DNA from: Lachnospiraceae bacterium
GTDB lineage: Bacteria; Bacillota; Clostridia; Lachnospirales; Lachnospiraceae
Assembly: GCA_017622875.1 (NCBI GenBank)
Contig: JAGAQG010000052.1
Span: forward strand, 1-64,000
DNA: 64,000 bases
Direction: 5' to 3'
The notes beneath the pieces were generated by a model that was not told where the DNA came from, searched no databases, and saw nothing but the letters and a program-made list of their open reading frames with translations. Shown piece after piece: positions 1 to 64,000 of the stretch. How positions within the stretch are numbered: position 1 is the stretch's first letter; every line of letters begins with the position of its first letter. Position numbers and translations under genes: made by a program.

Positions 1-1
1 T

Positions 2-139
2 GCATTGGCATACACCAGTTTAAAAGAAACCAACAAAAACACAATGGCTTTTTTTGTCTGGCTGAAAATGGTTAATAGTCGCCGCCCCAGAATGGTTGTT
101 TTAAAGCGACTTTATGTGGCTGGTTTCACCCGACGCTAA
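2..139 (+). CDS. 3' end of an unidentified gene (partial)
   Basis: An open frame runs from the window edge for 45 codons to a TAA at 137-139. The peptide is basic, ending in GFTRR, and contains a short hydrophobic stretch (MAFFVWLKM). I do not recognise the family. It may be the C-terminus of a gene from the same mobile island as the downstream restriction genes, or a chance open frame. The 5' part lies outside the window, so neither identity nor reading-frame conservation can be judged. Confidence 0.22.
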   Translation, partial: ALAYTSLKETNKNTMAFFVWLKMVNSRRPRMVVLKRLYVAGFTRR

Positions 140-236
140 CAATATAAATAATACTGATTATAGTGATACTGATCCTTTTCCTTCCGTTCATAGGTTGATT
201 GAAGGGTAATATATTATTGATATTGCCCCTACTGGA

Positions 237-265
237 TTGACAGATTTCGTTTAAACGAATATAAT
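237..265 (+). promoter_or_regulatory. Consensus promoter with palindromic operator for the restriction island
   Basis: The sequence shows TTGACA (237-242), a 17-base spacer and TATAAT (260-265), a perfect sigma-A-type promoter. A perfect 14-base palindrome, TTCGTTTAAACGAA (246-259), fills most of the spacer. Start of transcription should fall near 272, about 36 bases before the first gene. A dyad between -35 and -10 is a typical repressor site; the first gene downstream encodes a small DNA-binding protein that could bind here (inference). Confidence 0.72.
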
Positions 266-307
266 TATAATGGTTTTTTGTATCCAGGACATGTGAGGTG
301 TTAGATT

Positions 308-493
308 ATGAATGGTTATATTACAGTTCAAGAAGCTGCTGACAAATGGGGGATTACTCCACGACAAGTTCAAATTTTATGCAAGTCAAACCGTATAGTC
401 GGTGCTACTCGCATGAGCCGTATTTGGATTATTCCTGAGGATGCTGAGAAACCGACAAACGATAAAAGAAAGGTGGAGTATTGCAATGACTAA
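308..493 (+). CDS. Small helix-turn-helix DNA-binding protein (excisionase/MerR-like)
   Basis: This 61-residue protein has an N-terminal winged-helix pattern typical of HTH_17/excisionase proteins: ITVQEAADKWGITPRQVQIL (residues 5-24), followed by a wing ending in SRIWIIPEDAEKP. Such proteins are often regulators or recombination-directionality factors. Here it is the first gene of a restriction-modification operon. Its last 8 bases overlap the start of the next gene at 486, so the two are translationally coupled. That position suggests a controller protein for the restriction genes, but it lacks the XRE-type fold of classical C proteins. The palindrome in the promoter just upstream is the obvious candidate target. 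Confidence 0.75.
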   Translation: MNGYITVQEAADKWGITPRQVQILCKSNRIVGATRMSRIWIIPEDAEKPTNDKRKVEYCND

Positions 494-3482
494 CTTGTTT
501 GATTTGCAGATTCTTGTAGATCGATTTCATACGAATATAGAATTTTATAAAGATACAAGAAATGCATATAATGAACATTCTTGCAGAATTGAATATATTG
601 ATCCGTTATTGAAGCTCTTAGGATGGGACGTTGCGAATGAAAAAGGATTAGCGCCCCAATATCGAGAAGTAATTGCAGAAAATTACTCTACCCGTACAGA
701 TCGTCCTGACTACACTGTTACGTTGAGAGGTGTTCCTAAGTTTTTTGTAGAAGCTAAGAAACCAGCAGTAGATATTACAAGGGATGCTGCGCCTGCCGTT
801 CAAACCAGAAAATACGGTTGGAATGCAAAACACAGGCTTGCGGTATTAACAAATTTTGAACATCTTGCAATATATGATACTTGCCACATTGCTCATGAAG
901 ATGATGGAGCTGCTGTAGCCAGATATCGTTTATATCATTACACAGAATATATAGAAAAATTCACTGAGATTAGTAATTTGATTTCGAGAAATTCTGTATA
1001 CTCAGGCGAATTCGACTCATATTTAGATGAAAACTTTCCGGCAACAGGCGGACATACCCAACAAGTAGATGCTTTATTTCTTTCTCAGATAAATGAATGG
1101 CGTGTTGCACTAAGCAATGAACTGTATGCAAAGGGTGGCCGCTATGCGTCTCTGGAAGTGTTAAACGATGTTGTTCAAGAATTTATTAACCAGATTGTAT
1201 TCTTGAGAATATGCGAGGATAAAAATTTACCGTTGTATCATAAATTGAAAGATACAATTACTGATCCTGCTCAACTGAAAGATAAATTGGAAGAATTGTT
1301 CCGTTCAGCAGATCGACGTTACAATTCGGGTATGTTCTCTGGTGATGATATTATTTTCGATCTGTCATGCGATGTAATAAAAGATATGATTGAGGATTTG
1401 TATTATCCTCAAAGTCCGTATTTGTTTAACATCATCGAGCCTAATTTGCTGGGCAAAATCTATGAAATGTTCTTAACAGAGCAGCTGGTATTGCTTGATA
1501 ATAATACGATTGGTCTTGGCCGAAAGAAAGATTGCCAAAATAGATCTGTTGTTACTACACCTACAGAAATTGTTAAGTACATGGTTGAAAAGACTCTTTC
1601 CAGAGTTTGTGCAGGAAAAACTCCTACAGAGATTTTGGATATTAGCATCGCTGATATTGCTTGTGGCTCTGGTATTTTCTTGGAAGAAGCGTTTGCATTC
1701 TTGCAAGATTATTGCGTGCAATGGTACATTGACCACGATCAAACTGATCATTTAGTAGAGATTGGTGTTGATTTATATAAATTGCCGCTCCAAGAGAAGA
1801 AGGAAATCCTTTGCTCTTGTATTTACGGTATAGATATCGATATTCATGCAGTTGAAGTTGCTAAATTCTCTTTATTGATAAAACTGATTGAGGATGAAAC
1901 TGCACCGTCGGTTGCAGAAGTTGTACCTATTCTTCCAGATTTAGGTAGAAATATTCACTTCGGCAATTCCCTTGTGAGTCAAAATGAATTAACTGGAATT
2001 TCTGGTGCTGATCGTCAGATGATGGACATTGTTCCTTTTGAGTGGAATGAAATTAACGGTGGCAATGGCTTTGATGCTATAATCGGAAACCCTCCGTATG
2101 TAAATACAGAAGGAATGCATGCTCTTTTACCGAGTGCCGAAGTTGAAGTTTATAAAAAGAAATATAAAACTTCACACAAGCAATTCGATAAGTATTTCAT
2201 CTTTATCGAACAGGCACTTAATAAAATAAAAGAAACAGGCTTTGTGTGCTATATCGTACCAAATAAGTTTTTTAAAATCGGGTCTGGAGAGAAATTACGC
2301 AACTTAATTGCCAAGAATCATATGCTTGTTAGTCTGGATGATTTCGGTGATGCGCAGCTATTTGAAGATAAAACAATTTACAGCTCTATTGTTCTTCTTG
2401 CTAAAGAAAGTCGGCCAACATTTGTTTATAGCAGCATTGACTCTGCGAACAAACTGTGGGCGGGAGAAGAAGTTAGTTCTATTGAGCTTAACTCTGCTGT
2501 CTTAAACAAACTGCCTTGGAGATTAACTACGGATTTCGAGTTTTTGACAATGCTCCAAAAGCTGGATGAAGTTTCCGTTCCGATTACGAAGCATGCGGAA
2601 ATATTTAATGGTATTCAGACCAGTGCAGAAAGACCTACTCCTATCTATTGGTTCTCAGCAGATGAAATTGTTGCAGAATATGCAGATACAGTTGAAATCA
2701 ATAGGGATGGAAACAATTATACTATTGAGAAAGCCTTACTCCGTCCTTACTTTAAACCAACCAAAAAGGCAGAAAAAGGCTTAAATTCATATAGTGTGTT
2801 AACAACTGATAAACAAATTATATTTCCTTATGAAACAAATGGTCATCTTATTAGCATTGATGATATGCAGACTAATTATCCTGGAACATATGCGTATCTC
2901 TTGGCACACTATGACCGTTTAGTACCGAAATGTGTATCAGCCAGTGGAACACGTGATGTCCCTAATGCTACGGCAGATACGTGGTATCAATATGGAAGAA
3001 CACAGGCATTAACTGCTTTTATCAATACGCCAAAGTTGATTGCAGGAGTTTTGAGTAAAGAGCCTATGTATGTAATGGATACGAACGACATTCTTATTGC
3101 ATCAGGTGGCACTGCAGGATATTGTGCTGTAAGCAAAAAAGAAGATAGTCCTTATGCTCTTGAATATATTCAAGCATGGCTTTCAAATCCCATTACAGAA
3201 CGTATTTTAGAAATTGTAGGCAGTGACTTCGAAGGTGGTTTCACTGCACGTGGTACGTTCGTTTTGTCTACGCTGCCTTTTGTAGAACTGGATTTTAATG
3301 TGGAAAGTCAAAAAGCCATCCACGATAGAGTGGTGGCAGCAAGCCGAGAAATATATGAAATCAATGATGTGTTATCTGGTCGTCCAGCTAAGCGTATCGC
3401 AAATCTTCTACAGAGACAAAAAGATGTCTTGATAGCAGAAATTCAGAATCTGATTTCAAGAGTGTATCGACTCGATTATTAA
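486..3482 (+). CDS. Type IIG (Eco57I-like) fused restriction endonuclease/adenine methyltransferase
   Basis: Expected to cut DNA near an asymmetric site and methylate adenine, using one polypeptide. The start chosen is ATG 486, overlapping the upstream gene and preceded by AAGGTGGAG, which gives 998 residues. The N-terminal third has a PD-(D/E)xK nuclease pattern: D75 in RPDY, then E89-A-K91 in FVEAKK. The centre has methyltransferase motif I (ADIACGSGIF, about residue 390) and the catalytic NPPY motif (IIGNPPYV, about 536), which marks N6-adenine methylases. The C-terminal 400 residues resemble TaqI/Eco57I-type specificity regions. From memory, Eco57I itself is a pair of about 997 and 544 residues, close to this gene and the next. 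No frameshift is seen, so it looks functional. The recognition site cannot be read from sequence. Confidence 0.88.
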   Translation: MTNLFDLQILVDRFHTNIEFYKDTRNAYNEHSCRIEYIDPLLKLLGWDVANEKGLAPQYREVIAENYSTRTDRPDYTVTLRGVPKFFVEAKKPAVDITRDAAPAVQTRKYGWNAKHRLAVLTNFEHLAIYDTCHIAHEDDGAAVARYRLYHYTEYIEKFTEISNLISRNSVYSGEFDSYLDENFPATGGHTQQVDALFLSQINEWRVALSNELYAKGGRYASLEVLNDVVQEFINQIVFLRICEDKNLPLYHKLKDTITDPAQLKDKLEELFRSADRRYNSGMFSGDDIIFDLSCDVIKDMIEDLYYPQSPYLFNIIEPNLLGKIYEMFLTEQLVLLDNNTIGLGRKKDCQNRSVVTTPTEIVKYMVEKTLSRVCAGKTPTEILDISIADIACGSGIFLEEAFAFLQDYCVQWYIDHDQTDHLVEIGVDLYKLPLQEKKEILCSCIYGIDIDIHAVEVAKFSLLIKLIEDETAPSVAEVVPILPDLGRNIHFGNSLVSQNELTGISGADRQMMDIVPFEWNEINGGNGFDAIIGNPPYVNTEGMHALLPSAEVEVYKKKYKTSHKQFDKYFIFIEQALNKIKETGFVCYIVPNKFFKIGSGEKLRNLIAKNHMLVSLDDFGDAQLFEDKTIYSSIVLLAKESRPTFVYSSIDSANKLWAGEEVSSIELNSAVLNKLPWRLTTDFEFLTMLQKLDEVSVPITKHAEIFNGIQTSAERPTPIYWFSADEIVAEYADTVEINRDGNNYTIEKALLRPYFKPTKKAEKGLNSYSVLTTDKQIIFPYETNGHLISIDDMQTNYPGTYAYLLAHYDRLVPKCVSASGTRDVPNATADTWYQYGRTQALTAFINTPKLIAGVLSKEPMYVMDTNDILIASGGTAGYCAVSKKEDSPYALEYIQAWLSNPITERILEIVGSDFEGGFTARGTFVLSTLPFVELDFNVESQKAIHDRVVAASREIYEINDVLSGRPAKRIANLLQRQKDVLIAEIQNLISRVYRLDY

Positions 3483-3495
3483 GCGAGGTAAAACA

Positions 3496-5121
3496 ATGAG
3501 ACTCAAAAAGGATAGTTCAGAACAGAAGTTAAGAGGTGCGTATTACACTCCATTGCAGCTTGCGGATGCTATGGTGGAGCTTTTTGCGTCTCATAATATC
3601 TCTACTGTGTTAGAACCGAGTTGTGGTGATGGAGTGTTTCTTGATAGTCTTAAAAATCAGAAACTCTTGGATAAAGTAAAAAAGCTGACTGCGGTAGAAA
3701 TTGAGCCGGATGAAGCAGAAAAAGTACGCAGCAGATATTCAGATTTTGGACAGGTCGAAGTTTGTACAGAAGATTTCTTTGACTATTATAATCGTGTACT
3801 CGGTAAAGAATGCTTTGATTTGATTTTAGGTAATCCTCCATACATTCGTTATCAATACCTGAAAGAAAGTCAGAGAGAAATGCAGTCTGAAATTCTGACT
3901 TCTCACGGAATGAAAGCTAATAAGTTAATAAATGCATGGGTTGCGTTTATTGTAGCGTGTGTACAATTGCTTTCTGAAAATGGAAAAATTGCATTTGTTA
4001 TTCCAGCCGAGATTCTCCAAGTAGCCTATGCGGAGGATTTGCGTTTGTATTTAGCAAATAATCTGGCAAAGATTACACTGATTACATTTGAGCAACTGGT
4101 CTTTCCTGACATTGAACAAGAAGTAGTCGTTTTTATTGGCGAAAAAGGTAAAGAAGAAAAAGGTATTCGTATCATTGAAATGAATGATCTTGATGGTTTT
4201 ACACAGCTCAAGTTAGAGCAGAATGGTTTCCAAAAACTACAGCACGTTAAGGAAAAGTGGACGAAGTATTTTGTAACCGCAGAGGAAATGGCTCTTATTC
4301 AAAAACTACGTGATGACAAACGTTTTGCTAAGTTTTCAGAGTATGGTTTAATCAATGTTGGTATTACAACCGGAAATAATAGTTATTTCTCGGTTACAGA
4401 AGAGACTACTGAGCAATATGATTTAGCGAAAGTTACTCTACCCTTGATTGGTAGAAGTTCTCATGCACATGGAATTTATTTCACGCCAGAGGATTGGGAA
4501 AACAATAAAGGTATAGGAAAGCGTGCGAGATTAATTAGTTTTCCCGATATTCCATACGAAGAATATCCTAATGGGCATAAGCAGTATATTATGCATGGAG
4601 AAAAGAATGGTGAACATGAAGGATATAAATGCTCCATTAGAGATAGATGGTATATTGTTCCTTCTGTATGGATACCGGATGCTTTTTTCCTGAGAAGAAA
4701 TAACTTATATCCTAAGTTTGTTCTGAACAGGTGTAATGCAGTATCAACAGATACGATGCATAGAATGAAATTTAATGATGGTGTAGAACCGGAAAATGTG
4801 CTTTTGGCTTATTATAACAGTATTTCATTCGCATTTACAGAAATCTGCGGTAGGAGCTACGGCGGGGGTGTTCTTGAAATACTCCCTGGCGAAATGGGAA
4901 ATATTTTACTTCCTAAAGTAGAAAATATCGCACCAGAGGTTAGAGAAAAACTTTTGATGTACATTGATTCTGTGGTGCGTAATGATGAAGACATCGAAAA
5001 AGCTTTGGACGTAGTCGACGAGGAACTTCTTGTTAAAACTTTAGGTGTTGATCCTGATATTTGTCGTAAGTGTCGCACAGTTTGGAAGAAAATGCAAAAG
5101 CGAAGATTGGGGAGAGGTTAA
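3496..5121 (+). CDS. N6-adenine DNA methyltransferase, Eco57I/TaqI-like
   Basis: 541 residues. Motif I is VLEPSCGDGVFLDSL (about residues 37-51) and the catalytic motif is LILGNPPYIRY (about 110-120), so it is a SAM-dependent adenine-N6 methylase. The N-terminal signature RGAYYTPLQLADAMVEL is typical of the Eco57I/TaqI family. The C-terminal half should carry the target-recognition region. It begins 13 bases after the fused enzyme with a GAGGT ribosome site. In Eco57I-like systems the separate methylase protects both strands of the site, whereas the fused enzyme methylates one; the same split is inferred here. It ends in TAATG, overlapping the next gene by one base. Confidence 0.9.
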   Translation: MRLKKDSSEQKLRGAYYTPLQLADAMVELFASHNISTVLEPSCGDGVFLDSLKNQKLLDKVKKLTAVEIEPDEAEKVRSRYSDFGQVEVCTEDFFDYYNRVLGKECFDLILGNPPYIRYQYLKESQREMQSEILTSHGMKANKLINAWVAFIVACVQLLSENGKIAFVIPAEILQVAYAEDLRLYLANNLAKITLITFEQLVFPDIEQEVVVFIGEKGKEEKGIRIIEMNDLDGFTQLKLEQNGFQKLQHVKEKWTKYFVTAEEMALIQKLRDDKRFAKFSEYGLINVGITTGNNSYFSVTEETTEQYDLAKVTLPLIGRSSHAHGIYFTPEDWENNKGIGKRARLISFPDIPYEEYPNGHKQYIMHGEKNGEHEGYKCSIRDRWYIVPSVWIPDAFFLRRNNLYPKFVLNRCNAVSTDTMHRMKFNDGVEPENVLLAYYNSISFAFTEICGRSYGGGVLEILPGEMGNILLPKVENIAPEVREKLLMYIDSVVRNDEDIEKALDVVDEELLVKTLGVDPDICRKCRTVWKKMQKRRLGRG

Positions 5122-6263
5122 TGGGACAACAGAGATACATTATTCAAGGCTTGGATGCAAATGTTAGTTTCTTGCAAGAGATTAAAGCACTTCTTCTCAA
5201 TGAGAATTTCACAGATATATGGTTCTTGACTGCTTACTTAAAAAGTGATGCGGTATACAATTTATCAACCGAGATACGAAAGAGTAAGGCAAAAGTACAT
5301 TTTATCGTAGGCATTGGTAATGGTGTAACATCTCATCAGGCCTTGAAAGAGTTGCTCAAGCTGAAAGTAGAACTGTATACTATCGATACCGCAAGGATGT
5401 GGGCAATATTTCATGTAAAAGAAGTTCTCGCTCACGGAAGTAATTTGGCATGTATTATTTGTGGTAGTGCGAACATAACGCCAGGAGGACTCTCAAGAAA
5501 TATTGAAGCTGGAGTTGTGTCTACACTTGACTTGACTAAAGAAGAGGATAAAACTTTTTTTCATCAAGCACTGGATATTATAAGTACACTGATTACATCC
5601 TACCCTGAACATATCAAAAAGCAAACAGTTGGTGATATCGATAAACTATTTGAATATGGACGAGTCGAAGATGAGAACCGAATCACGACTTCGACTGCTA
5701 CTAAGGCTACATCTAAACATTCGATAAGTGCAAAACCGTTCCCTCTACAAACAGCTACATTGAAAACACGTAAAAAGAATGTATTGGACAAGGCAATTAC
5801 TACTACAAAGGATGGCAGTAATAATATTTCTGTCATTGAATACAAACAGGTATGGCAGAGTAGGCCATTAGCCAAATCTAATATTGGTGTCACGGATAAT
5901 CCCAATACCCATGCAAAAGGTGAAATGGGGTTAGGCAAGGGTAAATGGTCTGGAAATTTTAACCCTAAGCAATATTTCAGAAACGAAGTTTTTGGAGACC
6001 TTGAATGGAAGCAAAATGAGCTTGGTGATACTGTTGCAGAAGGCATATTTAAATTACATATTTGTGGAACTGACCATGGGGATTTTAAATTGACGTTGCT
6101 TCATAAACGAAAAGGAATGGAAGCTGAGAACCAAAATAACTATTTAACGAGTGTTAGATGGGGGGATGCTTCTGCATTTGTTCGAAATAAAAATCTTATT
6201 GGGAGAACGTTGCGATTGTACAAATCGGTTGACGGAACACATTTCTTGATCGACATAGATTAA
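5121..6263 (+). CDS. PLD-superfamily restriction endonuclease-like protein (NgoFVII/BfiI type)
   Basis: 380 residues from ATG 5121, preceded by GGAGAGG and overlapping the methylase stop by one base. One PLD half-site is visible: H98-V-K100, then GSAN (115-118) and E129. This is the single-motif arrangement of Nuc/BfiI-like nucleases that work as dimers without metal. The last 75 residues (from about EGIFKLHICGTDHGDF) look like the B3-like DNA-binding domain found at the C-terminus of NgoFVII-type enzymes. It is therefore probably a second, metal-independent nuclease in the same operon as the fused type IIG enzyme. DISARM DrmC is another PLD protein, but the DISARM helicase and DUF1998 genes are absent. 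Confidence 0.72.
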   Translation: MGQQRYIIQGLDANVSFLQEIKALLLNENFTDIWFLTAYLKSDAVYNLSTEIRKSKAKVHFIVGIGNGVTSHQALKELLKLKVELYTIDTARMWAIFHVKEVLAHGSNLACIICGSANITPGGLSRNIEAGVVSTLDLTKEEDKTFFHQALDIISTLITSYPEHIKKQTVGDIDKLFEYGRVEDENRITTSTATKATSKHSISAKPFPLQTATLKTRKKNVLDKAITTTKDGSNNISVIEYKQVWQSRPLAKSNIGVTDNPNTHAKGEMGLGKGKWSGNFNPKQYFRNEVFGDLEWKQNELGDTVAEGIFKLHICGTDHGDFKLTLLHKRKGMEAENQNNYLTSVRWGDASAFVRNKNLIGRTLRLYKSVDGTHFLIDID

Positions 6264-6306
6264 ATTACGATATACATATAGCATCGAAATGGAGGTGCGA
6301 CAGTTA

Positions 6307-7197
6307 ATGAAAAATATGTTTAATATATACTATATCAATCATGAGAAGGCATCTGAAATTTCGATGCTTTTCGATAATGAGATAGTAGAAAAAATTACTC
6401 GCATAAAAAATACGGAATTTGTGTTGTCTGGAGATGCAGATGCTACTACAGGAGCAACTTCTAAATTGCCTGTTATCGGGCAATATTTACCAAGCATAGA
6501 CCTGAGTGGCAACTTATCTCATAACAGATCTAATCGAGTAGAAGATACCGTAAAGGTAGTAAGTTCTAAATCGACGATTCTCAGACCAATATATGAAAAA
6601 TCTAAAGAGGTTCGCAGATTAGATGATAGCAAAGTTGGAAACTTGGTGAAAATCAAAGATGTTTACCTTACTGTTGTAAATTCAGATGATGTTATGACCA
6701 CCAAAGCACTTATGAGTGGCTTAGTAAGTCAAGTTCCCGTTGAAGGCATTGGAAATATGAACTTCACCTCTCTTATGGAGGTAATGTTTAAAGGTTCTGC
6801 ATATGTTCTTTGCGGCAAGTTGCCGCATAGATTTGGAAATGATGAACATATGATGCTCAAAATTCCGATGAGTGCTGAAAATGAGATGGAAAGTCAGTAC
6901 AGTATTTCTGATATTGAAATTGGAAAAGTTACTGTGATTGGTATTTATCGAGGTGAATTTGAACGCTGTGATGTTGAACGAAAGATCAATCGAATGATGG
7001 CGTTAAACGATAATAATAAAAAGAGCCAAAACCAGTCAATTGATATTCAAGATAGCGGTATGGATATTGAGGATGGTGTTCAAGAAGAGGATAAAAAAGG
7101 CATTCCGAATGCTTCCGGCACACAGGGCAAGATTCATTACATTGATGTTATTGCAATTATCCAAATACATCATTGTATTCACTTCCAATATGCCTAA
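6307..7197 (+). CDS. DUF6414-like protein of unknown function, last gene of the restriction island
   Basis: The start ATG 6307 follows GGAGGTG (6291-6297); an upstream in-frame ATG at 6289 overlaps that ribosome site. The protein (up to 296 residues) begins MKNMFNIYYINHEKASEIS and has a Ser/Gly/Thr-rich stretch (SGDADATTGATSKLP), a pattern I associate with DUF6414 proteins. No catalytic motif is recognised. It sits 43 bases after the PLD gene on the same strand, so a role in the defence cassette is likely but unproven. The natural protein probably ends around IHYIDVIAIIQ: past about 7160 the DNA encodes an AAA+ ATPase fragment in another frame, so the last ten or so residues (IHHCIHFQYA) are junction sequence. 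Confidence 0.55.
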   Translation: MKNMFNIYYINHEKASEISMLFDNEIVEKITRIKNTEFVLSGDADATTGATSKLPVIGQYLPSIDLSGNLSHNRSNRVEDTVKVVSSKSTILRPIYEKSKEVRRLDDSKVGNLVKIKDVYLTVVNSDDVMTTKALMSGLVSQVPVEGIGNMNFTSLMEVMFKGSAYVLCGKLPHRFGNDEHMMLKIPMSAENEMESQYSISDIEIGKVTVIGIYRGEFERCDVERKINRMMALNDNNKKSQNQSIDIQDSGMDIEDGVQEEDKKGIPNASGTQGKIHYIDVIAIIQIHHCIHFQYA

Positions 7198-7381
7198 AGA
7201 AAAAGTTGGAGAATACCTACCGGCAGAGCTTCGCTCCAGATTTAGCTATAAATGCGCTTTCTGGCCTCTTTCTACAGATGAAAAAGAACAGTATGTGGCA
7301 TTCAAAAGTGAACGATATTTAGAAGAAATTAAACGTGAGTGTCCTTCTATAGAAGAAAGCTTAAAGGCTGACCTATATTGA
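7160..7381 (+). pseudogene. C-terminal fragment of an AAA+ ATPase
   Basis: In the frame beginning at 7160 the DNA reads SKYIIVFTSNMPKEKVGEYL and continues through PAELRSRFSYKCAFWPLS to a stop at 7381. KYIIVFTSN is the sensor-1 strand of AAA+ ATPases and PAELRSRF the arginine-finger region, as in ClpB/ClpA-like or McrB-like proteins. Walker A and B motifs and the rest of the gene are missing. The frame has no start of its own and overlaps the end of the DUF6414-like ORF. It is a broken gene left at the edge of the island. Its final residues may already belong to the junction with the next fragment. Confidence 0.7.
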
Positions 7382-7550
7382 AAATCTGCAAAAGGCTGGT
7401 GTAGAGGCAAAAGTGGATATTTATCCAAAATGTTTCCATGCATTTGATATGATGGTACCATTCAGTAAAATAAGCAAAAAAGCAATCGCAGAATTTGAAA
7501 AACAATATTGTTATGCGGTGAAGCATTATTTTGCGCCACAGAAGGATTAA
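7371..7550 (+). pseudogene. C-terminal remnant of an alpha/beta-hydrolase (esterase)
   Basis: The frame from 7371 to TAA 7548-7550 reads TYIENLQKAGVEAKVDIYPK and then CFHAFDMMVPFSK. This is the end of the hydrolase-fold-3 acetyl-esterase family, with the catalytic histidine in FHAFD. The nucleophile and acid regions are absent, and the left end joins the AAA+ fragment directly. The rest of the gene was lost when the restriction island entered or when a deletion formed here. The downstream DUF523 gene starts 4 bases later, consistent with a former operon. Confidence 0.72.
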
Positions 7551-7554
7551 ATTT

Positions 7555-7971
7555 ATGAAAATTATGGTAAGCGGCTGCCTGTTAGGTGAAAATTGTAAAT
7601 ACAATGGCGGCAATAATTATAGTGAAAAAGTTGCGGAATACATTAAAGGACATGAAGTGATTTCTGTCTGTCCAGAGTGTCTGGGTGGATTGCCGACACC
7701 AAGGATTCCGGCGGAAATTGTGGATGGAGTTGTGAAAAATAAAGCAGGCGAAAATGTGGACATCCAGTTCCGAAAAGGAGCAGAGATTGCACTGGAGACT
7801 GCGAAGAGAGAACGAATCAATCTGGCAATTTTACAGTCCAGAAGCCCTAGCTGCGGGGTAAAACAGATTTATGATGGTACATTTTCGGGAACACGAATAG
7901 ACGGGCAGGGTGTATTTGCCAAATTGTTAAAAGAAAATGGTTTTCAGATGATTGATGTAGAAGATTTATAG
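7555..7971 (+). CDS. DUF523 family protein (YbbK-like)
   Basis: 138 residues from ATG 7555; a longer in-frame start lies inside the esterase remnant and is not needed. The N-terminus MVSGCLLGENCKYNGGNN and the motif SRSPSCGVKQIYDG are diagnostic of the DUF523 family, with conserved cysteines in GCLLG, CPE and SPSCG that could bind a metal or cluster. Biochemical function is unknown. It sits directly after the broken esterase and 13 bases before the ATPase gene, so it is likely read in the same transcript as the chromosomal genes that follow. Confidence 0.85.
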   Translation: MKIMVSGCLLGENCKYNGGNNYSEKVAEYIKGHEVISVCPECLGGLPTPRIPAEIVDGVVKNKAGENVDIQFRKGAEIALETAKRERINLAILQSRSPSCGVKQIYDGTFSGTRIDGQGVFAKLLKENGFQMIDVEDL

Positions 7972-7984
7972 GCTGATTATAAAA

Positions 7985-8734
7985 ATGAACGACAGATTTA
8001 TACAAGGAATTGAAATTGAATGGAATAAACTGGAAAATCATAGTTATGTAAGGCAGATTCCTGCGCTCCAATTTGAGGACAGATTAGAATTTGACAATAA
8101 CATTACATTTTTTGTAGGAGAAAATGGGACTGGAAAGTCTACCTTGTTGGAGGCAATTGCAGTTGCTTATGGATTCAGTGCGGAAGGTGGAACCAGAAAC
8201 TACAGCTTTTCTACTTATGATTCTCATTCGGAGCTTCATCATGCGATTCGGATGTATCGAGGCTATCGAAGACCAGAGTGGAGCTATTTTCTTCGGGCAG
8301 AGAGCTTTTATAACGTAGCGAGTCAGACAGAAGAATATAGGAAAGATTCTATGATGCCTGGGGAGCTGTACTATCGGCAGTTTGGAGGAAAATCCTTTCA
8401 TGAACAGTCTCATGGAGAAAGCTTTCTTGCATTGGCACAGGGCAGTTTCAAGCCAAATGGCCTGTATCTTTTAGATGAACCGGAAGCGGCATTGTCACCG
8501 CAAAGACAGCTGACACTGCTGATTGAGATTGAAAGACTGGCAAAGCAGGGAGCGCAGTTTATCATTGCAAGTCATTCTCCGATTTTACTGGGAATTCCAG
8601 ATGCAAAGATTTTGAGCTTTGATGACGGTGTGCTCCATGAGTGTGAGTATGAAGATACAGAAAGTTATCAGGTTACGGAAATGTTTATCAATAATCGAGA
8701 ATATTTTCTGAAACGATTGCTGGATGAATCTTGA
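7985..8734 (+). CDS. AAA family ATPase (ABC-type ATPase fold)
   Basis: 249 residues with Walker A FVGENGTGKSTLL (about 43-55), Walker B GLYLLDEPEAALS (about 159-171), and the histidine-switch region IIASHSPILLG. This is the AAA_21/AAA_23 type of soluble, non-transporter ATPase. No partner nuclease or TOPRIM domain is adjacent, so there is no sign of an OLD/Gabija-like defence system. It starts 13 bases after the DUF523 gene. Cellular role unknown. Confidence 0.82.
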   Translation: MNDRFIQGIEIEWNKLENHSYVRQIPALQFEDRLEFDNNITFFVGENGTGKSTLLEAIAVAYGFSAEGGTRNYSFSTYDSHSELHHAIRMYRGYRRPEWSYFLRAESFYNVASQTEEYRKDSMMPGELYYRQFGGKSFHEQSHGESFLALAQGSFKPNGLYLLDEPEAALSPQRQLTLLIEIERLAKQGAQFIIASHSPILLGIPDAKILSFDDGVLHECEYEDTESYQVTEMFINNREYFLKRLLDES

Positions 8735-8758
8735 AATAAAGAAAAAGGACGTACATAG

Positions 8759-9403
8759 ATGGAACGGGTATCGAACTACGAAATTACCAAACGCAGAGTA
8801 CAGGGTGAATTTTTAAAATATGATCAGGAGAAAATGATTCAAAAGTTCAATCTGGATTTTGACGAAAATTATTTATACATAAAATTTATCGGACATTTAT
8901 ACCGAATTGACAGAAAAACAGGTTATTTAGAGTGGTCAGAGGATGGTTTTGTGACCTGTACAGAGGGCGATTTTAATGAAGCTTTAACAATTTATGATCT
9001 GCTTTGTGACTCAAAGGAAAATTGTCAGGCAGCAGGTGATTATATTAATCTGAAAAGTCTGTCTGCGTTACAGGCAAGCTCTAAAAAGCTTGGAGATGGG
9101 TTATCTGACGGAAAAGGTAAAATATTTGACCATAAAGATGCATTATTAAGCAGAGTCTGCGAAAAACTGGGCGGAATCAAAGCGGGAAAGGGCGATGTAG
9201 CATATGAAATCCCAATGTTTGATTTTGTATCATGCCGAATTCAGTTCTGGAATTCCGATGAAGATTTTGATGCAAGCTTGCAGGTATTTATGGATAAAAA
9301 CATTCTACAATTTATGCGCTATGAAACTGTTTGGTATGCAGAGTCACATTTGATAAAAAGATTAACGGAAGAATTTGAACATGCAGAAGAAACTGACAAT
9401 TAA
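8759..9403 (+). CDS. DUF3786-like protein
   Basis: 214 residues, no membrane segment or signal. The pattern IKFIGHLYRIDRKTG followed by ALTIYDLLCDSKENCQAAGD, with a later YEIPMFDFVSCRIQFWNSDE stretch, resembles DUF3786 proteins of clostridia, but I rate the family match as moderate. Ribosome site AAAAAGG lies about 10 bases upstream. The 3' end overlaps the next gene by 23 bases, so the two are coupled. Function unknown. Confidence 0.6.
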   Translation: MERVSNYEITKRRVQGEFLKYDQEKMIQKFNLDFDENYLYIKFIGHLYRIDRKTGYLEWSEDGFVTCTEGDFNEALTIYDLLCDSKENCQAAGDYINLKSLSALQASSKKLGDGLSDGKGKIFDHKDALLSRVCEKLGGIKAGKGDVAYEIPMFDFVSCRIQFWNSDEDFDASLQVFMDKNILQFMRYETVWYAESHLIKRLTEEFEHAEETDN

Positions 9404-10172
9404 TACAGAAAAATACGAAATCCCGGCAATTTTTACCTGCCCTGATGATGAAACGAAGGTTCCGGCAATGATTCTGTGTCACGGAACTGGTTCTGATAAA
9501 AATGAAGTGGGAAATATGTTTGTGAAACAGTCAGAATATTTAGCTGTGCAGGGAATTGCAAGTATTCGTTTTGATTTTGCTGGCTGTGGAGAGAGCAAAG
9601 CAGCACAGCAGGAGCTAACATTTTTCGGAGAAGTTGAGGATACGGTTAAAGTATATGAATACCTGAAAATGCAGGAAGTTATTGACACACAGAGAATTGG
9701 GATTTTAGGCTTCAGCCAGGGTGCACGTGTGATGGCAGAAACATTAAAAAAATTGCCGGAAATGAAATGTGCGGTCAGCTGGTCTGGATGCTGCCATGCA
9801 GGAATGGGCGTTTTTGAAGGATGGTTTACGGAATATTATGAGAAGGCATGTCAGAATGGATATGCCAGACTTCCAATGGATTGGCGCGACGATTTATTGA
9901 TTTCCAAGGAATGGTTTGATGAAATCAGAGAATCCAGTCCGATTAAAGCATTTGAAATTTATGAGGGGCCTGTTTTGGCAATTGCAGGAACAAAAGATAC
10001 AATTGTAGATTATCATCATTCAGAAGAAATTGTCAGAAAATGCAAAAATAAAGAGAGCGAATGTGTCGTTTTTGAAGGTGCAGATCATACATTTTGCGTA
10101 CTTACAGAGGATAAAACAATATCAGAAAATGTCATTCAAAAGACTGGAGAATGGATAAAAAATAACATATAG
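9381..10172 (+). CDS. Alpha/beta-hydrolase (serine esterase/dienelactone-hydrolase type)
   Basis: 263 residues from ATG 9381 with GGAAG upstream; an in-frame TTG at 9375 is a poorer start. The hydrolase fold is shown by the oxyanion region ILCHGTGSDKNE, the nucleophile elbow LGFSQGARV (Ser about 105), the acid region IAGTKDTIVDYHHS, and the catalytic His in EGADHTFCV. The lack of a signal peptide implies a cytosolic enzyme. Substrate unknown. It begins inside the upstream gene and is followed after 23 bases by a sugar-type oxidoreductase. Confidence 0.85.
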   Translation: MQKKLTINTEKYEIPAIFTCPDDETKVPAMILCHGTGSDKNEVGNMFVKQSEYLAVQGIASIRFDFAGCGESKAAQQELTFFGEVEDTVKVYEYLKMQEVIDTQRIGILGFSQGARVMAETLKKLPEMKCAVSWSGCCHAGMGVFEGWFTEYYEKACQNGYARLPMDWRDDLLISKEWFDEIRESSPIKAFEIYEGPVLAIAGTKDTIVDYHHSEEIVRKCKNKESECVVFEGADHTFCVLTEDKTISENVIQKTGEWIKNNI

Positions 10173-10195
10173 ATGAACTATTGGGGGAAAGATAC

Positions 10196-11323
10196 ATGAA
10201 ATTAGCGATTATTGGGATGGGAATCATGGGATGTAAATACGCCAAAATGATTTCCGATGGACAGGTAACAGGAGTCGAAATTACCGCAGTTACAAGAATT
10301 ACACCGGAAAGAAAAGAAGGATTAAAGGAAATCTTTGAAAATGGTACAAAGATTTTTGAAACCGCAGATGATCTGTTTGAAGCTGTAGGACAGAAAACAA
10401 TCAAAGTGGATGCAGTGCTGATCGTAACCCCACATTTATCTCATTCAAAGATTGCAGTAAATGCAATGAAATTAGGACTTCATGTACTTTGTGATAAGCC
10501 TGCAGGTGCCTATAGTCGTCAGGCGAGAGAAATGTGTGAGGAAGCGGGAAAGCATGAAGGACTTATCTTTGGAATGATGTTCAATCAGAGAATGAATTCG
10601 ATGCATCAGAAAATCAGAGAAATTGTGCAGAGTGGTGTTTACGGAACCATGAAACGTGTCAGCTGGACAATTACGGACTGGTATCGCCCAGATGGCTATT
10701 ATGCTTCCGGAGTATGGAGAGGAACCTGGGATGGAGAAGGCGGTGGAATTCTATTGAATCAATGCCCGCACAATCTGGATCTTTTACAGTGGATTTGTGG
10801 TATGCCAGTAAGTGTACAGGCTTTCTGTAACGAAGGAAAATATCACAACATTGCAGTAGAGGATGAAGTGACCGCATATTTTACATTTGAAAATGGTGCG
10901 ACAGGAACTTTTTATTCCACAACAGGGGAAGCTTCAGGAATCAATCGTCTGGAAATTTCTATGGAAGACGCATTATTGGTGTATGAAAAAGGCGAATTGA
11001 AGGTGCGCGAATTAAAGGTTCACGAAGCAGAATACCGTAAAACAGCGACAGATTATTTTGCTCAGCCGGAAGGAGAATGGAAAAACATTACCTGTGAAGG
11101 CACAGATTTACAGCATCCGGGAATTTTGCAGAATTTTGCAGATGCTGTGGATGGAAAAGCAGAGCTTTTTGTAGCAGGAACGGAAGGAACTAAGAGTCTG
11201 ATGCTGGCAAATGCAATGTATTTATCTTCATGGAAGAAACAGATGGTGAAATTGCCTGAAAATCTGGAAGAAGAGATTGCATTTGAAACTGAGTATGAGG
11301 AAGAATTTGCGAAAAAGGTATGA
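10196..11323 (+). CDS. Gfo/Idh/MocA family NAD(P)-dependent oxidoreductase
   Basis: 375 residues from ATG 10196 behind the strong site GGGGGAAAG; a TTG at 10181 lies inside that site and is rejected. The N-terminal Rossmann domain has LAIIGMGIMGCKYAKM (dinucleotide loop) and the family motif HVLCDKPAGA with the lysine that aids catalysis. The C-terminal domain contains GGGILLNQCPHNLDLLQW with the conserved histidine. The family oxidises or reduces sugars, inositols and related alcohols; the specific substrate cannot be read. It overlaps the next gene by ATGA. Confidence 0.9.
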   Translation: MKLAIIGMGIMGCKYAKMISDGQVTGVEITAVTRITPERKEGLKEIFENGTKIFETADDLFEAVGQKTIKVDAVLIVTPHLSHSKIAVNAMKLGLHVLCDKPAGAYSRQAREMCEEAGKHEGLIFGMMFNQRMNSMHQKIREIVQSGVYGTMKRVSWTITDWYRPDGYYASGVWRGTWDGEGGGILLNQCPHNLDLLQWICGMPVSVQAFCNEGKYHNIAVEDEVTAYFTFENGATGTFYSTTGEASGINRLEISMEDALLVYEKGELKVRELKVHEAEYRKTATDYFAQPEGEWKNITCEGTDLQHPGILQNFADAVDGKAELFVAGTEGTKSLMLANAMYLSSWKKQMVKLPENLEEEIAFETEYEEEFAKKV

Positions 11324-11682
11324 TGAATTTTTATGAGAAGATGGGAATTGTATGTAATGCGATCCCTTATGGAAAAGTAGCAACTTATGGACAGATTGCA
11401 TTACTATGTGGAAAACCGAAAAACTCCAGACAGGTGGGCTATGGGCTGAGAGAAAATCTGGCGGGAGATGATGTACCGGCACACCGCGTTGTGAATTCTA
11501 AAGGGGAGCTTAGCGGCGCGGTGCATTTTGAATTTCCGACATTACAGAAAATGCTTCTTCAGGAAGAAGGCGTGGAAGTTTCATGGAACGGTACACATTG
11601 GACGGTGGATTTGAAAAAGTATGGCTGGAAAAATACCATGGAAGATGCATATCTTTTGAAAGAGAAGTTTGAAGAATTTTGA
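11320..11682 (+). CDS. Alkyltransferase-like (ATL) DNA-binding protein without active cysteine
   Basis: 120 residues of the MGMT/Ogt DNA-binding domain: IPYGKVATYGQIA, then SRQVGYGL with the helix-turn-helix and arginine finger. In active methyltransferases the next motif is PCHRV with the acceptor cysteine; here it is VPAHRVV, so Cys is replaced by Ala (residue 54). It should therefore bind O6-alkylguanine and flag it for repair, not remove the alkyl group. The start ATG 11320 overlaps the oxidoreductase stop; a second ATG follows at 11323. The -35 element of the next promoter overlaps its stop codon. Confidence 0.88.
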   Translation: MMNFYEKMGIVCNAIPYGKVATYGQIALLCGKPKNSRQVGYGLRENLAGDDVPAHRVVNSKGELSGAVHFEFPTLQKMLLQEEGVEVSWNGTHWTVDLKKYGWKNTMEDAYLLKEKFEEF

Positions 11683-11707
11683 CAAAAGTGTAGCAGTGCT
11701 ATATAAT
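11679..11707 (+). promoter_or_regulatory. Consensus promoter of the ABC-F gene
   Basis: TTGACA (11679-11684), a 17-base spacer and TATAAT (11702-11707). The -35 overlaps the stop of the ATL gene. Transcription should start near 11714, leaving a leader of about 300 bases before the ABC-F start at 12012. Confidence 0.85.
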
Positions 11708-11713
11708 AATTGC

Positions 11714-12011
11714 AGATTTATGAGAGAGGTGAAAAGATGATCAGATAGTCAGCTTTTGAAAACATGAAATCAGATTTATTACATTCTGCACATGCAGAAT
11801 GATATTTTTCGTGTTGCCAAAAGTGGATTATGTGATCATAACCTCTCTTTTTTCGCGAAAGCACGAGTCAAGTGCGATACCTGTATCTGGATTTGACGAC
11901 GCTCGCGAATCATGAGAAACATGTTTCTCATGATTGTATGCAAATAAAAATGAAAAAATTATGTGAGGTTATATACGCAGTCACTTGTCCGGTAACACAG
12001 ATGGAGGGAAA
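11714..12011 (+). promoter_or_regulatory. ABC-F leader: three-codon upstream ORF and attenuator-like terminator
   Basis: The leader holds a strong ribosome site GAGAGAGGT (11722-11730) followed by an ORF of only three codons, M-I-R-stop (11737-11748). GAGAGGT (11724-11730) pairs with ACCTCTC (11841-11847) and TGATCA (11738-11743) with TGATCA (11833-11838); the second arm is followed by a run of six T, forming an intrinsic terminator. A further hairpin pairs ATTCTGCA (11783-11790) with TGCAGAAT (11793-11800). Later bases contain paired TCGCGA elements (11853-11858 and 11903-11908) and a perfect palindrome (11908-11935). The design fits ribosome-mediated attenuation, as known for antibiotic-resistance ABC-F genes: a drug-stalled ribosome on the short ORF would block the 5' arm of the terminator. 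Confidence 0.72.
11908..11935. repeat. Perfect 28-base palindrome upstream of the ABC-F gene
   Basis: The sequence starts AATCATGAGAAACA and is its own reverse complement over all 28 bases. It could form a hairpin in the leader RNA or be a binding site for a dimeric protein. No T-run follows, so it is not a terminator. Confidence 0.8.
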
Positions 12012-13532
12012 ATGGCACAAATCAGCGTAAATAATCTCACATTTTATTATGATGGGAGCTTTGACAATATTTTGGAAAATGTATCTTTTTCCATAGATAC
12101 CAACTGGAAACTGGGATTCATCGGAAGAAACGGGAAAGGAAAAACCACCTTTTTAAATTTACTGTTAGGAAAATATGAATATCGAGGGTCCATTAGTACC
12201 AATGTGATTTTTGATTATTTTCCATATCAGATTTCGAAAGAATGTATGGAACAGCCAGCGATTGAATTTGCAGCAGATTTAAAAGCGGGATGTGAGGAGT
12301 GGAGAATCTTTTGTGAACTTGATAAATTAGGAGTAAGTGCAGAGGTTTTATACCGTCCATTTAAAACATTAAGCTTTGGAGAACGCACAAAAGTCATGCT
12401 GGCGGTTCTGTTTTCCGGTGAAAATGATTTTCTGCTGATTGACGAGCCGACAAATCATTTGGATCAGGATTCCAGAGAAGTCATTAAAAAATATCTGGCA
12501 GACAAAAAGGGATTTATTCTGGTATCACATGACCGAGATCTTTTGGATGCCTGTATTGATCATGTTCTTGTACTTAAACGTGCAACAATTGAAGTGCAGG
12601 CCGGAAATTTTTCCAGCTGGTGGGATAATAAAACGAAAAAAGATGCACACGCTCTGGCAGAAAATGAGAAGCATAGAAAAGAAATCGGGAAATTGAAAAA
12701 AGCGTCGGAAAGAAGCCGGCAATGGGCAGAAAACTCGGAGAGTAGAAAGATTGGTTACGATCCGCTAAAAGAGCCAGATCATAAAAACCGGGCTTATATT
12801 GGTGGAAAGACAAAGAATATGCAGAGCCGGGTAAAGCAATTGGAAAATCGAATGAATCGGGAAATTGAAGAAAAAGAAGGCCTGCTTCAGGATATTGAAA
12901 CCACAATTGATTTAAAAATTATGCCGATGCAGCACCATAAAAAGGTTTTGGTATCTGCCAGAGAATATGGACTCCAATATGCTGACAGTCAGCGGCCATT
13001 ATTTAAAAATCTGACCTTTGAAATTGGCTGTGGGGAACGCATTTTTCTGCATGGAGCCAATGGATGTGGAAAATCAAGTTTGATAAAAAAGATTTTGAAC
13101 AAGGCAGAAGGTGTTAATGACCGGCAGATGTTAGAAACGGGAGAGCTGCAGACGGCAGCAGGACTGAAAATATCTTACGTGAATCAGGATACTTCGTTTT
13201 TGAGAGGAAGCATTCAGGAATTTTCCAGACAAAAAGAACTGGATGAAAGTTTGTTTTGCGCGATTTTGCGTCAGCTTGATATGGAACGTGTACAGTTTGA
13301 AAAGGATATGGAACATTATTCTGAAGGACAAAAGAAAAAGGTGCTGCTTGCAGCGAGTCTGTTGACTCCGGCCCACTTGTATGTATGGGATGAGCCTTTG
13401 AATTATATCGACGTATTTTCAAGAATGCAGATTGAAAAACTGTTGTTGGAATATGAGCCGACCATGCTGATCGTGGAACATGATGTACGGTTCAGAGAAC
13501 AGATTGCAACAAAAATTATAGAAATGAAATAA
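12012..13532 (+). CDS. Lsa-type ABC-F ribosome protection protein
   Basis: 506 residues from ATG 12012 behind GGAGGGA; an in-frame TTG at 11985 is rejected. It has two ABC domains and no membrane segment. Domain 1: Walker A IGRNGKGKTT (about 37-46), signature LSFGERTKV, Walker B FLLIDEPTNHLD. A charged interdomain linker follows, rich in Lys/Arg/Glu. Domain 2: GANGCGKSS, signature YSEGQKKKV, Walker B YVWDEPLNYID. The N-terminal wording (DTNWKLGFIGRNGKGKTT) matches the Lsa/Vga group, which displaces lincosamides, streptogramins A and pleuromutilins from the ribosome. The leader with upstream ORF and terminator supports drug-induced expression. Resistance itself is inferred; housekeeping ABC-F proteins are an alternative. 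Confidence 0.83.
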   Translation: MAQISVNNLTFYYDGSFDNILENVSFSIDTNWKLGFIGRNGKGKTTFLNLLLGKYEYRGSISTNVIFDYFPYQISKECMEQPAIEFAADLKAGCEEWRIFCELDKLGVSAEVLYRPFKTLSFGERTKVMLAVLFSGENDFLLIDEPTNHLDQDSREVIKKYLADKKGFILVSHDRDLLDACIDHVLVLKRATIEVQAGNFSSWWDNKTKKDAHALAENEKHRKEIGKLKKASERSRQWAENSESRKIGYDPLKEPDHKNRAYIGGKTKNMQSRVKQLENRMNREIEEKEGLLQDIETTIDLKIMPMQHHKKVLVSAREYGLQYADSQRPLFKNLTFEIGCGERIFLHGANGCGKSSLIKKILNKAEGVNDRQMLETGELQTAAGLKISYVNQDTSFLRGSIQEFSRQKELDESLFCAILRQLDMERVQFEKDMEHYSEGQKKKVLLAASLLTPAHLYVWDEPLNYIDVFSRMQIEKLLLEYEPTMLIVEHDVRFREQIATKIIEMK

Positions 13533-13554
13533 AAACAGGCGACTTTTGCGTCTA
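13525..13554 (+). promoter_or_regulatory. Possible ECF-sigma autoregulatory promoter
   Basis: TGAAAT (13525-13530) and CGTCTA (13549-13554) resemble the TGAAAC / CGTCTA elements of extracytoplasmic-function sigma promoters of the SigV/SigW type, directly upstream of an ECF sigma gene. The spacer is 18 bases, slightly longer than usual. Confidence 0.42.
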
Positions 13555-13580
13555 ATATACAAAGAGGGAGGTGAGGGCCT

Positions 13581-14051
13581 GTGAATCATGACGAATTTGG
13601 AAAACGAATCGAAAATATCAGATTGAGATTATATAAAACAGCTTTGATTTATCTGGGAAGTGAAACTCTTGCACTGGATGCAGTGGATGAGACGGTCTAT
13701 AAAGCATTGTGCAGTTACAAAAAGCTTCGCCAGCCGGAATATTTTGATACCTGGATCACAAGAATTCTGATCAATGAGTGTCATAATGAGCTGAGGCGCC
13801 AAAAGCGGTTTCGTCCATTGGAGGAACTGCCGGAGACAGCGACAGAAGAATTTGATGCGTTGCCTTTAAAAGAAGCAATCCGCAGACTTCCAAAAGAATT
13901 GAAAGAAGTTGTGATTTTAAGGTATTTCGCAGGCTACACCTTGACAGAAACAGCGGAAAGTCTGCAGATTCCGCAGGGGACAGCAGCCACCAGACAGCGA
14001 AAAGCACTGAAATTGTTGAAATTGGAACTGGGTGAGGAGGTGTCGGAATGA
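13581..14051 (+). CDS. ECF-type RNA polymerase sigma factor
   Basis: 156 residues, GTG start behind the strong site GAGGGAGGTGAG. Region 2 is present (YKTALIYLGSETLALDAVDE to TYFDTW-like FDTWITRILINECHNELRR) and region 4 reads LPKELKEVVILRYFAGYTLTETAESL, then IPQGTAATRQRKALKLLK, the -35-binding helix-turn-helix. This is the small two-domain sigma type that responds to envelope signals. It overlaps the next gene (ATGA at 14048), whose product carries an anti-sigma-like N-terminus. The pair resembles SigV/RsiV, but the OatA acetyltransferase gene of that operon is not next door. Confidence 0.9.
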   Translation: MNHDEFGKRIENIRLRLYKTALIYLGSETLALDAVDETVYKALCSYKKLRQPEYFDTWITRILINECHNELRRQKRFRPLEELPETATEEFDALPLKEAIRRLPKELKEVVILRYFAGYTLTETAESLQIPQGTAATRQRKALKLLKLELGEEVSE

Positions 14052-15430
14052 ATCGTTTAGAAGAATATGAAGCATTGTTACAGGAATTGGAAATGCCGAT
14101 GCCTGAACTGGATGGCACTCTGGAACGCGCCCAAAAGAGAAAATCACGCAGAAATAATGTTTTTCGACCAGTCATTGGCACAGCCGCAGCGTTTCTACTG
14201 TTCGTCCTGTTGGTGAATTTTTCGACACCGATTGCTTATGCCTGTTCGCAGATACCGGTCTTACGGGAGCTGGCGGAAGCGGTTACATTTTCGCCTTCTC
14301 TTTCTGATGCGGTGGAAAATGAATATGTGCAGCCTATGAATCTGGTACAGACAGATGGAGATGTGACAGCGAAGGTGGAATATCTGATCGTGGACCAGAA
14401 GCAGGTCAATGTGTTTTATCGCCTGTTTTCTGATGTATATACAAAGATCAATGCAGACCCGCGGGTTTACAGTGCAGATGGGACAGCACCGCCGCCATGC
14501 AGCTATTCCAGCAATGGTTGGGATGAAGAGAATGGAGAACTTCGAAGTATTACTATTGATTTTGTAGATGAAAATGTACCGGATAGTTTAAGACTGAATT
14601 TGAAGGTCAGAGATTTTTCAATGTCTGGAAATGAAGAACCATTGACTGACGCGCAGGTGGAGGAGGACTTTTTTGAGCCAATAGGTCCTGCGGAGGAAGA
14701 ATATATCGCAGAATTTGAGTTCCTTTTAGAATTTGATCCACAGTTTACTGCTGTTGGAAAAAGCATTGAGGTTCATCAGACTGTAGAACTGGATGGACAG
14801 AAAATCACAATTACAGATGTAGAGATTTATCCGTCTCATTTGAGGATTGACATAGAAGATGATGCGGAAAATTCTGCATGGCTTACAAAGCTATATTTTT
14901 ACATTGAAACTGATTATGGAATGAAGTTTGAGCCGGTATCTAACGGGATTACGGCGACAGGTTCTGGAGATGGAAAAAGTATGGCGTCTTTTAGAGCAGA
15001 GAGCACTTATTTCTATGATGCAAAGCATTTGAAAATTGTCATTACTGGTGCAGAATGGCTTCGAAAGGATATGGAAAAGCTTTATATAAATCTGAAAACA
15101 GGAGAGACTGGTGAACTTCCGGAGGGTGTAGCGTTTCATTCAGCAAAAGAAGTAAACAGTGGCTGGATATTGGAAATGAAGGCGGTACAGAGGGAAGAAG
15201 GACATCACCATCAGATTTTAGGCCATCAGTTTTATGATGCGCAAGGTAATGTACATGATATCCGCAGTTGGAGTTCCACTACACTTGAAGCAGAGGAAAG
15301 TGAGGATGGAATTACTTATATTATAGAAGAAGTTCCGCTGGCAGATTATCATGAAGAAGAGGTCTGGGTCGAACCAAGTTATTCTCATGAGTGGTTTGCA
15401 GAAAATCCAGTGGTTGTGGAAGTGCAGTAA
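14048..15430 (+). CDS. DUF4179 membrane protein, probable anti-sigma factor
   Basis: 460 residues. A cytosolic N-terminus of about 45 residues (MNRLEEYEALLQELEMPMPE, then basic RKSRR) precedes one membrane segment (residues about 49-65, GTAAAFLLFVLLVNFSTPIA). A large extracytoplasmic part follows. The membrane-flanking region matches DUF4179, the N-terminal module of RsiV-like anti-sigma factors. The partner sigma gene overlaps its start. The expected role is to hold the sigma factor at the membrane until an envelope signal arrives. The external domain is not recognised and has no DUF3298/lysozyme-binding signature I can see. Confidence 0.8.
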   Translation: MNRLEEYEALLQELEMPMPELDGTLERAQKRKSRRNNVFRPVIGTAAAFLLFVLLVNFSTPIAYACSQIPVLRELAEAVTFSPSLSDAVENEYVQPMNLVQTDGDVTAKVEYLIVDQKQVNVFYRLFSDVYTKINADPRVYSADGTAPPPCSYSSNGWDEENGELRSITIDFVDENVPDSLRLNLKVRDFSMSGNEEPLTDAQVEEDFFEPIGPAEEEYIAEFEFLLEFDPQFTAVGKSIEVHQTVELDGQKITITDVEIYPSHLRIDIEDDAENSAWLTKLYFYIETDYGMKFEPVSNGITATGSGDGKSMASFRAESTYFYDAKHLKIVITGAEWLRKDMEKLYINLKTGETGELPEGVAFHSAKEVNSGWILEMKAVQREEGHHHQILGHQFYDAQGNVHDIRSWSSTTLEAEESEDGITYIIEEVPLADYHEEEVWVEPSYSHEWFAENPVVVEVQ

Positions 15431-15443
15431 TCAGTGCTATAAT
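15414..15443 (+). promoter_or_regulatory. Probable nudC promoter
   Basis: TTGTGG (15414-15419), an 18-base spacer and TATAAT (15438-15443) with the extended -10 TG just upstream (TGCTATAAT). It overlaps the end of the DUF4179 gene and lies 36 bases before nudC. Confidence 0.52.
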
Positions 15444-15478
15444 CAGAAATAATTTGAAATACTTACGAGGACTGAATT

Positions 15479-16345
15479 ATGCTGCAGGAACTTACCTATG
15501 GAAGACTTGAAAATGAATTTTATGATATAGAGCCAAAGGACAGCGATTTTGCAATTTGTGTAAACAACAATCGCCTTTTGGTAAAGAGATGTGAGCATGG
15601 AGAAGTGCATTTTCCGACAGTGTCTGACGCGAAATTATGGGCAGAAGAGCAGGAATGGAATTTTTGGAGAGAAGAAAAATTTCAGTATGTTTTTCGCATG
15701 CAGGAGGTTAACTATTTCCTCTGGATGGGAGATGCAGGAGAACCATCAGATGCTGCCTATGAATATGACGAAATCCGTCAGTTGAGCTTTTTGGAGACAA
15801 AGGATGTATGCTTTGCGGCATGTACTGCAAAACATTTGCATGGATGGTATCGCAGTAATCGCTTTTGTGGCTTTTGTCAAACACCAACGGTTCATGATAC
15901 AAAGGAGCGTATGGTAAAATGCCCGAAATGTGGAAATCTGATTTTTCCTAAAATCTCTCCGGCAGTTATCATTGCAGTGACAGATGGTGATAGATTGCTC
16001 CTCAGCAAATATGCCGGAAGGGCATTTACAAGATATGCACTGATTGCCGGATATACGGAAATCGGTGAAACGATAGAGGAAACTGTGCATCGGGAAGTGA
16101 TGGAAGAAGTCGGATTAAAAGTTAAGAACCTTCGATATTATAAGAGTCAGCCATGGGGCAGAGACGGTGCAGTGCTGATGGGATTTTTCTGTGACCTGGA
16201 TGGCAGTGATGAAATCCATTTGGATGAGAATGAATTGGCACTTGCTGGATGGCATGACCGCCACTCACTGCCGGCACATGATGATGGTATCAGTCTTACA
16301 CGTGAGATGATTCGTGTATTTGAAGAAGGGCGTGAGCCAAAATAA
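15479..16345 (+). CDS. nudC: NAD+ diphosphatase / RNA-decapping Nudix hydrolase NudC
   Basis: 288 residues. The zinc site is CGFC (about 131-134) and CPKCG (about 149-153). The Nudix box, beginning GYTEIGETIEETVHREV (about 184) and ending MEEVGL, fits the G-x5-E-x7-REU-x2-EE-x-GU consensus perfectly. SQPWG, about 20 residues beyond the box, is the NudC-specific signature for NAD substrates. It cleaves NAD(H) to NMN(H) and AMP and can remove NAD caps from RNA. It is followed after 10 bases by the acylphosphatase gene, with which it probably shares a transcript. Confidence 0.92.
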   Translation: MLQELTYGRLENEFYDIEPKDSDFAICVNNNRLLVKRCEHGEVHFPTVSDAKLWAEEQEWNFWREEKFQYVFRMQEVNYFLWMGDAGEPSDAAYEYDEIRQLSFLETKDVCFAACTAKHLHGWYRSNRFCGFCQTPTVHDTKERMVKCPKCGNLIFPKISPAVIIAVTDGDRLLLSKYAGRAFTRYALIAGYTEIGETIEETVHREVMEEVGLKVKNLRYYKSQPWGRDGAVLMGFFCDLDGSDEIHLDENELALAGWHDRHSLPAHDDGISLTREMIRVFEEGREPK

Positions 16346-16355
16346 GGAGCCAGTG

Positions 16356-16715
16356 ATGTCACTAATTGAATTATTTAAAAATTTTCGAGATAAATATATG
16401 AGATATTCTGTAGACCAGATGGAGTTTCCGGAATTTGAACCCGATGAAGAGAGGCGCTATCAGATCATCTTTTCCGGAGTCGTACAGGGAGTAGGATTTC
16501 GCTACGAAGCATGGCTGATTGCCGGGAAGCTTGGACTGACCGGGTTTGCAGAAAATCTGCCGGATGGAAATGTTTTTATGGAAATTCAGGGCCCGAAAAA
16601 CAAAATTATGCATTTAATCCAGTGCATGAAATTAATCAGAAGAATTCAGATTGAACATATGGAAATAGATGAATTGCCATTAAAAGAAGAGAGCGAGTTT
16701 ACACCGGTATATTAA
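16356..16715 (+). CDS. acyP: Acylphosphatase
   Basis: 119 residues from ATG 16356 behind AAGGAGCC; a GTG at 16314 inside nudC is rejected. The core has the signature GVVQGVGFR, with the phosphate-binding arginine, and GFAENLPDGNV, with the catalytic asparagine. Together these cleave carboxyl-phosphate bonds such as acetyl phosphate. The family is usually about 90 residues; this one has an N-terminal extension of about 30 residues (MSLIELFKNFRDKYMRYSVD) of unknown use. Confidence 0.86.
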   Translation: MSLIELFKNFRDKYMRYSVDQMEFPEFEPDEERRYQIIFSGVVQGVGFRYEAWLIAGKLGLTGFAENLPDGNVFMEIQGPKNKIMHLIQCMKLIRRIQIEHMEIDELPLKEESEFTPVY

Positions 16716-16727
16716 GGAGAAACGATT

Positions 16728-17219
16728 ATGGAATATCAGAGCTTAAAACATACCTTTGATCCGGTATTTAATGCAGATTCAAAAATTTTAATTCTGGGAA
16801 GCTTTCCATCTGTAAAATCAAGGGAGAACAATTTTTTCTATGGTCATCCGCAGAACCGTTTCTGGAAGGTGATGGCAAATGTCTTGGACTGGGAAGTCCC
16901 TTCGACCATCGAAGAGAAAAAGACAATGCTTTTATCCAATCATGTAGCAGTTTGGGATGTGATTGCAAGCTGCAGCATTCAAGGCTCCAGTGATACCTCT
17001 ATCAAAGATGTGGTGGTAAATGATTTTTCCAAAATATTAGAAAATTCAAAAGTAGAACGTATCTATGTAAATGGTGGGAAAGCTTATGAGTTGTATCATA
17101 AATATGCAGAAAAAGTGACCGGAATCAAAGCTGTAAAGCTTCCGTCTACAAGTCCTGCAAATGCGGCATGGAGTTTGGAAAAGCTCACTAAGATATGGAA
17201 AGAGACCATAGAATATTAA
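16728..17219 (+). CDS. DNA-deoxyinosine glycosylase, uracil-DNA glycosylase superfamily (family 6-like)
   Basis: 163 residues with motif 1 LILGSFPSVKSRENNFFYGH then PQNRFWKVM, and motif 2 near LPSTSPANAAWS. This matches the hypoxanthine-DNA glycosylase (family 6) group, which removes deaminated adenine from DNA. In motif 1 the Asn found in several of these enzymes is Ser (GSFPS), as in SMUG/family 6-like members. It starts 12 bases after acyP with AAGGAG upstream. Confidence 0.83.
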   Translation: MEYQSLKHTFDPVFNADSKILILGSFPSVKSRENNFFYGHPQNRFWKVMANVLDWEVPSTIEEKKTMLLSNHVAVWDVIASCSIQGSSDTSIKDVVVNDFSKILENSKVERIYVNGGKAYELYHKYAEKVTGIKAVKLPSTSPANAAWSLEKLTKIWKETIEY

Positions 17220-17250
17220 AGGAAAATGATAAAATCAGGAGTGATGAGAT

Positions 17251-18120
17251 TTGATAAAAGTAATAGCCAGTGATATGGATGGAACCTTGGTAAGAAATGA
17301 CCACAGAATCAGTGAAAGAACGATTAATGCGATCAAGGATGCGCAAAAGGCAGGGATCCGATTCATGATTTCTACAGGCAGAAGTTTTGAACAGGCTCTG
17401 CAGACGATGGAGGCTACAGGGATTACCTGTGATTATATCGTTAACAGTGGTGCAGAGATTCGAAATCCGCAGAAAGAAATCTTACAGAGCGGCTGTATGG
17501 ATAGGAAAGACATCAGAGATGTCTATGATGTGTTCAAGGAATATGATCTTCTCTGTATGTTTGTAGGAGAAAATATGGACTACTGCATTGGAAGCAAAGA
17601 AGAAAAAGAGCAGCGGTTAATCCAGCATATTTATACTTTCAATCAGAATATGACAGAAGCAGAAATCAGGGAAACGGAGTTTTTCCACTCTATGATGGAT
17701 AAGACAAGAGCATTTTCAAGCTTTGATGAAATGGAAGCATCCGGAGTAAAGATCATTAAGATGTTTGCAATGTCCAATGATCTGGAAATGCTGCGGGAAA
17801 TCGATGAAAGACTCCAGAAAAATTCAAATCTTGCGGTGGCCTCTTCCTTTGAAAATAATCTGGAAATTACAGATGTAAAAGCACAAAAGGGAATTGCACT
17901 AAAGGCATACATTGAATCTCTTGGTTATACAATGGATGAAGTCATGGTCTTTGGAGACAGTATGAATGACTACTCTATGCTTTCCATGGACTTTGGCGCA
18001 ACGATTGCTATGGAAAATGGTGCCAAACGAGCAAAGGAAGCAGCAAAATACGTTACCAGATCGAATGAAGAAGATGGTGTGGCATATGTCATCGAGGAGC
18101 TTTTAAAGAGCATGCAATAA
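17251..18120 (+). CDS. Cof-type HAD-IIB phosphatase
   Basis: 289 residues, TTG start at 17251 supported by AGGAG (17237-17241). HAD motif I is ASDMDGTLV (nucleophile Asp 8), motif II ISTGRS, motif III the lysine in DVKAQKG, and motif IV VFGDSMNDYSML. The type IIB (Cof) cap lies between motifs II and III. These are cytosolic Mg-dependent phosphatases acting on sugar phosphates, flavin mononucleotide or phosphorylated vitamins; the substrate is unknown. A second Cof protein is encoded at 23346. Confidence 0.88.
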   Translation: MIKVIASDMDGTLVRNDHRISERTINAIKDAQKAGIRFMISTGRSFEQALQTMEATGITCDYIVNSGAEIRNPQKEILQSGCMDRKDIRDVYDVFKEYDLLCMFVGENMDYCIGSKEEKEQRLIQHIYTFNQNMTEAEIRETEFFHSMMDKTRAFSSFDEMEASGVKIIKMFAMSNDLEMLREIDERLQKNSNLAVASSFENNLEITDVKAQKGIALKAYIESLGYTMDEVMVFGDSMNDYSMLSMDFGATIAMENGAKRAKEAAKYVTRSNEEDGVAYVIEELLKSMQ

Positions 18121-18142
18121 ATCACATTGCCCGCTCTTTTTT
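18107..18142 (+). terminator. Intrinsic terminator at the end of the Cof gene
   Basis: AGAGC (18107-18111) pairs with GCTCT (18133-18137), and inner GCAAT (18114-18118) with ATTGC (18126-18130), followed by six T. The 5' arm lies inside the last codons of the Cof gene. Confidence 0.75.
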
Positions 18143-18166
18143 GTGTCAAATTTACATAGAATTTTC

Positions 18167-18195
18167 ATGACAAAAGGAAGTAATTGGACTATAAT
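18167..18195 (+). promoter_or_regulatory. Promoter of the ppx-ppk operon
   Basis: ATGACA (18167-18172), 17 bases, TATAAT (18190-18195); one mismatch to consensus. It follows the terminator directly and lies 39 bases before the ppx start. Confidence 0.72.
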
Positions 18196-18234
18196 TATAT
18201 GATAGTAAACTACATTTTTAAGAGGAAGCCGACC

Positions 18235-19776
18235 ATGAAAGTCACCATATTTGCAGCCATTGAAATTGCATCTTACGAAGTAAGTATGAAGATTTATGCG
18301 CTGTCACCAAAAACAATGAAAGAAATCACCTATGTTCGTCATCGTATGGAGCTTGGAAAAGATGCCTATCGCCTTGGCAAGATCAGCAATGAGCGTGTAG
18401 AAGAGCTTTGTTCTGTACTTTTGGACTTTAAACGTATTATGAAAGAATACGGTGCTGCAGAGTATCGTGCCTGTGCCACAGCAGTTATCCGTGAACTGGA
18501 AAGCAGTTCCCTGATTCTGGACCGTATTTTTGTAAAAACTGGTGTTCAAATAGAAATTTTAAGCAATTCAGAATCCAGATTTTTAGGCTATAAATCAATT
18601 GCGTCTCAGGAAAAGGACTTTGACAAGATCATTCAGAAAGGAACAGCTATCATCGATGTGGGCGGAGAGAGTGTTCAGATTTCCCTGTTTGATAAAGATA
18701 CGCTGGTTTCTACACAGAACATTCACATTGGTACGAATCGCTTGAAAGAGCGTCTGAGTAATGTTTATGAGCAGAGCAGTCATTTCGCGGAAGTAGTTGA
18801 GGAAATCGCAAACAATGCGTTAAAAACTTACAGAAAATTATACTTAAAAGACAGAAAGATTGAAAATATTATCCTGATCGGTGATTACAGTCCATATATC
18901 TCCCGTTATATTAATGCAGCACAGACAGAAAGCCATGCTATGAGTGCGGAAGAATACAATGCGTTCTATAAAGAAATGCTGAGTAAAAATCCACAGGAAA
19001 TGTTAAATGTGCTTGGAATTCCAGCGGAAAGTGAAGCATTAATCTTAACAACGCTAGTGGTATACCGAAAGCTGATCGAGGAAACTGAAGCAAAGGATAT
19101 CTGGATGCCATCCTTAAATCTTTGTGATGGTCTGACTTATGATTATGCGGAGAAAAGCAAGATTTTAAGATCTGCCCATGATTTTGAGAACGATATTATT
19201 GTTTCCGCAAAAAATATGGGAAAACGTTATCAGAGCAACAAAAATCATGTCAATGTAATGACAACACTGGCTCTGACTATTTTTGATAAGACAAAATCTC
19301 TTCACGGAATGCAAAAGAGAGACCGTTTGCTGCTGCAGATTGCAGTTTTGCTGCATGACTGTGGAAAATTTATCAGTATGTCTCATTCGGCAGAGTGTTC
19401 CTATAATATTATTATGGCATCGGAAATTATCGGACTTTCTCATATAGAACGTGAAATTGTAGCGAATATTGTAAAATACAATTCCATGGATATTATCTCC
19501 TACGAGAAGTTTGCGGAAGGAAGCTCTTTGAACCGTGATCAGTATATGAAAGTGTGTAAGCTGGCAGCAATCCTTCGGATTTCCAATGCTATGGACCGAA
19601 GCCATAAGCAGAAGATTCAGGAAATCCGGGTGAATCTGAAAGATACCAAGATGATCCTGACCGTAGATACCTTAGAGGACATTACTCTGGAGCAGGGACT
19701 CCTTCGTGAAAAGGCAGAATTTTTCGAAGATGTTTTCGGAGTCACACCGGTACTTCGCCGTAAGAAAACAATGTAG
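18235..19776 (+). CDS. ppx: Ppx/GppA-type exopolyphosphatase with C-terminal HD domain
   Basis: 513 residues from ATG 18235 with AGAGGAAG upstream; the longer TTG frame begins over the -10 element and is rejected. The actin-like ASKHA domain shows IFAAIEIASYEVSMKIY (phosphate loop), RACATAVIRE, and IIDVGGESVQISLF (second phosphate loop). The C-terminal part has an HD fold (LLQIAVLLHDCGKFISMSHS). Such enzymes release phosphate from polyphosphate ends or hydrolyse pppGpp. Next to ppk, the former is more likely. In the first loop the usual IDxGS reads IEIAS, a deviation worth noting. Confidence 0.88.
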   Translation: MKVTIFAAIEIASYEVSMKIYALSPKTMKEITYVRHRMELGKDAYRLGKISNERVEELCSVLLDFKRIMKEYGAAEYRACATAVIRELESSSLILDRIFVKTGVQIEILSNSESRFLGYKSIASQEKDFDKIIQKGTAIIDVGGESVQISLFDKDTLVSTQNIHIGTNRLKERLSNVYEQSSHFAEVVEEIANNALKTYRKLYLKDRKIENIILIGDYSPYISRYINAAQTESHAMSAEEYNAFYKEMLSKNPQEMLNVLGIPAESEALILTTLVVYRKLIEETEAKDIWMPSLNLCDGLTYDYAEKSKILRSAHDFENDIIVSAKNMGKRYQSNKNHVNVMTTLALTIFDKTKSLHGMQKRDRLLLQIAVLLHDCGKFISMSHSAECSYNIIMASEIIGLSHIEREIVANIVKYNSMDIISYEKFAEGSSLNRDQYMKVCKLAAILRISNAMDRSHKQKIQEIRVNLKDTKMILTVDTLEDITLEQGLLREKAEFFEDVFGVTPVLRRKKTM

Positions 19777-19787
19777 TGGAGGGCAGC

Positions 19788-21917
19788 ATGGAAAAAACAG
19801 AAATCTATAAACCGGAACATTATGAAAATCGAGAGCTTAGCTGGCTGAAATTTAATGAGCGTATTTTAGGCGAAGCCAGAGATAAAGAAAATTTATTATT
19901 TGAACGACTGAAATTTTTGAGTATCACAGCGTCAAATCTAGATGAATTTTTCATGGTGCGTGTAGCGTCTTTAAAAGATCTGGTTCATGCAGATTACACA
20001 AAAAAGGATATCGCCGGACTTTCCGCAAAGGAACAGCTGGCAAAGATCAATGTGGCAACGCATGAAATGATAAACCGCCAGTATTCTACTTATAACCGTT
20101 CTTTGCTCCCACAGTTGGCAGAAAATGGTCTGAAGGTAATTTCCCACCATGAAGATTTGGATGAAGAGCAGAAGAAATTTGTAGATCATTATTTTGAAGA
20201 AAATGTATATCCGGTACTAACTCCGATGGCAGTGGATTCCTCCAGACCATTCCCATTGATCCGCAATAAGTCACTGAATATCGGTGCATTATTAAAGAAA
20301 AAGAATGAGAAAAAGGCAGAGGAAGAATTTGCCACAGTTCAGGTTCCGGCAGTGCTCCCGCGAATTGTGCGGCTTCCAAATGACAAAGATGGAAATGTGC
20401 AGGTAATTCTGCTTGAGCAGATCATTGAGAGAAATATTAATGAATTGTTCTTAAGCTATGACGTAGTTTGTGCTCATCCTTACCGTATTATGAGAAATGC
20501 GGACTTAACGATTGAAGAGGATGAAGCGGAGGATTTATTAAAGGAGATTCAAAAGCAGATCAAAAAACGTCAGTGGGGCGAAGCAATTCGTCTGGAAGTG
20601 GAAGATGGAATGGAAGCTTCCCTTTTAAAAATATTGAAAAAAGAGCTGCATATTAAATCTGATGACATTTATGAAATCAATGGGCCATTAGACCTGACAT
20701 TCTTAATGAAAATGTATGGCATGGAAGGCTTCGATGCTTTGCGTGCGCCAAAACATATCCCGGCGGCAGTGCCAAGATTACATGGAGATTATAATATTTT
20801 TGACGAAATCGCGCGGGGAGACATTTTACTTCATCATCCGTACCAGTCTTTTGATCCAGTGGTGAAACTGATTCAGAAAGCGGCAGCGGACCCACAGGTA
20901 CTGGCAATCAAACAGACTTTATATCGTGTCAGTGGTAATTCTCCAATTATTGCAGCACTTGCACAGGCAGCAGAAAATGGAAAACAGGTTTCTGTACTGG
21001 TAGAATTAAAGGCACGTTTTGATGAAGAAAATAACATCGTATGGGCAAAGATGCTTGAAAAAGCAGGCTGTCACGTAATTTATGGTCTGGTGGGATTAAA
21101 AACTCACAGTAAAATTACACTGGTGGTTCGTTTAGAGGAAGAAGGAATCCGAAGATATGTACATCTTGGAACTGGTAACTACAATGACGCAACTGCCAAA
21201 TTATATACAGATATCGGACTTCTGACCTGCTCTCAGAGTATTGGAGAGGATGCCACAGCAGTTTTCAATATGCTCTCCGGATATTCAGAACCATTGCATT
21301 GGAACAAATTATCTCTGGCGCCGCTTTGGCTTCGGGATAAATTCCTGGAACTTATTGCAAGAGAGCGCGACAATGCACTGGCTGGTAAAGAAGCAAAAAT
21401 TGTTGCGAAGATGAATTCTCTTTGCGATAAGGATATTATTGATGCACTTTATGATGCGAGTCAGGCTGGTGTGAAGATAGAGCTGATCGTTCGTGGTATC
21501 TGTTGTCTTAGAACAGGAATTCCGGGTGTCAGTGAAAATATCACGGTTCGCTCCATTGTAGGTACATTTTTAGAGCATAGCCGCATTTACTATTTCTGGA
21601 ATGACGGAAAAGAAGAGGTGTATTGTGCGAGTGCGGACTGGATGCCTAGAAATCTGGACAGACGTGTGGAAATCCTCTTCCCAATCGATCACGACAGCTT
21701 AAAGGAACGAATCATTGATATGTTAAAGATCCTGCTGGCAGATAATATGAAGGCACAGATCATGCAGTCGGATGGTACCTATGAGCGTATTGACCGTCGT
21801 GGAAAAGTACTCTTATGTGCACAGGATTACTTTACAGAAGAAGCTAAGACATTTTTGGAAAAGGCAGAAAAAAAGGACGAAAACTCAAGAGTTTTCATCC
21901 CTGCGGAGCCTCAATAG
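19788..21917 (+). CDS. ppk: Polyphosphate kinase 1
   Basis: 709 residues, the normal size for PPK1, from ATG 19788 (GGAGGG upstream). N-terminal: RELSWLKFNERILGEA, then SITASNLDEFFMVR. Catalytic half: YQSFDPVVKLIQKAA, the autophosphorylated His in GLKTHSKITLVVR, and HLGTGNYNDATAKLYTD. It polymerises ATP gamma-phosphate into polyphosphate at the membrane face. It lies 11 bases after ppx, so synthesis and breakdown are co-transcribed. The last 33 bases overlap the end of the convergent germination gene. Confidence 0.96.
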   Translation: MEKTEIYKPEHYENRELSWLKFNERILGEARDKENLLFERLKFLSITASNLDEFFMVRVASLKDLVHADYTKKDIAGLSAKEQLAKINVATHEMINRQYSTYNRSLLPQLAENGLKVISHHEDLDEEQKKFVDHYFEENVYPVLTPMAVDSSRPFPLIRNKSLNIGALLKKKNEKKAEEEFATVQVPAVLPRIVRLPNDKDGNVQVILLEQIIERNINELFLSYDVVCAHPYRIMRNADLTIEEDEAEDLLKEIQKQIKKRQWGEAIRLEVEDGMEASLLKILKKELHIKSDDIYEINGPLDLTFLMKMYGMEGFDALRAPKHIPAAVPRLHGDYNIFDEIARGDILLHHPYQSFDPVVKLIQKAAADPQVLAIKQTLYRVSGNSPIIAALAQAAENGKQVSVLVELKARFDEENNIVWAKMLEKAGCHVIYGLVGLKTHSKITLVVRLEEEGIRRYVHLGTGNYNDATAKLYTDIGLLTCSQSIGEDATAVFNMLSGYSEPLHWNKLSLAPLWLRDKFLELIARERDNALAGKEAKIVAKMNSLCDKDIIDALYDASQAGVKIELIVRGICCLRTGIPGVSENITVRSIVGTFLEHSRIYYFWNDGKEEVYCASADWMPRNLDRRVEILFPIDHDSLKERIIDMLKILLADNMKAQIMQSDGTYERIDRRGKVLLCAQDYFTEEAKTFLEKAEKKDENSRVFIPAEPQ
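21866..21896 (-). terminator. Minus-strand terminator inside the end of ppk
   Basis: GAAAACT (21879-21885) and AGTTTTC (21890-21896) form a 7-pair stem; read on the minus strand it is followed by GTCC and a run of T (the A-run at 21868-21874). It would end the germination gene transcript and lies wholly within the ppk coding sequence. Confidence 0.55.
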
Positions 21918-23294
21918 CTGACGTTTTAGCACCTTCCAGTCAAATGGAATGAGTGGATAGAGATAGCGTCTGCGGCCGTCGATGGTATGGTTGGTAAGCA
22001 GTGCGATAATTAGACAGAATGTGCCTGCAATCAGTCCCCAGATACCCCAAAAGCCGGTCAGGATTAATGTGATAATACGAAAGAACTTTAATGCGTAGCC
22101 AAGCTCATAGCTTGGCTGCGTGTAGTTTGCAAGGGCAACAAAAGCCATATAGAGCATACTTTCCGCATTGAACCACCCGGAAGAAACTGCATATTCTCCA
22201 AGTGCCAGACCGGCGATGATGCTTAAAGGTGTACTTAACATGCTTGGGGTATTCACTGCAGCAAGCCTTAAACCGTCAATGGCAATCTCCAGTATTAGAA
22301 ACTGGAACATCAATGGCACATTGGTGTACTCCTGAAGTTCGATAAAAGACAGCCATTTTGGAATCCATTCCGGATACATGGTCAGCAGTAGAAATACAGG
22401 TGTGATGAAAAACGTAATTGTACTGATTAAAAAACGTGTCAGACGAAGATAAGTTCCGGTAATTGGCGGAAGATAATAGTCATCCGCTTCTTCCATGATG
22501 CCAAACAGGCTGGTAGGAAGGATGATTGCGGAAGGAGAGTTATCTACAAGGATAACAAGATTTCCTTCCATAATACTGGCAGCAGAGGTATCTGGACGTT
22601 CAGTATATTTATATTTTGGAAATGGATTGTACCATTTTCGCTCATAGAGACATTCCGCCAGACTGGTCTGATTCATATTCAGGGACTTTGCTTCCATATT
22701 TTGAAGTCTCGTACGAACATAAGTTAAAAGATTTTTGTCCACAATATCATTCATGTAGCAGAGTACTACATCTGTATGGGAAATGCTTCCTACAGATATC
22801 ATTTCCATGGTAAGTTTTGGGTCACGGATTCTGCGGCGGATCAGTGCAGTATTAAAAACGATTGTTTCTACAAAACCGTCCTTAGATCCTCTGAGGACTT
22901 TTTCTTTTTCCGGCTGGTCCACGCTTCTGGCAGGATAGGTACGCACATCCATACAGATAGCAGCATCATAACCGTCAATTAAAAGGGCTGTCATACCCGA
23001 AAGAATGCTGGTAATCGTCTGCTCAAGATGAATACTAAGGTCGACTTCAATATAGGGAAGCTGTTCTGTAGAAAAATCAGAGGCATTTTCCGGCATATCT
23101 TCGGGCTTGATCGTATAAAATCCGGATAAGAGCTTCTGCATGGTCTCATCCTTTGTAAGACCGTCAACAAAAAAGAAACAGGCAGAGCGACTGCCTACTG
23201 TGGTATCTTTACAGATTAAGTCAAAGCTTTCTTCTATTCGAAGTGCCTGCTTTAAATCTTTTTTATTTTGCTGGTAATCACTTGAAAATGTCAT
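21885..23294 (-). CDS. GerA/SpoVAF-family spore germination protein
   Basis: 469 residues, minus strand, ATG preceded by GGGAGG. The soluble N-terminal half includes RGSKDGFVETIVFN, a GerA-family hallmark. TERPDTSAASIMEGNLVILV, then DNSPSAIILPTSLF, is shared with SpoVAF. The C-terminal half has about five membrane segments (for example FLISTITFFITPVFLLLTMY and IITLILTGFWGIWGLIAG). It belongs in the inner spore membrane, in nutrient or DPA-channel germination. No gerB, gerC or spoVA genes are adjacent, so it is an orphan A subunit; this points to an endospore-forming lineage. It converges on ppk with a 33-base overlap. Confidence 0.85.
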   Translation of the reverse strand: MTFSSDYQQNKKDLKQALRIEESFDLICKDTTVGSRSACFFFVDGLTKDETMQKLLSGFYTIKPEDMPENASDFSTEQLPYIEVDLSIHLEQTITSILSGMTALLIDGYDAAICMDVRTYPARSVDQPEKEKVLRGSKDGFVETIVFNTALIRRRIRDPKLTMEMISVGSISHTDVVLCYMNDIVDKNLLTYVRTRLQNMEAKSLNMNQTSLAECLYERKWYNPFPKYKYTERPDTSAASIMEGNLVILVDNSPSAIILPTSLFGIMEEADDYYLPPITGTYLRLTRFLISTITFFITPVFLLLTMYPEWIPKWLSFIELQEYTNVPLMFQFLILEIAIDGLRLAAVNTPSMLSTPLSIIAGLALGEYAVSSGWFNAESMLYMAFVALANYTQPSYELGYALKFFRIITLILTGFWGIWGLIAGTFCLIIALLTNHTIDGRRRYLYPLIPFDWKVLKRQLLRLRRDENS

Positions 23295-23345
23295 GAAACC
23301 TCCCTATAATGAATTCAGAAATGCAAAAATAATATTGGTGAAAGT

Positions 23346-24191
23346 ATGTACAAAAAGAATAAAAACTATACAAAAATGATTTTTCTGGATCTGGATGGGA
23401 CTTTGTTGGATGATCATAAGAATCTTCCAAAAGAAAACAGAGAAGCGATCGATGCGGCACTGGCACAGGGACATAAAGTATTGATCTGTACAGGCAGACC
23501 ACTTAGCAGTGCGATTAAATTACTGCCAGTGTTTGGTTTGGACAAGCCGGGATGTTATGCGATTACGTTCAATGGCGGCCTTATCTATGACGCTGGAGCG
23601 AAAAAGGCAATTTACAAGATTACTTTACCTCTCGATCAGGTGAAATATGTGTTCGATAAAGCCTACGAATACGGAGATATCCATATTCAGACTTATACGG
23701 ATGAAGGATTTATTACGGAATACGACACACCAGAGAGTCAATTCTACGAAAAATCAACACAATGTGAACGCAAGGTGGTAAAAAGTATTTTTGAAGAATT
23801 AAACGGTCAGGAACCTTGCAAGATATTAGCCATTGCTTATGGCTATAATCGCGAACACATTGAAGGGTTTAGAGAATCGCTATTAGAATATTGTGAAGGA
23901 AAAATGGACGTCTGCTTTTCCTGCTATGAATATCTGGAATTTATGCCTGCAGGGATTAACAAGGGAAATTCTATCAGATGGATGTGCGAGTACTTAAATA
24001 TTCCGCTGGAAAATACCATTGCGGTGGGAGATGCGGAAAACGATATTACAATGATAAAGACCGCAGGAATTGGTGCTGTCATGCAGAATGCAAATGATGA
24101 CATCAAGCAGTACGGTAATTATATAACGGAGAAAAACAATAACGAAGGCGGAGTCGCTGAAGTTATCAAAAAATTTATGCTGGAAGCGTAG
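23346..24191 (+). CDS. Cof-type HAD-IIB phosphatase
   Basis: 281 residues. Motif I IFLDLDGTLLDD, motif II ICTGRPLSSAI, a lysine-containing motif III (INKGNSIRWM), and motif IV AVGDAENDITMI. It is a cytosolic Mg-dependent phosphatase with unknown substrate, a distant paralogue of the one at 17251. It is divergent from the germination gene, with only 51 bases between them, and 16 bases ahead of the lactonase gene with which it is likely co-transcribed. Confidence 0.88.
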   Translation: MYKKNKNYTKMIFLDLDGTLLDDHKNLPKENREAIDAALAQGHKVLICTGRPLSSAIKLLPVFGLDKPGCYAITFNGGLIYDAGAKKAIYKITLPLDQVKYVFDKAYEYGDIHIQTYTDEGFITEYDTPESQFYEKSTQCERKVVKSIFEELNGQEPCKILAIAYGYNREHIEGFRESLLEYCEGKMDVCFSCYEYLEFMPAGINKGNSIRWMCEYLNIPLENTIAVGDAENDITMIKTAGIGAVMQNANDDIKQYGNYITEKNNNEGGVAEVIKKFMLEA

Positions 24192-24207
24192 AAAAGAGGG
24201 CAAAAGG

Positions 24208-25266
24208 ATGGCAGAAAAGAAATATGTAGCTTACGTAGGAACCTATACCCATGGAGAAAGCAAAGGGATTCACATTTATGATCTCGATGTTGAAAACGGC
24301 AGAATGACAGAAAGAAAGGTTGTACCGATTAACAACCCTTCTTATATTAAGAAATCCCATAACGGAAAATATTTGTACTCCATCGCAGATGAAGGCGTAC
24401 GTTCTTACAGAATTTTACCGGATGGAGACCTGGAAGAAATGAATTCCATGAGCATTCAGGGAATGAGAGGATGTTATTTATCAACGGATAAAGATGATAC
24501 CTATCTATTTGTAGGCGGATGGCACGATGGAAAGGTAACTGTTATGCGTCTGAATCCAGATGGAACCATCGGGGAAATGACAGATGAAATTTTTCATAAA
24601 GGAATTGGAAGTGTTGCGGAAAGAAACTTTATGCCGCATGTAAACAGTGTAAACCTTACACCGGATGGAAAATATTTGTGTGCAGTAGATTCTGGTGTTG
24701 ACCAGGTGAAGATTTACAAATTCGATCACCGAACAGGAAAGATCAAACTGGTAGACATCTTAAGATGTGAGTTGGAAAGTGCTCCAAGAACCATTAAATT
24801 CAGCCGTAATGGTAAATTCTGCTATCTGATCTGCGGATTAAAGAACTATATCAGCGTATATTCTTATGAAGATGGCGGCAGATCACCGAAATTTGAACTG
24901 ATTCAGACGGTGCCGACTTTGAATGATTACCATGCAGGAAGCAGTTCTGCGTGTGCACTGAGATTTTCAAGAGATGATAAGAAACTTTTGATTACAAATG
25001 CGGGAGACAACAGTGCGGGTATTTTCAATGTGGATAATGAGACAGGCCTGCTTGAAAAAGTATGTGTTCTTCCTGTCAGCGGCGATTATCCAAAGGCAGT
25101 AGATTTCTTCCCGGATAATCAGCATATTATGTCATTTAACCACGAAAGTAACTCCATTACGATCTTTAAAGTAGATTATGAGAAGAAGTTTTTCACAATG
25201 TGTGCCCAGCCTCTTAAGATAGAAACACCAAACTGTGTTCTGGTATCAGAAATAGAAGGAGAATAA
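24208..25266 (+). CDS. Lactonase family protein (6-phosphogluconolactonase-like beta-propeller)
   Basis: 352 residues with repeated propeller blades such as SHNGKYLYSIADEGVRSY, LTPDGKYLCAVDSGVDQVKIY and FSRDDKKLLITNAGDNSAGI. The N-terminal YVGTYTHGESKGIHIYDLD matches the YbhE/Pgl seven-bladed lactonase family. Family members hydrolyse 6-phosphogluconolactone or other lactones. Linkage to a sugar-phosphate phosphatase upstream fits a carbohydrate role, but substrate is inferred only from family. Confidence 0.83.
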   Translation: MAEKKYVAYVGTYTHGESKGIHIYDLDVENGRMTERKVVPINNPSYIKKSHNGKYLYSIADEGVRSYRILPDGDLEEMNSMSIQGMRGCYLSTDKDDTYLFVGGWHDGKVTVMRLNPDGTIGEMTDEIFHKGIGSVAERNFMPHVNSVNLTPDGKYLCAVDSGVDQVKIYKFDHRTGKIKLVDILRCELESAPRTIKFSRNGKFCYLICGLKNYISVYSYEDGGRSPKFELIQTVPTLNDYHAGSSSACALRFSRDDKKLLITNAGDNSAGIFNVDNETGLLEKVCVLPVSGDYPKAVDFFPDNQHIMSFNHESNSITIFKVDYEKKFFTMCAQPLKIETPNCVLVSEIEGE

Positions 25267-25310
25267 TTGTTTTTTTCTGTGTGCAAGACGTGAAAAATAT
25301 ACAACATGGG

Positions 25311-25339
25311 TTGAATTTTAAAATTGACAATTGTATAAT
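25311..25339 (+). promoter_or_regulatory. Promoter of pta-ackA
   Basis: TTGAAT (25311-25316), 17 bases, TATAAT (25334-25339). A small stem, GTCCG with CGGAC (25354-25369), follows in the 5' untranslated region. A TTGACA at 25324 is too close to the -10 to be used. Confidence 0.68.
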
Positions 25340-25406
25340 AATACCATAAGTCTGTCCGTGTGTTCGGACGGAAAATAAGGGATAAAAGAGAAAGGAGTCG
25401 ATAATC

Positions 25407-26402
25407 ATGGGATTTATTGACGTAATCAAAGACAGAGCGAGAGCAGATAAAAAAGTGATCGTTTTACCAGAATCAGAAGACAGAAGAACTTATGAAGCTG
25501 CTGCTCAGATCATGAAAGAAGGAATTGCTGATATCATCATCGTTGGTACAGAAGAACAGGTTGCTGAAGTTGGAGCAGGTCTTGACTTAACAGGCATTAA
25601 AGTTGTTGACCCTGCAAAAGATCCAAAAGCTCCTGAATATATCGACAAATTAGTTGAACTTAGAAGCAAAAAAGGCATGACAAAAGAACAGGCTACAGAT
25701 ATCCTCATGAACCAGTATTTATACTATGGTGTTATGATGGTTAAAATGGGCGATGCAGACGGTATGGTATCCGGTGCTTGCCATTCTACAGCTGACACAT
25801 TAAGACCATGCTTACAGATCCTGAAAACAAAACCAGGTACAAAACTTGTATCTGCATTCTTCTTAATGGTAGTTCCAGATTGTGAATACGGCGCAAACGG
25901 TACATTTGTATTCGCAGACAGCGGACTTGAACAGAATCCAGATCCTGAAAAGCTTGCAGCTATCGCAGCTTCTTCAGCAGAATCTTTCGAATTATTAGTT
26001 CAGCAGCCAGCAAAAGTTGCTATGCTTTCTCATTCTACAATGGGCAGTGCAAAACATGCTGACGTTGATAAAGTTGTTGAAGCAACACGTATCGTAAAAG
26101 AACAGCATCCAGAACTTATGGTTGACGGTGAAATGCAGTTAGATGCAGCAATCGTTCCAAGCGTAGGTAAATCTAAAGCTCCTAACAGCCCAGTTGCAGG
26201 TGAAGCTAACGTATTAGTATTCCCAGACTTAGATGCTGGTAACATCGGATACAAATTAGTACAGAGACTTGCAAAAGCTGAAGCTTACGGACCAGTTACA
26301 CAGGGTATCGCTAAACCAGTAAACGACTTATCCCGTGGATGCTCTGCAGAAGACATCGTAGGTGTAGTAGCTATCACAGCTGTACAGTGCCAGGCACAGT
26401 AG
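25407..26402 (+). CDS. pta: Phosphate acetyltransferase
   Basis: 331 residues, the short Pta type without the N-terminal regulatory domains. Characteristic stretches are VLPESEDRRTYEAA, MVSGACHSTADTLRPCLQIL, and SKAPNSPVAGEANVLVFPDL near the C-terminus. It converts acetyl-CoA and phosphate to acetyl phosphate, the first step of the ATP-yielding acetate pathway. Codons are strongly biased (frequent GGT, CCA, ACA, AAA), as in highly expressed genes. AAAGGAG lies upstream, and ackA follows after 31 bases. Confidence 0.97.
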   Translation: MGFIDVIKDRARADKKVIVLPESEDRRTYEAAAQIMKEGIADIIIVGTEEQVAEVGAGLDLTGIKVVDPAKDPKAPEYIDKLVELRSKKGMTKEQATDILMNQYLYYGVMMVKMGDADGMVSGACHSTADTLRPCLQILKTKPGTKLVSAFFLMVVPDCEYGANGTFVFADSGLEQNPDPEKLAAIAASSAESFELLVQQPAKVAMLSHSTMGSAKHADVDKVVEATRIVKEQHPELMVDGEMQLDAAIVPSVGKSKAPNSPVAGEANVLVFPDLDAGNIGYKLVQRLAKAEAYGPVTQGIAKPVNDLSRGCSAEDIVGVVAITAVQCQAQ

Positions 26403-26433
26403 GAATTGTTAATTATAAAGGAGAAATAATATC

Positions 26434-27627
26434 ATGAATATTTTAGTTATCAACTGCGGAAGCTCATCTCTGAAATATCAGTTAATCGACTCTGAAACAG
26501 AAAAAGCTCTTGCAAAAGGTCTTTGCGAACGTATCGGTATCGACGGAAGACTTACTTACAGCCCAGCAGGCGGAGAAAAAGAAGTAACAGACGCTCCAAT
26601 GCCAACACATACAGAAGCTATCCAGTTAGTACTTGATGCTTTAACAAACGAAAAAACAGGCGTTATCAAATCTCTTGACGAAGTAGGCGCTGTAGGACAC
26701 CGTGTAGTACATGGTGGAGAAAAATTTGCAAGCTCTTCTTTGATCACAGATGAAATGTTAGCAGCAGTTGAAGAATGTAACGACCTTGCTCCATTACACA
26801 ACCCTGCAAACTTAATCGGTATCGATGCTTGTAAAAAATGTATGCCAGGCGTACCAATGGTAGGTGTATTCGATACAGCTTTCCATCAGACAATGCCAAA
26901 AGAAGCTTATATGTACGCTCTTCCATACGAATACTATGAAAAATACAAAGTTCGTCGTTACGGCTTCCACGGAACAAGCCACAGCTTCGTTTCAAAGAGA
27001 ACAGCTGAATTCTTAGGAAAAGACATTAAAGATATGAAGATCATCGTTTGCCACCTTGGTAATGGTTCTTCTATCAGTGCTGTTAAGAATGGTGAATCTA
27101 TCGATACATCCATGGGCTTAACTCCACTTGAAGGTGTTATCATGGGAACACGTTCCGGTGACATCGATCCAGCGATCTTAGAATTCCTTGCTAAGAAAGA
27201 AGACATGAGCATTGCTGATCTTAACAATATGTTAAATAAAAAATCAGGTGTATACGGACTTTCAGGCGGCGTATCTTCTGACTTCCGTGACCTTGGCGAA
27301 GCAGCTGCAGCTGGAAATGACAAAGCTCAGTTAGCACTTGATGCATTCGCATACAGAGTAGCGAAATATGTTGGTGCTTATGCAGCAGCTATGAACGGTG
27401 TTGATGCAATTGCATTTACAGCAGGTGTTGGTGAAAACGACGCAGATACACGTAAAGCAATCCTTAGCAGACTTACATTCTTAGGTCTTGAATTAGACGA
27501 AGAAGCAAACAAGAAACGTGGAGAAGACAACATCATCTCTACACCAGATTCTAAAGTAACAGTTTGTGTAATTCCTACAAACGAAGAACTTGCAATTGCA
27601 AGAGAAACTTTAGCATTAGTTAAATAA
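26434..27627 (+). CDS. ackA: Acetate kinase
   Basis: 397 residues, full length. N-terminal [19 protein letters not shown] is the phosphate-binding signature; [31 protein letters not shown], and FTAGVGEND follow, all diagnostic. It turns acetyl phosphate and ADP into acetate and ATP. It shares the promoter and the strong codon bias of pta and is closed by an intrinsic terminator. With pta it shows acetate-forming fermentation. Confidence 0.98.
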
Positions 27628-27650
27628 TAATTCTTTGATTACAAAATGAG

Positions 27651-27685
27651 AAAAAAGGGGATACATAATTTGTATCCCCTTTTTT
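27651..27685. terminator. Bidirectional intrinsic terminator after ackA
   Basis: A symmetrical stem, AAAAAAGGGGATACA (27651-27665) with TGTATCCCCTTTTTT (27671-27685), gives a GC-rich core flanked by A-run and T-run. Confidence 0.95.
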
Positions 27686-27705
27686 GAAATCATATTTGAG
27701 GTATT

Positions 27706-29847
27706 ATGGCAAAGAAAATGATAGCAGGAGTATCTGCAGTGTTGGCGGGAATCTTGATTATTTTCGGCTTGGTCAAGAATGATACTCTGCTGCCTATATA
27801 TATTAATGAAGTGGCTGCTTCAAATGGAAGTGCTTTTCAGGATGAAGACGGCGAATATGTTGACTGGATTGAACTGTATAATGACAGTGAGGAAAGCATA
27901 TCGTTAAAAGGATTTGGACTAAGTGATCAGAAGGAAGTACCGAAAAGGTGGGAATTTCCGGATATCGTGATGGAACCAAAATCCTATTTGATCGTATGTG
28001 CATCTGGAAAAGACAGGAGCGAAGCAGACAGTGAGCTTCATACGAATTTTAAAATCAGTTCAACAGGTGAGAGCATTTATTTAAGCGATGCGAATGGAAA
28101 ATTGATTTCCGGTATCAAAATTGAAGCGGTTGATTTTGACAAGTCTTACGGCAGAGTGTCCGAAATGTCGGAATATGCAGCACTTGCAACGCCTACGCCG
28201 GGGGAAGAAAATGTTGCTGAAATCATTGCCCCTGTAAAAGAAACGGGAGAAATCGATTTTTCACATCCGGCAGGCTATTATCACGATACGGTTTTTTTGA
28301 ATCTGGAGACGGATGAAAAAGATGCTGAAATCTATTACACATTGGATGGAAGTGTGCCGGATTTACAGAGTAATCAGTATACAGGCGAAGAAATTATCAT
28401 CACTGATCGGAGTTCGCAGGAGAATCGCTATACAGAAATCTGGTGCACACCAGTTGATTTCTGGAATGGCGATGGAAACACCTATGATCCTGCATTGCAA
28501 TATAAAGCGACTGTTTTAAAGGCGAGGATGTATTTTCCGGAAGACGAGTGCTGGTCAGAAAAAGTGTGGACGAGTACGTATCTGATCGGTGCGGATTATA
28601 CCATGCCAATCATGTCTTTAAGTGTATCAGAAGAACTGCTGTTTGACGAGCAAAATGGTATTTATGTTCCAGGAAAGGAATTTGATGCTTATGTGAGCTC
28701 GGAAACAGAGCTTCCACAGGATGCAAGACTATGGAGAGGAAATTATTCAGAAGATACCGAGGTTTTGGGGTATTTGGAATATTTTGAGGATGGTCAGAAG
28801 ACCATGGAAAATGAAATAACCCTAAGAATTTGCGGTGCAGCATCCAGAGGTAATGCGCAAAAATCAATAGCAGTCTATGCATGGAGCAAGGAAAATCAGA
28901 GTGAATTTTTGTGCCCTGTATTTGGGGAAGAATACGAGAATTTGGAAGGGAACACAATCGAAGCATTTTCATCCTTACGTCTTCGTGCATTTGGAAACGA
29001 CTGGAGACGCTCTATGTTCAGAGATGCCTTATCTCAGGCGTTGGCAGAAGATCTGAATTTGGGAACTCAGGGGTATCAGCCGTGTATTTTGTTGGTCAAC
29101 GGTGAGTATTTTGGGGTTTATGAAATCAGAGAGAACCGTGATGAGAAATTTTTTGAGGAACACTTTGGAATTCGTGAGGGAAATCTGATAAAAACAGAAA
29201 TTTTTGGACTGACAGAGGAAAATGCGGATGAGAATGGTAAAGATTTCCTGGAAATGGTTTCGTTCGCGGAAAAAGAAGATTTGAGTTTGCCTGAAAATTA
29301 TTCTTATATGGAATCAAAGCTTGACATCGAACAGTTTATCGATTATATGATAGTAGAGCAGTATTTATATAATGTGGACTGGCCTTCAAACAATACATTG
29401 GCTTTTAAGAGCTTGCTTACAAGAAGAGATTCGGAATTTGAAGATGGCAGATGGAGATTTGTACTTTACGATTTGGATTATGCGATCAATTATCCATCAG
29501 AAGATAATTTTGAAATTATAAAGAATTCGGAAAATTATGTTTCAATTCTGCTGAGGGCATTGCTGAATAATGAATCTTTCAGAGAAAAGTATGTGAATCG
29601 ATTTGAAGAACTTCTGGAAACTTATTTTGAACCATCCAGAGCTTTGGAAATTTTAGAGGCATTTGAAAACGAATTTGCGCCTGAAATCGAAGAAACATTA
29701 AAGCGCTGGAATGTATATCAGGCAGATGGCAGTGTTTTAAAGGAAGTTACTACAGATTACTGGTATGAAAAAATGGAAGATTTAAAGGAGTTTTTCGTGG
29801 AGAGGCCGGAATATGCAAGGAAATATTTCTACAGTTCCATTTATTAA
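27706..29847 (+). CDS. CotH-like kinase-fold protein with lamin-tail domain
   Basis: 713 residues. A signal anchor (residues 4-24, KMIAGVSAVLAGILIIFGLV) suggests export. Next is a lamin-tail-type domain (INEVAASNGSAF, then EYVDWIELYNDSEESISLKG, about 34-110). A chitobiase-like repeat follows (FSHPAGYYHDTVFLNL, DAEIYYTLDGSVPD, about 185-235). The CotH kinase domain has LLVNGEYFGVYEIRENRDEK, NVDWPSNNTLAFK, and WRFVLYDLDYAIN with the metal-binding DLD. Bacterial CotH proteins phosphorylate spore-coat proteins; the secreted multidomain forms in gut clostridia are of unknown substrate. It is a single gene between the ackA terminator and the yceD promoter. Confidence 0.85.
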   Translation: MAKKMIAGVSAVLAGILIIFGLVKNDTLLPIYINEVAASNGSAFQDEDGEYVDWIELYNDSEESISLKGFGLSDQKEVPKRWEFPDIVMEPKSYLIVCASGKDRSEADSELHTNFKISSTGESIYLSDANGKLISGIKIEAVDFDKSYGRVSEMSEYAALATPTPGEENVAEIIAPVKETGEIDFSHPAGYYHDTVFLNLETDEKDAEIYYTLDGSVPDLQSNQYTGEEIIITDRSSQENRYTEIWCTPVDFWNGDGNTYDPALQYKATVLKARMYFPEDECWSEKVWTSTYLIGADYTMPIMSLSVSEELLFDEQNGIYVPGKEFDAYVSSETELPQDARLWRGNYSEDTEVLGYLEYFEDGQKTMENEITLRICGAASRGNAQKSIAVYAWSKENQSEFLCPVFGEEYENLEGNTIEAFSSLRLRAFGNDWRRSMFRDALSQALAEDLNLGTQGYQPCILLVNGEYFGVYEIRENRDEKFFEEHFGIREGNLIKTEIFGLTEENADENGKDFLEMVSFAEKEDLSLPENYSYMESKLDIEQFIDYMIVEQYLYNVDWPSNNTLAFKSLLTRRDSEFEDGRWRFVLYDLDYAINYPSEDNFEIIKNSENYVSILLRALLNNESFREKYVNRFEELLETYFEPSRALEILEAFENEFAPEIEETLKRWNVYQADGSVLKEVTTDYWYEKMEDLKEFFVERPEYARKYFYSSIY

Positions 29848-29877
29848 AATTGTATTAAAATAATGTCAAAAATAGTG

Positions 29878-29906
29878 TTGACAACACAAGATATAGTATG
29901 TATAAT
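29878..29906 (+). promoter_or_regulatory. Consensus promoter of yceD-rpmF
   Basis: TTGACA (29878-29883), 17 bases, TATAAT (29901-29906): a perfect match to the main sigma consensus. Confidence 0.88.
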
Positions 29907-29932
29907 AAATCAGTGCGAAATGGGAGACTATG

Positions 29933-30442
29933 ATGCTAATCAATTTATCAAAACTATTATCAGGCGATCAGGAAACAATAACTGAACAGGTAACTTTAGA
30001 GATGGAAGCTTTTGTTTCTTCTATTGGGACTTTCCCAGTGGTTGAAAAGAGAAGTTTTCCGTTGAAAGTAAGTAAGATCGGTGCAGACAAGTTCCTGATT
30101 GAAGGTGAAACAGCAGTGACGCTGGACATTCCATGTGACAGATGCTTAACACCTGTGAAAGTAGAAATTCCGCTGAATATTTCCAGAGAGTACGATAAGA
30201 ACACTGTGGAAGAAGAAGCAGAAGATGAAAATTTGATAGTTGGATATAATTTGGATGCAGAACAGTTGATTTACTGTGAGATTTTAGTGAACTGGCCTAT
30301 GAAGACTTTATGTACAGAGGCCTGCAAAGGCATCTGTAAAAAGTGCGGAGCTAATCTCAACCACAGCAGCTGTACATGCGATACTGTGGAACTGGATCCG
30401 AGAATGGCCAAGATTCGCGACATCTTTAACAATGCAAAGTAA
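29933..30442 (+). CDS. yceD: DUF177/YceD family protein
   Basis: 169 residues. ATG 29933 is preferred over ATG 29930 because GGGAG (29922-29926) is then 6 bases away. The family signature CDRCLTPVKVEIPLNISREY and a C-terminal cysteine cluster (CTEACKGICKKCGANLN, then CTCD) that could bind zinc are present. YceD is linked to 23S rRNA accumulation and almost always precedes rpmF, as here (22 bases). Confidence 0.9.
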   Translation: MLINLSKLLSGDQETITEQVTLEMEAFVSSIGTFPVVEKRSFPLKVSKIGADKFLIEGETAVTLDIPCDRCLTPVKVEIPLNISREYDKNTVEEEAEDENLIVGYNLDAEQLIYCEILVNWPMKTLCTEACKGICKKCGANLNHSSCTCDTVELDPRMAKIRDIFNNAK

Positions 30443-30464
30443 TAGGTAGAGGAGGTGCAACCTA

Positions 30465-30644
30465 ATGTCTATTTGTCCAAAGAACAAATCTTCCAAAGGT
30501 AGAAGAGATAAAAGAAGAGCAAACTGGAAAATGAGCGTACCTAACATGGTAAAATGCAGCAAATGTGGAGCTTTAATGCTTTCTCACAGAGTATGCAAAG
30601 CTTGTGGTTCTTACAACAAGAAAGAAATTATCTCTGCTGAATAA
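30465..30644 (+). CDS. rpmF: 50S ribosomal protein L32
   Basis: 59 residues beginning MSICPKNKSSKGRRDKRRAN, with a zinc ribbon CSKCG ... CKACG intact (four cysteines), so this is the zinc-binding form. Ribosome site GAGGAGGTG lies about 8 bases upstream. It is short and basic, of normal length for L32, and is followed by its own terminator. Confidence 0.97.
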   Translation: MSICPKNKSSKGRRDKRRANWKMSVPNMVKCSKCGALMLSHRVCKACGSYNKKEIISAE

Positions 30645-30658
30645 TGTGAAGGTAATTG

Positions 30659-30690
30659 GGACTTTTCGAGAAATCGGAAAGTCCTTTTTT
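30659..30690 (+). terminator. Intrinsic terminator after rpmF
   Basis: GGACTTTTCGA (30659-30669) pairs with TCGGAAAGTCC (30674-30684), followed by TTTTTT. Confidence 0.9.
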
Positions 30691-30725
30691 ATTTCAAAGA
30701 ACGGGCGAATCGTTCAAAAAATTTA

Positions 30726-30754
30726 TTGATTTATAACCGCAAGTTTAGTATGAT
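30726..30754 (+). promoter_or_regulatory. Promoter of the plsX operon
   Basis: TTGATT (30726-30731), 17 bases, TATGAT (30749-30754). It lies between the rpmF terminator and plsX. Confidence 0.62.
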
Positions 30755-30798
30755 AAAGGACAGAGAGTGGGCGAGTCCACTTCAAAGGAGGAAAATAA

Positions 30799-31815
30799 GT
30801 GCAGGAATTAGTAAGAGTTGCGGTAGACGCCATGGGCGGAGATAACGCACCGGCATCCACTGTAAAAGGAGCCGTAGATGCCCTTAATAAAAGTCAGGAA
30901 ATCAGTGTATTTTTAGTTGGTCAGGAAGAAGTCATCAAAAAGGAATTAGAACAATATACTTATCCAAAGGAGCGACTGACAATTGTACCGGCAAGTGAGA
31001 TCATTGAGATGGCTGAGCCTCCGGTAATGGCAATCCGCAAGAAAAAAGATTCTTCGATTGTTGTTGGTATGAAGATGGTACACAACGGAGAAGCTGATGC
31101 TTTCGTATCTGCTGGAAGTACAGGTGCTGTCCTTGTCGGAGGACAGTTAGTCGTTGGCAGAGTAAAAGGGGTGGAGAGACCACCTTTAGCCCCACTTATT
31201 CCTACGGAAAAAGGATTTTCTCTTCTCATTGACTGTGGAGCCAATGTAGACGCAAGACCGTCTCATTTGGTACAGTTTGCCAGAATGGGTTCCATCTATA
31301 TGGAAAATATTATGGGAGTGAAAAATCCTCGCGTTGGTATCGTTAATATCGGTGCCGAAGAAGAAAAAGGAAATGCTCTTGTAAAAGAAACATTCCCGCT
31401 GTTGAAAGAATGTAAGGATATTAACTTTGTTGGAAGCGTGGAAGCGAGAGATATTCCAAAAGGCGAAGTAGATGTTGTTGTATGTGAAGCCTTTGTAGGA
31501 AATGTTATCTTAAAGCTTTACGAAGGTGTCGGCGGAACACTTGTAAAAGTAATCAAAAAAGGCATGATGCAGACTCTTCGCGGAAAGATTGGCGGACTTC
31601 TTGTAAAACCTTCCTTAAAGGAAACTATGAAATCCTTTGATACTTCTGAAAGAGGCGGTGCTCCGCTTTTAGGACTTCGCGGTCTTGTTGTAAAGACTCA
31701 TGGAAGCTCCAAATCGAAGGAAATCACCAATTCTATCTTGGAATGTATTGCATTCAAGAAACAGGAAATCAGTAAGAAAATTGAAGAAAATCTGCAGGAA
31801 GAAAAGGCAGAATAG
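30799..31815 (+). CDS. plsX: Phosphate acyltransferase PlsX
   Basis: 338 residues, GTG start with AAAGGAGG (30785-30791). Signature stretches: VAVDAMGGDNAPAS, SAGSTGAVLVGGQ, LIDCGANVDARP, GNVILKLYEGVGG. It converts acyl-ACP to acyl phosphate for phospholipid synthesis by the PlsX/PlsY route. It is followed after 14 bases by acpP, encoding its substrate carrier. Confidence 0.96.
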   Translation: MQELVRVAVDAMGGDNAPASTVKGAVDALNKSQEISVFLVGQEEVIKKELEQYTYPKERLTIVPASEIIEMAEPPVMAIRKKKDSSIVVGMKMVHNGEADAFVSAGSTGAVLVGGQLVVGRVKGVERPPLAPLIPTEKGFSLLIDCGANVDARPSHLVQFARMGSIYMENIMGVKNPRVGIVNIGAEEEKGNALVKETFPLLKECKDINFVGSVEARDIPKGEVDVVVCEAFVGNVILKLYEGVGGTLVKVIKKGMMQTLRGKIGGLLVKPSLKETMKSFDTSERGGAPLLGLRGLVVKTHGSSKSKEITNSILECIAFKKQEISKKIEENLQEEKAE

Positions 31816-31829
31816 AAAGGATGTTAATT

Positions 31830-32069
31830 ATGGAAGATAATGCAAAAAAAATTATCGAAGTCATTGCTGACGAACTTAACATGGACGAAAGTGAAATTAC
31901 ATTAGAAAGTACATTTACAGATGATTTAGGTGCTGATTCTCTTGATGTTTGCCAGATTATTATGAGACTGGAAGATATGTACAAAATTACAATCGATGAT
32001 GATGCTGCAATGGACATCAAAACAGTTGGTGATGCAGTAGCACAGCTTGAAAAAGTAGTTAACGCTTAA
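31830..32069 (+). CDS. acpP: Acyl carrier protein
   Basis: 79 residues from ATG 31830 (GAAAGG 9 bases upstream); the ATG at 31821 would leave no spacing. The phosphopantetheine site is LGADSLDV, Ser 37, and the protein is highly acidic as usual for ACP. It carries growing fatty acids, and its gene lies between plsX and rnc as in many Firmicutes. Confidence 0.96.
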   Translation: MEDNAKKIIEVIADELNMDESEITLESTFTDDLGADSLDVCQIIMRLEDMYKITIDDDAAMDIKTVGDAVAQLEKVVNA

Positions 32070-32076
32070 GAAATCC

Positions 32077-32110
32077 AGAGAAAAAGCCCAACCCCGGGCT
32101 TTTTCTCTTT
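32077..32110 (+). terminator. Intrinsic terminator between acpP and rnc
   Basis: A 13-pair stem, AGAGAAAAAGCCC (32077-32089) with GGGCTTTTTCTCT (32096-32108), followed by T residues. It probably lowers transcription into rnc and smc relative to acpP. Confidence 0.88.
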
Positions 32111-32128
32111 TAGAAAAGTGAGACGATC

Positions 32129-32809
32129 ATGGGAAAGTTAAATGAGTTAGAAAAGAAAATCGGATATCGTTTTAATGATTTTGCAAATCTGGAGCATGCA
32201 ATGCGTCACAGTTCCTTTTGCAATGAACAGAAAATGAACAGACTGATGAATAATGAACGTCTGGAATTTTTAGGAGACGCAGTTTTAGAACTTGTCACCA
32301 GTGAGTTCTTATACACGAATTATCCGAAAATGCCGGAAGGCGAAGCCACCAGAAAACGTGCCAGTATGGTATGTGAGCAGACTTTAGCATTATGTGCAAA
32401 GGAAATTGACCTGGGAAGTTATTTATATTTGGGAAAAGGCGAGGAATTGACCGGAGGAAGAGAAAGATCCTCTGTAACTTCTGATGCCATGGAAGCACTT
32501 ATTGGTGCCATCTATTTAGATGGTGGTTTTACTAGTGCAAAAGAGTTTGTAGAAAGATTTGTATTAAACGGAATTGAAGAAAAGCAGCTCTTTTATGATA
32601 GTAAGACTACATTCCAGGAAATAATGCAGAGTATTACCACAGAACCGATTCACTATGAGCTGATCGGGGAAGAGGGACCGGACCATTGCAAAACATTTAT
32701 GGTAGAACTTTTCGTAGGAGAAAGAAGTGCAGGAAAAGGCTCCGGGAAATCGAAAAAGACTGCTGAACAGGCAGCAGCCTATGATGCAATCATGAAATTA
32801 AAACACTAG
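32129..32809 (+). CDS. rnc: Ribonuclease III
   Basis: 226 residues. The catalytic signature NERLEFLGDAVLELV (about 38-52) and the second acidic site DAMEALIGAIYLDGG are present. The double-stranded-RNA-binding domain is at the C-terminus (TTFQEIMQSI to GKGSGKSKKTAEQAAAYDA). It processes rRNA and cuts structured RNA, potentially including the repeat RNA at 54158. It lies 10 bases before smc. Confidence 0.96.
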   Translation: MGKLNELEKKIGYRFNDFANLEHAMRHSSFCNEQKMNRLMNNERLEFLGDAVLELVTSEFLYTNYPKMPEGEATRKRASMVCEQTLALCAKEIDLGSYLYLGKGEELTGGRERSSVTSDAMEALIGAIYLDGGFTSAKEFVERFVLNGIEEKQLFYDSKTTFQEIMQSITTEPIHYELIGEEGPDHCKTFMVELFVGERSAGKGSGKSKKTAEQAAAYDAIMKLKH

Positions 32810-32819
32810 AGGAGAACCT

Positions 32820-35800
32820 ATGTATTTAAAAAGCATTGAAGTACACGGATTTAAATCTTTTGCAAATAAGATTGTATTCGACTTTCATAACGGGATTACC
32901 GGTATTGTAGGGCCAAATGGCAGTGGGAAAAGTAATGTTGCCGATGCTGTCCGCTGGGTACTTGGAGAGCAGCGTGTCAAACAGCTTCGAGGCTCCAATA
33001 TGCAGGATGTCATTTTTTCCGGTACGGAAACCCGTAAACCACAGGGCTACGCCTTTGTTGCCATCACACTGGACAATGCGGATAAACAACTTCCGGTAGA
33101 TTATGAGGAAGTGACCGTTGCAAGACGTCTGTATCGTTCTGGTGAAAGCGAATATCTGATTAATGGAACTGTCTGTCGATTAAAGGATGTACAGGAAATG
33201 TTCTACGATACCGGTATCGGTAAAGAGGGCTATTCTATCATTGGACAGGGCCAGATTGATAAGATCTTAAGTACAAAGCCTGAAGAAGCCAGAGAGCTTT
33301 TTGACGAGGCGACAGGAATTGTTAAGTTTAAAAAGCGAAAAAAGAATGCAGAGAAGAAGCTGGAAGAAGAAAAACAGAATCTTCTGCGTGTCAACGATAT
33401 TTTAACAGAGCTTGAAAAGCAGTTAGGGCCATTAAAAAGACAGTCCGAAACTGCAAAAGAATACTTGAAAAAACGAGATACTTTAAAGATCTATGATGTG
33501 AATCTTTTCTTAATGGAAATGGAGCGCATCAAACAGGCCCAGAAGGATCTGGAAGAAAAGACCATCATTGTACAAAATGATTTTGAAGATTCCAAGAAAT
33601 CTTATGAAAACTGTAAGCTGGAATATGAACATATCGAAAAGGAAATCGAAGGTTTAAATGAAGGGATTGAGGAAAAGAAAACCCTTCTGACAGAAAATGC
33701 ATTACAGAAAAAGCAGTATGAAGGTCAGATTGCAGTATTAAAAGCCCAGAATAATTCTGCATTGTCAAATGACAAGCATTTAAAGAGCCGTAAAGAGGCA
33801 ATTTTAAGAGAAACAGAAGAAAAAGAGTCTCAGAAGGAAGAATTCTTAAAAGAAAAATACAAGTTGGACATGCAGCTTGCAGATATGAAGGGTGTTTTAG
33901 CTGAGGCAGAGGAAAACTTAGAGAGTGTTCAGCAGAGAATTTTAGATTTAAATCACAGCATTGAATATTGCAAAAATGAGATCATTCAACTGTTAAATGA
34001 AAAGGCTTCTACCAAAGGAAAGATTCAGCGATATGACACCATGCTTGAGCAGGTGCAGATTCGTAAAGCTGAAGTCAGCTCGAAAATTTTGTCCTTGAAG
34101 ACAGAAGAGAATGAGAATGAGAGCGGACTTGCTGAAGCAAAACGGGAATTTGAAGAAGTTAATTCGGTGATTCGTGGATACAATGAGCAGAAAACAGTCA
34201 TTGAACAGGAAATTGAAGACTATGTAAAGTCATTAAGAGAGTTAAATCATCTGTTGGAAGTAGGACAGAGTGCTTATCATAGAGAGGCCTCCCGTCTGGA
34301 ATCCTTAAGAAATCTGACAGAGCGCTATGACGGTTACGGAAATTCTATCCGCAAGGTCATGGAACAGAAAAAAAACCAGAGCGGTATTTTGGGCGTTGTA
34401 GCGGATCTTATTAAAGTAGAGAAAAACTATGAGGTCGCAATTGAAACAGCGCTTGGCGGCAGTATTCAGAACATTGTCACAGATAATGAGCAGACTGCCA
34501 AGTCCATGATCCAGTATTTGAAAGCAAATAAGCTGGGACGTGCTACATTCTTACCGTTGACATCCATTAAGGGGAATAACATTTTTAATAAAGAAAATGT
34601 ATTAAAAGAGACAGGTGTCATCGGTGTTGCGCATACACTGGTTAAGACAGAGGAAAAATTCTCAGTTCTTGCGAAGTATCTGCTTGGCAGAACACTGGTG
34701 GTAGATCACATTGATAATGCCATTAGATTACAGAAAAAATATGACCAGACACTCCGTATCGTTACTTTAGAAGGAGAATCCTTAAATCCAGGCGGTTCCA
34801 TGACCGGTGGTGCATTTAAGAATAACAGTAACCTGTTGGGACGCCGTCGTGAGATTGAAGAGCTGGAACTGAGCGTGAAACAGCTTTCTATTGAACTGGA
34901 AGAGCGAAAAGCACAGGTGGAAGATACAAAAGCGAAACGTACCGCCTGCTATGGTACTTTGGATGAAATTAATGAAAAGCTTTCCAAAGAATTCGTTAAA
35001 CAGAATACTGCGAAAATGCAGCTGAATCTGTATGAACAGAAGAAACAGGAATTCGAAGGAAGTTTAAATAAGCTTCGCAGTGAATTGAAGGAGCTGGAAG
35101 GTCAGATTCAGGATATTATCACAAGCAGAAAAGAGATTGCTGCAGAATTAAAGGGCTCTGATATTAAAGAGAAAGCAAATGAAGTGAGCATTGCCAGATA
35201 TCAGGAAGAGCTGGTGGAATATCAGGAAAAAGAAGTGGATTGTAAGGAAGAGGTGGAAGAGCTTCACTTACAGAATGCATCTTTCCAGCAGAAGAAAGAG
35301 TTCGTTCAGGAAAATATTCGCCGTATTGAAGAGGAATTGCATCGCCTGAAGGAAGAGAAAGAGAGCCTTGATGAGACCATCGCACATTCCAGGGATGATG
35401 CAGAGGCCAGAGAGGAAGGAATTGCCACTCTTCAGGGACAGATTGAAGAGCTGACGGGGATTTCTGAGAAAACTGAGCAGGAAAAGACTGCATTGCTTGA
35501 GAAAAAGGAAGAGCTTCTTTCAAAGAATAAGGATTTCTTCGATAAGCGTGAACAGCTGTCGGGTAGAATTAATGATTTGGATAAGGAACTGTATCGTTTA
35601 GGCACTCAGAAAGAAAAACTGGAAGAGTCAGCGGAGAACTTTATCAATTATATGTGGCAGGAGTACGAATTGACACATCACGAAGCATTACCAATGAAGG
35701 ATGAGCAGTTTAGTGACCGCCAGGAATTAAAGAGAAGCATTGCTAAGATCAAAGAAGAAATCAAGCAGCTTGGAAATGTCAATATCAATGCCATTGAGGA

Positions 35801-36380
35801 CTATAAGGAAATATCAGAGCGTTATGAGTTCATGAACAAGCAGCGAAATGACCTTGTGGAAGCGGAAGATATGTTAAAGAACATTATTTCTGAGCTTGAT
35901 GAGGGAATGAAGAGACAGTTCACAGAAATGTTTGCGAAGATTCAGGTGGAATTTGACAAGGCATTTAAGGAGCTGTTCGGCGGCGGTAAGGGTACACTGG
36001 AACTGATCGATCCGGAAGATATCTTGGAGACGGGTGTTCGTATTATTTCTCAGCCGCCAGGAAAGAAACTGCAGAATATGATGCAGTTATCTGGTGGAGA
36101 AAAAGCGCTCACAGCCATCGCATTGCTGTTTGCAATTCAGAACTTAAAGCCATCTCCATTCTGTCTGTTGGACGAAATTGAGGCTGCACTGGACGACTCC
36201 AACGTAGGACGTTTCGCCAATTACTTACATAAATTGACAAAAAATACACAGTTTATTGTAATTACACACAGACGTGGTACAATGGCAGCAGCGGATAGAC
36301 TTTATGGTATTACTATGCAGGAAAAAGGTGTTTCTGCATTGGTATCAGTGAACTTGATTGAGGAAGAACTGGATAAATAA
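32820..36380 (+). CDS. smc: Chromosome segregation protein SMC
   Basis: 1186 residues, standard length. The N-terminal head has GFKSFANK and Walker A GPNGSGKSNVADAVRW; long coiled coils flank the hinge (about 520-660, containing GSIQNIVTDNEQTAKSMI and LNPGGSMTGGAF). The C-terminal head has the signature LSGGEKALTAIAL and Walker B CLLDEIEAALDDSN. It compacts chromosomes with ScpA and ScpB. GGAGAACC precedes its ATG, and ftsY follows after 13 bases. Confidence 0.97.
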   Translation: MYLKSIEVHGFKSFANKIVFDFHNGITGIVGPNGSGKSNVADAVRWVLGEQRVKQLRGSNMQDVIFSGTETRKPQGYAFVAITLDNADKQLPVDYEEVTVARRLYRSGESEYLINGTVCRLKDVQEMFYDTGIGKEGYSIIGQGQIDKILSTKPEEARELFDEATGIVKFKKRKKNAEKKLEEEKQNLLRVNDILTELEKQLGPLKRQSETAKEYLKKRDTLKIYDVNLFLMEMERIKQAQKDLEEKTIIVQNDFEDSKKSYENCKLEYEHIEKEIEGLNEGIEEKKTLLTENALQKKQYEGQIAVLKAQNNSALSNDKHLKSRKEAILRETEEKESQKEEFLKEKYKLDMQLADMKGVLAEAEENLESVQQRILDLNHSIEYCKNEIIQLLNEKASTKGKIQRYDTMLEQVQIRKAEVSSKILSLKTEENENESGLAEAKREFEEVNSVIRGYNEQKTVIEQEIEDYVKSLRELNHLLEVGQSAYHREASRLESLRNLTERYDGYGNSIRKVMEQKKNQSGILGVVADLIKVEKNYEVAIETALGGSIQNIVTDNEQTAKSMIQYLKANKLGRATFLPLTSIKGNNIFNKENVLKETGVIGVAHTLVKTEEKFSVLAKYLLGRTLVVDHIDNAIRLQKKYDQTLRIVTLEGESLNPGGSMTGGAFKNNSNLLGRRREIEELELSVKQLSIELEERKAQVEDTKAKRTACYGTLDEINEKLSKEFVKQNTAKMQLNLYEQKKQEFEGSLNKLRSELKELEGQIQDIITSRKEIAAELKGSDIKEKANEVSIARYQEELVEYQEKEVDCKEEVEELHLQNASFQQKKEFVQENIRRIEEELHRLKEEKESLDETIAHSRDDAEAREEGIATLQGQIEELTGISEKTEQEKTALLEKKEELLSKNKDFFDKREQLSGRINDLDKELYRLGTQKEKLEESAENFINYMWQEYELTHHEALPMKDEQFSDRQELKRSIAKIKEEIKQLGNVNINAIEDYKEISERYEFMNKQRNDLVEAEDMLKNIISELDEGMKRQFTEMFAKIQVEFDKAFKELFGGGKGTLELIDPEDILETGVRIISQPPGKKLQNMMQLSGGEKALTAIALLFAIQNLKPSPFCLLDEIEAALDDSNVGRFANYLHKLTKNTQFIVITHRRGTMAAADRLYGITMQEKGVSALVSVNLIEEELDK

Positions 36381-36393
36381 AGGAGGAGAAGAA

Positions 36394-37326
36394 ATGTCAG
36401 AAGAAAAAAAAGGTTTTTTTAAACGACTGGCAGAAGGTCTTACAAAGACAAGAAACAATATCGTAGCCGGAATTGATTCGGTCTTTCATGGATTTTCTTC
36501 TATCGACGACGATTTTTACGATGAAATCGAAGAAATTCTGGTAATGGGTGATATCGGGATCAATGCGACAACTGCCATTATCGAGAATTTAAAGAAAAAA
36601 GTTAAAGAACAACACATTAAAGAGCCTTCAGAATGTAAACAGCTTTTGATTAACAGCATTAAAGAACAGATGAGAGTGGAAGAGACAGCTTACCGTTTTG
36701 AACATGAAACAAGTGTTGTGCTTGTGATAGGGGTAAACGGTGTTGGTAAGACAACATCTGTTGGAAAGCTTGCTGGAAAATTAAAAGATCAGGGCAAGAA
36801 GGTCGTATTAGGTGCTGCAGATACATTCCGTGCGGCAGCCAGCGAACAGCTGACAGAATGGGCAAACAGAGCCGGTGTTGATATTATCTATGGCGGTGAA
36901 GGCGCAGACCCGGCAGCAGTTGTCTATGATGCGGTTGCAGCAGCAAAAGCAAGAAAAGCGGATGTTCTTCTTTGCGATACCGCAGGAAGACTTCACAATA
37001 AAAAGAATTTAATGGAAGAGCTTCGTAAGATCAATAAGATCATTGACCGCGAGTTCCCGGAAGCTTTCAAGGAAACATTGATCGTTCTTGACGGAACCAC
37101 AGGACAGAATGCGCTGGAGCAGGCAAGACAGTTTAAGGAAGTTGCAGATGTAACAGGTATTATCTTAACGAAACTTGACGGAACTGCAAAAGGCGGTATT
37201 GCGGTGGCAATCCAGTCTGAACTTGGCGTACCGGTAAAATATATCGGCGTTGGGGAAGGAATTGACGATTTACAGAAATTTGATTCTGATGAATTCGTAA
37301 ATGCGCTTTTCAATGTAGAAGCGTAA
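36394..37326 (+). CDS. ftsY: Signal recognition particle receptor FtsY
   Basis: 310 residues from ATG 36394 behind AAGGAGGAG; a start at 36358 within smc is rejected. The short N-terminus lacks the long acidic A domain. The N domain is followed by the G domain: GVNGVGKTTSVGKLA (G1), DTFRAAA, DTAGR (G3), LTKLDGTAKGG (G4), GVGEGIDDL. It docks SRP-ribosome complexes at the membrane with Ffh. Its usual partner genes ylxM-ffh are displaced to 55120. Confidence 0.97.
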   Translation: MSEEKKGFFKRLAEGLTKTRNNIVAGIDSVFHGFSSIDDDFYDEIEEILVMGDIGINATTAIIENLKKKVKEQHIKEPSECKQLLINSIKEQMRVEETAYRFEHETSVVLVIGVNGVGKTTSVGKLAGKLKDQGKKVVLGAADTFRAAASEQLTEWANRAGVDIIYGGEGADPAAVVYDAVAAAKARKADVLLCDTAGRLHNKKNLMEELRKINKIIDREFPEAFKETLIVLDGTTGQNALEQARQFKEVADVTGIILTKLDGTAKGGIAVAIQSELGVPVKYIGVGEGIDDLQKFDSDEFVNALFNVEA

Positions 37327-37398
37327 GTCTGGCAGAAACTGTCTGTCAGAGAATACTGCTAAGGTGTGAGGAACCTTAGCGAGGAAGAATGAGGATAT

Positions 37399-38616
37399 AT
37401 GAAAATGCTTACACTGGAAAAATTTGAGGAGGCATACGAGGTTGTAAAACACGTTGCCAAAGAGACAAAGCTGTTATACAGCAAAAGCTTATCACAGCAG
37501 GTTGGAAACAAGGTTTATTTCAAACCGGAAAATTTACAGCACACAGGTGCTTACAAAATCCGTGGTGCTTACTATAAGATCAGTACATTGACACCGGAAG
37601 AAAGAGCGAAAGGCTTAATTACAGCATCTGCCGGAAACCATGCACAGGGCGTTGCTTATGCGGCAAAGGAATTTGGCTGCAAGGCCAAAATTGTTATGCC
37701 TGCAACAACACCTTTGATGAAAGTAGAACGTACAAAAAGTTATGGCGCAGAAGTCATTCTCCATGGAGATGTGTATGATGAAGCATGTGAATATGCTTAT
37801 CAGTTGGCCGAAGCAGAAGGGCTGACCTTTATTCATCCATTTGATGACCTGGCTGTTGCAACAGGTCAGGGTACGATCGCTATGGAAATCATTCAGGAAC
37901 TTCCACTGGTTGATTACATTCTTGTACCGGTTGGCGGCGGCGGACTTGCTACAGGTGTTTCTACACTGGCGAAGCTGTTAAATCCAAACATTAAAGTAAT
38001 CGGTGTTGAACCGGCTGGAGCGAACTGCCTGGAAGAGTCTTTCAAGGCAGGAAGAGTTATGACACTCCCATTTGTCAGTACAGTGGCAGATGGTACAGCA
38101 GTGAAGACTCCTGGAGAAAAGATTTTCCCATACTTACAGAAGAACCTGGATGGTATCATTACCATCGAGGATGATGAGCTGGTTGTTGCATTCCTTGACA
38201 TGGTGGAAAATCATAAGATGGTAGTAGAAAACTCTGGTCTTCTTACAGTTGCAGCGTTAAAACATCTTGATTTCAAGGGTAAAAAGGTTGTTTCTGTACT
38301 TAGCGGCGGTAACATGGATATTATTACCATGTCTTCTGTTGTACAGCATGGTTTGATTCAGAGAGATAGAATCTTTACAGTTTCCGTTTTACTTCCTGAT
38401 AAGCCAGGTGAATTAGTGAGTGTTGCTTCTATCATTGCGGAAGAACGCGGTAACGTTATCAAGCTGGATCATAACCAGTTTGTAAGTACGAACAGAAGTT
38501 CTGCGGTAGAGCTTAAGATTACGATTGAAGCTTTTGGTACGGAGCATAAGAATCAGATCGTTAAGGCTCTGGAAGAACGTGGATACAGACCACGTGTCAT
38601 TCGCGTAAATATGTAG
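37399..38616 (+). CDS. ilvA: Threonine ammonia-lyase (threonine dehydratase)
   Basis: 405 residues. The PLP lysine lies in ENLQHTGAYKIRGAYYKI (about residue 56), the glycine loop is VPVGGGGLATG, and a C-terminal ACT-like domain (VLLPDKPGELVSVASIIAEE) suggests amino-acid feedback. It deaminates threonine to 2-oxobutyrate, for isoleucine or for catabolism. No ilv genes are adjacent, so a catabolic (TdcB-like) role is possible. GAGGA lies upstream. In the preceding gap, GCTAAGGT (37358-37365) pairs with ACCTTAGC (37373-37380) without a T-run. Confidence 0.93.
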   Translation: MKMLTLEKFEEAYEVVKHVAKETKLLYSKSLSQQVGNKVYFKPENLQHTGAYKIRGAYYKISTLTPEERAKGLITASAGNHAQGVAYAAKEFGCKAKIVMPATTPLMKVERTKSYGAEVILHGDVYDEACEYAYQLAEAEGLTFIHPFDDLAVATGQGTIAMEIIQELPLVDYILVPVGGGGLATGVSTLAKLLNPNIKVIGVEPAGANCLEESFKAGRVMTLPFVSTVADGTAVKTPGEKIFPYLQKNLDGIITIEDDELVVAFLDMVENHKMVVENSGLLTVAALKHLDFKGKKVVSVLSGGNMDIITMSSVVQHGLIQRDRIFTVSVLLPDKPGELVSVASIIAEERGNVIKLDHNQFVSTNRSSAVELKITIEAFGTEHKNQIVKALEERGYRPRVIRVNM

Positions 38617-38672
38617 TTACTTAACCTTGAATAGACAATAGAAAACAGACAATCGAATAAAAGGTTTTAGAG

Positions 38673-38703
38673 GCTCGGGGCGGAACGCTCCGAGCTATTT
38701 TCG
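38673..38703 (+). terminator. Intrinsic terminator after ilvA
   Basis: GCTCGGGGCG (38673-38682) pairs with CGCTCCGAGC (38686-38695), followed by TATTTTCG. The T-run is short but the stem is strong. Confidence 0.72.
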
Positions 38704-39148
38704 TTTGGAGAAAGTGAGTCAAGTGTGACAATTTTGGGCGTAGATGAAAAAATGTAACGAAGGTGGAAACTATTTCGAGAAAAAAGAACTCTGAGGGTTG
38801 AATTGTATGGTTTGTTTGGGCGCTATTGGAAAAACATAGTCTGACTGCCAACAAAATATTAAATTTTGGAATGTTGAAGAAGAGTTTTTTTGCCATCAGC
38901 CAAATTACAGGACTTTTTTAGAATTAATCAAGAAAAAACGCTTGAAATTGGGAGGTTCAAAAAGAAAAAAATTCTTAACGCCCATAGTCAGGCGGACGCG
39001 ATTGGTTTTGAGAATTAGAAAGGGAGAATTATTTTAGATTCTTAAGAATTCATGAAGATTATTCTCAGCAACACTTTAGTATGGTAAAATTTACATAAGA
39101 AACATGAAGGATAACTTATCGTGGATTATGGTCAGGAGTATAAAAGTT
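38704..39148. other. Gene-free stretch of about 445 bases
   Basis: No convincing coding frame is seen; a 91-codon minus-strand frame (38621-38896) has no ribosome site and crosses the terminator. The DNA is A-rich with several T-runs and A-runs. A possible promoter for the next gene sits at its right end: TTCTCA (39062-39067), 17 bases, TAAAAT (39085-39090) with extended TG. I see nothing else here. Confidence 0.5.
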
Positions 39149-39412
39149 ATGATTACAATTTTTAACAGAAAAGAATTACTGATTACTTATGATATGCAGA
39201 AACAGAGTGAGGTTCGTACACTTTTACAAAATCATAGGATCAAATATGATATAAAAGTGTTCAATCGAAAGAGTGCTTCGCCATTATCAGCAGGGATGAG
39301 AGCTCATACAGGGACATTTGGAGAAGATTTGAGCAAGGAATATGAGTACAAAATTTATGTTAAGAAAGAAGATTACGAAAGAGCCTGTGCGTTAATGAAT
39401 GGGAAAATCTGA
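39149..39412 (+). CDS. Small protein of unknown function
   Basis: 87 residues from ATG 39149 (CAGGAG 12 bases upstream); a longer frame from 39104 is less likely. The sequence MITIFNRKELLITYDMQKQS is followed by EVRTLLQNHRIKYDIKV and a C-terminal KKEDYERACALMNGKI. The last part resembles the substrate-like ferredoxin fold of DUF2007-type putative signalling proteins, but the match is weak. No membrane segment. It is the first gene of the accessory block after ilvA. Confidence 0.6.
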   Translation: MITIFNRKELLITYDMQKQSEVRTLLQNHRIKYDIKVFNRKSASPLSAGMRAHTGTFGEDLSKEYEYKIYVKKEDYERACALMNGKI

Positions 39413-39435
39413 GGTTCTTTTAGAGGGAGAAGCCT

Positions 39436-40410
39436 ATGAAAAAGAAAATATTCTTACTTGTTGCTTTAATGAACATAATGCTTCTGGTAAATGGCTGTGG
39501 TACGGATAAAAGTGTGGAATATAGCCAGAAAACTTTATCAAAGCCGGACAAGGTAGAGATTTCAAAAGACACAAAAGAAATTTCCTATGATAAAGAGTCA
39601 GAAAAATATGCGACAATTTATGATACAATCTGTCAAAACTGGTGGAAAATGTCTGATACGGAAGAGGATACGATTGAGGATGACTCCTTAATACCAGTGG
39701 AAAGTTTGAAAAAGCTTAGAACAACTTCCGATATGAGATACGTTTCTGAAAATGATGTATTTATAAATTTTATTTATGAAGAAGAGCCGATGCAATGGAC
39801 GAAATCCAATGGAGATATCGTGGAGATTCGGAAGCTCATGTTCGCACTTCCAAAACATGCGGAAGAAGGAAAAAGCACAAAGGGATTTTATATAATTTTC
39901 CAAGCTGATAATACCAGTGTAAATGAGGGCGTTTACTCGTATTATTACAACAATGAGCTGTTCAATGCATTGTCGGATGCTGGAAATACGGTAACTTCTG
40001 GTTATCGTGATACACCGACCGAATTTGATTTGCAGTATTACTCAAATATTACGAACGAAGAAATGAAATCTGCTTTTATTAATACATACGGATGGACCCA
40101 TTTGACTGATCATAGCTTATATATGAATAATTTATCAAAACAGGTAGTTGTTAACTTTGTTTTTTCAAAAAAGGCTTCTGAGAAGGAATTAAATGCTGCC
40201 AGAGAATATTGGAAGGTTATTGAAACATACGAAAGTTATCATAGGTCTAATCCGGATATTTATACTATATGGAGTCGTGTACCGGAAAATGCAGAAATAA
40301 CAGTGCAGGTATTTGCAGAAGATGAACTGGTATCTCAGGACATTTATGGCGAGATTGAGAATGGAGTTATCTATACAGAAATACACTATGAAGAAAATAT
40401 ATTTAGATAA
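39436..40410 (+). CDS. Lipoprotein of unknown function
   Basis: 324 residues with a lipoprotein signal: MKKKIFLLVALMNIMLLVNG then Cys 21 (lipobox LVNGC). The mature part is acidic and without a domain I recognise; motifs such as YYSNITNEEMKSAFINTYGW may form repeats. It should be anchored to the outer face of the membrane. The last 23 bases overlap the next gene, so they are probably co-translated. Confidence 0.78.
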   Translation: MKKKIFLLVALMNIMLLVNGCGTDKSVEYSQKTLSKPDKVEISKDTKEISYDKESEKYATIYDTICQNWWKMSDTEEDTIEDDSLIPVESLKKLRTTSDMRYVSENDVFINFIYEEEPMQWTKSNGDIVEIRKLMFALPKHAEEGKSTKGFYIIFQADNTSVNEGVYSYYYNNELFNALSDAGNTVTSGYRDTPTEFDLQYYSNITNEEMKSAFINTYGWTHLTDHSLYMNNLSKQVVVNFVFSKKASEKELNAAREYWKVIETYESYHRSNPDIYTIWSRVPENAEITVQVFAEDELVSQDIYGEIENGVIYTEIHYEENIFR

Positions 40411-40864
40411 AACGAAAGTTACAACATGTACGTCGGTATTTGCTTCTGGCTATGAAGTGGTTTGGGCAGGAGCAGTAATTACGTCGATGCCTGTAAAATA
40501 TAAAGGTAAAGAATATCAAAGATATGCGGATACATATGACATTCACTTTATTTTTGATGATGAAATTCCAATATTAGATTTTTATACAATTCCTTTGGTT
40601 GATATTTTTGCTGTTGACAGTTACTGGGGATATATTGGAACAGTGGGAGAACCATTTTATTTAGAAGGAAAAGCTCCGGTTTGTTACATTGACCATGACA
40701 AGAACTGCTTTTTACTTGCTGATAACAGCAAAGATTTTTTGAGTAATGTGGAAATATGGAAAGAGCAGATGAAGCAATGCACGAGTATTGAAGTTTTTGC
40801 TTCAAAGGAAGAAGCGAAAGGGAAATATAAATTTCTGGACTGGGGAGAAAGAGAGAATTTATAA
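40388..40864 (+). CDS. Unknown cytosolic protein
   Basis: 158 residues from ATG 40388; the longer frame from 40313 runs inside the lipoprotein gene and is rejected. No signal peptide or membrane segment. Features seen: acidic overall, YIDHDKNCFLLADNSKDFLS, and C-terminal EVFASKEEAKGKYKFLDWGE. The size and composition recall immunity-type proteins, but no family is recognised. It overlaps the lipoprotein gene and is 2 bases from the next frame. Confidence 0.65.
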   Translation: MKKIYLDKTKVTTCTSVFASGYEVVWAGAVITSMPVKYKGKEYQRYADTYDIHFIFDDEIPILDFYTIPLVDIFAVDSYWGYIGTVGEPFYLEGKAPVCYIDHDKNCFLLADNSKDFLSNVEIWKEQMKQCTSIEVFASKEEAKGKYKFLDWGERENL

Positions 40865-40866
40865 CA

Positions 40867-41382
40867 ATGAGAAAAATACTTTTGTGGTTGATTACAATCT
40901 GTGCAGTTGCTTTTGGAATAAATTTTTTTATGAATAATGTTGGCATACCAAAATCAAAATTAGAAGCAGATATTCGTACGTCACAATATGTGGATGATGA
41001 TTGGCTGATGGTAGGAGATGTTTCAGATAAGATGGCTGCATTTGTTTCCTATCCGGAAGATAAGAGTGATTCTACATATTCTTTCTATGTGAACCGTCCA
41101 GGGATTTCTTTTGGATATTTTTTCAGAAGCGGAGGAGACCTTGTTGGATTTGGACAATATATTCCAGAATTGATGGTAGATGGATAATACGACGAAAGAG
41201 CATTTATATCTATGAATGAACTGAAAGTAGAGCGATTAGAAATAAATGATGGAAATTCAGTTCAAGTTATTGAAATTGACAGTGAGAAGCCATTTGCGAT
41301 TATTTTGTCTGTAAATGCAGGAGAGCTAACATTTTATGATATAAATGGGAATATCGTGGAATTTCGCAGATGCTATCATTAA
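40867..41382 (+). pseudogene. Membrane-anchored protein gene interrupted by an in-frame stop
   Basis: The first 106 codons (MRKILLWLITICAVAFGINF, one membrane anchor, then a soluble part) end at TAA 41185-41187. The same frame continues without a shift for 65 further codons (YDERAFISMNELKVERLEIN onward) to TAA 41380-41382. The continuation has protein-like composition and no start with a ribosome site. The simplest reading is one 171-codon gene with a single nonsense mutation. Function unknown; a sequencing error or a natural shorter product with non-coding remainder are alternatives. Confidence 0.7.
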
Positions 41383-41471
41383 AACAGGAACGGTATCAAT
41401 GAGGCAAAGAATCTTTGCGTGACAGAAGAAGCAGTTTTCTTTATCATTTGAGCTGAAAGGAGTGCTTCAAT

Positions 41472-42095
41472 ATGGCAAAGGTAGGAAAATATATCAGAAT
41501 CAAGAGAAATAAAAGGGGACTGTCACAGGAAGAGTTGGCAGAAAAATTGTTTGTGAGCAGGCAGACTGTTTCGAATTATGAGAACGGTAGATCGAATCCG
41601 GATATTGATATGCTTGTAAAGATTGCTGAAGTTTTGGAAACAGATGTTCAAACATTGATATACGGGGAAAATGCTATAAAAGAGAAAAATGTGTTTGATA
41701 AACAATATTTCCTAATAGACATTGCTGCTTGTGGGATTATATATGGAATCACATGGGCACTGGTTTATCTGATTAGGTCAATGAATCATTTGGAAATAAT
41801 ATATGAGTCAGTAGCTCCGAACTATGCTATTTCAATTGGGCTGGTTATTTTACACATATTAGTGCATTTGGTGTTTGGAGCGTATACAAAAAGAAAAGAT
41901 TATCGGGAAAAAATAAAAAACGGATGTGTGGCGAATGTTCTGGAAGCAGTAATTTTTGCTGCAATCGTTCATATTTTGAGTAAATTTGAATGTTTCTTTT
42001 TGTTCCCGAGATTTTATGCTACGCTATTTTGCTTGCTGATTATGAGTGTGGAGATATTTGCAGCTTGTTACCAAACTGTTTACATCAAAAAATAG
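41472..42095 (+). CDS. XRE-type helix-turn-helix protein with membrane domain
   Basis: 207 residues. The XRE DNA-binding domain spans residues 5-64 (KYIRIKRNKRGLSQEELAEK, then LFVSRQTVSNYENGRSNPDI). A C-terminal part follows with about four hydrophobic segments (for example YFLIDIAACGIIYGITWALV and AISIGLVILHILVHLVFGAY). Such regulators sense membrane or envelope conditions and act on nearby genes. AAAGGAG precedes the ATG. It is the first of three similar genes in a row. Confidence 0.85.
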   Translation: MAKVGKYIRIKRNKRGLSQEELAEKLFVSRQTVSNYENGRSNPDIDMLVKIAEVLETDVQTLIYGENAIKEKNVFDKQYFLIDIAACGIIYGITWALVYLIRSMNHLEIIYESVAPNYAISIGLVILHILVHLVFGAYTKRKDYREKIKNGCVANVLEAVIFAAIVHILSKFECFFLFPRFYATLFCLLIMSVEIFAACYQTVYIKK

Positions 42096-42166
42096 GGTGT
42101 TTCTTTATAAAATAAATACAACAAATTAAAATATGCATAAACAAAATTTCGAAAGGAAGAAAATGC

Positions 42167-43051
42167 ATGATTGAATTTGGTGAAAAATTAAAACAACTCC
42201 GAGAAGAAAAAGGAATGACCCAGCAATCTTTGGCGGGGCTGCTATATGTAACAAGACAGGCAGTTTCTCGTTGGGAATGCGGTGCTCGTTATCCGGACTT
42301 GCTTACGACGAAAAAGATTGCCAAAATACTGGATGCGACAATTGATGAACTGGTATCAGGTGAGAAATTAAAAGAAAACATTGAAAAAGAGCCTGTATTG
42401 ACACAAAAGAATGAAAATGTGATTCAGATTGTTATGTACACAGTAATTGCAGCGACCAATATCTTAATGCTTTTCTTTACGATATTTGCATATTTTGATG
42501 CATATATACAATTCAGTGATCCGGGATTTACAATTCTGGGTGTAAGCGCAGATTTGGAAAGGATTGTAACACTTTTTGTGGCTTTGGCGGGAATATATTT
42601 TTCTGCAAAAGATAAGATGACTGCGCGTGTGACTGGAAGTATTATGTGTGTTCCATACATATTTGAAATTATTGGTTTATTTGCGTTTATAGCATATTTT
42701 TGCAGACCGGACTTATCGGGAGAATTGGTAAAAAGCAGTTGGGTGTTCGGGCTGGTTATTCCAATTTTGATTTCAATCTATATTTTGTTGTTTTTCTTTC
42801 AAAAAGAACGAAGACTCCCATACTGGATTATTGTTTTGATTTGTCTTTATTCAATAGGATTGCAAGTACGATTTGTTGTGAATCAGTTGATTTCAATTTA
42901 TACATATGGATTAGCAGATCCGGTATTTGTATTTATCACAGCGATTGTAAGTACAACGAGTACTGTTTTAATGGCGTGTTTACTGGGATATCAGGCATAC
43001 AAGTGGGATGAAAAAAAGAAAATAGCAATTGATAAACGTAGCGTCGATTGA
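42167..43051 (+). CDS. XRE-type helix-turn-helix protein with membrane domain
   Basis: 294 residues. N-terminal XRE domain: FGEKLKQLREEKGMTQQSLA, LLYVTRQAVSRWECGARYPD (residues 4-62). About six hydrophobic segments follow (for example IVMYTVIAATNILMLFFTIF and SWVFGLVIPILISIYILLFF). It is paralogous in architecture, but not close in sequence, to the gene before it. AAAGGAAG lies upstream. Confidence 0.85.
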   Translation: MIEFGEKLKQLREEKGMTQQSLAGLLYVTRQAVSRWECGARYPDLLTTKKIAKILDATIDELVSGEKLKENIEKEPVLTQKNENVIQIVMYTVIAATNILMLFFTIFAYFDAYIQFSDPGFTILGVSADLERIVTLFVALAGIYFSAKDKMTARVTGSIMCVPYIFEIIGLFAFIAYFCRPDLSGELVKSSWVFGLVIPILISIYILLFFFQKERRLPYWIIVLICLYSIGLQVRFVVNQLISIYTYGLADPVFVFITAIVSTTSTVLMACLLGYQAYKWDEKKKIAIDKRSVD

Positions 43052-43096
43052 GCTTTTGCGTTAGATTTTATAAGATTTCCTCAGGAGGAATAAATC

Positions 43097-43840
43097 ATGG
43101 ATGCAAACATACTTGGAAATTTTATAGCAGAACTTCGAAAAGAAAAGGATATGACTCAAGCAGAACTTGCGGAAAAACTAAATGTCACAGATAAGGCGGT
43201 ATCACGTTGGGAAACGGGAGTGGGGCTTCCGGATGTGAATACGATAGAACCTTTAGCAGAAATCTTAGGAGTGTCGATTGCAGAGATTGTAAAGGGAAGG
43301 CGTTTGTCTGTCGAAGAAGTAATGCAGGTAAATGATTCGGAATGTATTCAGGAATTGATTAAGGATATAAAGAAAGATACCAGTACGAGAGTCTGGAGCT
43401 ATGCGCTTCTTGCAATTATTATTTTGATAGTAAGTTTCTATTTGCAGTATGGTCATAGAGATTTAAATGAAATCTACGGTGGATCATTTGAAATTATGAT
43501 ATTTGGAGCTGTGTCTATGATTCTGCCATGGTTTTCTTTGAAAGCAAAGAAGTATCAGCCTCTTTTTATAATGGGAAGCTACTTTTGTGTTTTGTTGGCG
43601 ATGCTGTCAGAAGCACATTTTATGAATCATAAAGCTTATATCAATGATGTGAGTGCGTTGTTGGATACTGCAGGAGTAATGGAGTTTATTATCCGGTATC
43701 TTGGTGGAGCTGTATTTCTTTTGAATTTAGTGATTTATGTTTTACTTAACAGAGAACATCACAAAATACTGGCACAGTTTTTTGTGGATATGAAAGATGG
43801 CATATATAAAAGAATTATGTGGCTTATGAGTAAGTTTTAG
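43097..43840 (+). CDS. XRE-type helix-turn-helix protein with membrane domain
   Basis: 247 residues behind AGGAGG. XRE domain: LGNFIAELRKEKDMTQAELA, EKLNVTDKAVSRWETGVGLP (residues 5-64). The membrane part has about four segments (for example VWSYALLAIIILIVSFYLQY and YLGGAVFLLNLVIYVLL). Its target is unknown. It is followed after 10 bases by a membrane protein gene, so it probably controls or works with the downstream cell-surface genes. Confidence 0.85.
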   Translation: MDANILGNFIAELRKEKDMTQAELAEKLNVTDKAVSRWETGVGLPDVNTIEPLAEILGVSIAEIVKGRRLSVEEVMQVNDSECIQELIKDIKKDTSTRVWSYALLAIIILIVSFYLQYGHRDLNEIYGGSFEIMIFGAVSMILPWFSLKAKKYQPLFIMGSYFCVLLAMLSEAHFMNHKAYINDVSALLDTAGVMEFIIRYLGGAVFLLNLVIYVLLNREHHKILAQFFVDMKDGIYKRIMWLMSKF

Positions 43841-43850
43841 GGGGAAAAAG

Positions 43851-44276
43851 ATGAAAATTGGTGATACATATAGAACAAGAAAAATTGGATTCGGAACATT
43901 ATCATTTCTATTGTTGATCATAGGAATTTTGTGGAGCTTCAGCATTCATGAATTTTGCATTGGCGACAATGTTTTATCTGCCTTACATTTAAAGGCCTGG
44001 TCAAATGGTACAAGCGGACGACATTATACGATTTATTATGCGCTTATATTCCTGATTCCGTCGATGATTCTGGGGATAAAATACAATGAAAATCTATTTG
44101 CAAAAGTTGGAACAATCGGATCAATTATATTAACTGTAGTCATTGCTTCCAGCGTATTTATGAGTGTTTCTGTTTCTACTGGACAGACGGAAACATTCTT
44201 TGAAATTGATAGGAATACAGGTGTAGGAGCAGACTCGATTACATTTGAAGAGATTGATTTTAATAAGTACATATAA
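43851..44276 (+). CDS. Membrane protein of unknown function
   Basis: 141 residues with three predicted membrane segments (about 15-32, GTLSFLLLIIGILWSFSI; 63-78, IYYALIFLIPSMILGI; 88-108, GTIGSIILTVVIASSVFMSV), then a short outward C-terminus. No family recognised. GGGGGAAAAAG upstream; 10 bases from the XRE gene, so likely the same transcript. Confidence 0.7.
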   Translation: MKIGDTYRTRKIGFGTLSFLLLIIGILWSFSIHEFCIGDNVLSALHLKAWSNGTSGRHYTIYYALIFLIPSMILGIKYNENLFAKVGTIGSIILTVVIASSVFMSVSVSTGQTETFFEIDRNTGVGADSITFEEIDFNKYI

Positions 44277-44322
44277 ATGAGCAGATGGAGACGCGGACAA
44301 TACAAGGAGGATTAGAGGATTT

Positions 44323-44532
44323 ATGAAGAAAATACGTCTTATTATAATTACAATATTGATAATTGTATTGTTGTTTCCGAAATATGAAATCTATGAAGAT
44401 GGTGGAACTAAAACATACACGTCTTTGGCGTATAAATTAATTCTTTGGAATGAAATTGAAGGTAAACAAGGGATGGAACTATATTTCTTTCCTCGGAATT
44501 TTTATAATTTGAGTTATTATAGCAACAAATAG
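44323..44532 (+). CDS. Small single-span membrane protein
   Basis: 69 residues: a short basic start (MKKIR), one hydrophobic segment (LIIITILIIVLLFPKY, 6-21), then a small outward domain (EDGGTKTYTSLAYKLILWNE). Strong ribosome sites AGGAGG and AGAGGA lie upstream. The pattern EDGGTKTYTSLAYK is seen in many small clostridial membrane proteins, but no function is known. Confidence 0.68.
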   Translation: MKKIRLIIITILIIVLLFPKYEIYEDGGTKTYTSLAYKLILWNEIEGKQGMELYFFPRNFYNLSYYSNK

Positions 44533-44574
44533 ATTGAGAAATTCGGATCATAAAGTCTATTGAGGGGTATGCAT

Positions 44575-45894
44575 ATGAAAAAGAAGCAGATGATTTTTAC
44601 TGCATTATTTCTTTCGATTTTAGGAGTAATGACAGGATGCGGTAAAGACAATAGTACAACGGAATATAACGTGATTGGTGCAGCTCAAAATGGAACAGAA
44701 ATATTTACAGAAGCATTTTGGGATGATGTCACTGAAATCGTTTATTTTGAATCCAATATAGAATATAAAGTCAGCAAGGAAGAGACACTTGAGGAAATTT
44801 ATGATGTTTTGACTTCAATGGATTATACAGAGATTGAAAATCCGATGCTGGAAGGTGGCTATTCTTTTGGAATTTATACGGGTGATGAAGCACAGACTCT
44901 CTGGATTTCTTCGGATGTGATTGGATATGACGGAAAGAGCTATCAGATTTCATATGACCATATTGGAAAGAGAATCAGATATCTGGCAAAGACAACGGAT
45001 GGACTGAAAATAAATATTGATGAAAAATCATCTGGTAAGTATAGTATTACGATTGCTGACCAGGGATATAGTGAGAATCTGCCGGTGTACATGAATATTC
45101 AATTCTCAACTGACGCGGATGGAAAAATTGTACAGGATAGTAAAGAAGTCAATTACGAGACAGATAAAAATGAAATTTATGAAAGTGTCAATATTTATCT
45201 GAACGATGAGACGACTCGCAGCAAATACGTATGGATTACAATTCATAACGTGGAGTTCTATTCAGACAATGGAGAATTTCAAAAAAGAATTGATTTTGAA
45301 TATGAAGTTCAATTCAGATTTGACACAGAAACTTTGGAAGTTTTCGACTTGAGGAAGAATGGAGAAAACGTGAATGCACCGACAGAAGATGAAGTTCTGG
45401 CGATGAGGGAAAACGTCACAAAGGGAATGTCGGAAGAAGAAATTGACAGAATTACTGAAAATATAAAGGTTGCGAATTTGGCATTGGAAAATGCATATTT
45501 GAATGATAATTTGTTCAAAAAATTATCTGATCCGGAAAATTTGTACTGGAATTACATAGACGAAAAGGGCGATATACAGATTGGCTGGGCAGGAGAAGAA
45601 AATGATACTCCTGTGATGGCCTACAATCGTTTTGATGCAGAAAATTTCATTACATTAATGGAGGAAATGAAGGATAGTCTGAAAACAGAATTATTAAAGC
45701 AGGATTTCGATAACTTGATAGAAAATATGAGACTGGCAAAGAAAACACATGATGTGAAGTATGTTGAAGAAATTTATCATATTTTACATGACATGGATTA
45801 TTTTCTGTTCCGGTATGGAATCAAAGATGTCGGAGCGTATGTGCAGGACAAATCCACAGTGAGTAAATATTATGGGGCACTTGAGGTGTATTAG
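44575..45894 (+). CDS. Lipoprotein of unknown function
   Basis: 439 residues from ATG 44575 (GAGGGG 7 bases upstream). Signal and lipobox MKKKQMIFTALFLSILGVMT, then GC with lipidated Cys 22. The mature part is acidic with a segment of beta-strand-like sequence and a later helical section (NVTKGMSEEEIDRITENIKV). The C-terminal section (YHILHDMDYFLFRYGIKDVG) resembles the end of other Lachnospiraceae lipoproteins. No enzyme motif seen. Confidence 0.75.
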   Translation: MKKKQMIFTALFLSILGVMTGCGKDNSTTEYNVIGAAQNGTEIFTEAFWDDVTEIVYFESNIEYKVSKEETLEEIYDVLTSMDYTEIENPMLEGGYSFGIYTGDEAQTLWISSDVIGYDGKSYQISYDHIGKRIRYLAKTTDGLKINIDEKSSGKYSITIADQGYSENLPVYMNIQFSTDADGKIVQDSKEVNYETDKNEIYESVNIYLNDETTRSKYVWITIHNVEFYSDNGEFQKRIDFEYEVQFRFDTETLEVFDLRKNGENVNAPTEDEVLAMRENVTKGMSEEEIDRITENIKVANLALENAYLNDNLFKKLSDPENLYWNYIDEKGDIQIGWAGEENDTPVMAYNRFDAENFITLMEEMKDSLKTELLKQDFDNLIENMRLAKKTHDVKYVEEIYHILHDMDYFLFRYGIKDVGAYVQDKSTVSKYYGALEVY

Positions 45895-45904
45895 AAAAAA
45901 TATA

Positions 45905-45958
45905 TTTACACATATTGTCTAATGTGTTAGACTAAAATTGACTAATGGATTAGACAAT
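45905..45958 (+). promoter_or_regulatory. BlaI-type promoter/operator with two dyads
   Basis: Promoter TTTACA (45905-45910), 17 bases, TAGACT (45928-45933). Two 21-base dyads with half-sites TGTCTAA / TTAGACT (45915-45935) and TGACTAA / TTAGACA (45938-45958) overlap and follow the -10, about 23 bases centre to centre. A BlaI-family repressor gene begins 14 bases later, implying autoregulation. The same layout recurs at 63555-63608. Confidence 0.75.
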
Positions 45959-45971
45959 AGGGGGGTGCGAT

Positions 45972-46334
45972 ATGGAAACACCAAAAATTTTTGAAAGTGA
46001 ATATAAATTTGCATGCATTGTATGGGAAAAAGAACCGATTTCTGTGAAAGAGCTAATAAAGCTTTGCAATGAGCAGTTGGAATGGAAGCGAACTACCACC
46101 TATACTGTATTAAAGCGCTTATGTGAAAGAGGAATTCTTCAAAATGAAGATGGAATCGTGACATCTCTTTACAGCAAAGAGGAGATTCAGTATTCAGAAA
46201 GCAAACAGTTTCTGGATAAGACTTTTGAAGGCTCCCTGCCAGGATTTTTGGCTGCGTTTTTGAAAGGGCAAAAAGTATCTGACAGTGAAATAGAGGAACT
46301 CCGTCAAATGCTGGATGATTTTAAGAAAAGCTAG
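45972..46334 (+). CDS. BlaI/MecI-family transcriptional repressor
   Basis: 120 residues of winged-helix type: ESEYKFACIVWEKEPISVKE, LIKLCNEQLEWKRTTTYTVL, KRLCERGILQNEDGIVTSLY. The C-terminal helical dimerisation region contains the segment GSLPGFLAAFLKGQKVSDSE. In the family, the repressor leaves DNA when a membrane protease of the BlaR1 type is activated. The partner gene follows after 13 bases. It is strongly similar to the BlaI protein at 63627 (shared WKRTTTYT, GSLP.FLAAF), so these are paralogous modules. Confidence 0.9.
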   Translation: METPKIFESEYKFACIVWEKEPISVKELIKLCNEQLEWKRTTTYTVLKRLCERGILQNEDGIVTSLYSKEEIQYSESKQFLDKTFEGSLPGFLAAFLKGQKVSDSEIEELRQMLDDFKKS

Positions 46335-46347
46335 AAGGAGGTAAAGT

Positions 46348-48441
46348 ATGAGTATTACATCAATTTTCCTCAAATTATTAAATATGAGCTTTACCGGAGC
46401 CTGTGCAGCTATCCTCATACTTTTGGTAAGATTCTTATTTAAGAAACTTCCAAAGAAATATATATGTATTTTATGGACAGTGGTACTGATAAGATTGCTT
46501 TGTCCGTTTACGATACCGACGCTTATACCTGATCAGCCGGATATTCGGGAACCAATACCGAGTAATATTTTGGAGGTAGAATATCCGAGTATTTACAGTG
46601 AAATTGAAATTGTTGACAATGCAGTGAATCATGTTCTGAAACAAAACTTTGTATCAGATACACAAATACAATTTAAAAATCCTATGAGTCCATTGGAAAC
46701 CGTGACATTGATTGGGGCAATTTTATGGTGTATAGGAATTGCAGGGATGTTTTTCTATACGATTAAAAATGTTCTGGAGTTCCAGAAATGGATCAAGGAA
46801 TCTGTACCAGACAAATCATTGGGAGACAGAAATTACCGCTGTGCGGTTTCAACTCCAGTGGTGACGGGATTTGTAAAACCGAAGATTTATCTGCCTTTTG
46901 ATTTAAAGGAGCCTCAGCTGGCACATGTATTAATGCATGAGAAAATGCATATCAAAAGAAGAGATCATTGGCTGAAAATGCTGTTTTACACAGCTGTGAT
47001 TATACATTGGTTCAACCCGGTTGTGTGGCTGGCGTATCGTCTGCTGGAGCGCGACATGGAGATGGCGTGTGATGAAGCGGTGCTTGAAGAGCTTGGGACG
47101 GAGGAAAAGACAAGTTATTGCGAATCATTGCTGAATCTTGCTTCTTCAAAAAATCATCTCGCGGGAAATCCGGTGGCCTTTGGAGAGAGTGATGTGAAGG
47201 TACGTATTAAGAATCTTCTAAATTATAAAAAGCCATATTTATGGATATCGATTGTAGCAGTCATTGTGATTGTTATGGTGGCGATTACGTGTTTGAGCAG
47301 CCCGAAGAGTAATAAAATATGGGAAACAAGCGTTACTGCAGTAGCGGAAGTGAAGTATCCGCTGACAAAAGAGGATGTAGAAGGAGCGTTGAGTCAGGTG
47401 GATTTACCTTGCGTTGTTTCCGAGGAAGAATATAACTCTGAAATCAGAACATCTTTGGATTTAAGAGATGAAGAGGGAAGACTCATTGCGGGAATCGCAA
47501 GCAATGGGGATGGAAATGCTCGTTTTTTAGGAATTACTTTGATTGGTTATTTACAGCAGGGTGAAGCTTCTATATATTTACCGGAAGAAAAATGGGAAGA
47601 TTTGATTGGCTTCGCATCTATTCTTTATGGATTTGAAGATCAAAGCGTGATCTATGAAGATTTTATAAAAAATTTTGAAGAAGACTCCATTATTATGGAG
47701 CTTAACTATACTTCCGAACCATATGCGGGGTATGCAAGAGAGTATGAGTGGCTGAAATCCTATGGGGATGTTTCCTGCAAGATTGAGGTGAGAGAGACAG
47801 AGGAGGGAATAAGAGAAATCGAATCGATTTCATTTTATAATGTTCCTGCATACAGTACGGTAAACAGTGAAATGGCCTGCAGGAATTTCTTCTATTATAT
47901 GTTTACGTCTATTCCGGGGCGTTATGCGTCTTATGAGGAAGCGACCGGCGGAAAATATGGTCCAATCAACAGAGATGAAGCATTTTTAGAATCAGACTAT
48001 AGTGCAGCATATCTGGCCCAGTACAGGGACAGAGCAACAGAAAATTGTCTTCAGACCATGGAGGATTTGGGATATTTTACTTTAGTAGATTATTTGGCTG
48101 CGAAGTCTGATGCTAAAGTGACAGTTTTTGATGCCGCTTTTACGGAAACTGACGAGACGAAAGATGAAAAGTCGCACAAATTATATAATTATACAGTGAC
48201 ATTGAATTGTGAAAAGGATGGTCAGACAGAACAATTTGAGGTAAAAGGTCAGATCGGTGTACAGCTTCAGGTCAATGGATGGAAGGTCTATGATTTCCTC
48301 ATCAGTGATACTGAAACACTTAGCATTTATGTGACAGGGGACAGCGTGTACCGCCAAGGGAATGAACTGCCGGAAGGGCTGACTTTAGGGGCATACAATG
48401 TAGAGAGAAGACAAACGATACGATTGTTTTCTCTCTTTTAG
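46348..48441 (+). CDS. M56 (BlaR1-like) membrane metalloprotease sensor
   Basis: 697 residues, AGGAGG upstream. The N-terminal membrane part has segments at about 10-30 (SFTGACAAILILLVRFLFKK) and 110-135. The zinc protease site is H197-E-K-M-H201, with downstream helix MEMACDEAVLEELG, and a further membrane segment lies near 290-310 (WISIVAVIVIVMVAITCLSS). The outer C-terminal part (about 390 residues) is not a penicillin-binding domain, so the signal is unlikely to be a beta-lactam. Activation should cleave the BlaI partner. The last 12 codons lie inside a terminator stem and the stop abuts the convergent AraC gene. Confidence 0.85.
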   Translation: MSITSIFLKLLNMSFTGACAAILILLVRFLFKKLPKKYICILWTVVLIRLLCPFTIPTLIPDQPDIREPIPSNILEVEYPSIYSEIEIVDNAVNHVLKQNFVSDTQIQFKNPMSPLETVTLIGAILWCIGIAGMFFYTIKNVLEFQKWIKESVPDKSLGDRNYRCAVSTPVVTGFVKPKIYLPFDLKEPQLAHVLMHEKMHIKRRDHWLKMLFYTAVIIHWFNPVVWLAYRLLERDMEMACDEAVLEELGTEEKTSYCESLLNLASSKNHLAGNPVAFGESDVKVRIKNLLNYKKPYLWISIVAVIVIVMVAITCLSSPKSNKIWETSVTAVAEVKYPLTKEDVEGALSQVDLPCVVSEEEYNSEIRTSLDLRDEEGRLIAGIASNGDGNARFLGITLIGYLQQGEASIYLPEEKWEDLIGFASILYGFEDQSVIYEDFIKNFEEDSIIMELNYTSEPYAGYAREYEWLKSYGDVSCKIEVRETEEGIREIESISFYNVPAYSTVNSEMACRNFFYYMFTSIPGRYASYEEATGGKYGPINRDEAFLESDYSAAYLAQYRDRATENCLQTMEDLGYFTLVDYLAAKSDAKVTVFDAAFTETDETKDEKSHKLYNYTVTLNCEKDGQTEQFEVKGQIGVQLQVNGWKVYDFLISDTETLSIYVTGDSVYRQGNELPEGLTLGAYNVERRQTIRLFSLF
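48402..48439. terminator. Terminator overlapping the end of the M56 gene
   Basis: AGAGAGAAGACAA (48402-48414) pairs with TTGTTTTCTCTCT (48424-48436), followed by TTTT. The stem is wholly within the coding sequence. On the minus strand a T-run is lacking, so action is mainly on the plus strand. Confidence 0.78.
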
Positions 48442-49494
48442 TTAATGAATCTGATGTTGTTTGCGATAGTCTTTGGGACTCATTTCGTATTTTTTCGTAA
48501 AAAGTTTATAAAAATGGGTTCTATTGGTAAATCCTAATGTTCCGGCAATTGCAGCAATGGAATCATCTGTAGATACAAGTAATGAAGCAGCCTTTTTTAA
48601 ACAGAATGTCATTCCATAATCAAAAAGACACATCCCCGTGTGATTTTTTACAATTGTGTTCAAATAATTACCGCTGTAATGTAAAGTGCTTTCTAATTGT
48701 GTCCGACTCATACGGCCATTGGTATCTTCAAGAAGATGGCTGATTCGCGAAAAAAGCAGAAAATCGGTGTTTGATGTAAGATTTACAGAAGTAACATAAA
48801 AATTTGTCTCCAGATACTGAAATAATTCGCAAATAAGTCCCTTTATCATATAAGAGACGCCAAGTTTTGGCATAAGCATTGTATTGAGTAATAAATCAGA
48901 AATGCGGTGCAGCTCGTGAATGCTGGTATGGTTTTTGAGAGTCGGAAAAAAATCAAAATAAGTTTTTGATACTTTATGTTCTATATTTGCTCTGAAAAAT
49001 TGAAAGATTGTATTTTCGGATAAAACAGGTTCGCTTTTAAAATAGGTATTTTCATTAGCATGTAAAAGCTCACGGATAAAGTCAATCGAGAGTCCGATAA
49101 ACAGAAGTTTTGCTTCTCCGATAAATTTTTCTGCGTGAATGATGTTGCGATTGATCAGACAGCAGGTCCCAGCACGATAAATATATTCCTTATCTTCAAT
49201 TTTCTGAATCACTTCCCCTTCCAGTACAATTAGTAACTCAAAATAATCATGCTGATGAGGGGTTCTTGCATTAAATGCTTCAAAAGTCTCATCAATTTCC
49301 ATAGTTGTACAATAAGTTTCTGTTGGAGAAACCATTAGAATATTAGAAAAATCTTCAGAAGAAAGCCCCCTGCAATACTCTAAAGTAAGCTGTATCGGGG
49401 CTAAAATACCATAATATGAGTTTACGGAACTGTTATAATTGTGAACTTCCAAAATATGATTGACAGTGTGAGAACTAGCTGTTTTCGTGGACAA
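48442..49494 (-). CDS. AraC-family regulator of the adjacent sugar locus
   Basis: 350 residues, minus strand, TTG start supported by GGAGGT 7 bases upstream. An N-terminal cupin-like sensing domain (HQHDYFELLIVLEGEVIQKI, then EYIYRAGTCCLINRNIIHAE) precedes two helix-turn-helix motifs at the C-terminus (GNYLNTIVKNHTGMCLFDYG; IAAIAGTLGFTNRTHFYKLF, then TKKYEMSPKDYRKQ). It is divergent from the transporter and beta-galactosidase genes and so probably activates them in response to a sugar. Confidence 0.88.
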   Translation of the reverse strand: MSTKTASSHTVNHILEVHNYNSSVNSYYGILAPIQLTLEYCRGLSSEDFSNILMVSPTETYCTTMEIDETFEAFNARTPHQHDYFELLIVLEGEVIQKIEDKEYIYRAGTCCLINRNIIHAEKFIGEAKLLFIGLSIDFIRELLHANENTYFKSEPVLSENTIFQFFRANIEHKVSKTYFDFFPTLKNHTSIHELHRISDLLLNTMLMPKLGVSYMIKGLICELFQYLETNFYVTSVNLTSNTDFLLFSRISHLLEDTNGRMSRTQLESTLHYSGNYLNTIVKNHTGMCLFDYGMTFCLKKAASLLVSTDDSIAAIAGTLGFTNRTHFYKLFTKKYEMSPKDYRKQHQIH

Positions 49495-49564
49495 ATTAGA
49501 TACCTCCGTCTGTGCTGATTATAATGATAGTAACACATTCACGAATATGATACAAATAGAAGTT

Positions 49565-49593
49565 TTGGACAAACATCGATGACATTGTTATAT
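49565..49593 (+). promoter_or_regulatory. Probable promoter of the GPH transporter-GH2 operon
   Basis: TTGGAC (49565-49570), 17 bases, TTATAT (49588-49593). The weak -10 fits a promoter needing an activator, such as the divergent AraC protein. A palindrome TTATCGATAA lies just downstream at about 49617. Confidence 0.45.
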
Positions 49594-49670
49594 AGGGAAG
49601 AACTTGCTAAAATTTGATTATCGATAACCGGGTTATGTACGAAAAACAAAAGAGTGAGAGGTATGTTTCC

Positions 49671-51047
49671 ATGAATGAAAAGAAATATTTAAAATGGTAT
49701 CACAAATTAGCTTATGGAGCGGGTGATCTTGCATCGAACTGCAGCTATGGTTTAGTTTCTACATTTATTTTAATTTATCTGACTAATACGATGGGGATGA
49801 ACAGTGCGATCATTGGTACTTTAATGCTTGTATCAAAAATGTTAGACGGGATAACAGACGTTATTTTTGGTACACTGATTGATCATACAAAGTCAAAGCT
49901 TGGGAAAGCTCGTCCTTGGATGCTATACGGACAGCTTGGTGTATCTGCCTGCTTGTTTTTGGTATTTGCAATTCCATCAGGCTTAAGCAGTACCATGCAA
50001 TATGTCTATTTCTTTGTGTTTTACACTGCATTGAATGCAATTTTCTATACTGCAAATGGTATTGCGTATTCTACATTGACAGCACTTATTACAAAAAATC
50101 CAAATGAAAGAGTTCAGCTTGGATCTATCAGATTTATGTTTGCGGTCGTAACAAATATTGTTATGGGTTATGCAGTTATGGGCGGCGTTGAAAAATTTGG
50201 CGGAGGTGCAGCAGGTTGGAGAATGATAGCGCTTATCTGTGCACTTATCGGTCTGGTTGTAAATACTATCAGTTGTCTTGCAGTAAAGGAAGTTCCTGAG
50301 GATGAAAACGAAGTAGAGAAAATAGTAGTTGAAAAAGCTCCGGAAGAAAAACTCGGATTTGTTAAGACAGCAAAATTGTTGTTCCAGAATAAGTACTATA
50401 TTATGATTCTTATAATTTACATTGTTTACTATATTATGAGCGGACTTACACAAGGTGCAGGTGTTTATTTTATGACCTATGTAATGGGGGATGCATCCTT
50501 ACTTGGAAGCTTTTCTATGATGAAAATGTTTCCTGTAATCATTGCTCTGGCATTTACTCCAGCATTGGTTAAAAAATGTGGCAGTATGCAAAAAGTTAAT
50601 TTCTGGGGCTATTTCTTGAACTGTGTATTCAGTGTGTTTTATCTGGTTGCAGCTATGAAGAAAAATGTTCCGATGATGTTGCTGTTTTTGTTCATTAAAG
50701 GTGTATTTGCTGGTACATTAAGCGGTACATTGAATGCATTGATTGCCGAAATCAGTGCCTATACATATAAAACAAAAAATGTGCATATGGACGGTACAAT
50801 GTATAGCTGTTCTTCACTTGGTGTCAAAGTCGGTGGTGGCATCGGTACAGCAGCAGTTGGCTGGTTGCTGGCGCTGTCAGGATTCGATGGTACAGCAGCG
50901 GTTCAAAGTTCAGGTGCGGTGAATATGATTTTCGCAATGTATGTTACAATCCCCCTTGCAATCGGTGTGATTATTACAGTTTTATTAGGTATGCTTGATG
51001 TGGAAAAGAAAAATAAAGAACTGGATGCTTTAAAGCAGAAAGCGTGA
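49671..51047 (+). CDS. GPH-family sugar:cation symporter (MFS type)
   Basis: 458 residues from ATG 49671; the longer frame from 49614 lacks a ribosome site. About 12 membrane segments. Family signatures: KLAYGAGDLASNCSYGLVST at the N-terminus and KMLDGITDVIFGTLIDHTKS, then KLGKARPWMLYG, the conserved loop of GPH (MelB/LacS-like) carriers. No C-terminal IIA domain as in LacS. It likely imports a galactoside for the GH2 enzyme encoded 4 bases downstream. Confidence 0.9.
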   Translation: MNEKKYLKWYHKLAYGAGDLASNCSYGLVSTFILIYLTNTMGMNSAIIGTLMLVSKMLDGITDVIFGTLIDHTKSKLGKARPWMLYGQLGVSACLFLVFAIPSGLSSTMQYVYFFVFYTALNAIFYTANGIAYSTLTALITKNPNERVQLGSIRFMFAVVTNIVMGYAVMGGVEKFGGGAAGWRMIALICALIGLVVNTISCLAVKEVPEDENEVEKIVVEKAPEEKLGFVKTAKLLFQNKYYIMILIIYIVYYIMSGLTQGAGVYFMTYVMGDASLLGSFSMMKMFPVIIALAFTPALVKKCGSMQKVNFWGYFLNCVFSVFYLVAAMKKNVPMMLLFLFIKGVFAGTLSGTLNALIAEISAYTYKTKNVHMDGTMYSCSSLGVKVGGGIGTAAVGWLLALSGFDGTAAVQSSGAVNMIFAMYVTIPLAIGVIITVLLGMLDVEKKNKELDALKQKA

Positions 51048-51051
51048 TTGG

Positions 51052-53523
51052 ATGATAAAATACAAATTTAATGACAACTGGGAATTTGAAAAGGCGGATA
51101 GTAATTCCCGACTTGCAGCATTTTTAGGTAAAACGCAGAAAACGATTGTCCACTTACCGCATGATGCCATGATTCATGAGGAGAGGACACCTGATACAGC
51201 TAACGGAGCCCAGACAGGATTTTATCCAGGTGGAGAATATATTTACTTAAAAATGCTGGATGTGCCGGAAGAATGGAAGAACAAAAAAGTTCTATTGGAA
51301 TTTGAAGGCGTGTATCAGATTGCCTATGTATACATCAACGGTGCATTGGTAAAGAAGAATGTCTACGGATATTCAAACTTTTATATACATTTGAATCCGT
51401 GGTTGAATTTTGGAAAGAGTAATGTCATCAAGGTGGTTGCTGATAACAGTCAGGAGCCAAACAGCCGCTGGTATACAGGAAGCGGGATTTATAGAAATGT
51501 GAATCTGCTGGTAGGAGAAAAGATTCATTTAAAAGAAGAGGGAATCAGGATCACAACCCTTTCTGCAAACAAAAATTCAGCTGTGGTGGAAATTGAGACT
51601 CAGATTGAAAACATTGAAAAAGAAAAGAAAACAGTTACACAGATTGTACAACTGCTGTATGAAGGACAGATTGTTAATTCGGATGTGCAGACAGTTGTAA
51701 TGTATCCTGAGACGACAGAAAAGGCCCGTCATAGGATATGTGTTTTAAATCCAGCGCTTTGGGACTGTGAGCATCCGGAATTGTATCAATGCAGAGTCAT
51801 TTTAAAGAGTGGAAATGAAATATTTGAAGAATATGAAGAAAATTTTGGGATTCGAACACTGATGCTTGATGTAGTACATGGACTTCAAATAAATGGAAAA
51901 GAAGTCAAATTAAGAGGTGCATGTATTCATCATGATAATGGAATTTTGGGGGCAGCAACTTTTGAAAAAGCAGAAGAGCGTCGCTGCAGACAGTTAAAGG
52001 AAGCAGGATTTAACAGTATCCGAAGTTCCCATCATCCAATCAGTAAAGCGATGCTGGATGCCTGCGATCAGTATGGAATATTAGTGATGGACGAAGTGAC
52101 CGATGTGTGGACACTTCGTAAAAATCAATATGATTTTAGTGCACATTTTGAAGAATGCTGGGAAGAAGTTGTAGAAAGAATGGTTGCAAAAGACTACAAT
52201 CATCCTTCTGTGATCATGTATTCTGTGGGAAATGAAATTTCGGAGGCAGGTTCGGAAAATGGTTCGAGAATCAATCGTCATATGTGCAACAAGATTCATG
52301 CATTGGATGCTACACGTTATACGACCAACGGTCTAAATGGTCTGATGGCTGCTGGCTATCGCCTAAAAGATATTATGACGGAAATTGCAATGAAATTTGG
52401 TGGATTGGGAAATGGCAGCGGTGGAAACAGTGATGGAAGTAATGGATTTAACAGTTTCATGAGTCTGATGACAGGAGAAAGAGGAGAATATTTTGCGAAA
52501 CATCCATTGCTGACAGAAGCATTGGAAGGATGTTCTTCCTCTTGTGATGTGATAGGGCTGAATTATCTGACTGGCAGACATGAGCTGGAGCATGAGCTTC
52601 ATCCGAATAAGACGGTAGTTGGTACGGAAACCTATCCGGCAGAGATTGTAAGACTATGGAGTATTGTAAAAAGAAATCCTCACGTTTTAGGGGACTTTAC
52701 ATGGGCAGGATATGATTATCTTGGAGAAGCTGGCTGTGGAATCTTTCATTATGATGGCAACGCGAACTTTACTAGTGTTTATCCTGAAAGAACGGCTTAT
52801 ATTGGAGATATTGATTTAATTGGATATCGAAGACCAATTAGCTATTTGCGTGAAATTGTATATGGGTTGAGAAAAGAACCTTATATTGCGGTAAACAGAA
52901 TTGATAAATATGGTAAACCATGTTCAAAGACTCCATGGATGTATAAAGATAATATCGAGAGCTGGACGTGGAATGGATGTGAAGGTAAGGTTACAAATGT
53001 AGATGTATACTCAAATGCGGAAGAAGTAGAACTGTTTCTCAATAACTGTTCTTTGGGCAGAAAGGATGTTGGAGAAGAAAATGATTTTACTGCAAGCTAC
53101 GAAGTGGTTTATGAGCCGGGAACGCTATATGCAGTCAGTTATGTTGGAGAAAAAACTACAGGTACATTTGCAATTTCTACCGCGAACGAAGAGGTGGAAT
53201 TGAGTATTAGCGCAGATAAGACAACGTTAAAGGCAGATGGAGAGGATTTGGCGTTCCTTACGGTTAAATTGGTTGACAGAGATGGCGTAGAGAATTTGTG
53301 GACTGGAAAGAAAGTACACGTGACTGTCGAAGGTGCAGGAAGATTAGAAGCATTTGGAAATGCAAACCCTTCTTCTGTTGATAATTATAATACCAATACA
53401 TATGACACTTACGAAGGCTATGTAATGGCGGTTGTTCGTGCAGGAATTACGAAAGGAAAAATGAGTGTCACCTTCAGCGCAGAAGGCTGTAAAGAAAAAT
53501 GTATAGAAATTAATGTTGTTTAG
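51052..53523 (+). CDS. Glycoside hydrolase family 2 beta-galactosidase-like
   Basis: 823 residues, no signal peptide, so cytosolic. Order: sugar-binding domain (about 1-160, including NSRWYTGSGIYRNVNLLV), immunoglobulin-like domain, TIM barrel with RGACIHHDNGILGAATFEKA and FNSIRSSHHPISKAMLDACD, acid/base Glu 395 in VGNEIS, nucleophile Glu 526 in VGTETYP. C-terminal DUF4982-like domain (VDVYSNAEEVELFLNNCSLG) and a bacterial Ig-like fold follow. It probably hydrolyses beta-galactosides brought in by the symporter; beta-glucuronidase or other GH2 specificity cannot be excluded. Confidence 0.88.
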   Translation: MIKYKFNDNWEFEKADSNSRLAAFLGKTQKTIVHLPHDAMIHEERTPDTANGAQTGFYPGGEYIYLKMLDVPEEWKNKKVLLEFEGVYQIAYVYINGALVKKNVYGYSNFYIHLNPWLNFGKSNVIKVVADNSQEPNSRWYTGSGIYRNVNLLVGEKIHLKEEGIRITTLSANKNSAVVEIETQIENIEKEKKTVTQIVQLLYEGQIVNSDVQTVVMYPETTEKARHRICVLNPALWDCEHPELYQCRVILKSGNEIFEEYEENFGIRTLMLDVVHGLQINGKEVKLRGACIHHDNGILGAATFEKAEERRCRQLKEAGFNSIRSSHHPISKAMLDACDQYGILVMDEVTDVWTLRKNQYDFSAHFEECWEEVVERMVAKDYNHPSVIMYSVGNEISEAGSENGSRINRHMCNKIHALDATRYTTNGLNGLMAAGYRLKDIMTEIAMKFGGLGNGSGGNSDGSNGFNSFMSLMTGERGEYFAKHPLLTEALEGCSSSCDVIGLNYLTGRHELEHELHPNKTVVGTETYPAEIVRLWSIVKRNPHVLGDFTWAGYDYLGEAGCGIFHYDGNANFTSVYPERTAYIGDIDLIGYRRPISYLREIVYGLRKEPYIAVNRIDKYGKPCSKTPWMYKDNIESWTWNGCEGKVTNVDVYSNAEEVELFLNNCSLGRKDVGEENDFTASYEVVYEPGTLYAVSYVGEKTTGTFAISTANEEVELSISADKTTLKADGEDLAFLTVKLVDRDGVENLWTGKKVHVTVEGAGRLEAFGNANPSSVDNYNTNTYDTYEGYVMAVVRAGITKGKMSVTFSAEGCKEKCIEINVV

Positions 53524-53538
53524 AATTTAACTTCCCTA

Positions 53539-53573
53539 AGAAGGTCAGGAATGAAAGTGCTTCCTGGCCTTCT
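53539..53573 (+). terminator. Intrinsic terminator after the GH2 gene
   Basis: AGAAGGTCAGGAA (53539-53551) pairs with TTCCTGGCCTTCT (53561-53573) in a 13-pair stem with one G-T pair. The T-run after it is poor and may have been altered by the intron-like insertion. Confidence 0.68.
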
Positions 53574-53580
53574 TGTATGG

Positions 53581-53681
53581 TGGGCCTAGCGGCGCACGTC
53601 AACTATCGAAAACGCCTAATATGCGAACCGTATGTTCGGTGGTATGAGAGGACGGGAATTAATCACTCCCTCCTACTCGAT
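53581..53681 (+). mobile_element. 3'-end remnant of a group II intron
   Basis: About 100 bases look like the terminal structured part of a bacterial group II intron. A short hairpin GAACCG / CGGT-type lies at 53624-53641. It is followed by GGTATGAGAGGACGGG and a stem pairing GGACGGGA with TCCCTCC, ending CTACTCGAT at 53681, a common intron 3' end. The reverse transcriptase and 5' domains are missing. It lies immediately after an intrinsic terminator, as group IIC introns prefer, and its end touches the stop codon of the next gene. The family call is from memory of the end sequence. Confidence 0.45.
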
Positions 53682-54008
53682 CTATATTTCCCATAATTCA
53701 AGTGTTTTTAAAAGCTTTCTTTTTTTATCAGGAGTTAATTTTGAAATTTTATTCATTAACTCGTTATCTAAAGCGGTAGTCTGATATTCCGGTTCCAACT
53801 GTCCGACAAGAGAATCAAGAGAAAGACCGGTCAATTTTGCATAGTAAATAAGTATACGCAAAGACATGGCAGTTCTGTTGTTTTCTACATTGCTGATATA
53901 ACCAGGAGTAACATTTAATGCTTCTGCAACTTGATTCTGTGTCAGTCCGTTCTGAATTCTTAATTCTTTGATGTGTTCACCGTAACTTTCTTTAAATGTA
54001 TAGTCCAT
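53682..54008 (-). CDS. XRE-type helix-turn-helix regulator
   Basis: 108 residues on the minus strand from ATG 54008 (AAAGG about 10 bases upstream); the longer frame from 54077 has no ribosome site. XRE domain: SYGEHIKELRIQNGLTQNQV, AEALNVTPGYISNVENNRTA (8-62), then a helical tail (SKLTPDKKRKLLKTLELWEI). It is divergent from the repeat RNA locus, with about 115 very AT-rich bases between, so it may control that locus. No toxin is encoded beside it on its own strand. Confidence 0.85.
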   Translation of the reverse strand: MDYTFKESYGEHIKELRIQNGLTQNQVAEALNVTPGYISNVENNRTAMSLRILIYYAKLTGLSLDSLVGQLEPEYQTTALDNELMNKISKLTPDKKRKLLKTLELWEI

Positions 54009-54122
54009 AGGATGTTGCCTTTCGGGATATTCTTTTGATAATAAAAATATACTATAAATAACACTTGAAATAAACATACTAATTATATATAATATATTTA
54101 ATAAATAAAAACATATTTCAAA

Positions 54123-54151
54123 TTGACATTAAATGGTGCTTTGCATATAAT
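54123..54151 (+). promoter_or_regulatory. Consensus promoter of the repeat RNA
   Basis: TTGACA (54123-54128), 17 bases, TATAAT (54146-54151), a perfect match. Transcription should start near 54158. It has no coding frame before the terminator at 54305-54347. Confidence 0.87.
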
Positions 54152-54157
54152 AATATT

Positions 54158-54347
54158 AGATGAAAAGCGTGCTTTTCAAGTGGGCTAACACTAAAATCTG
54201 ATATGCTTGTCAATCTGATGATTGACCGTTGGCGGACAACACTAAAATCCGATATGTTTGCCAGTCTATACTGGTCGTTGACAGACAACACTAAAATTAG
54301 CCGCAAAAAGAGAGTATGTAGTGCAATGGTACTATTACTCTCTTTTT
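54158..54347 (+). ncRNA. Short RNA of three structured repeats, candidate type III antitoxin
   Basis: Three units end in the identical AACACTAAAAT (54187-54197, 54238-54248, 54287-54297), 51 and 49 bases apart, the last two followed or preceded by CYGATATGYTTG. Each unit has its own hairpin, with different bases but preserved pairing: GAAAAGC/GCTTTTC (54162-54177), GTCAATC/GATTGAC (54209-54226), CCAGT/ACTGG (54261-54274). A second small stem GTTG-N5-CAAC recurs in units two and three (54228-54240, 54277-54289). No coding frame fits. A consensus promoter precedes it, an intrinsic terminator follows, and a nuclease-like gene comes next. This is the layout of type III toxin-antitoxin loci (ToxIN, CptIN). 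The function is inferred. Confidence 0.68.
54305..54347 (+). terminator. Intrinsic terminator between repeat RNA and nuclease gene
   Basis: AAAAAGAGAGTA (54305-54316) pairs with TACTCTCTTTTT (54336-54347); inner TAGT (54319-54322) pairs with ACTA (54331-54334). In type III systems such a terminator keeps antitoxin RNA in excess over toxin mRNA. Confidence 0.93.
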
Positions 54348-54370
54348 AAATTTGTAAAGGAATGAAAAGC

Positions 54371-55027
54371 ATGAAATATACCAAAGAAGAGGCGCGCAGA
54401 GTCGTTCTTAACTGTGCAAAGTTATATCAACAAAAGTTATTGAACAAGAGGTTTATGATAATATATCGAGAACGTCTGGATAATAGAATTCGTTATATAG
54501 AAGTGGTATTTCTGGAGAGAAACTATCAACATTTAACGGGATTGGAAATGGTTGATTCGCAAGGAAAAAAATTACATAATCAATCTGTGAACTTTTACAG
54601 AAAATGTATTGAAAATAAACTAGGTTTAGATGAATTTGAGTTTAAATCATCTGGTACAACGCAATTAAAACTTATGGCATTGCCAGCATTAATGCATATG
54701 ACTAAAATAACTAAGATTACTGGTGATTACAATAATGTACGCCCATATCTTTTGGTTGATAAAGTAATAGGTGGCATTAATTTTTGTCTTGGACTAAGCA
54801 AAGAAAAAGATTATTTTGTTCCGTCATCCGCATTGCTGGAAAATATAAAGAATTTGACGGATTCACCTTCGCAAGTTCTTGCGATTTTAGAAAAAAGCGA
54901 TAAAAGTAAGAAATATTCAATTGTAAAACATGTTGCGAAAGGTTTGAATTTAAAGAAGATTTTGCTACCAGCTGAAATTAAAGAAATGATTAATTTGGAT
55001 AATTATATATACAAGAAGAATAAGTAA
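54371..55027 (+). CDS. PBECR4-like nuclease domain protein, candidate RNA-regulated toxin
   Basis: 218 residues from ATG 54371, 10 bases after AAAGG (54356-54360); an ATG at 54362 leaves no spacing. The core FMIIYRERLDNRIRYIEVVF, LERNYQHLTGLEMVDSQGKK, FYRKCIENKLGLDEFEFK and TTQLKLMALPALMHMTKI resembles PBECR4, one of the phage Barnase-EndoU-ColicinE5/D-RelE-like nuclease families. It also has basic stretches suited to RNA binding. It stands alone, between the repeat RNA terminator and a second terminator. In type III systems the toxin is an endoribonuclease with a related fold that cuts its own repeat RNA. The toxin role is inferred; a phage-derived orphan is the alternative. Confidence 0.68.
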   Translation: MKYTKEEARRVVLNCAKLYQQKLLNKRFMIIYRERLDNRIRYIEVVFLERNYQHLTGLEMVDSQGKKLHNQSVNFYRKCIENKLGLDEFEFKSSGTTQLKLMALPALMHMTKITKITGDYNNVRPYLLVDKVIGGINFCLGLSKEKDYFVPSSALLENIKNLTDSPSQVLAILEKSDKSKKYSIVKHVAKGLNLKKILLPAEIKEMINLDNYIYKKNK

Positions 55028-55037
55028 AAATATTTCA

Positions 55038-55067
55038 CAGGTGTCAAGAAAAAATACTTGACACCTG
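55038..55067 (+). terminator. Terminator after the nuclease gene
   Basis: CAGGTGTCAAG (55038-55048) pairs with CTTGACACCTG (55057-55067), an 11-pair perfect stem, followed by a short T-rich stretch. Confidence 0.75.
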
Positions 55068-55086
55068 CATTTCCTTGTAGTAATAT
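55058..55086 (+). promoter_or_regulatory. Promoter of the ylxM-ffh operon, nested in the terminator
   Basis: TTGACA (55058-55063), 17 bases, TAATAT (55081-55086). The -35 lies inside the 3' arm of the preceding terminator stem, leaving no free sequence between the accessory block and the SRP operon. Confidence 0.6.
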
Positions 55087-55119
55087 ACCCTAGGATGCTG
55101 AAAAAAGTAGGTGAAAAGC

Positions 55120-55461
55120 ATGGATGAAATCTTAAAACAGGCGCTTCTCTACGATTTCTACGGAGAGCTTCTGACAGCCCATCAGAAAGAAATTTATGAA
55201 GAAGTTGTTTTGGATGACTGCAGTTTAAGCGAAGTTGCTGAAGCCCACGGAATCAGCCGACAAGGCGTTCATGACTTAATTAAAAGATGTCAGAAGATGC
55301 TGGAAGGTTATGAAGAAAAACTGAAGCTGGTCGAAAAGTTCTGTACGATCAAAGAAAAGATCAAGCAGATTGAACAATTGACAAATGAGGTTTCCGAAGA
55401 ACCGGAAAAGCAGCTGCAGGATATCAAAAAATATGCAGCAGAGATTTTAGAGGAATTATAA
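55120..55461 (+). CDS. ylxM: YlxM family SRP-associated DNA-binding-like protein
   Basis: 113 residues from ATG 55120 (AGGTG 6 bases upstream); a GTG at 55111 lies within that site. Helix-turn-helix: LLYDFYGELLTAHQKEIYEE, then LSEVAEAHGISRQGVHDLIK, and a C-terminal coiled-coil-like segment. In streptococci YlxM binds the SRP and modulates FtsY activity. It lies 3 bases before ffh. Confidence 0.94.
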   Translation: MDEILKQALLYDFYGELLTAHQKEIYEEVVLDDCSLSEVAEAHGISRQGVHDLIKRCQKMLEGYEEKLKLVEKFCTIKEKIKQIEQLTNEVSEEPEKQLQDIKKYAAEILEEL

Positions 55462-55464
55462 TAG

Positions 55465-56823
55465 ATGGCATTTGATAGTTTATCAGAAAAATTACAAAAC
55501 GTATTTAAGAATTTACGCAGTAAAGGACGTCTGACAGAAGAGGATGTAAAAGCAGCCTTAAAAGAAGTAAAGCTTGCGCTTTTGGAAGCCGATGTTAACT
55601 TCAAAGTCGTAAAACAGTTCACAAAAGCCGTTCAGGAAAGAGCTGTTGGAGAAGAAGTATTAAACAGCTTAACACCGGGCCAGATGGTTATCAAGATCGT
55701 AAATGAAGAGCTTGTCAAAATGATGGGTTCTGAAACGACAGAATTGAAGCTTCGACCATCCAATGAAGTGACAGTCATTATGATGATGGGTCTTCAGGGT
55801 GCCGGTAAAACAACCACAGCAGCAAAGCTTGCAGGAAAGTTAAAAGCCAAAAGTAATAAATGGAAACCGCTCCTGGTTGCATGTGATGTTTACCGTCCCG
55901 CTGCCATCAAGCAGTTACAGGTAAACGGTGAAAAACAGGGCGTAGATGTGTTCTCCATGGGAGACGGACATAATCCAGTAAACATTGCGAAAGCAGCTTA
56001 TGAGCACGCAAAGAACAAAGGTTACTCGGTTCTGATCTTAGATACCGCAGGTCGACTCCAGATTGATGAAAACATGATGGAAGAGCTGCAGAACATTAAG
56101 AAAGAATTAAACGTTGACCAGAGTATTCTTGTTGTAGACGGTATGACCGGTCAGGAAGCTGTGAATGTGGCAAATACATTTGAAGAAAAGGTCGGTATCG
56201 ACGGTGTGATCCTTACAAAATTAGATGGTGATACACGAGGCGGTGCGGCGCTCTCCATTCGAGCAGTGACTGGAAAACCGATTCTCTACATTGGTATGGG
56301 TGAGAAGCTCTCAGATTTAGAGCAGTTCTATCCGGACCGAATGGCTTCCCGTATCCTGGGTATGGGCGATGTCCTTACATTGATTGAAAAAGCAGCAGAA
56401 GAAGTGGATCAGGAAAAATCCAAACAGATGCTGGATAATATGAAAAAGAACCAGTTCGGATTCGACGATTACTTGGAAAGTATGAATCAGATGAAGAAAC
56501 TGGGGGGAATCTCAAGCGTTCTCAGCATGATGCCGGGAATGGGCGGAGCGCAGATGAAGCAGATCGAAGATGCCATGGATGAAAAGAAGATGGCCAGAAT
56601 CGAAGCAATCATCCTTTCCATGACTCCGCAGGAGAGAAGAAATCCTGATGTTATCAATCCATCTAGAAAGCGAAGAATCGCAAAGGGTGCCGGGGTTGAT
56701 ATCAGCGAAGTAAACAGACTGGTGAAACAGTTTGAACAGAGCAGAAAGCTCATGAAACAGATGCCTGGAATGATGGGCGGTAAACGTGGTAAAAGAGGAA
56801 GATTTGGAAAACTTCCTTTTTAA
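55465..56823 (+). CDS. ffh: Signal recognition particle protein Ffh
   Basis: 452 residues. N domain, then G domain with MGLQGAGKTTTAAKLAGKL (G1), CDVYRPAAIKQL, LDTAGRL (G3), LTKLDGDTRGGAALSI (G4), and the Met-rich M domain (LSMMPGMGGAQMKQIEDAMD, ending KQMPGMMGGKRGKRG) that binds 4.5S RNA and signal sequences. It works with FtsY (36394) to target membrane proteins. Confidence 0.98.
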   Translation: MAFDSLSEKLQNVFKNLRSKGRLTEEDVKAALKEVKLALLEADVNFKVVKQFTKAVQERAVGEEVLNSLTPGQMVIKIVNEELVKMMGSETTELKLRPSNEVTVIMMMGLQGAGKTTTAAKLAGKLKAKSNKWKPLLVACDVYRPAAIKQLQVNGEKQGVDVFSMGDGHNPVNIAKAAYEHAKNKGYSVLILDTAGRLQIDENMMEELQNIKKELNVDQSILVVDGMTGQEAVNVANTFEEKVGIDGVILTKLDGDTRGGAALSIRAVTGKPILYIGMGEKLSDLEQFYPDRMASRILGMGDVLTLIEKAAEEVDQEKSKQMLDNMKKNQFGFDDYLESMNQMKKLGGISSVLSMMPGMGGAQMKQIEDAMDEKKMARIEAIILSMTPQERRNPDVINPSRKRRIAKGAGVDISEVNRLVKQFEQSRKLMKQMPGMMGGKRGKRGRFGKLPF

Positions 56824-56876
56824 CATAAAGTATAAACATTAAATTTTATTGAAAGAAAAATTATGAGGTGAACAAA

Positions 56877-57122
56877 ATGGCAGTTAAGATCAGATTAAGA
56901 AGAATGGGACAGAAAAAAGCTCCTTTTTACAGAATTATTGTAGCAGATTCCAGATCTCCAAGAGATGGTAGATTCATCGAAGAAATCGGAACATACAATC
57001 CAAACACAGACCCAAGCACATTCAACGTAGACGAAGAAGCTGCAAAGAGATGGTTAGCAAACGGTGCTCAGCCAACAGAAGTTGTTGGAAAAATCTTCAA
57101 ATTAGCAGGTATTGAAAAATAG
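56877..57122 (+). CDS. rpsP: 30S ribosomal protein S16
   Basis: 81 residues from ATG 56877 (GAGGTG upstream); the ATG at 56868 is too near that site. [20 protein letters not shown] and [16 protein letters not shown] are diagnostic. It follows ffh as in Bacillus. Confidence 0.98.
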
Positions 57123-57147
57123 TTAGAACCCGCTTGGAGGTGGAGAT

Positions 57148-57378
57148 TTGAAAGAATTAGTTGAAGTAATTGCGAAAGCACTCGTAGAAAATCCAGATGA
57201 GGTTGTTGTTACAGAGACTGAAAAGGAAAGAGTAATCGTGGTAGAACTTCGTGTGGCTCCATCTGATATGGGAAAAGTTATCGGAAAGTCAGGAAGAATT
57301 GCGAAAGCAATCCGTTCAGTAGTAAAAGCAGCATCTTCTAACTACGATAAGAAGGTTGTTGTAGACATTATGCAGTAA
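57148..57378 (+). CDS. khpA: KH-domain RNA-binding protein KhpA
   Basis: 76 residues, TTG start behind GGAGGTGGAG. The KH loop is [13 protein letters not shown] (about 50-62). It binds RNA, pairs with KhpB/Jag, and influences cell division and small-RNA function. Its gene lies between rpsP and rimM in many Firmicutes. Confidence 0.95.
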
Positions 57379-57383
57379 TTGAT

Positions 57384-57412
57384 AAGGGGCTTGTGAAAGC
57401 CCCTTGTTTTTT
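57384..57412 (+). terminator. Intrinsic terminator between khpA and rimM
   Basis: AAGGGGCTT (57384-57392) pairs with AAGCCCCTT (57397-57405), followed by GTTTTTT. It lies in the middle of the operon, so rimM-trmD need readthrough or a separate promoter. Confidence 0.88.
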
Positions 57413-57434
57413 CATTAAATCAATAGGAGAAATA

Positions 57435-57944
57435 ATGGAACAGTTATTAAGAGTTGGTGTCATTTCCTCAACCCATGGGGTCAGAGGGGAAGTAAAGGTC
57501 TATCCGACTACGGATGACGCAAATCGATTTAAAAAGCTGAAAAAAGTTGTCCTTGATACAGGCAGAGAATACATTGATCTTGAGATTTCCGGTGTGAAAT
57601 TCTTCAAAAATCAGGTCATCTTAAAGTTCAAGGGCATTGATAATATCAATGATATTGAAAAATATAAAGGCAAAGATCTTCTGGTACACAGAGAAGATGC
57701 TGTGAAGCTGGAAGAAAATGAAAATTATGTGGCAGACTTAATTGATTTAAAGGTTGTCACAGATGAAGGCCAGGTGCTTGGCTGCCTGACAGAAGTTATG
57801 GAGACAGGTGCCAATGATGTGTATGTGGTAGAAACAGAAGATGGAAAAGAGCTTTTGCTTCCAGCCATCAGAGACTGTATTTTAGATGTAGATCTTGATG
57901 AAGAAGTCATGACAGTACACATTTTGCCAGGACTTTTTGACTAG
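57435..57944 (+). CDS. rimM: 16S rRNA processing protein RimM
   Basis: 169 residues from ATG 57435 (AGGAGA upstream). The longer frame from 57393 runs through the terminator stem and is rejected. [20 protein letters not shown] is the N-terminal signature; the C-terminal PRC-barrel part ends [20 protein letters not shown]. It helps mature the 30S head and is followed after 12 bases by trmD. Confidence 0.96.
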
Positions 57945-57956
57945 GAAGGAAATGCG

Positions 57957-58697
57957 ATGAATTTTTATATTTTGACGTTATTTCCGGAAATGGTCATGCA
58001 GGGCTTAAATACAAGTATCATCGGTCGTGCGGTGAAAAATGGTCTTCTTAATATAGAAGCGATCAATATCCGTGATTTTGCTCAGAACAAACATGGTCAG
58101 GTGGATGATTACACTTATGGCGGCGGTGCAGGGTTGCTTATGCAGGCAGCGCCAATTTACCGGGCTTACGAACATATTTGTGAGAAAATCGGTAAAAAAC
58201 CGCGTGTGATTTATCTGACACCACAGGGTGATGTGTTCAATCAAGGGTATGCGGAAGAATTTTCCAAAGAGGAAGATTTGATTTTTCTCTGCGGACATTA
58301 TGAAGGAATTGATGAACGTGTTCTGGAAGAAATCGTGACAGATTATATGTCTATTGGCGATTATGTGCTGACGGGAGGGGAACTGCCTTCCATGGTCATG
58401 ATTGATGCCATCAGCCGACTGGTTCCGGGGGTTTTGAATAAACAGGCATCCCACGAGATTGAATCCTTTCATGACAATCTGCTGGAATATCCGCAGTACA
58501 CAAGACCGGAAGAGTGGCATGGAAAGAAGGTGCCGGACGTACTATTATCCGGACATCATGTCAATATTGAGAAGTGGAGAAGAGAGCAGTCTCTAAAGAG
58601 AACTTTAGAGCGCAGGCCGGATCTTTTGGAGAATGCAAATCTTACAAAACAAGATAAAAAATACTTGCAATCCTTAAAGGAAAGTGATAATATATAA
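57957..58697 (+). CDS. trmD: tRNA (guanine-N1)-methyltransferase TrmD
   Basis: 246 residues. The knotted SAM fold is marked by YLTPQGDVFNQGYAEEF, FLCGHYEGIDERV and SIGDYVLTGGELPSM. It methylates G37 of tRNAs reading CNN codons and prevents frameshifting. The end of the gene is followed by the structured rplS leader. Confidence 0.97.
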   Translation: MNFYILTLFPEMVMQGLNTSIIGRAVKNGLLNIEAINIRDFAQNKHGQVDDYTYGGGAGLLMQAAPIYRAYEHICEKIGKKPRVIYLTPQGDVFNQGYAEEFSKEEDLIFLCGHYEGIDERVLEEIVTDYMSIGDYVLTGGELPSMVMIDAISRLVPGVLNKQASHEIESFHDNLLEYPQYTRPEEWHGKKVPDVLLSGHHVNIEKWRREQSLKRTLERRPDLLENANLTKQDKKYLQSLKESDNI

Positions 58698-58826
58698 TAC
58701 GTTGTGAGTATAAGAAGAGATGGTCCTCTGTTACAAGTGTTCGCGGCAACAATGTGCGAACCGGTTTGTGAAATGCAAACTATAGTGAAGTATTAAGAAC
58801 ATCCGGAAATAAGGAGGAAACACACA
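58698..58826 (+). promoter_or_regulatory. Structured rplS leader
   Basis: In the 129 bases before rplS, GTTCGC (58739-58744) pairs with GCGAAC (58756-58761) and GTTTG (58764-58768) with CAAAC (58776-58780), giving two adjacent hairpins. This is the position of the known L19 leader, a site for feedback by the ribosomal protein; membership in that RNA family was not tested. AAGGAGGAAA (58811-58820) is the ribosome site. Confidence 0.5.
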
Positions 58827-59174
58827 ATGAATAGCATTATTAAAAACATCGAAGCAGCTCAGGTAAAAGCTGAAGTTCCAGTATTCCATGTAGGTGATAC
58901 AGTTAAGGTTTACGGAAAAATCAAAGAAGGTAACCGCGAACGTGTTCAGGTATTTGAAGGCGTTGTATTAAAAAGACAGGGTGGCGGAGCTAGAGAAACT
59001 TTCACAGTTAGAAAAACATCTAACGGTGTTGGTGTAGAAAAAACTTGGCCATTACATTCTCCAAACGTAGAAAAAATTGAAGTTGTTCGTTACGGTAAAG
59101 TAAGACGTGCGAAACTCAACTACTTAAGAGATCGCGTAGGTAAAGCTGCTAAGGTAAAAGAATTAGTAAGATAA
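58827..59174 (+). CDS. rplS: 50S ribosomal protein L19
   Basis: 115 residues, family length. [40 protein letters not shown] and [18 protein letters not shown] are typical. Located at the 30S-50S interface. It follows trmD as usual and ends at its own terminator. Confidence 0.98.
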
Positions 59175-59182
59175 TGATTTCT

Positions 59183-59220
59183 GGGGACAAATGCATACGC
59201 ATCTGTCCCCGTTTTCGTTT
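59183..59220 (+). terminator. Intrinsic terminator after rplS
   Basis: GGGGACA (59183-59189) pairs with TGTCCCC (59204-59210), with ATGC/GCAT pairing inside, then GTTTTCGTTT. Confidence 0.9.
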
Positions 59221-59247
59221 CAGGGTACGAGTGTTTGAGGAGTAAAG

Positions 59248-59820
59248 ATGGCAGGCTTAACATTCCGAAAAAGAAAGAAAAGAATTAATTACAATATTAT
59301 TAAAGAGGGCTTTGTCTGGTTGGCAGAGCTTGCGTTGGCATTTTTTATCGCTTGTCTTTTGGTCGTAAATTTTGGCGTAATGACAAGCAATGTTGGACAG
59401 TCCATGGAACCGACACTGGCCAGCGGAGACAGAGTATTGACAAATCGACTGATCTATAAGTTGACAGATCCGAAACGCGGCGATCTGGTGGTATTTAAAC
59501 CGAATGGAAATGAAAAGTCTCATTATTATATTAAGCGTGTTGTGGGACTGCCGGGGGAAACGATTCAGATTATAGATGGATTTATTTATATTGATGGCGA
59601 AGTCCTCGTAGAAGACATCAAATTTGACAAGATGGAATATGCGGGAATCGCAGAAGATCCAATCAAGCTCGGTAATGACGAGTTTTTCGTTCTCGGGGAT
59701 AACAGAAATGCCAGTGAAGACAGCAGAAATGCGGAAATTGGCATGATTAAGAAACAGGATATTGAGGCCCAGGCGTGGTTCAATGCGACGATGGGTGACA
59801 ATTTTGGAAAGATAGAGTAA
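59248..59820 (+). CDS. lepB: Signal peptidase I (first copy)
   Basis: 190 residues. One N-terminal membrane segment (about 22-44, LAELALAFFIACLLVVNFGV), catalytic Ser 52 in VGQSMEPTL, catalytic Lys 96 in YYIKRVVGLPGE, and FVLGDNRNASEDSRN. It removes signal peptides from exported proteins. It starts 73 bases after rplS and 12 bases before rbgA, so the peptidase gene is built into the ribosome-maturation operon. Confidence 0.95.
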   Translation: MAGLTFRKRKKRINYNIIKEGFVWLAELALAFFIACLLVVNFGVMTSNVGQSMEPTLASGDRVLTNRLIYKLTDPKRGDLVVFKPNGNEKSHYYIKRVVGLPGETIQIIDGFIYIDGEVLVEDIKFDKMEYAGIAEDPIKLGNDEFFVLGDNRNASEDSRNAEIGMIKKQDIEAQAWFNATMGDNFGKIE

Positions 59821-59832
59821 GGAGGAAGAAAC

Positions 59833-60684
59833 ATGCAGGTTCAGTGGTATCCTGGTCATATGACCAAAGCAAAACGTATGATGCAGGAAAACATCAAATT
59901 AATTGACTTAGTAATCGAGCTGGTGGATGCGAGAGCACCATTATCCAGCAAAAATCCGGACATTGATGAACTTGGCAAGAACAAATTCCGATTGATTTTG
60001 TTAAATAAGGCAGACCTTGCAAGTGAAAAGGGCAATGCGATGTGGACAAAATATTTCGAAGAAAAGGGATATTTTGTTGTGAAGATCAATTCCAGAAGCG
60101 GTGCGGGGATGAAACAGATTTCTGCGACGATTATGGAAGCTTGTAAAGAAAAGATTGAGCGTGACAGAAAACGCGGTATTTTGAACAGACCGATTCGTGC
60201 CATGGTCGTTGGAATTCCAAATGTAGGCAAATCTACATTTATTAACAGCTTTGCAGGAAGAGCAGCGGCAAAAACCGGAAATAAGCCGGGTGTTACAAAG
60301 GGGGCACAGTGGATTCGCTTAAATAAACAGGTGGAACTTCTTGATACACCGGGAATTTTATGGCCGAAATTCGAAGACCAGGCAGTGGGTATAAAATTGG
60401 CGATTCTTGGTTCTGTTAATGATGAGATTCTGAACATTGATGAACTGAGTGTGGAACTGATTAAGCTTTTGAATGAATATTTCCCGGAAGTGATCAGTGA
60501 ACGTTATCAGATTGGGAAGCATGAAGAACCTGTGAAAGTACTGGAAGAAATTGCGAGAGTGCGTTCCTGCCTGTTAAAGGGTAACGAACTGGATATTTCC
60601 AAGGCTGCGAGCATTTTGATGGAAGATTTCAGAAGCGGACGACTGGGCAAATTAACGCTTGAATTCCCACAGGTAAGTGAGTAA
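59833..60684 (+). CDS. rbgA: Ribosome biogenesis GTPase RbgA (YlqF)
   Basis: 283 residues. GTPase motifs are circularly permuted: G4 LLNKADLA comes before G1 GIPNVGKSTFIN and G3 LLDTPGILWP, as in the YlqF/RbgA family. N-terminal MQVQWYPGHMTKAKRMMQEN is diagnostic. It is needed for late 50S assembly (L16 incorporation). AAGGAGGAAG lies upstream. It is flanked by two signal peptidase genes. Confidence 0.96.
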   Translation: MQVQWYPGHMTKAKRMMQENIKLIDLVIELVDARAPLSSKNPDIDELGKNKFRLILLNKADLASEKGNAMWTKYFEEKGYFVVKINSRSGAGMKQISATIMEACKEKIERDRKRGILNRPIRAMVVGIPNVGKSTFINSFAGRAAAKTGNKPGVTKGAQWIRLNKQVELLDTPGILWPKFEDQAVGIKLAILGSVNDEILNIDELSVELIKLLNEYFPEVISERYQIGKHEEPVKVLEEIARVRSCLLKGNELDISKAASILMEDFRSGRLGKLTLEFPQVSE

Positions 60685-60727
60685 TATAATAATATTGTAA
60701 GATAAGAACTTAACTTGGGAGAAACTT

Positions 60728-61414
60728 ATGTTTAAGAAATTTAGTACAAAGAAAAAAGATCGTGAAAACGATTTGGAATTAGATGAAGTAGAATTTTTGG
60801 ACTTAGATGAGATGGAAGATCTGGAAGTCATAGATTTGGATATTGTTGACCTTGATAAAGAAAAAACAGAGGAAAAAGAGTATTCTTTGAAAAGAGAAAT
60901 TATCAGTACGGTATTGTATTTACTTGCAGTTGTTGCGCTTACATTCTTATTTGTGCAGTTTGTGGGTCAAAGAACACACGTGAATGGGGATTCCATGAAT
61001 GTGACACTGGAAGATGGAGATAACCTGATCGTAGATAAATTAAGCTATAGATTTACTGATCCGGAACGTTTTGATATCATCGTTTTCCCGTATAAATATC
61101 AGGAAAAGACCTATTATATTAAGCGTATCATTGGTATGCCGGGTGAAACTGTGCAGATTATAGACGGTATGGTTTATATTGATGGTGAAATGCTGGATGA
61201 AACCTACGGAAAAGAAGTTATGCAGTATTCAGGTGTTGCATCTGATCCGATTACCCTTGGGGAAGATGAATATTTTGTCCTTGGGGATAACAGAAACAAC
61301 AGTTCTGACAGCCGAGATCCGAGTGTAGGAAACATTCAGAAAGACCAGATTATTGGTAAAGCATTTATCAGAATTTGGCCATTGAACAAATTTGGAATTT
61401 TAAAACATCAATAA
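60728..61414 (+). CDS. lepB: Signal peptidase I (second copy, acidic N-terminal extension)
   Basis: 228 residues. An acidic cytosolic tail of about 50 residues (LELDEVEFLDLDEMEDLEVI) precedes one membrane segment (about 57-80). Catalytic Ser 89 in VNGDSMNVTL, Lys 132 in YYIKRIIGMPGE, and VLGDNRNNSSDSRDPS follow. It is similar but not identical to the copy at 59248 (shared QIIDG.VYIDGE block), so the two arose by duplication around rbgA and may have different substrates. It ends 9 bases before rnhB. Confidence 0.93.
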   Translation: MFKKFSTKKKDRENDLELDEVEFLDLDEMEDLEVIDLDIVDLDKEKTEEKEYSLKREIISTVLYLLAVVALTFLFVQFVGQRTHVNGDSMNVTLEDGDNLIVDKLSYRFTDPERFDIIVFPYKYQEKTYYIKRIIGMPGETVQIIDGMVYIDGEMLDETYGKEVMQYSGVASDPITLGEDEYFVLGDNRNNSSDSRDPSVGNIQKDQIIGKAFIRIWPLNKFGILKHQ

Positions 61415-61423
61415 GGAAATGCT

Positions 61424-62083
61424 ATGACAAAGAAGGAAGAACAGGAATTAAAACGACAGGCGAAGCTGGAAAAGGAACGCGCCCGCATTGAGACCATGAA
61501 GGTTTATGAAAAGGAATATGAGAGCCATGGCTGGATTTGCGGTATTGATGAGGTAGGAAGAGGACCACTTTGCGGACCAGTGGTTGCCAGTGCGGTAATT
61601 TTACCGAAGGATTGTCAGATTCTTTACCTGAATGATTCTAAGAAGCTTTCTGAGAAGAAACGCGAGGAGCTTTATGATGTGATCATGGAGCAGGCCATTG
61701 CGGTTGGCGTTGGCATGGCGAGTCCTGAAAGAATTGATGAGATCAATATTCTGCAGGCAACGTATGAAGCGATGCGTCAGGCAATTTCGGGTCTGAAAGT
61801 AAAGCCAGCGGTACTTCTTAACGATGCTGTGACAATTCCGGGCGTGGAAATTCCGCAGATTCCGATTATTAAAGGGGATGCGAAAAGCGTTTCTATTGCG
61901 GCGGCTAGTATTATTGCGAAGGTTACAAGAGACCGTATGATGATGGAATATGACCGCATTTATCCGGGATATGACCTGGCATCCAATAAAGGCTATGGTA
62001 CAAAGGTACATATGGAAGCGCTGCGTACCATTGGGCCATGTGAAATCCATAGAAGAACATTTATTAAGAACATCTGTGGCTAA
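61424..62083 (+). CDS. rnhB: Ribonuclease HII
   Basis: 219 residues. ICGIDEVGRGPLCGPVVASA carries two catalytic acidic residues; a third is in LLNDAVTIP and the family loop is KGDAKSVSIAAASIIAKVTR. A charged N-terminal helix of about 35 residues (EEQELKRQAKLEKERARIET) is an extension. It removes ribonucleotides from DNA. It follows rbgA-lepB as in Bacillus (rbgA-rnhB). Confidence 0.96.
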   Translation: MTKKEEQELKRQAKLEKERARIETMKVYEKEYESHGWICGIDEVGRGPLCGPVVASAVILPKDCQILYLNDSKKLSEKKREELYDVIMEQAIAVGVGMASPERIDEINILQATYEAMRQAISGLKVKPAVLLNDAVTIPGVEIPQIPIIKGDAKSVSIAAASIIAKVTRDRMMMEYDRIYPGYDLASNKGYGTKVHMEALRTIGPCEIHRRTFIKNICG

Positions 62084-62132
62084 AACTGAATGAGAGAATT
62101 TTGACGGGGGTGAAGATTTTTCGCCCCTGCCC

Positions 62133-62141
62133 TGTTATAAT
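62133..62141 (+). promoter_or_regulatory. Extended -10 promoter of yraN-pgeF
   Basis: TGTTATAAT, an extended -10 (TG-N-TATAAT), lies 30 bases before yraN. No good -35 is seen. A hairpin GGGGTGAA / TTCGCCCC (about 62108-62127) lies just upstream and may end the rnhB transcript, though without a T-run. Confidence 0.48.
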
Positions 62142-62170
62142 GATATATATTTTGAAATTAAGGAGTCTAC

Positions 62171-62539
62171 ATGCAAAATAACAGAAAAGTGGGGGACGCA
62201 CAGGAGACTCGAACAGTGTTAGAACTGGAAAAAATCGGTTACAAGATTTTACAGAAAAATTTTCGCTGCAGAATCGGAGAAATTGACATTATCGCCCTGC
62301 ATAAGGGTTATCTGGTATTTATAGAAGTAAAATACCGAAAAACAAACAAATCAGGCTATGCGGCGGAGGCTGTGACATGGAAAAAACAGCAGATCATCAG
62401 TCGTGTGGCGGATTATTATATCAGGACTCATTGTCGGAAGATACCATCCTGCCGTTTTGATGTGGTGGCATTGGACGGAGAGGCAGTGACTGTTTACGAA
62501 AATGCATTTGAATATATTCCAAGGGGAAGCGGAAGATGA
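62171..62539 (+). CDS. yraN: UPF0102 family endonuclease-like protein YraN
   Basis: 122 residues. The nuclease-like core KNFRCRIGEIDIIALHKGYL then VFIEVKYRK gives the D-x(n)-E-x-K pattern of Holliday-junction-resolvase-fold proteins. Cellular function is not established. It follows rnhB, as in many bacteria, and overlaps pgeF by ATGA. Confidence 0.92.
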   Translation: MQNNRKVGDAQETRTVLELEKIGYKILQKNFRCRIGEIDIIALHKGYLVFIEVKYRKTNKSGYAAEAVTWKKQQIISRVADYYIRTHCRKIPSCRFDVVALDGEAVTVYENAFEYIPRGSGR

Positions 62540-63405
62540 TAGAAGCGATGAAAGAAATGAACTGGAATGTGAAGGAGCAGGAAAGCACCATAACATTGAA
62601 AGAAATGTATGAAATCCCGTTTTTTACTTTTGAACATTTGGAAAAAACGGGAATGGTGGTACATGGTTTTTCTACCCGTATGGGTGGTGTAAGTATAGGG
62701 GACTGTGCGACTATGAATTTGAGCTTTGAACGTGGAGATTCTGAAGAAGCAGTACGCACCAATTATGAGCTTTTGGGTACAGCAATCGGTTTTAAAACGG
62801 ATTCTCTGGTGTTTTCCAAGCAGACTCATACGACGAATGTTCGTGTAATCACAGAAGAAGACTGCGGTAAAGGATTTGTGCGTGAGCGTGATTATACAGA
62901 TGTAGATGGTCTGATTACAAATGTTCCGGGATTAACGCTGGCCACATTCTATGCGGATTGCGTACCTCTGTTTTTCGTTGATCCAGTACATAAAGCTATT
63001 GGACTTTCTCATTCTGGCTGGAAGGGGACTGTTGGAAAAATCGGGAAAGCGACTGTAGAAAAAATGACAGAACAGTATGGAACAGACCCGAAAGATGTTT
63101 TAGCGGCAATTGGGCCATCGATTTGCCAGTCCTGCTATGAAGTCAGCGAAGATGTGATCATTCAGTTCAAAGAAGTATTTAAGAAAAAGTACTGGCCGGA
63201 ATTGTTCTACGGAAAAGAAAACGGAAAATATCAGCTAAATCTTTGGCGTGCTAACGAATTGATTTTTGAAGAAGCAGGGATTTTAAAGGAACATTATTCT
63301 ACAACAAATGTTTGTACCTGCTGCAATCCGGGATATTTATTCTCCCATAGAGCATCCCATGGAAAACGTGGAAATCTGGGAGCATTTTTACAAATTAAAG
63401 AATAG
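62536..63405 (+). CDS. pgeF: Peptidoglycan editing factor PgeF / YfiH (purine nucleoside phosphorylase-type)
   Basis: 289 residues. Family motifs: HGFSTRMGGVSIGD, ATFYADCVPLFFVDPVHKAI, LSHSGWKGTVGKIGKATVEK, IGPSICQSCYEVSEDV, and FSHRASHGKRGNLGAFLQI. They supply the zinc-binding histidines and cysteine. The family includes purine nucleoside phosphorylase/adenosine deaminases and factors correcting misincorporated peptidoglycan residues. It is the last gene of this run, ending at a terminator. Confidence 0.92.
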   Translation: MIEAMKEMNWNVKEQESTITLKEMYEIPFFTFEHLEKTGMVVHGFSTRMGGVSIGDCATMNLSFERGDSEEAVRTNYELLGTAIGFKTDSLVFSKQTHTTNVRVITEEDCGKGFVRERDYTDVDGLITNVPGLTLATFYADCVPLFFVDPVHKAIGLSHSGWKGTVGKIGKATVEKMTEQYGTDPKDVLAAIGPSICQSCYEVSEDVIIQFKEVFKKKYWPELFYGKENGKYQLNLWRANELIFEEAGILKEHYSTTNVCTCCNPGYLFSHRASHGKRGNLGAFLQIKE

Positions 63406-63429
63406 CAATATAGTAAATTGATTTGTTAT

Positions 63430-63471
63430 AGGGTCTATAGAAGAAAATTCTTCTTAAGACCCTGTTTTTTT
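63430..63471 (+). terminator. Intrinsic terminator after pgeF
   Basis: AGGGTCT (63430-63436) pairs with AGACCCT (63457-63463), extended by GAAGAA/TTCTTC, then GTTTTTTT. Confidence 0.92.
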
Positions 63472-63554
63472 ATAATATTGGGGTTTGGCGTGAATTTAAT
63501 TTGCATAGATCCCAGTGGAATTATATAGTCGATAATCAGTTCTGTTGGAAGGCC

Positions 63555-63608
63555 TTGACAACTTTGTCTAATATTGTTAGACTAAAAGAGTCTAAAAGTA
63601 TTAGACAA
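63555..63608 (+). promoter_or_regulatory. BlaI-type promoter/operator with two dyads (second locus)
   Basis: TTGACA (63555-63560), 17 bases, TAGACT (63578-63583). Dyads TGTCTAA / TTAGACT (63564-63585) and AGTCTAA / TTAGACA (63589-63608). Same order, -10 sequence and half-sites as 45905-45958. Confidence 0.8.
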
Positions 63609-63626
63609 GAAAGTGTGGTGTGAAGG

Positions 63627-63989
63627 ATGGAACCTTATAAATTAGGAGAAATGGAACAAAAATTTGCAGACCTCATTTGGGAGCATGCTCCGATAGGTTC
63701 GGGAGAACTGACAAAATTATGCGAAAAGGCTTTTGCGTGGAAGAGAACGACTACATATACCATGTTAAAGCGTCTGTGTCAGAGAGGCCTATTCGAAAAT
63801 GACCATGGAACGGTCAAGATTCTGATGAGCAGAGAAGAGTTTGAATCAGCTCAGGGCGAACAGTTTTTGGAAGAACATTTTGACGGTTCGCTTCCAAAGT
63901 TTCTGGCAGCCTTTTCAAGAAAGAAAAAACTTAGCAAACATGAAATAGAGGAGTTGAAAAAGCTGATCGAGACTTATGAGGAGGGATAG
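63627..63989 (+). CDS. BlaI/MecI-family transcriptional repressor (second copy)
   Basis: 120 residues, same length and layout as the repressor at 45972: LGEMEQKFADLIWEHAPIGS, LCEKAFAWKRTTTYTMLKRL, then GSLPKFLAAFSRKKKLSKHE. It should bind the dyads directly upstream and be released by proteolysis. The weak ribosome site GTGAAGG precedes the ATG. A partner gene starts 3 bases later at the window edge. Confidence 0.92.
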   Translation: MEPYKLGEMEQKFADLIWEHAPIGSGELTKLCEKAFAWKRTTTYTMLKRLCQRGLFENDHGTVKILMSREEFESAQGEQFLEEHFDGSLPKFLAAFSRKKKLSKHEIEELKKLIETYEEG

Positions 63990-63992
63990 TTT

Positions 63993-64000
63993 ATGGAACA
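63993..64000 (+). CDS. Start of a gene after BlaI, probably an M56 sensor protease (partial)
   Basis: Only ATG GAA CA is in the window, preceded by GAGGAGGG overlapping the blaI-like stop. Identity as a BlaR1-type partner is inferred from the first BlaI/M56 locus. Confidence 0.4.

Follow-up and report, generated by a model that had tools for sequence, protein, structure and literature searches.

The window (the whole stretch of DNA that was analysed, 64,000 nucleotides long) comes from a genome of a Lachnospiraceae bacterium, and carries on its forward strand a folded non-coding RNA followed by a gene for a PBECR4 protein. The features of the locus are as follows.

54123..54151, + strand: promoter TTGACA-17-TATAAT, 12/12 consensus matches, drives the RNA
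54158..54347, + strand: non-coding RNA of about 190 nt, putative antitoxin, its start deduced from the promoter position; fold z -5.07; covariation in 21 relatives
54162..54177, + strand: 5' hairpin P0, from the energy fold; relatives have other stems at the same place
54180..54200, + strand: unit 1, with S1a GTG/CAC, loop1 GGCTAA (54183-54188), an A-rich linker and tail1 TCTG (54197-54200)
54209..54226, + strand: variable hairpin 2 (hp2), GTCAATC/GATTGAC; two-sided changes at 7/7 pairs, 71% of cells paired
54228..54251, + strand: unit 2, with S1b GTTG/CAAC, loop2 CGGA (54233-54236) and tail2 TCCG (54248-54251)
54261..54274, + strand: variable hairpin 3 (hp3), CCAGT/ACTGG; two-sided changes at 4/4 counted pairs, 63% of cells paired
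54277..54302, + strand: unit 3, with S1c GTTG/CAAC, loop3 CAGA (54282-54285) and tail3 TTAGCC (54297-54302)
54307..54347, + strand: terminator hairpin at the RNA/gene boundary, -19.0 kcal/mol, followed by a T run (own scan)
54371..55027, + strand: PBECR4 predicted endoribonuclease, putative toxin, 218 aa (PF18813, E 3.1e-35)
55038..55067, + strand: terminator-like hairpin 3' of the PBECR4 gene (stock terminator scan)

The perfect promoter claimed in an earlier note on this DNA was recovered, and among the 14 promoter-like sites found in this AT-rich region (against 7.2 in shuffles) it was the best. The terminator ahead of the gene, described as strong, stood in our own scan, but a stock terminator scan did not flag 54307-54347 and listed, for both strands, only the hairpin 3' of the PBECR4 gene.

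BLASTN comparison of window positions 48001-62000 with 11 relatives carrying the same type of RNA (class A) confined the similarity to 54116-55034, i.e. to a module of about 0.9 kb. For seven of these relatives the similarity began at 54116 or 54122, for the remaining four at 54139-54162. An HTH gene (53682-54077) was rejected as a part of the system, since the 11 relatives, with flanks of about 0.1-3 kb, showed no DNA similarity outside the module. The gene next to the module, which we take to be ylxM, was present in 18 of 20 other genomes searched; among 12 same-family genomes (G001-G012) PBECR4 was found in two (G004 and G007), on contigs different from those of ylxM. The stretch 53575-53680 looks similar to the 3' terminus of group II introns, and had no Rfam match.

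The gene described in the earlier note as nuclease-like was assigned by Pfam search to PBECR4 (PF18813, 122.7 bits against a cut-off of 27), with no other Pfam family at E up to 1. PF18813 was also matched by all 23 proteins of set A1 and all 17 of set A2. The proteins stand alone (178-288 aa), and none of the 40 scanned showed a further confident Pfam domain; one drum-side member (see below) also matched PBECR2. The two halves of the family were joined by profile comparison (probability 96, E 4.6e-9). Across 49 sequences the conserved columns were H54 (49/49), K/R100 (48/49), D/E130 (42/49) and S/T153 (48/49), in which the window protein has H54, K100, D130 and S153. A plan of a His and a C-terminal Ser/Thr has been proposed for PBECR domains (PMC5512222, accessible text), and the conservation of H54 and S/T153 is in keeping with this predicted plan. 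A sequence search of the PDB returned nothing for the window protein at E up to 10, two further sequence searches gave no solved relative (best E 0.024 and 0.29), and PADLOC and NCBIfam contained no match to it.

A PF18813 search of 299 Lachnospiraceae genomes returned 72 rows in 56 genomes, with 49 matches over the cut-off; the rows were merged into 69 PBECR4 genes, and the upstream DNA was read for all of them. In a sample of the phylum, four of 398 genomes matched (the own genome, another Lachnospiraceae genome and two from outside the family), and in a control set of 14 genomes Lactococcus lactis did. Eight close relatives lay in genome contigs of Roseburia, Blautia, Butyrivibrio, Lachnoclostridium or Lachnospiraceae. 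PBECR4 together with such RNAs was found on phage and plasmid records, and the module itself in two phage records. Viral contigs yielded no close relative with the window protein, L014 or L020 as query, and one relative with L084. No match was obtained in E. coli by megablast, on plasmids queried with the window protein and L084, or in phages queried with L023 and L084. The own genome also carries a diverged paralogue of the module on contig C17 (L002, 1172-2082; protein 33% identical). Its RNA is class-A-like and longer, with a rearranged middle (37.8 bits with class-A model R1), and a TPP riboswitch lies behind its gene.

Three related units sharing an identical sequence had been reported for the RNA, and AACACTAAAAT was indeed located at 54187, 54238 and 54287. 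In class A the units are spaced 49-51 nt, and each consists of an S1 hairpin (GTG/CAC or GTTG/CAAC), then an A-rich strand, then a tail. The small stem GTTG-N5-CAAC, said to be kept, occurs in units 2 and 3, whereas unit 1 has GTG-N6-CAC. The hairpins GTCAATC/GATTGAC and CCAGT/ACTGG were both found in the sequence; the third one listed, GAAAAGC/GCTTTTC, is present too, but it precedes unit 1 and forms the stem UGAAAAG/CUUUUCA with a 4-nt loop. Unit 2 is an H-type pseudoknot in which loop2 pairs with tail2 across ACTAAAA, and in unit 3 loop3 pairs with tail1 and tail3 with loop1. The fold energy of the window RNA was better than that of 200/200 shuffles. Energy folding of the single sequence, a method unable to represent pseudoknots, gave the loop1-tail3 pairing and hp2, and paired the unit-2 stem otherwise. 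The window RNA matched no Rfam family, and drum (RF02958) gave no match to it at E up to 5. Reading the RNA as coding sequence was rejected on account of single-base length differences among the relatives.

The loop-tail pairing is the strongest signal at the locus, and was absent from the first description. Class-A tails pair with the loops in nested order, and in 21 sequences (of the 24 aligned) 96-100% of cells were paired: 123/126 for loop1-tail3, 84/84 for tail1-loop3 and 81/84 for loop2-tail2. Two-sided changes were seen at 14/14 of these crossing pairs, which is evidence from covariation, not from chemistry. In 17 of the 21 rows loop2/tail2 read CGGA/TCCG, GGAG/CTCC, CAGG/CCTG, CAGA/TCTG, TTGG/CCAA or CGAG/CTCG, and in three they were one letter off pairing; variants of loop1/tail3 include GGCTAA/TTAGCC, GGTTGA/TCAACC, GACTGG/CCAGTC and GCTTGA/TCAAGC.

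Over all 768 cells the pairing was 89.7%, against 79.7% in shuffles that ignore the kinship of the rows, and none of 500 such shuffles reached the observed pairing, the covariation score (0.337 against 0.157) or the number of two-sided changes, while three of the 500 reached the number of further pair types. When the partners were slid by 1-3 columns, pairing fell from 89.7% to 27-47%. In the 21 relatives two-sided changes preserve the structure to an extent beyond chance. The 71% pairing in hp2 reflects rows that fall out of register in the MAFFT alignment. Two other schemes were rejected, as their pairing was below that of the nested one: a ring (loop2-tail1 73/84 cells, loop3-tail2 55/84) and purely local pairing (loop3-tail3 58/84, loop1-tail1 52/84). 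The scheme was kept, with different bases, in distant copies from Erysipelothrix phage phi1605 (L111) and Enterococcus phage IME_EF3 (L112, a partial, unverified record), the two that were read of three matching phage records, Enterococcus phage Efs 1-1-1 being left out. As a separate observation, a match to the RatA RNA antitoxin (967-1052 of L112, 85.1 bits) lies near the PBECR4 locus of phage IME_EF3.

A second class of RNA ahead of PBECR4 genes was the Rfam drum RNA (RF02958), detected by a low-threshold scan at 12 of 19 loci (53.7-105 bits, cut-off 43). Drum had 30 matches in the 299 genomes, one of them below the cut-off; 23 lay 14-142 nt upstream of the stretch matched by PBECR4 and on the same strand, and of the remaining seven one ends at a contig edge. 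Drum also preceded PBECR4 on plasmids of Streptococcus suis (46.4 bits) and Enterococcus faecalis (50.4 bits); of the two matching genomes outside Lachnospiraceae, one showed this order as well (52.3 bits). The own genome has a drum RNA with a terminator-like hairpin on contig C44 (L059, 17537-17644, 69.7 bits), behind which tblastn found no PBECR4 gene.

Class C, known from five loci in the 299 genomes and one viral contig, consists of two tandem H-type pseudoknots of 32-33 nt. The search pattern fixed three letters per side of the first stem; in the 12 units the fourth pair of this stem fitted in 12/12, and the second stem had 7/7 pairs in ten and 6/7 in two. Classes D, E and F and five single cases make up 14 loci, with a terminator in 12 of them (own scan). 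Their leaders had no Rfam family at E 0.1, and the Rfam matches in L090 and L103 fall outside the leaders.

The RNA class follows the protein clade. On a tree of 53 proteins (the 50 open genes described below plus L111, L113 and L117, with L112 and L118 left out) the classes required six changes in total, which is the least possible, compared with 27.2 when shuffled (0/200 as low), although a number of single rows sit on long branches whose placement is unsure. Classes A, drum, C and F needed one change each (support 92/81, 92/95, 100/99 and 100/99, respectively), and a lumped class of all others needed three.

A PBECR4 gene was counted as open if it was at least 175 aa long with no stop in the match, which applied to 44 of the 69. 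An RNA leader was present at all 44: the covariance models called 30 (12 class A and 18 drum, with L089 under the drum cut-off and L093 right at it), the pattern five (class C), and reading nine, of which eight have a terminator. Among broken, short or sub-threshold genes a leader was found at 17 of 25, compared with 44/44 (p 1.3e-4). When L091 and L097, which look frameshifted near the start, were counted as broken, p was 2.7e-4, and when the sub-threshold L108 was also counted as intact without RNA, p was 3.6e-3; the rows are related in all three comparisons, and the p values inexact. Homologues lacking the upstream RNA, for which the earlier note had asked one to look, amounted to eight of the 69 genes, and all were fragments or below the family cut-off. 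In one fixed scan a terminator lay just upstream of 45 of 50 open PBECR4 genes (the 44 and six close relatives), compared with 12 of 87 neighbour genes (p 2e-19, inexact for related rows); the five missed were L008, L031, L036, L089 and L097.

RNAs were also found where the gene had decayed or was absent. The class-A covariance model, with the window included, gave 34 matches in 29 of the 299 genomes, of which 18 stand ahead of PBECR4, two weak ones look false, and 14 have no PBECR4 behind. According to tblastn, three of these 14 orphans keep a piece of the gene and 11 show none. At L141 the only tblastn match was the neighbouring locus L036, and at L145 decay seems to have affected the 5' half of the RNA. 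Six drum orphans, one with a 42-aa piece of the toxin gene, bring the loci with RNA and no open toxin gene to 20. Variation in the number of units was noted among class-A RNAs: L138 has four units, with a toxin piece behind it that begins past the conserved His, and L034, L140, L142, L143 and L144 have two units beside shortened or lost toxin genes.

Taken together, we consider it probable that the locus is a toxin-antitoxin module of type III design, composed of an RNA antitoxin and a putative PBECR4 endoribonuclease, which would be a toxin of the BECR type. This was in essence the proposal of the earlier note, and it agrees with the conserved module, the pseudoknotted repeat RNA and the terminator before the gene, as well as with a predicted nuclease with conserved His and Ser/Thr, an RNA class tied to the protein clade, and an RNA that outlasts its toxin. 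The loss pattern is consistent with a protein that is toxic alone and an RNA that neutralises it by direct binding. The number of class-A units may shrink after loss of the toxin.

In the proposed mechanism, one promoter would transcribe a short, heavily folded RNA. Most transcripts would end at the terminator and a minority would read through into the PBECR4 gene, and the RNA would therefore exceed the toxin. The RNA would fold into pseudoknot-like units with A-rich strands, within which it may be cut, and could bind the PBECR4 endoribonuclease and mask its active site. If the supply of RNA failed, through phage transcription shut-off or loss of the module, free toxin would cut RNA and growth would stop, which might limit the phage or penalise loss of the module. 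Units 1 and 3 look domain-swapped, the loop of one pairing with the tail of the other, in which case all three units would function as a single closed molecule, or would still be held together once cut.

The position of the RNA between promoter and gene, and the terminator hairpin in which it ends, would also suit a cis-acting leader that responds to a signal by adjusting read-through into the nuclease gene, with no protein binding. We regard this as improbable, however, as the RNA persists at the 20 loci where the gene has been lost or broken, and at least three unrelated RNA folds, each tied to a protein clade, would be odd for a sensor; repeat units would also suit protein binding better. 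It seems just as improbable that the RNA activates or guides the nuclease in a ribonucleoprotein effector that needs RNA to act, for example as a phage sensor. The defence enzyme DRT2 does bind a neighbouring pseudoknotted ncRNA (PMC12039810, accessible text), and the occurrence of PBECR4 with such RNAs on phage and plasmid records would fit, but retention of an RNA without its protein would be more typical of an antitoxin than of an activator, and no conserved unpaired guide-like stretch was seen by eye in alignment A3.

Slightly less doubtful, though still unlikely, is a phage-derived PBECR effector directed against other elements, with the RNA conferring self-immunity on the carrier and not belonging to an addiction or abortive system. 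The orphan RNAs would then be immunity genes, and PBECR domains have been described in phage polyvalent proteins (PMC5512222, accessible text). Against this, the proteins found here stand alone, at 178-288 aa, and the neutralisation of a nuclease by RNA, the core of the idea, is shared with the toxin-antitoxin reading.

Under the toxin-antitoxin reading the results also suggest, with somewhat better than even confidence, that PBECR4 nucleases are a large toxin family with several unrelated RNA partners (class A, drum, class C and no fewer than three others), drum being an antitoxin and class A a new design, in which nested pairing of loops with tails of other units closes a set of three pseudoknots. 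The role for drum is proposed because the family pairs with several unrelated folded RNAs, drum included. This would predict a function for an orphan Rfam family and for solo PBECR4 nucleases, and would add a toxin group to the RNA-antitoxin systems. Having several RNA classes on one protein tree also makes it possible to study how toxins switch antitoxins. As PBECR4 is common in Lachnospiraceae (56 of 299 genomes) and modules occur on phage and plasmid records, such systems may matter for phage defence and for the upkeep of elements in the gut. No published account of a PBECR4-RNA pairing was found in a literature search that was thin on subscription papers.

Among known systems, the phage polyvalent PBECR domains belong to the same predicted nuclease group with the His and C-terminal Ser/Thr plan (PMC5512222), but here the protein is solo and lies behind an RNA gene; the term 'noncoding RNA' is absent from the accessible text of that paper. 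Drum is the RNA of the other large clade of the PBECR4 family, while the window RNA is not drum. AbiF, whose family we take to be Abi_2/HEPN, provides another comparison. In Clostridioides difficile, AbiF is neutralised by an upstream structured ncRNA, RCd22, and this pair likewise joins a non-ToxN protein to an RNA whose motif was first listed computationally, although both the protein family and the RNA motif differ from those described here (PMC12373285, accessible text).

With ToxIN, AbiQ, CptIN and TenpIN the locus shares a pseudoknot-forming repeat RNA, a terminator and an endoribonuclease gene (predicted here), and with CptI an A-rich loop strand (PMC5086642, accessible text). The class-C repeats (32-33 nt) are nearly as long as those of ToxI and antiQ (34-36 nt; PMC5086642), and the tandem pseudoknots of this class are very ToxI-like. 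The window protein, in contrast, is a PBECR4 protein without ToxN, CptN or TenpN homology by sequence, and was therefore not filed under ToxIN, CptIN or TenpIN. The class-A RNA differs from those of the known type III systems in the 49-51 nt spacing of its units, its extra variable hairpins and its pairing between units.
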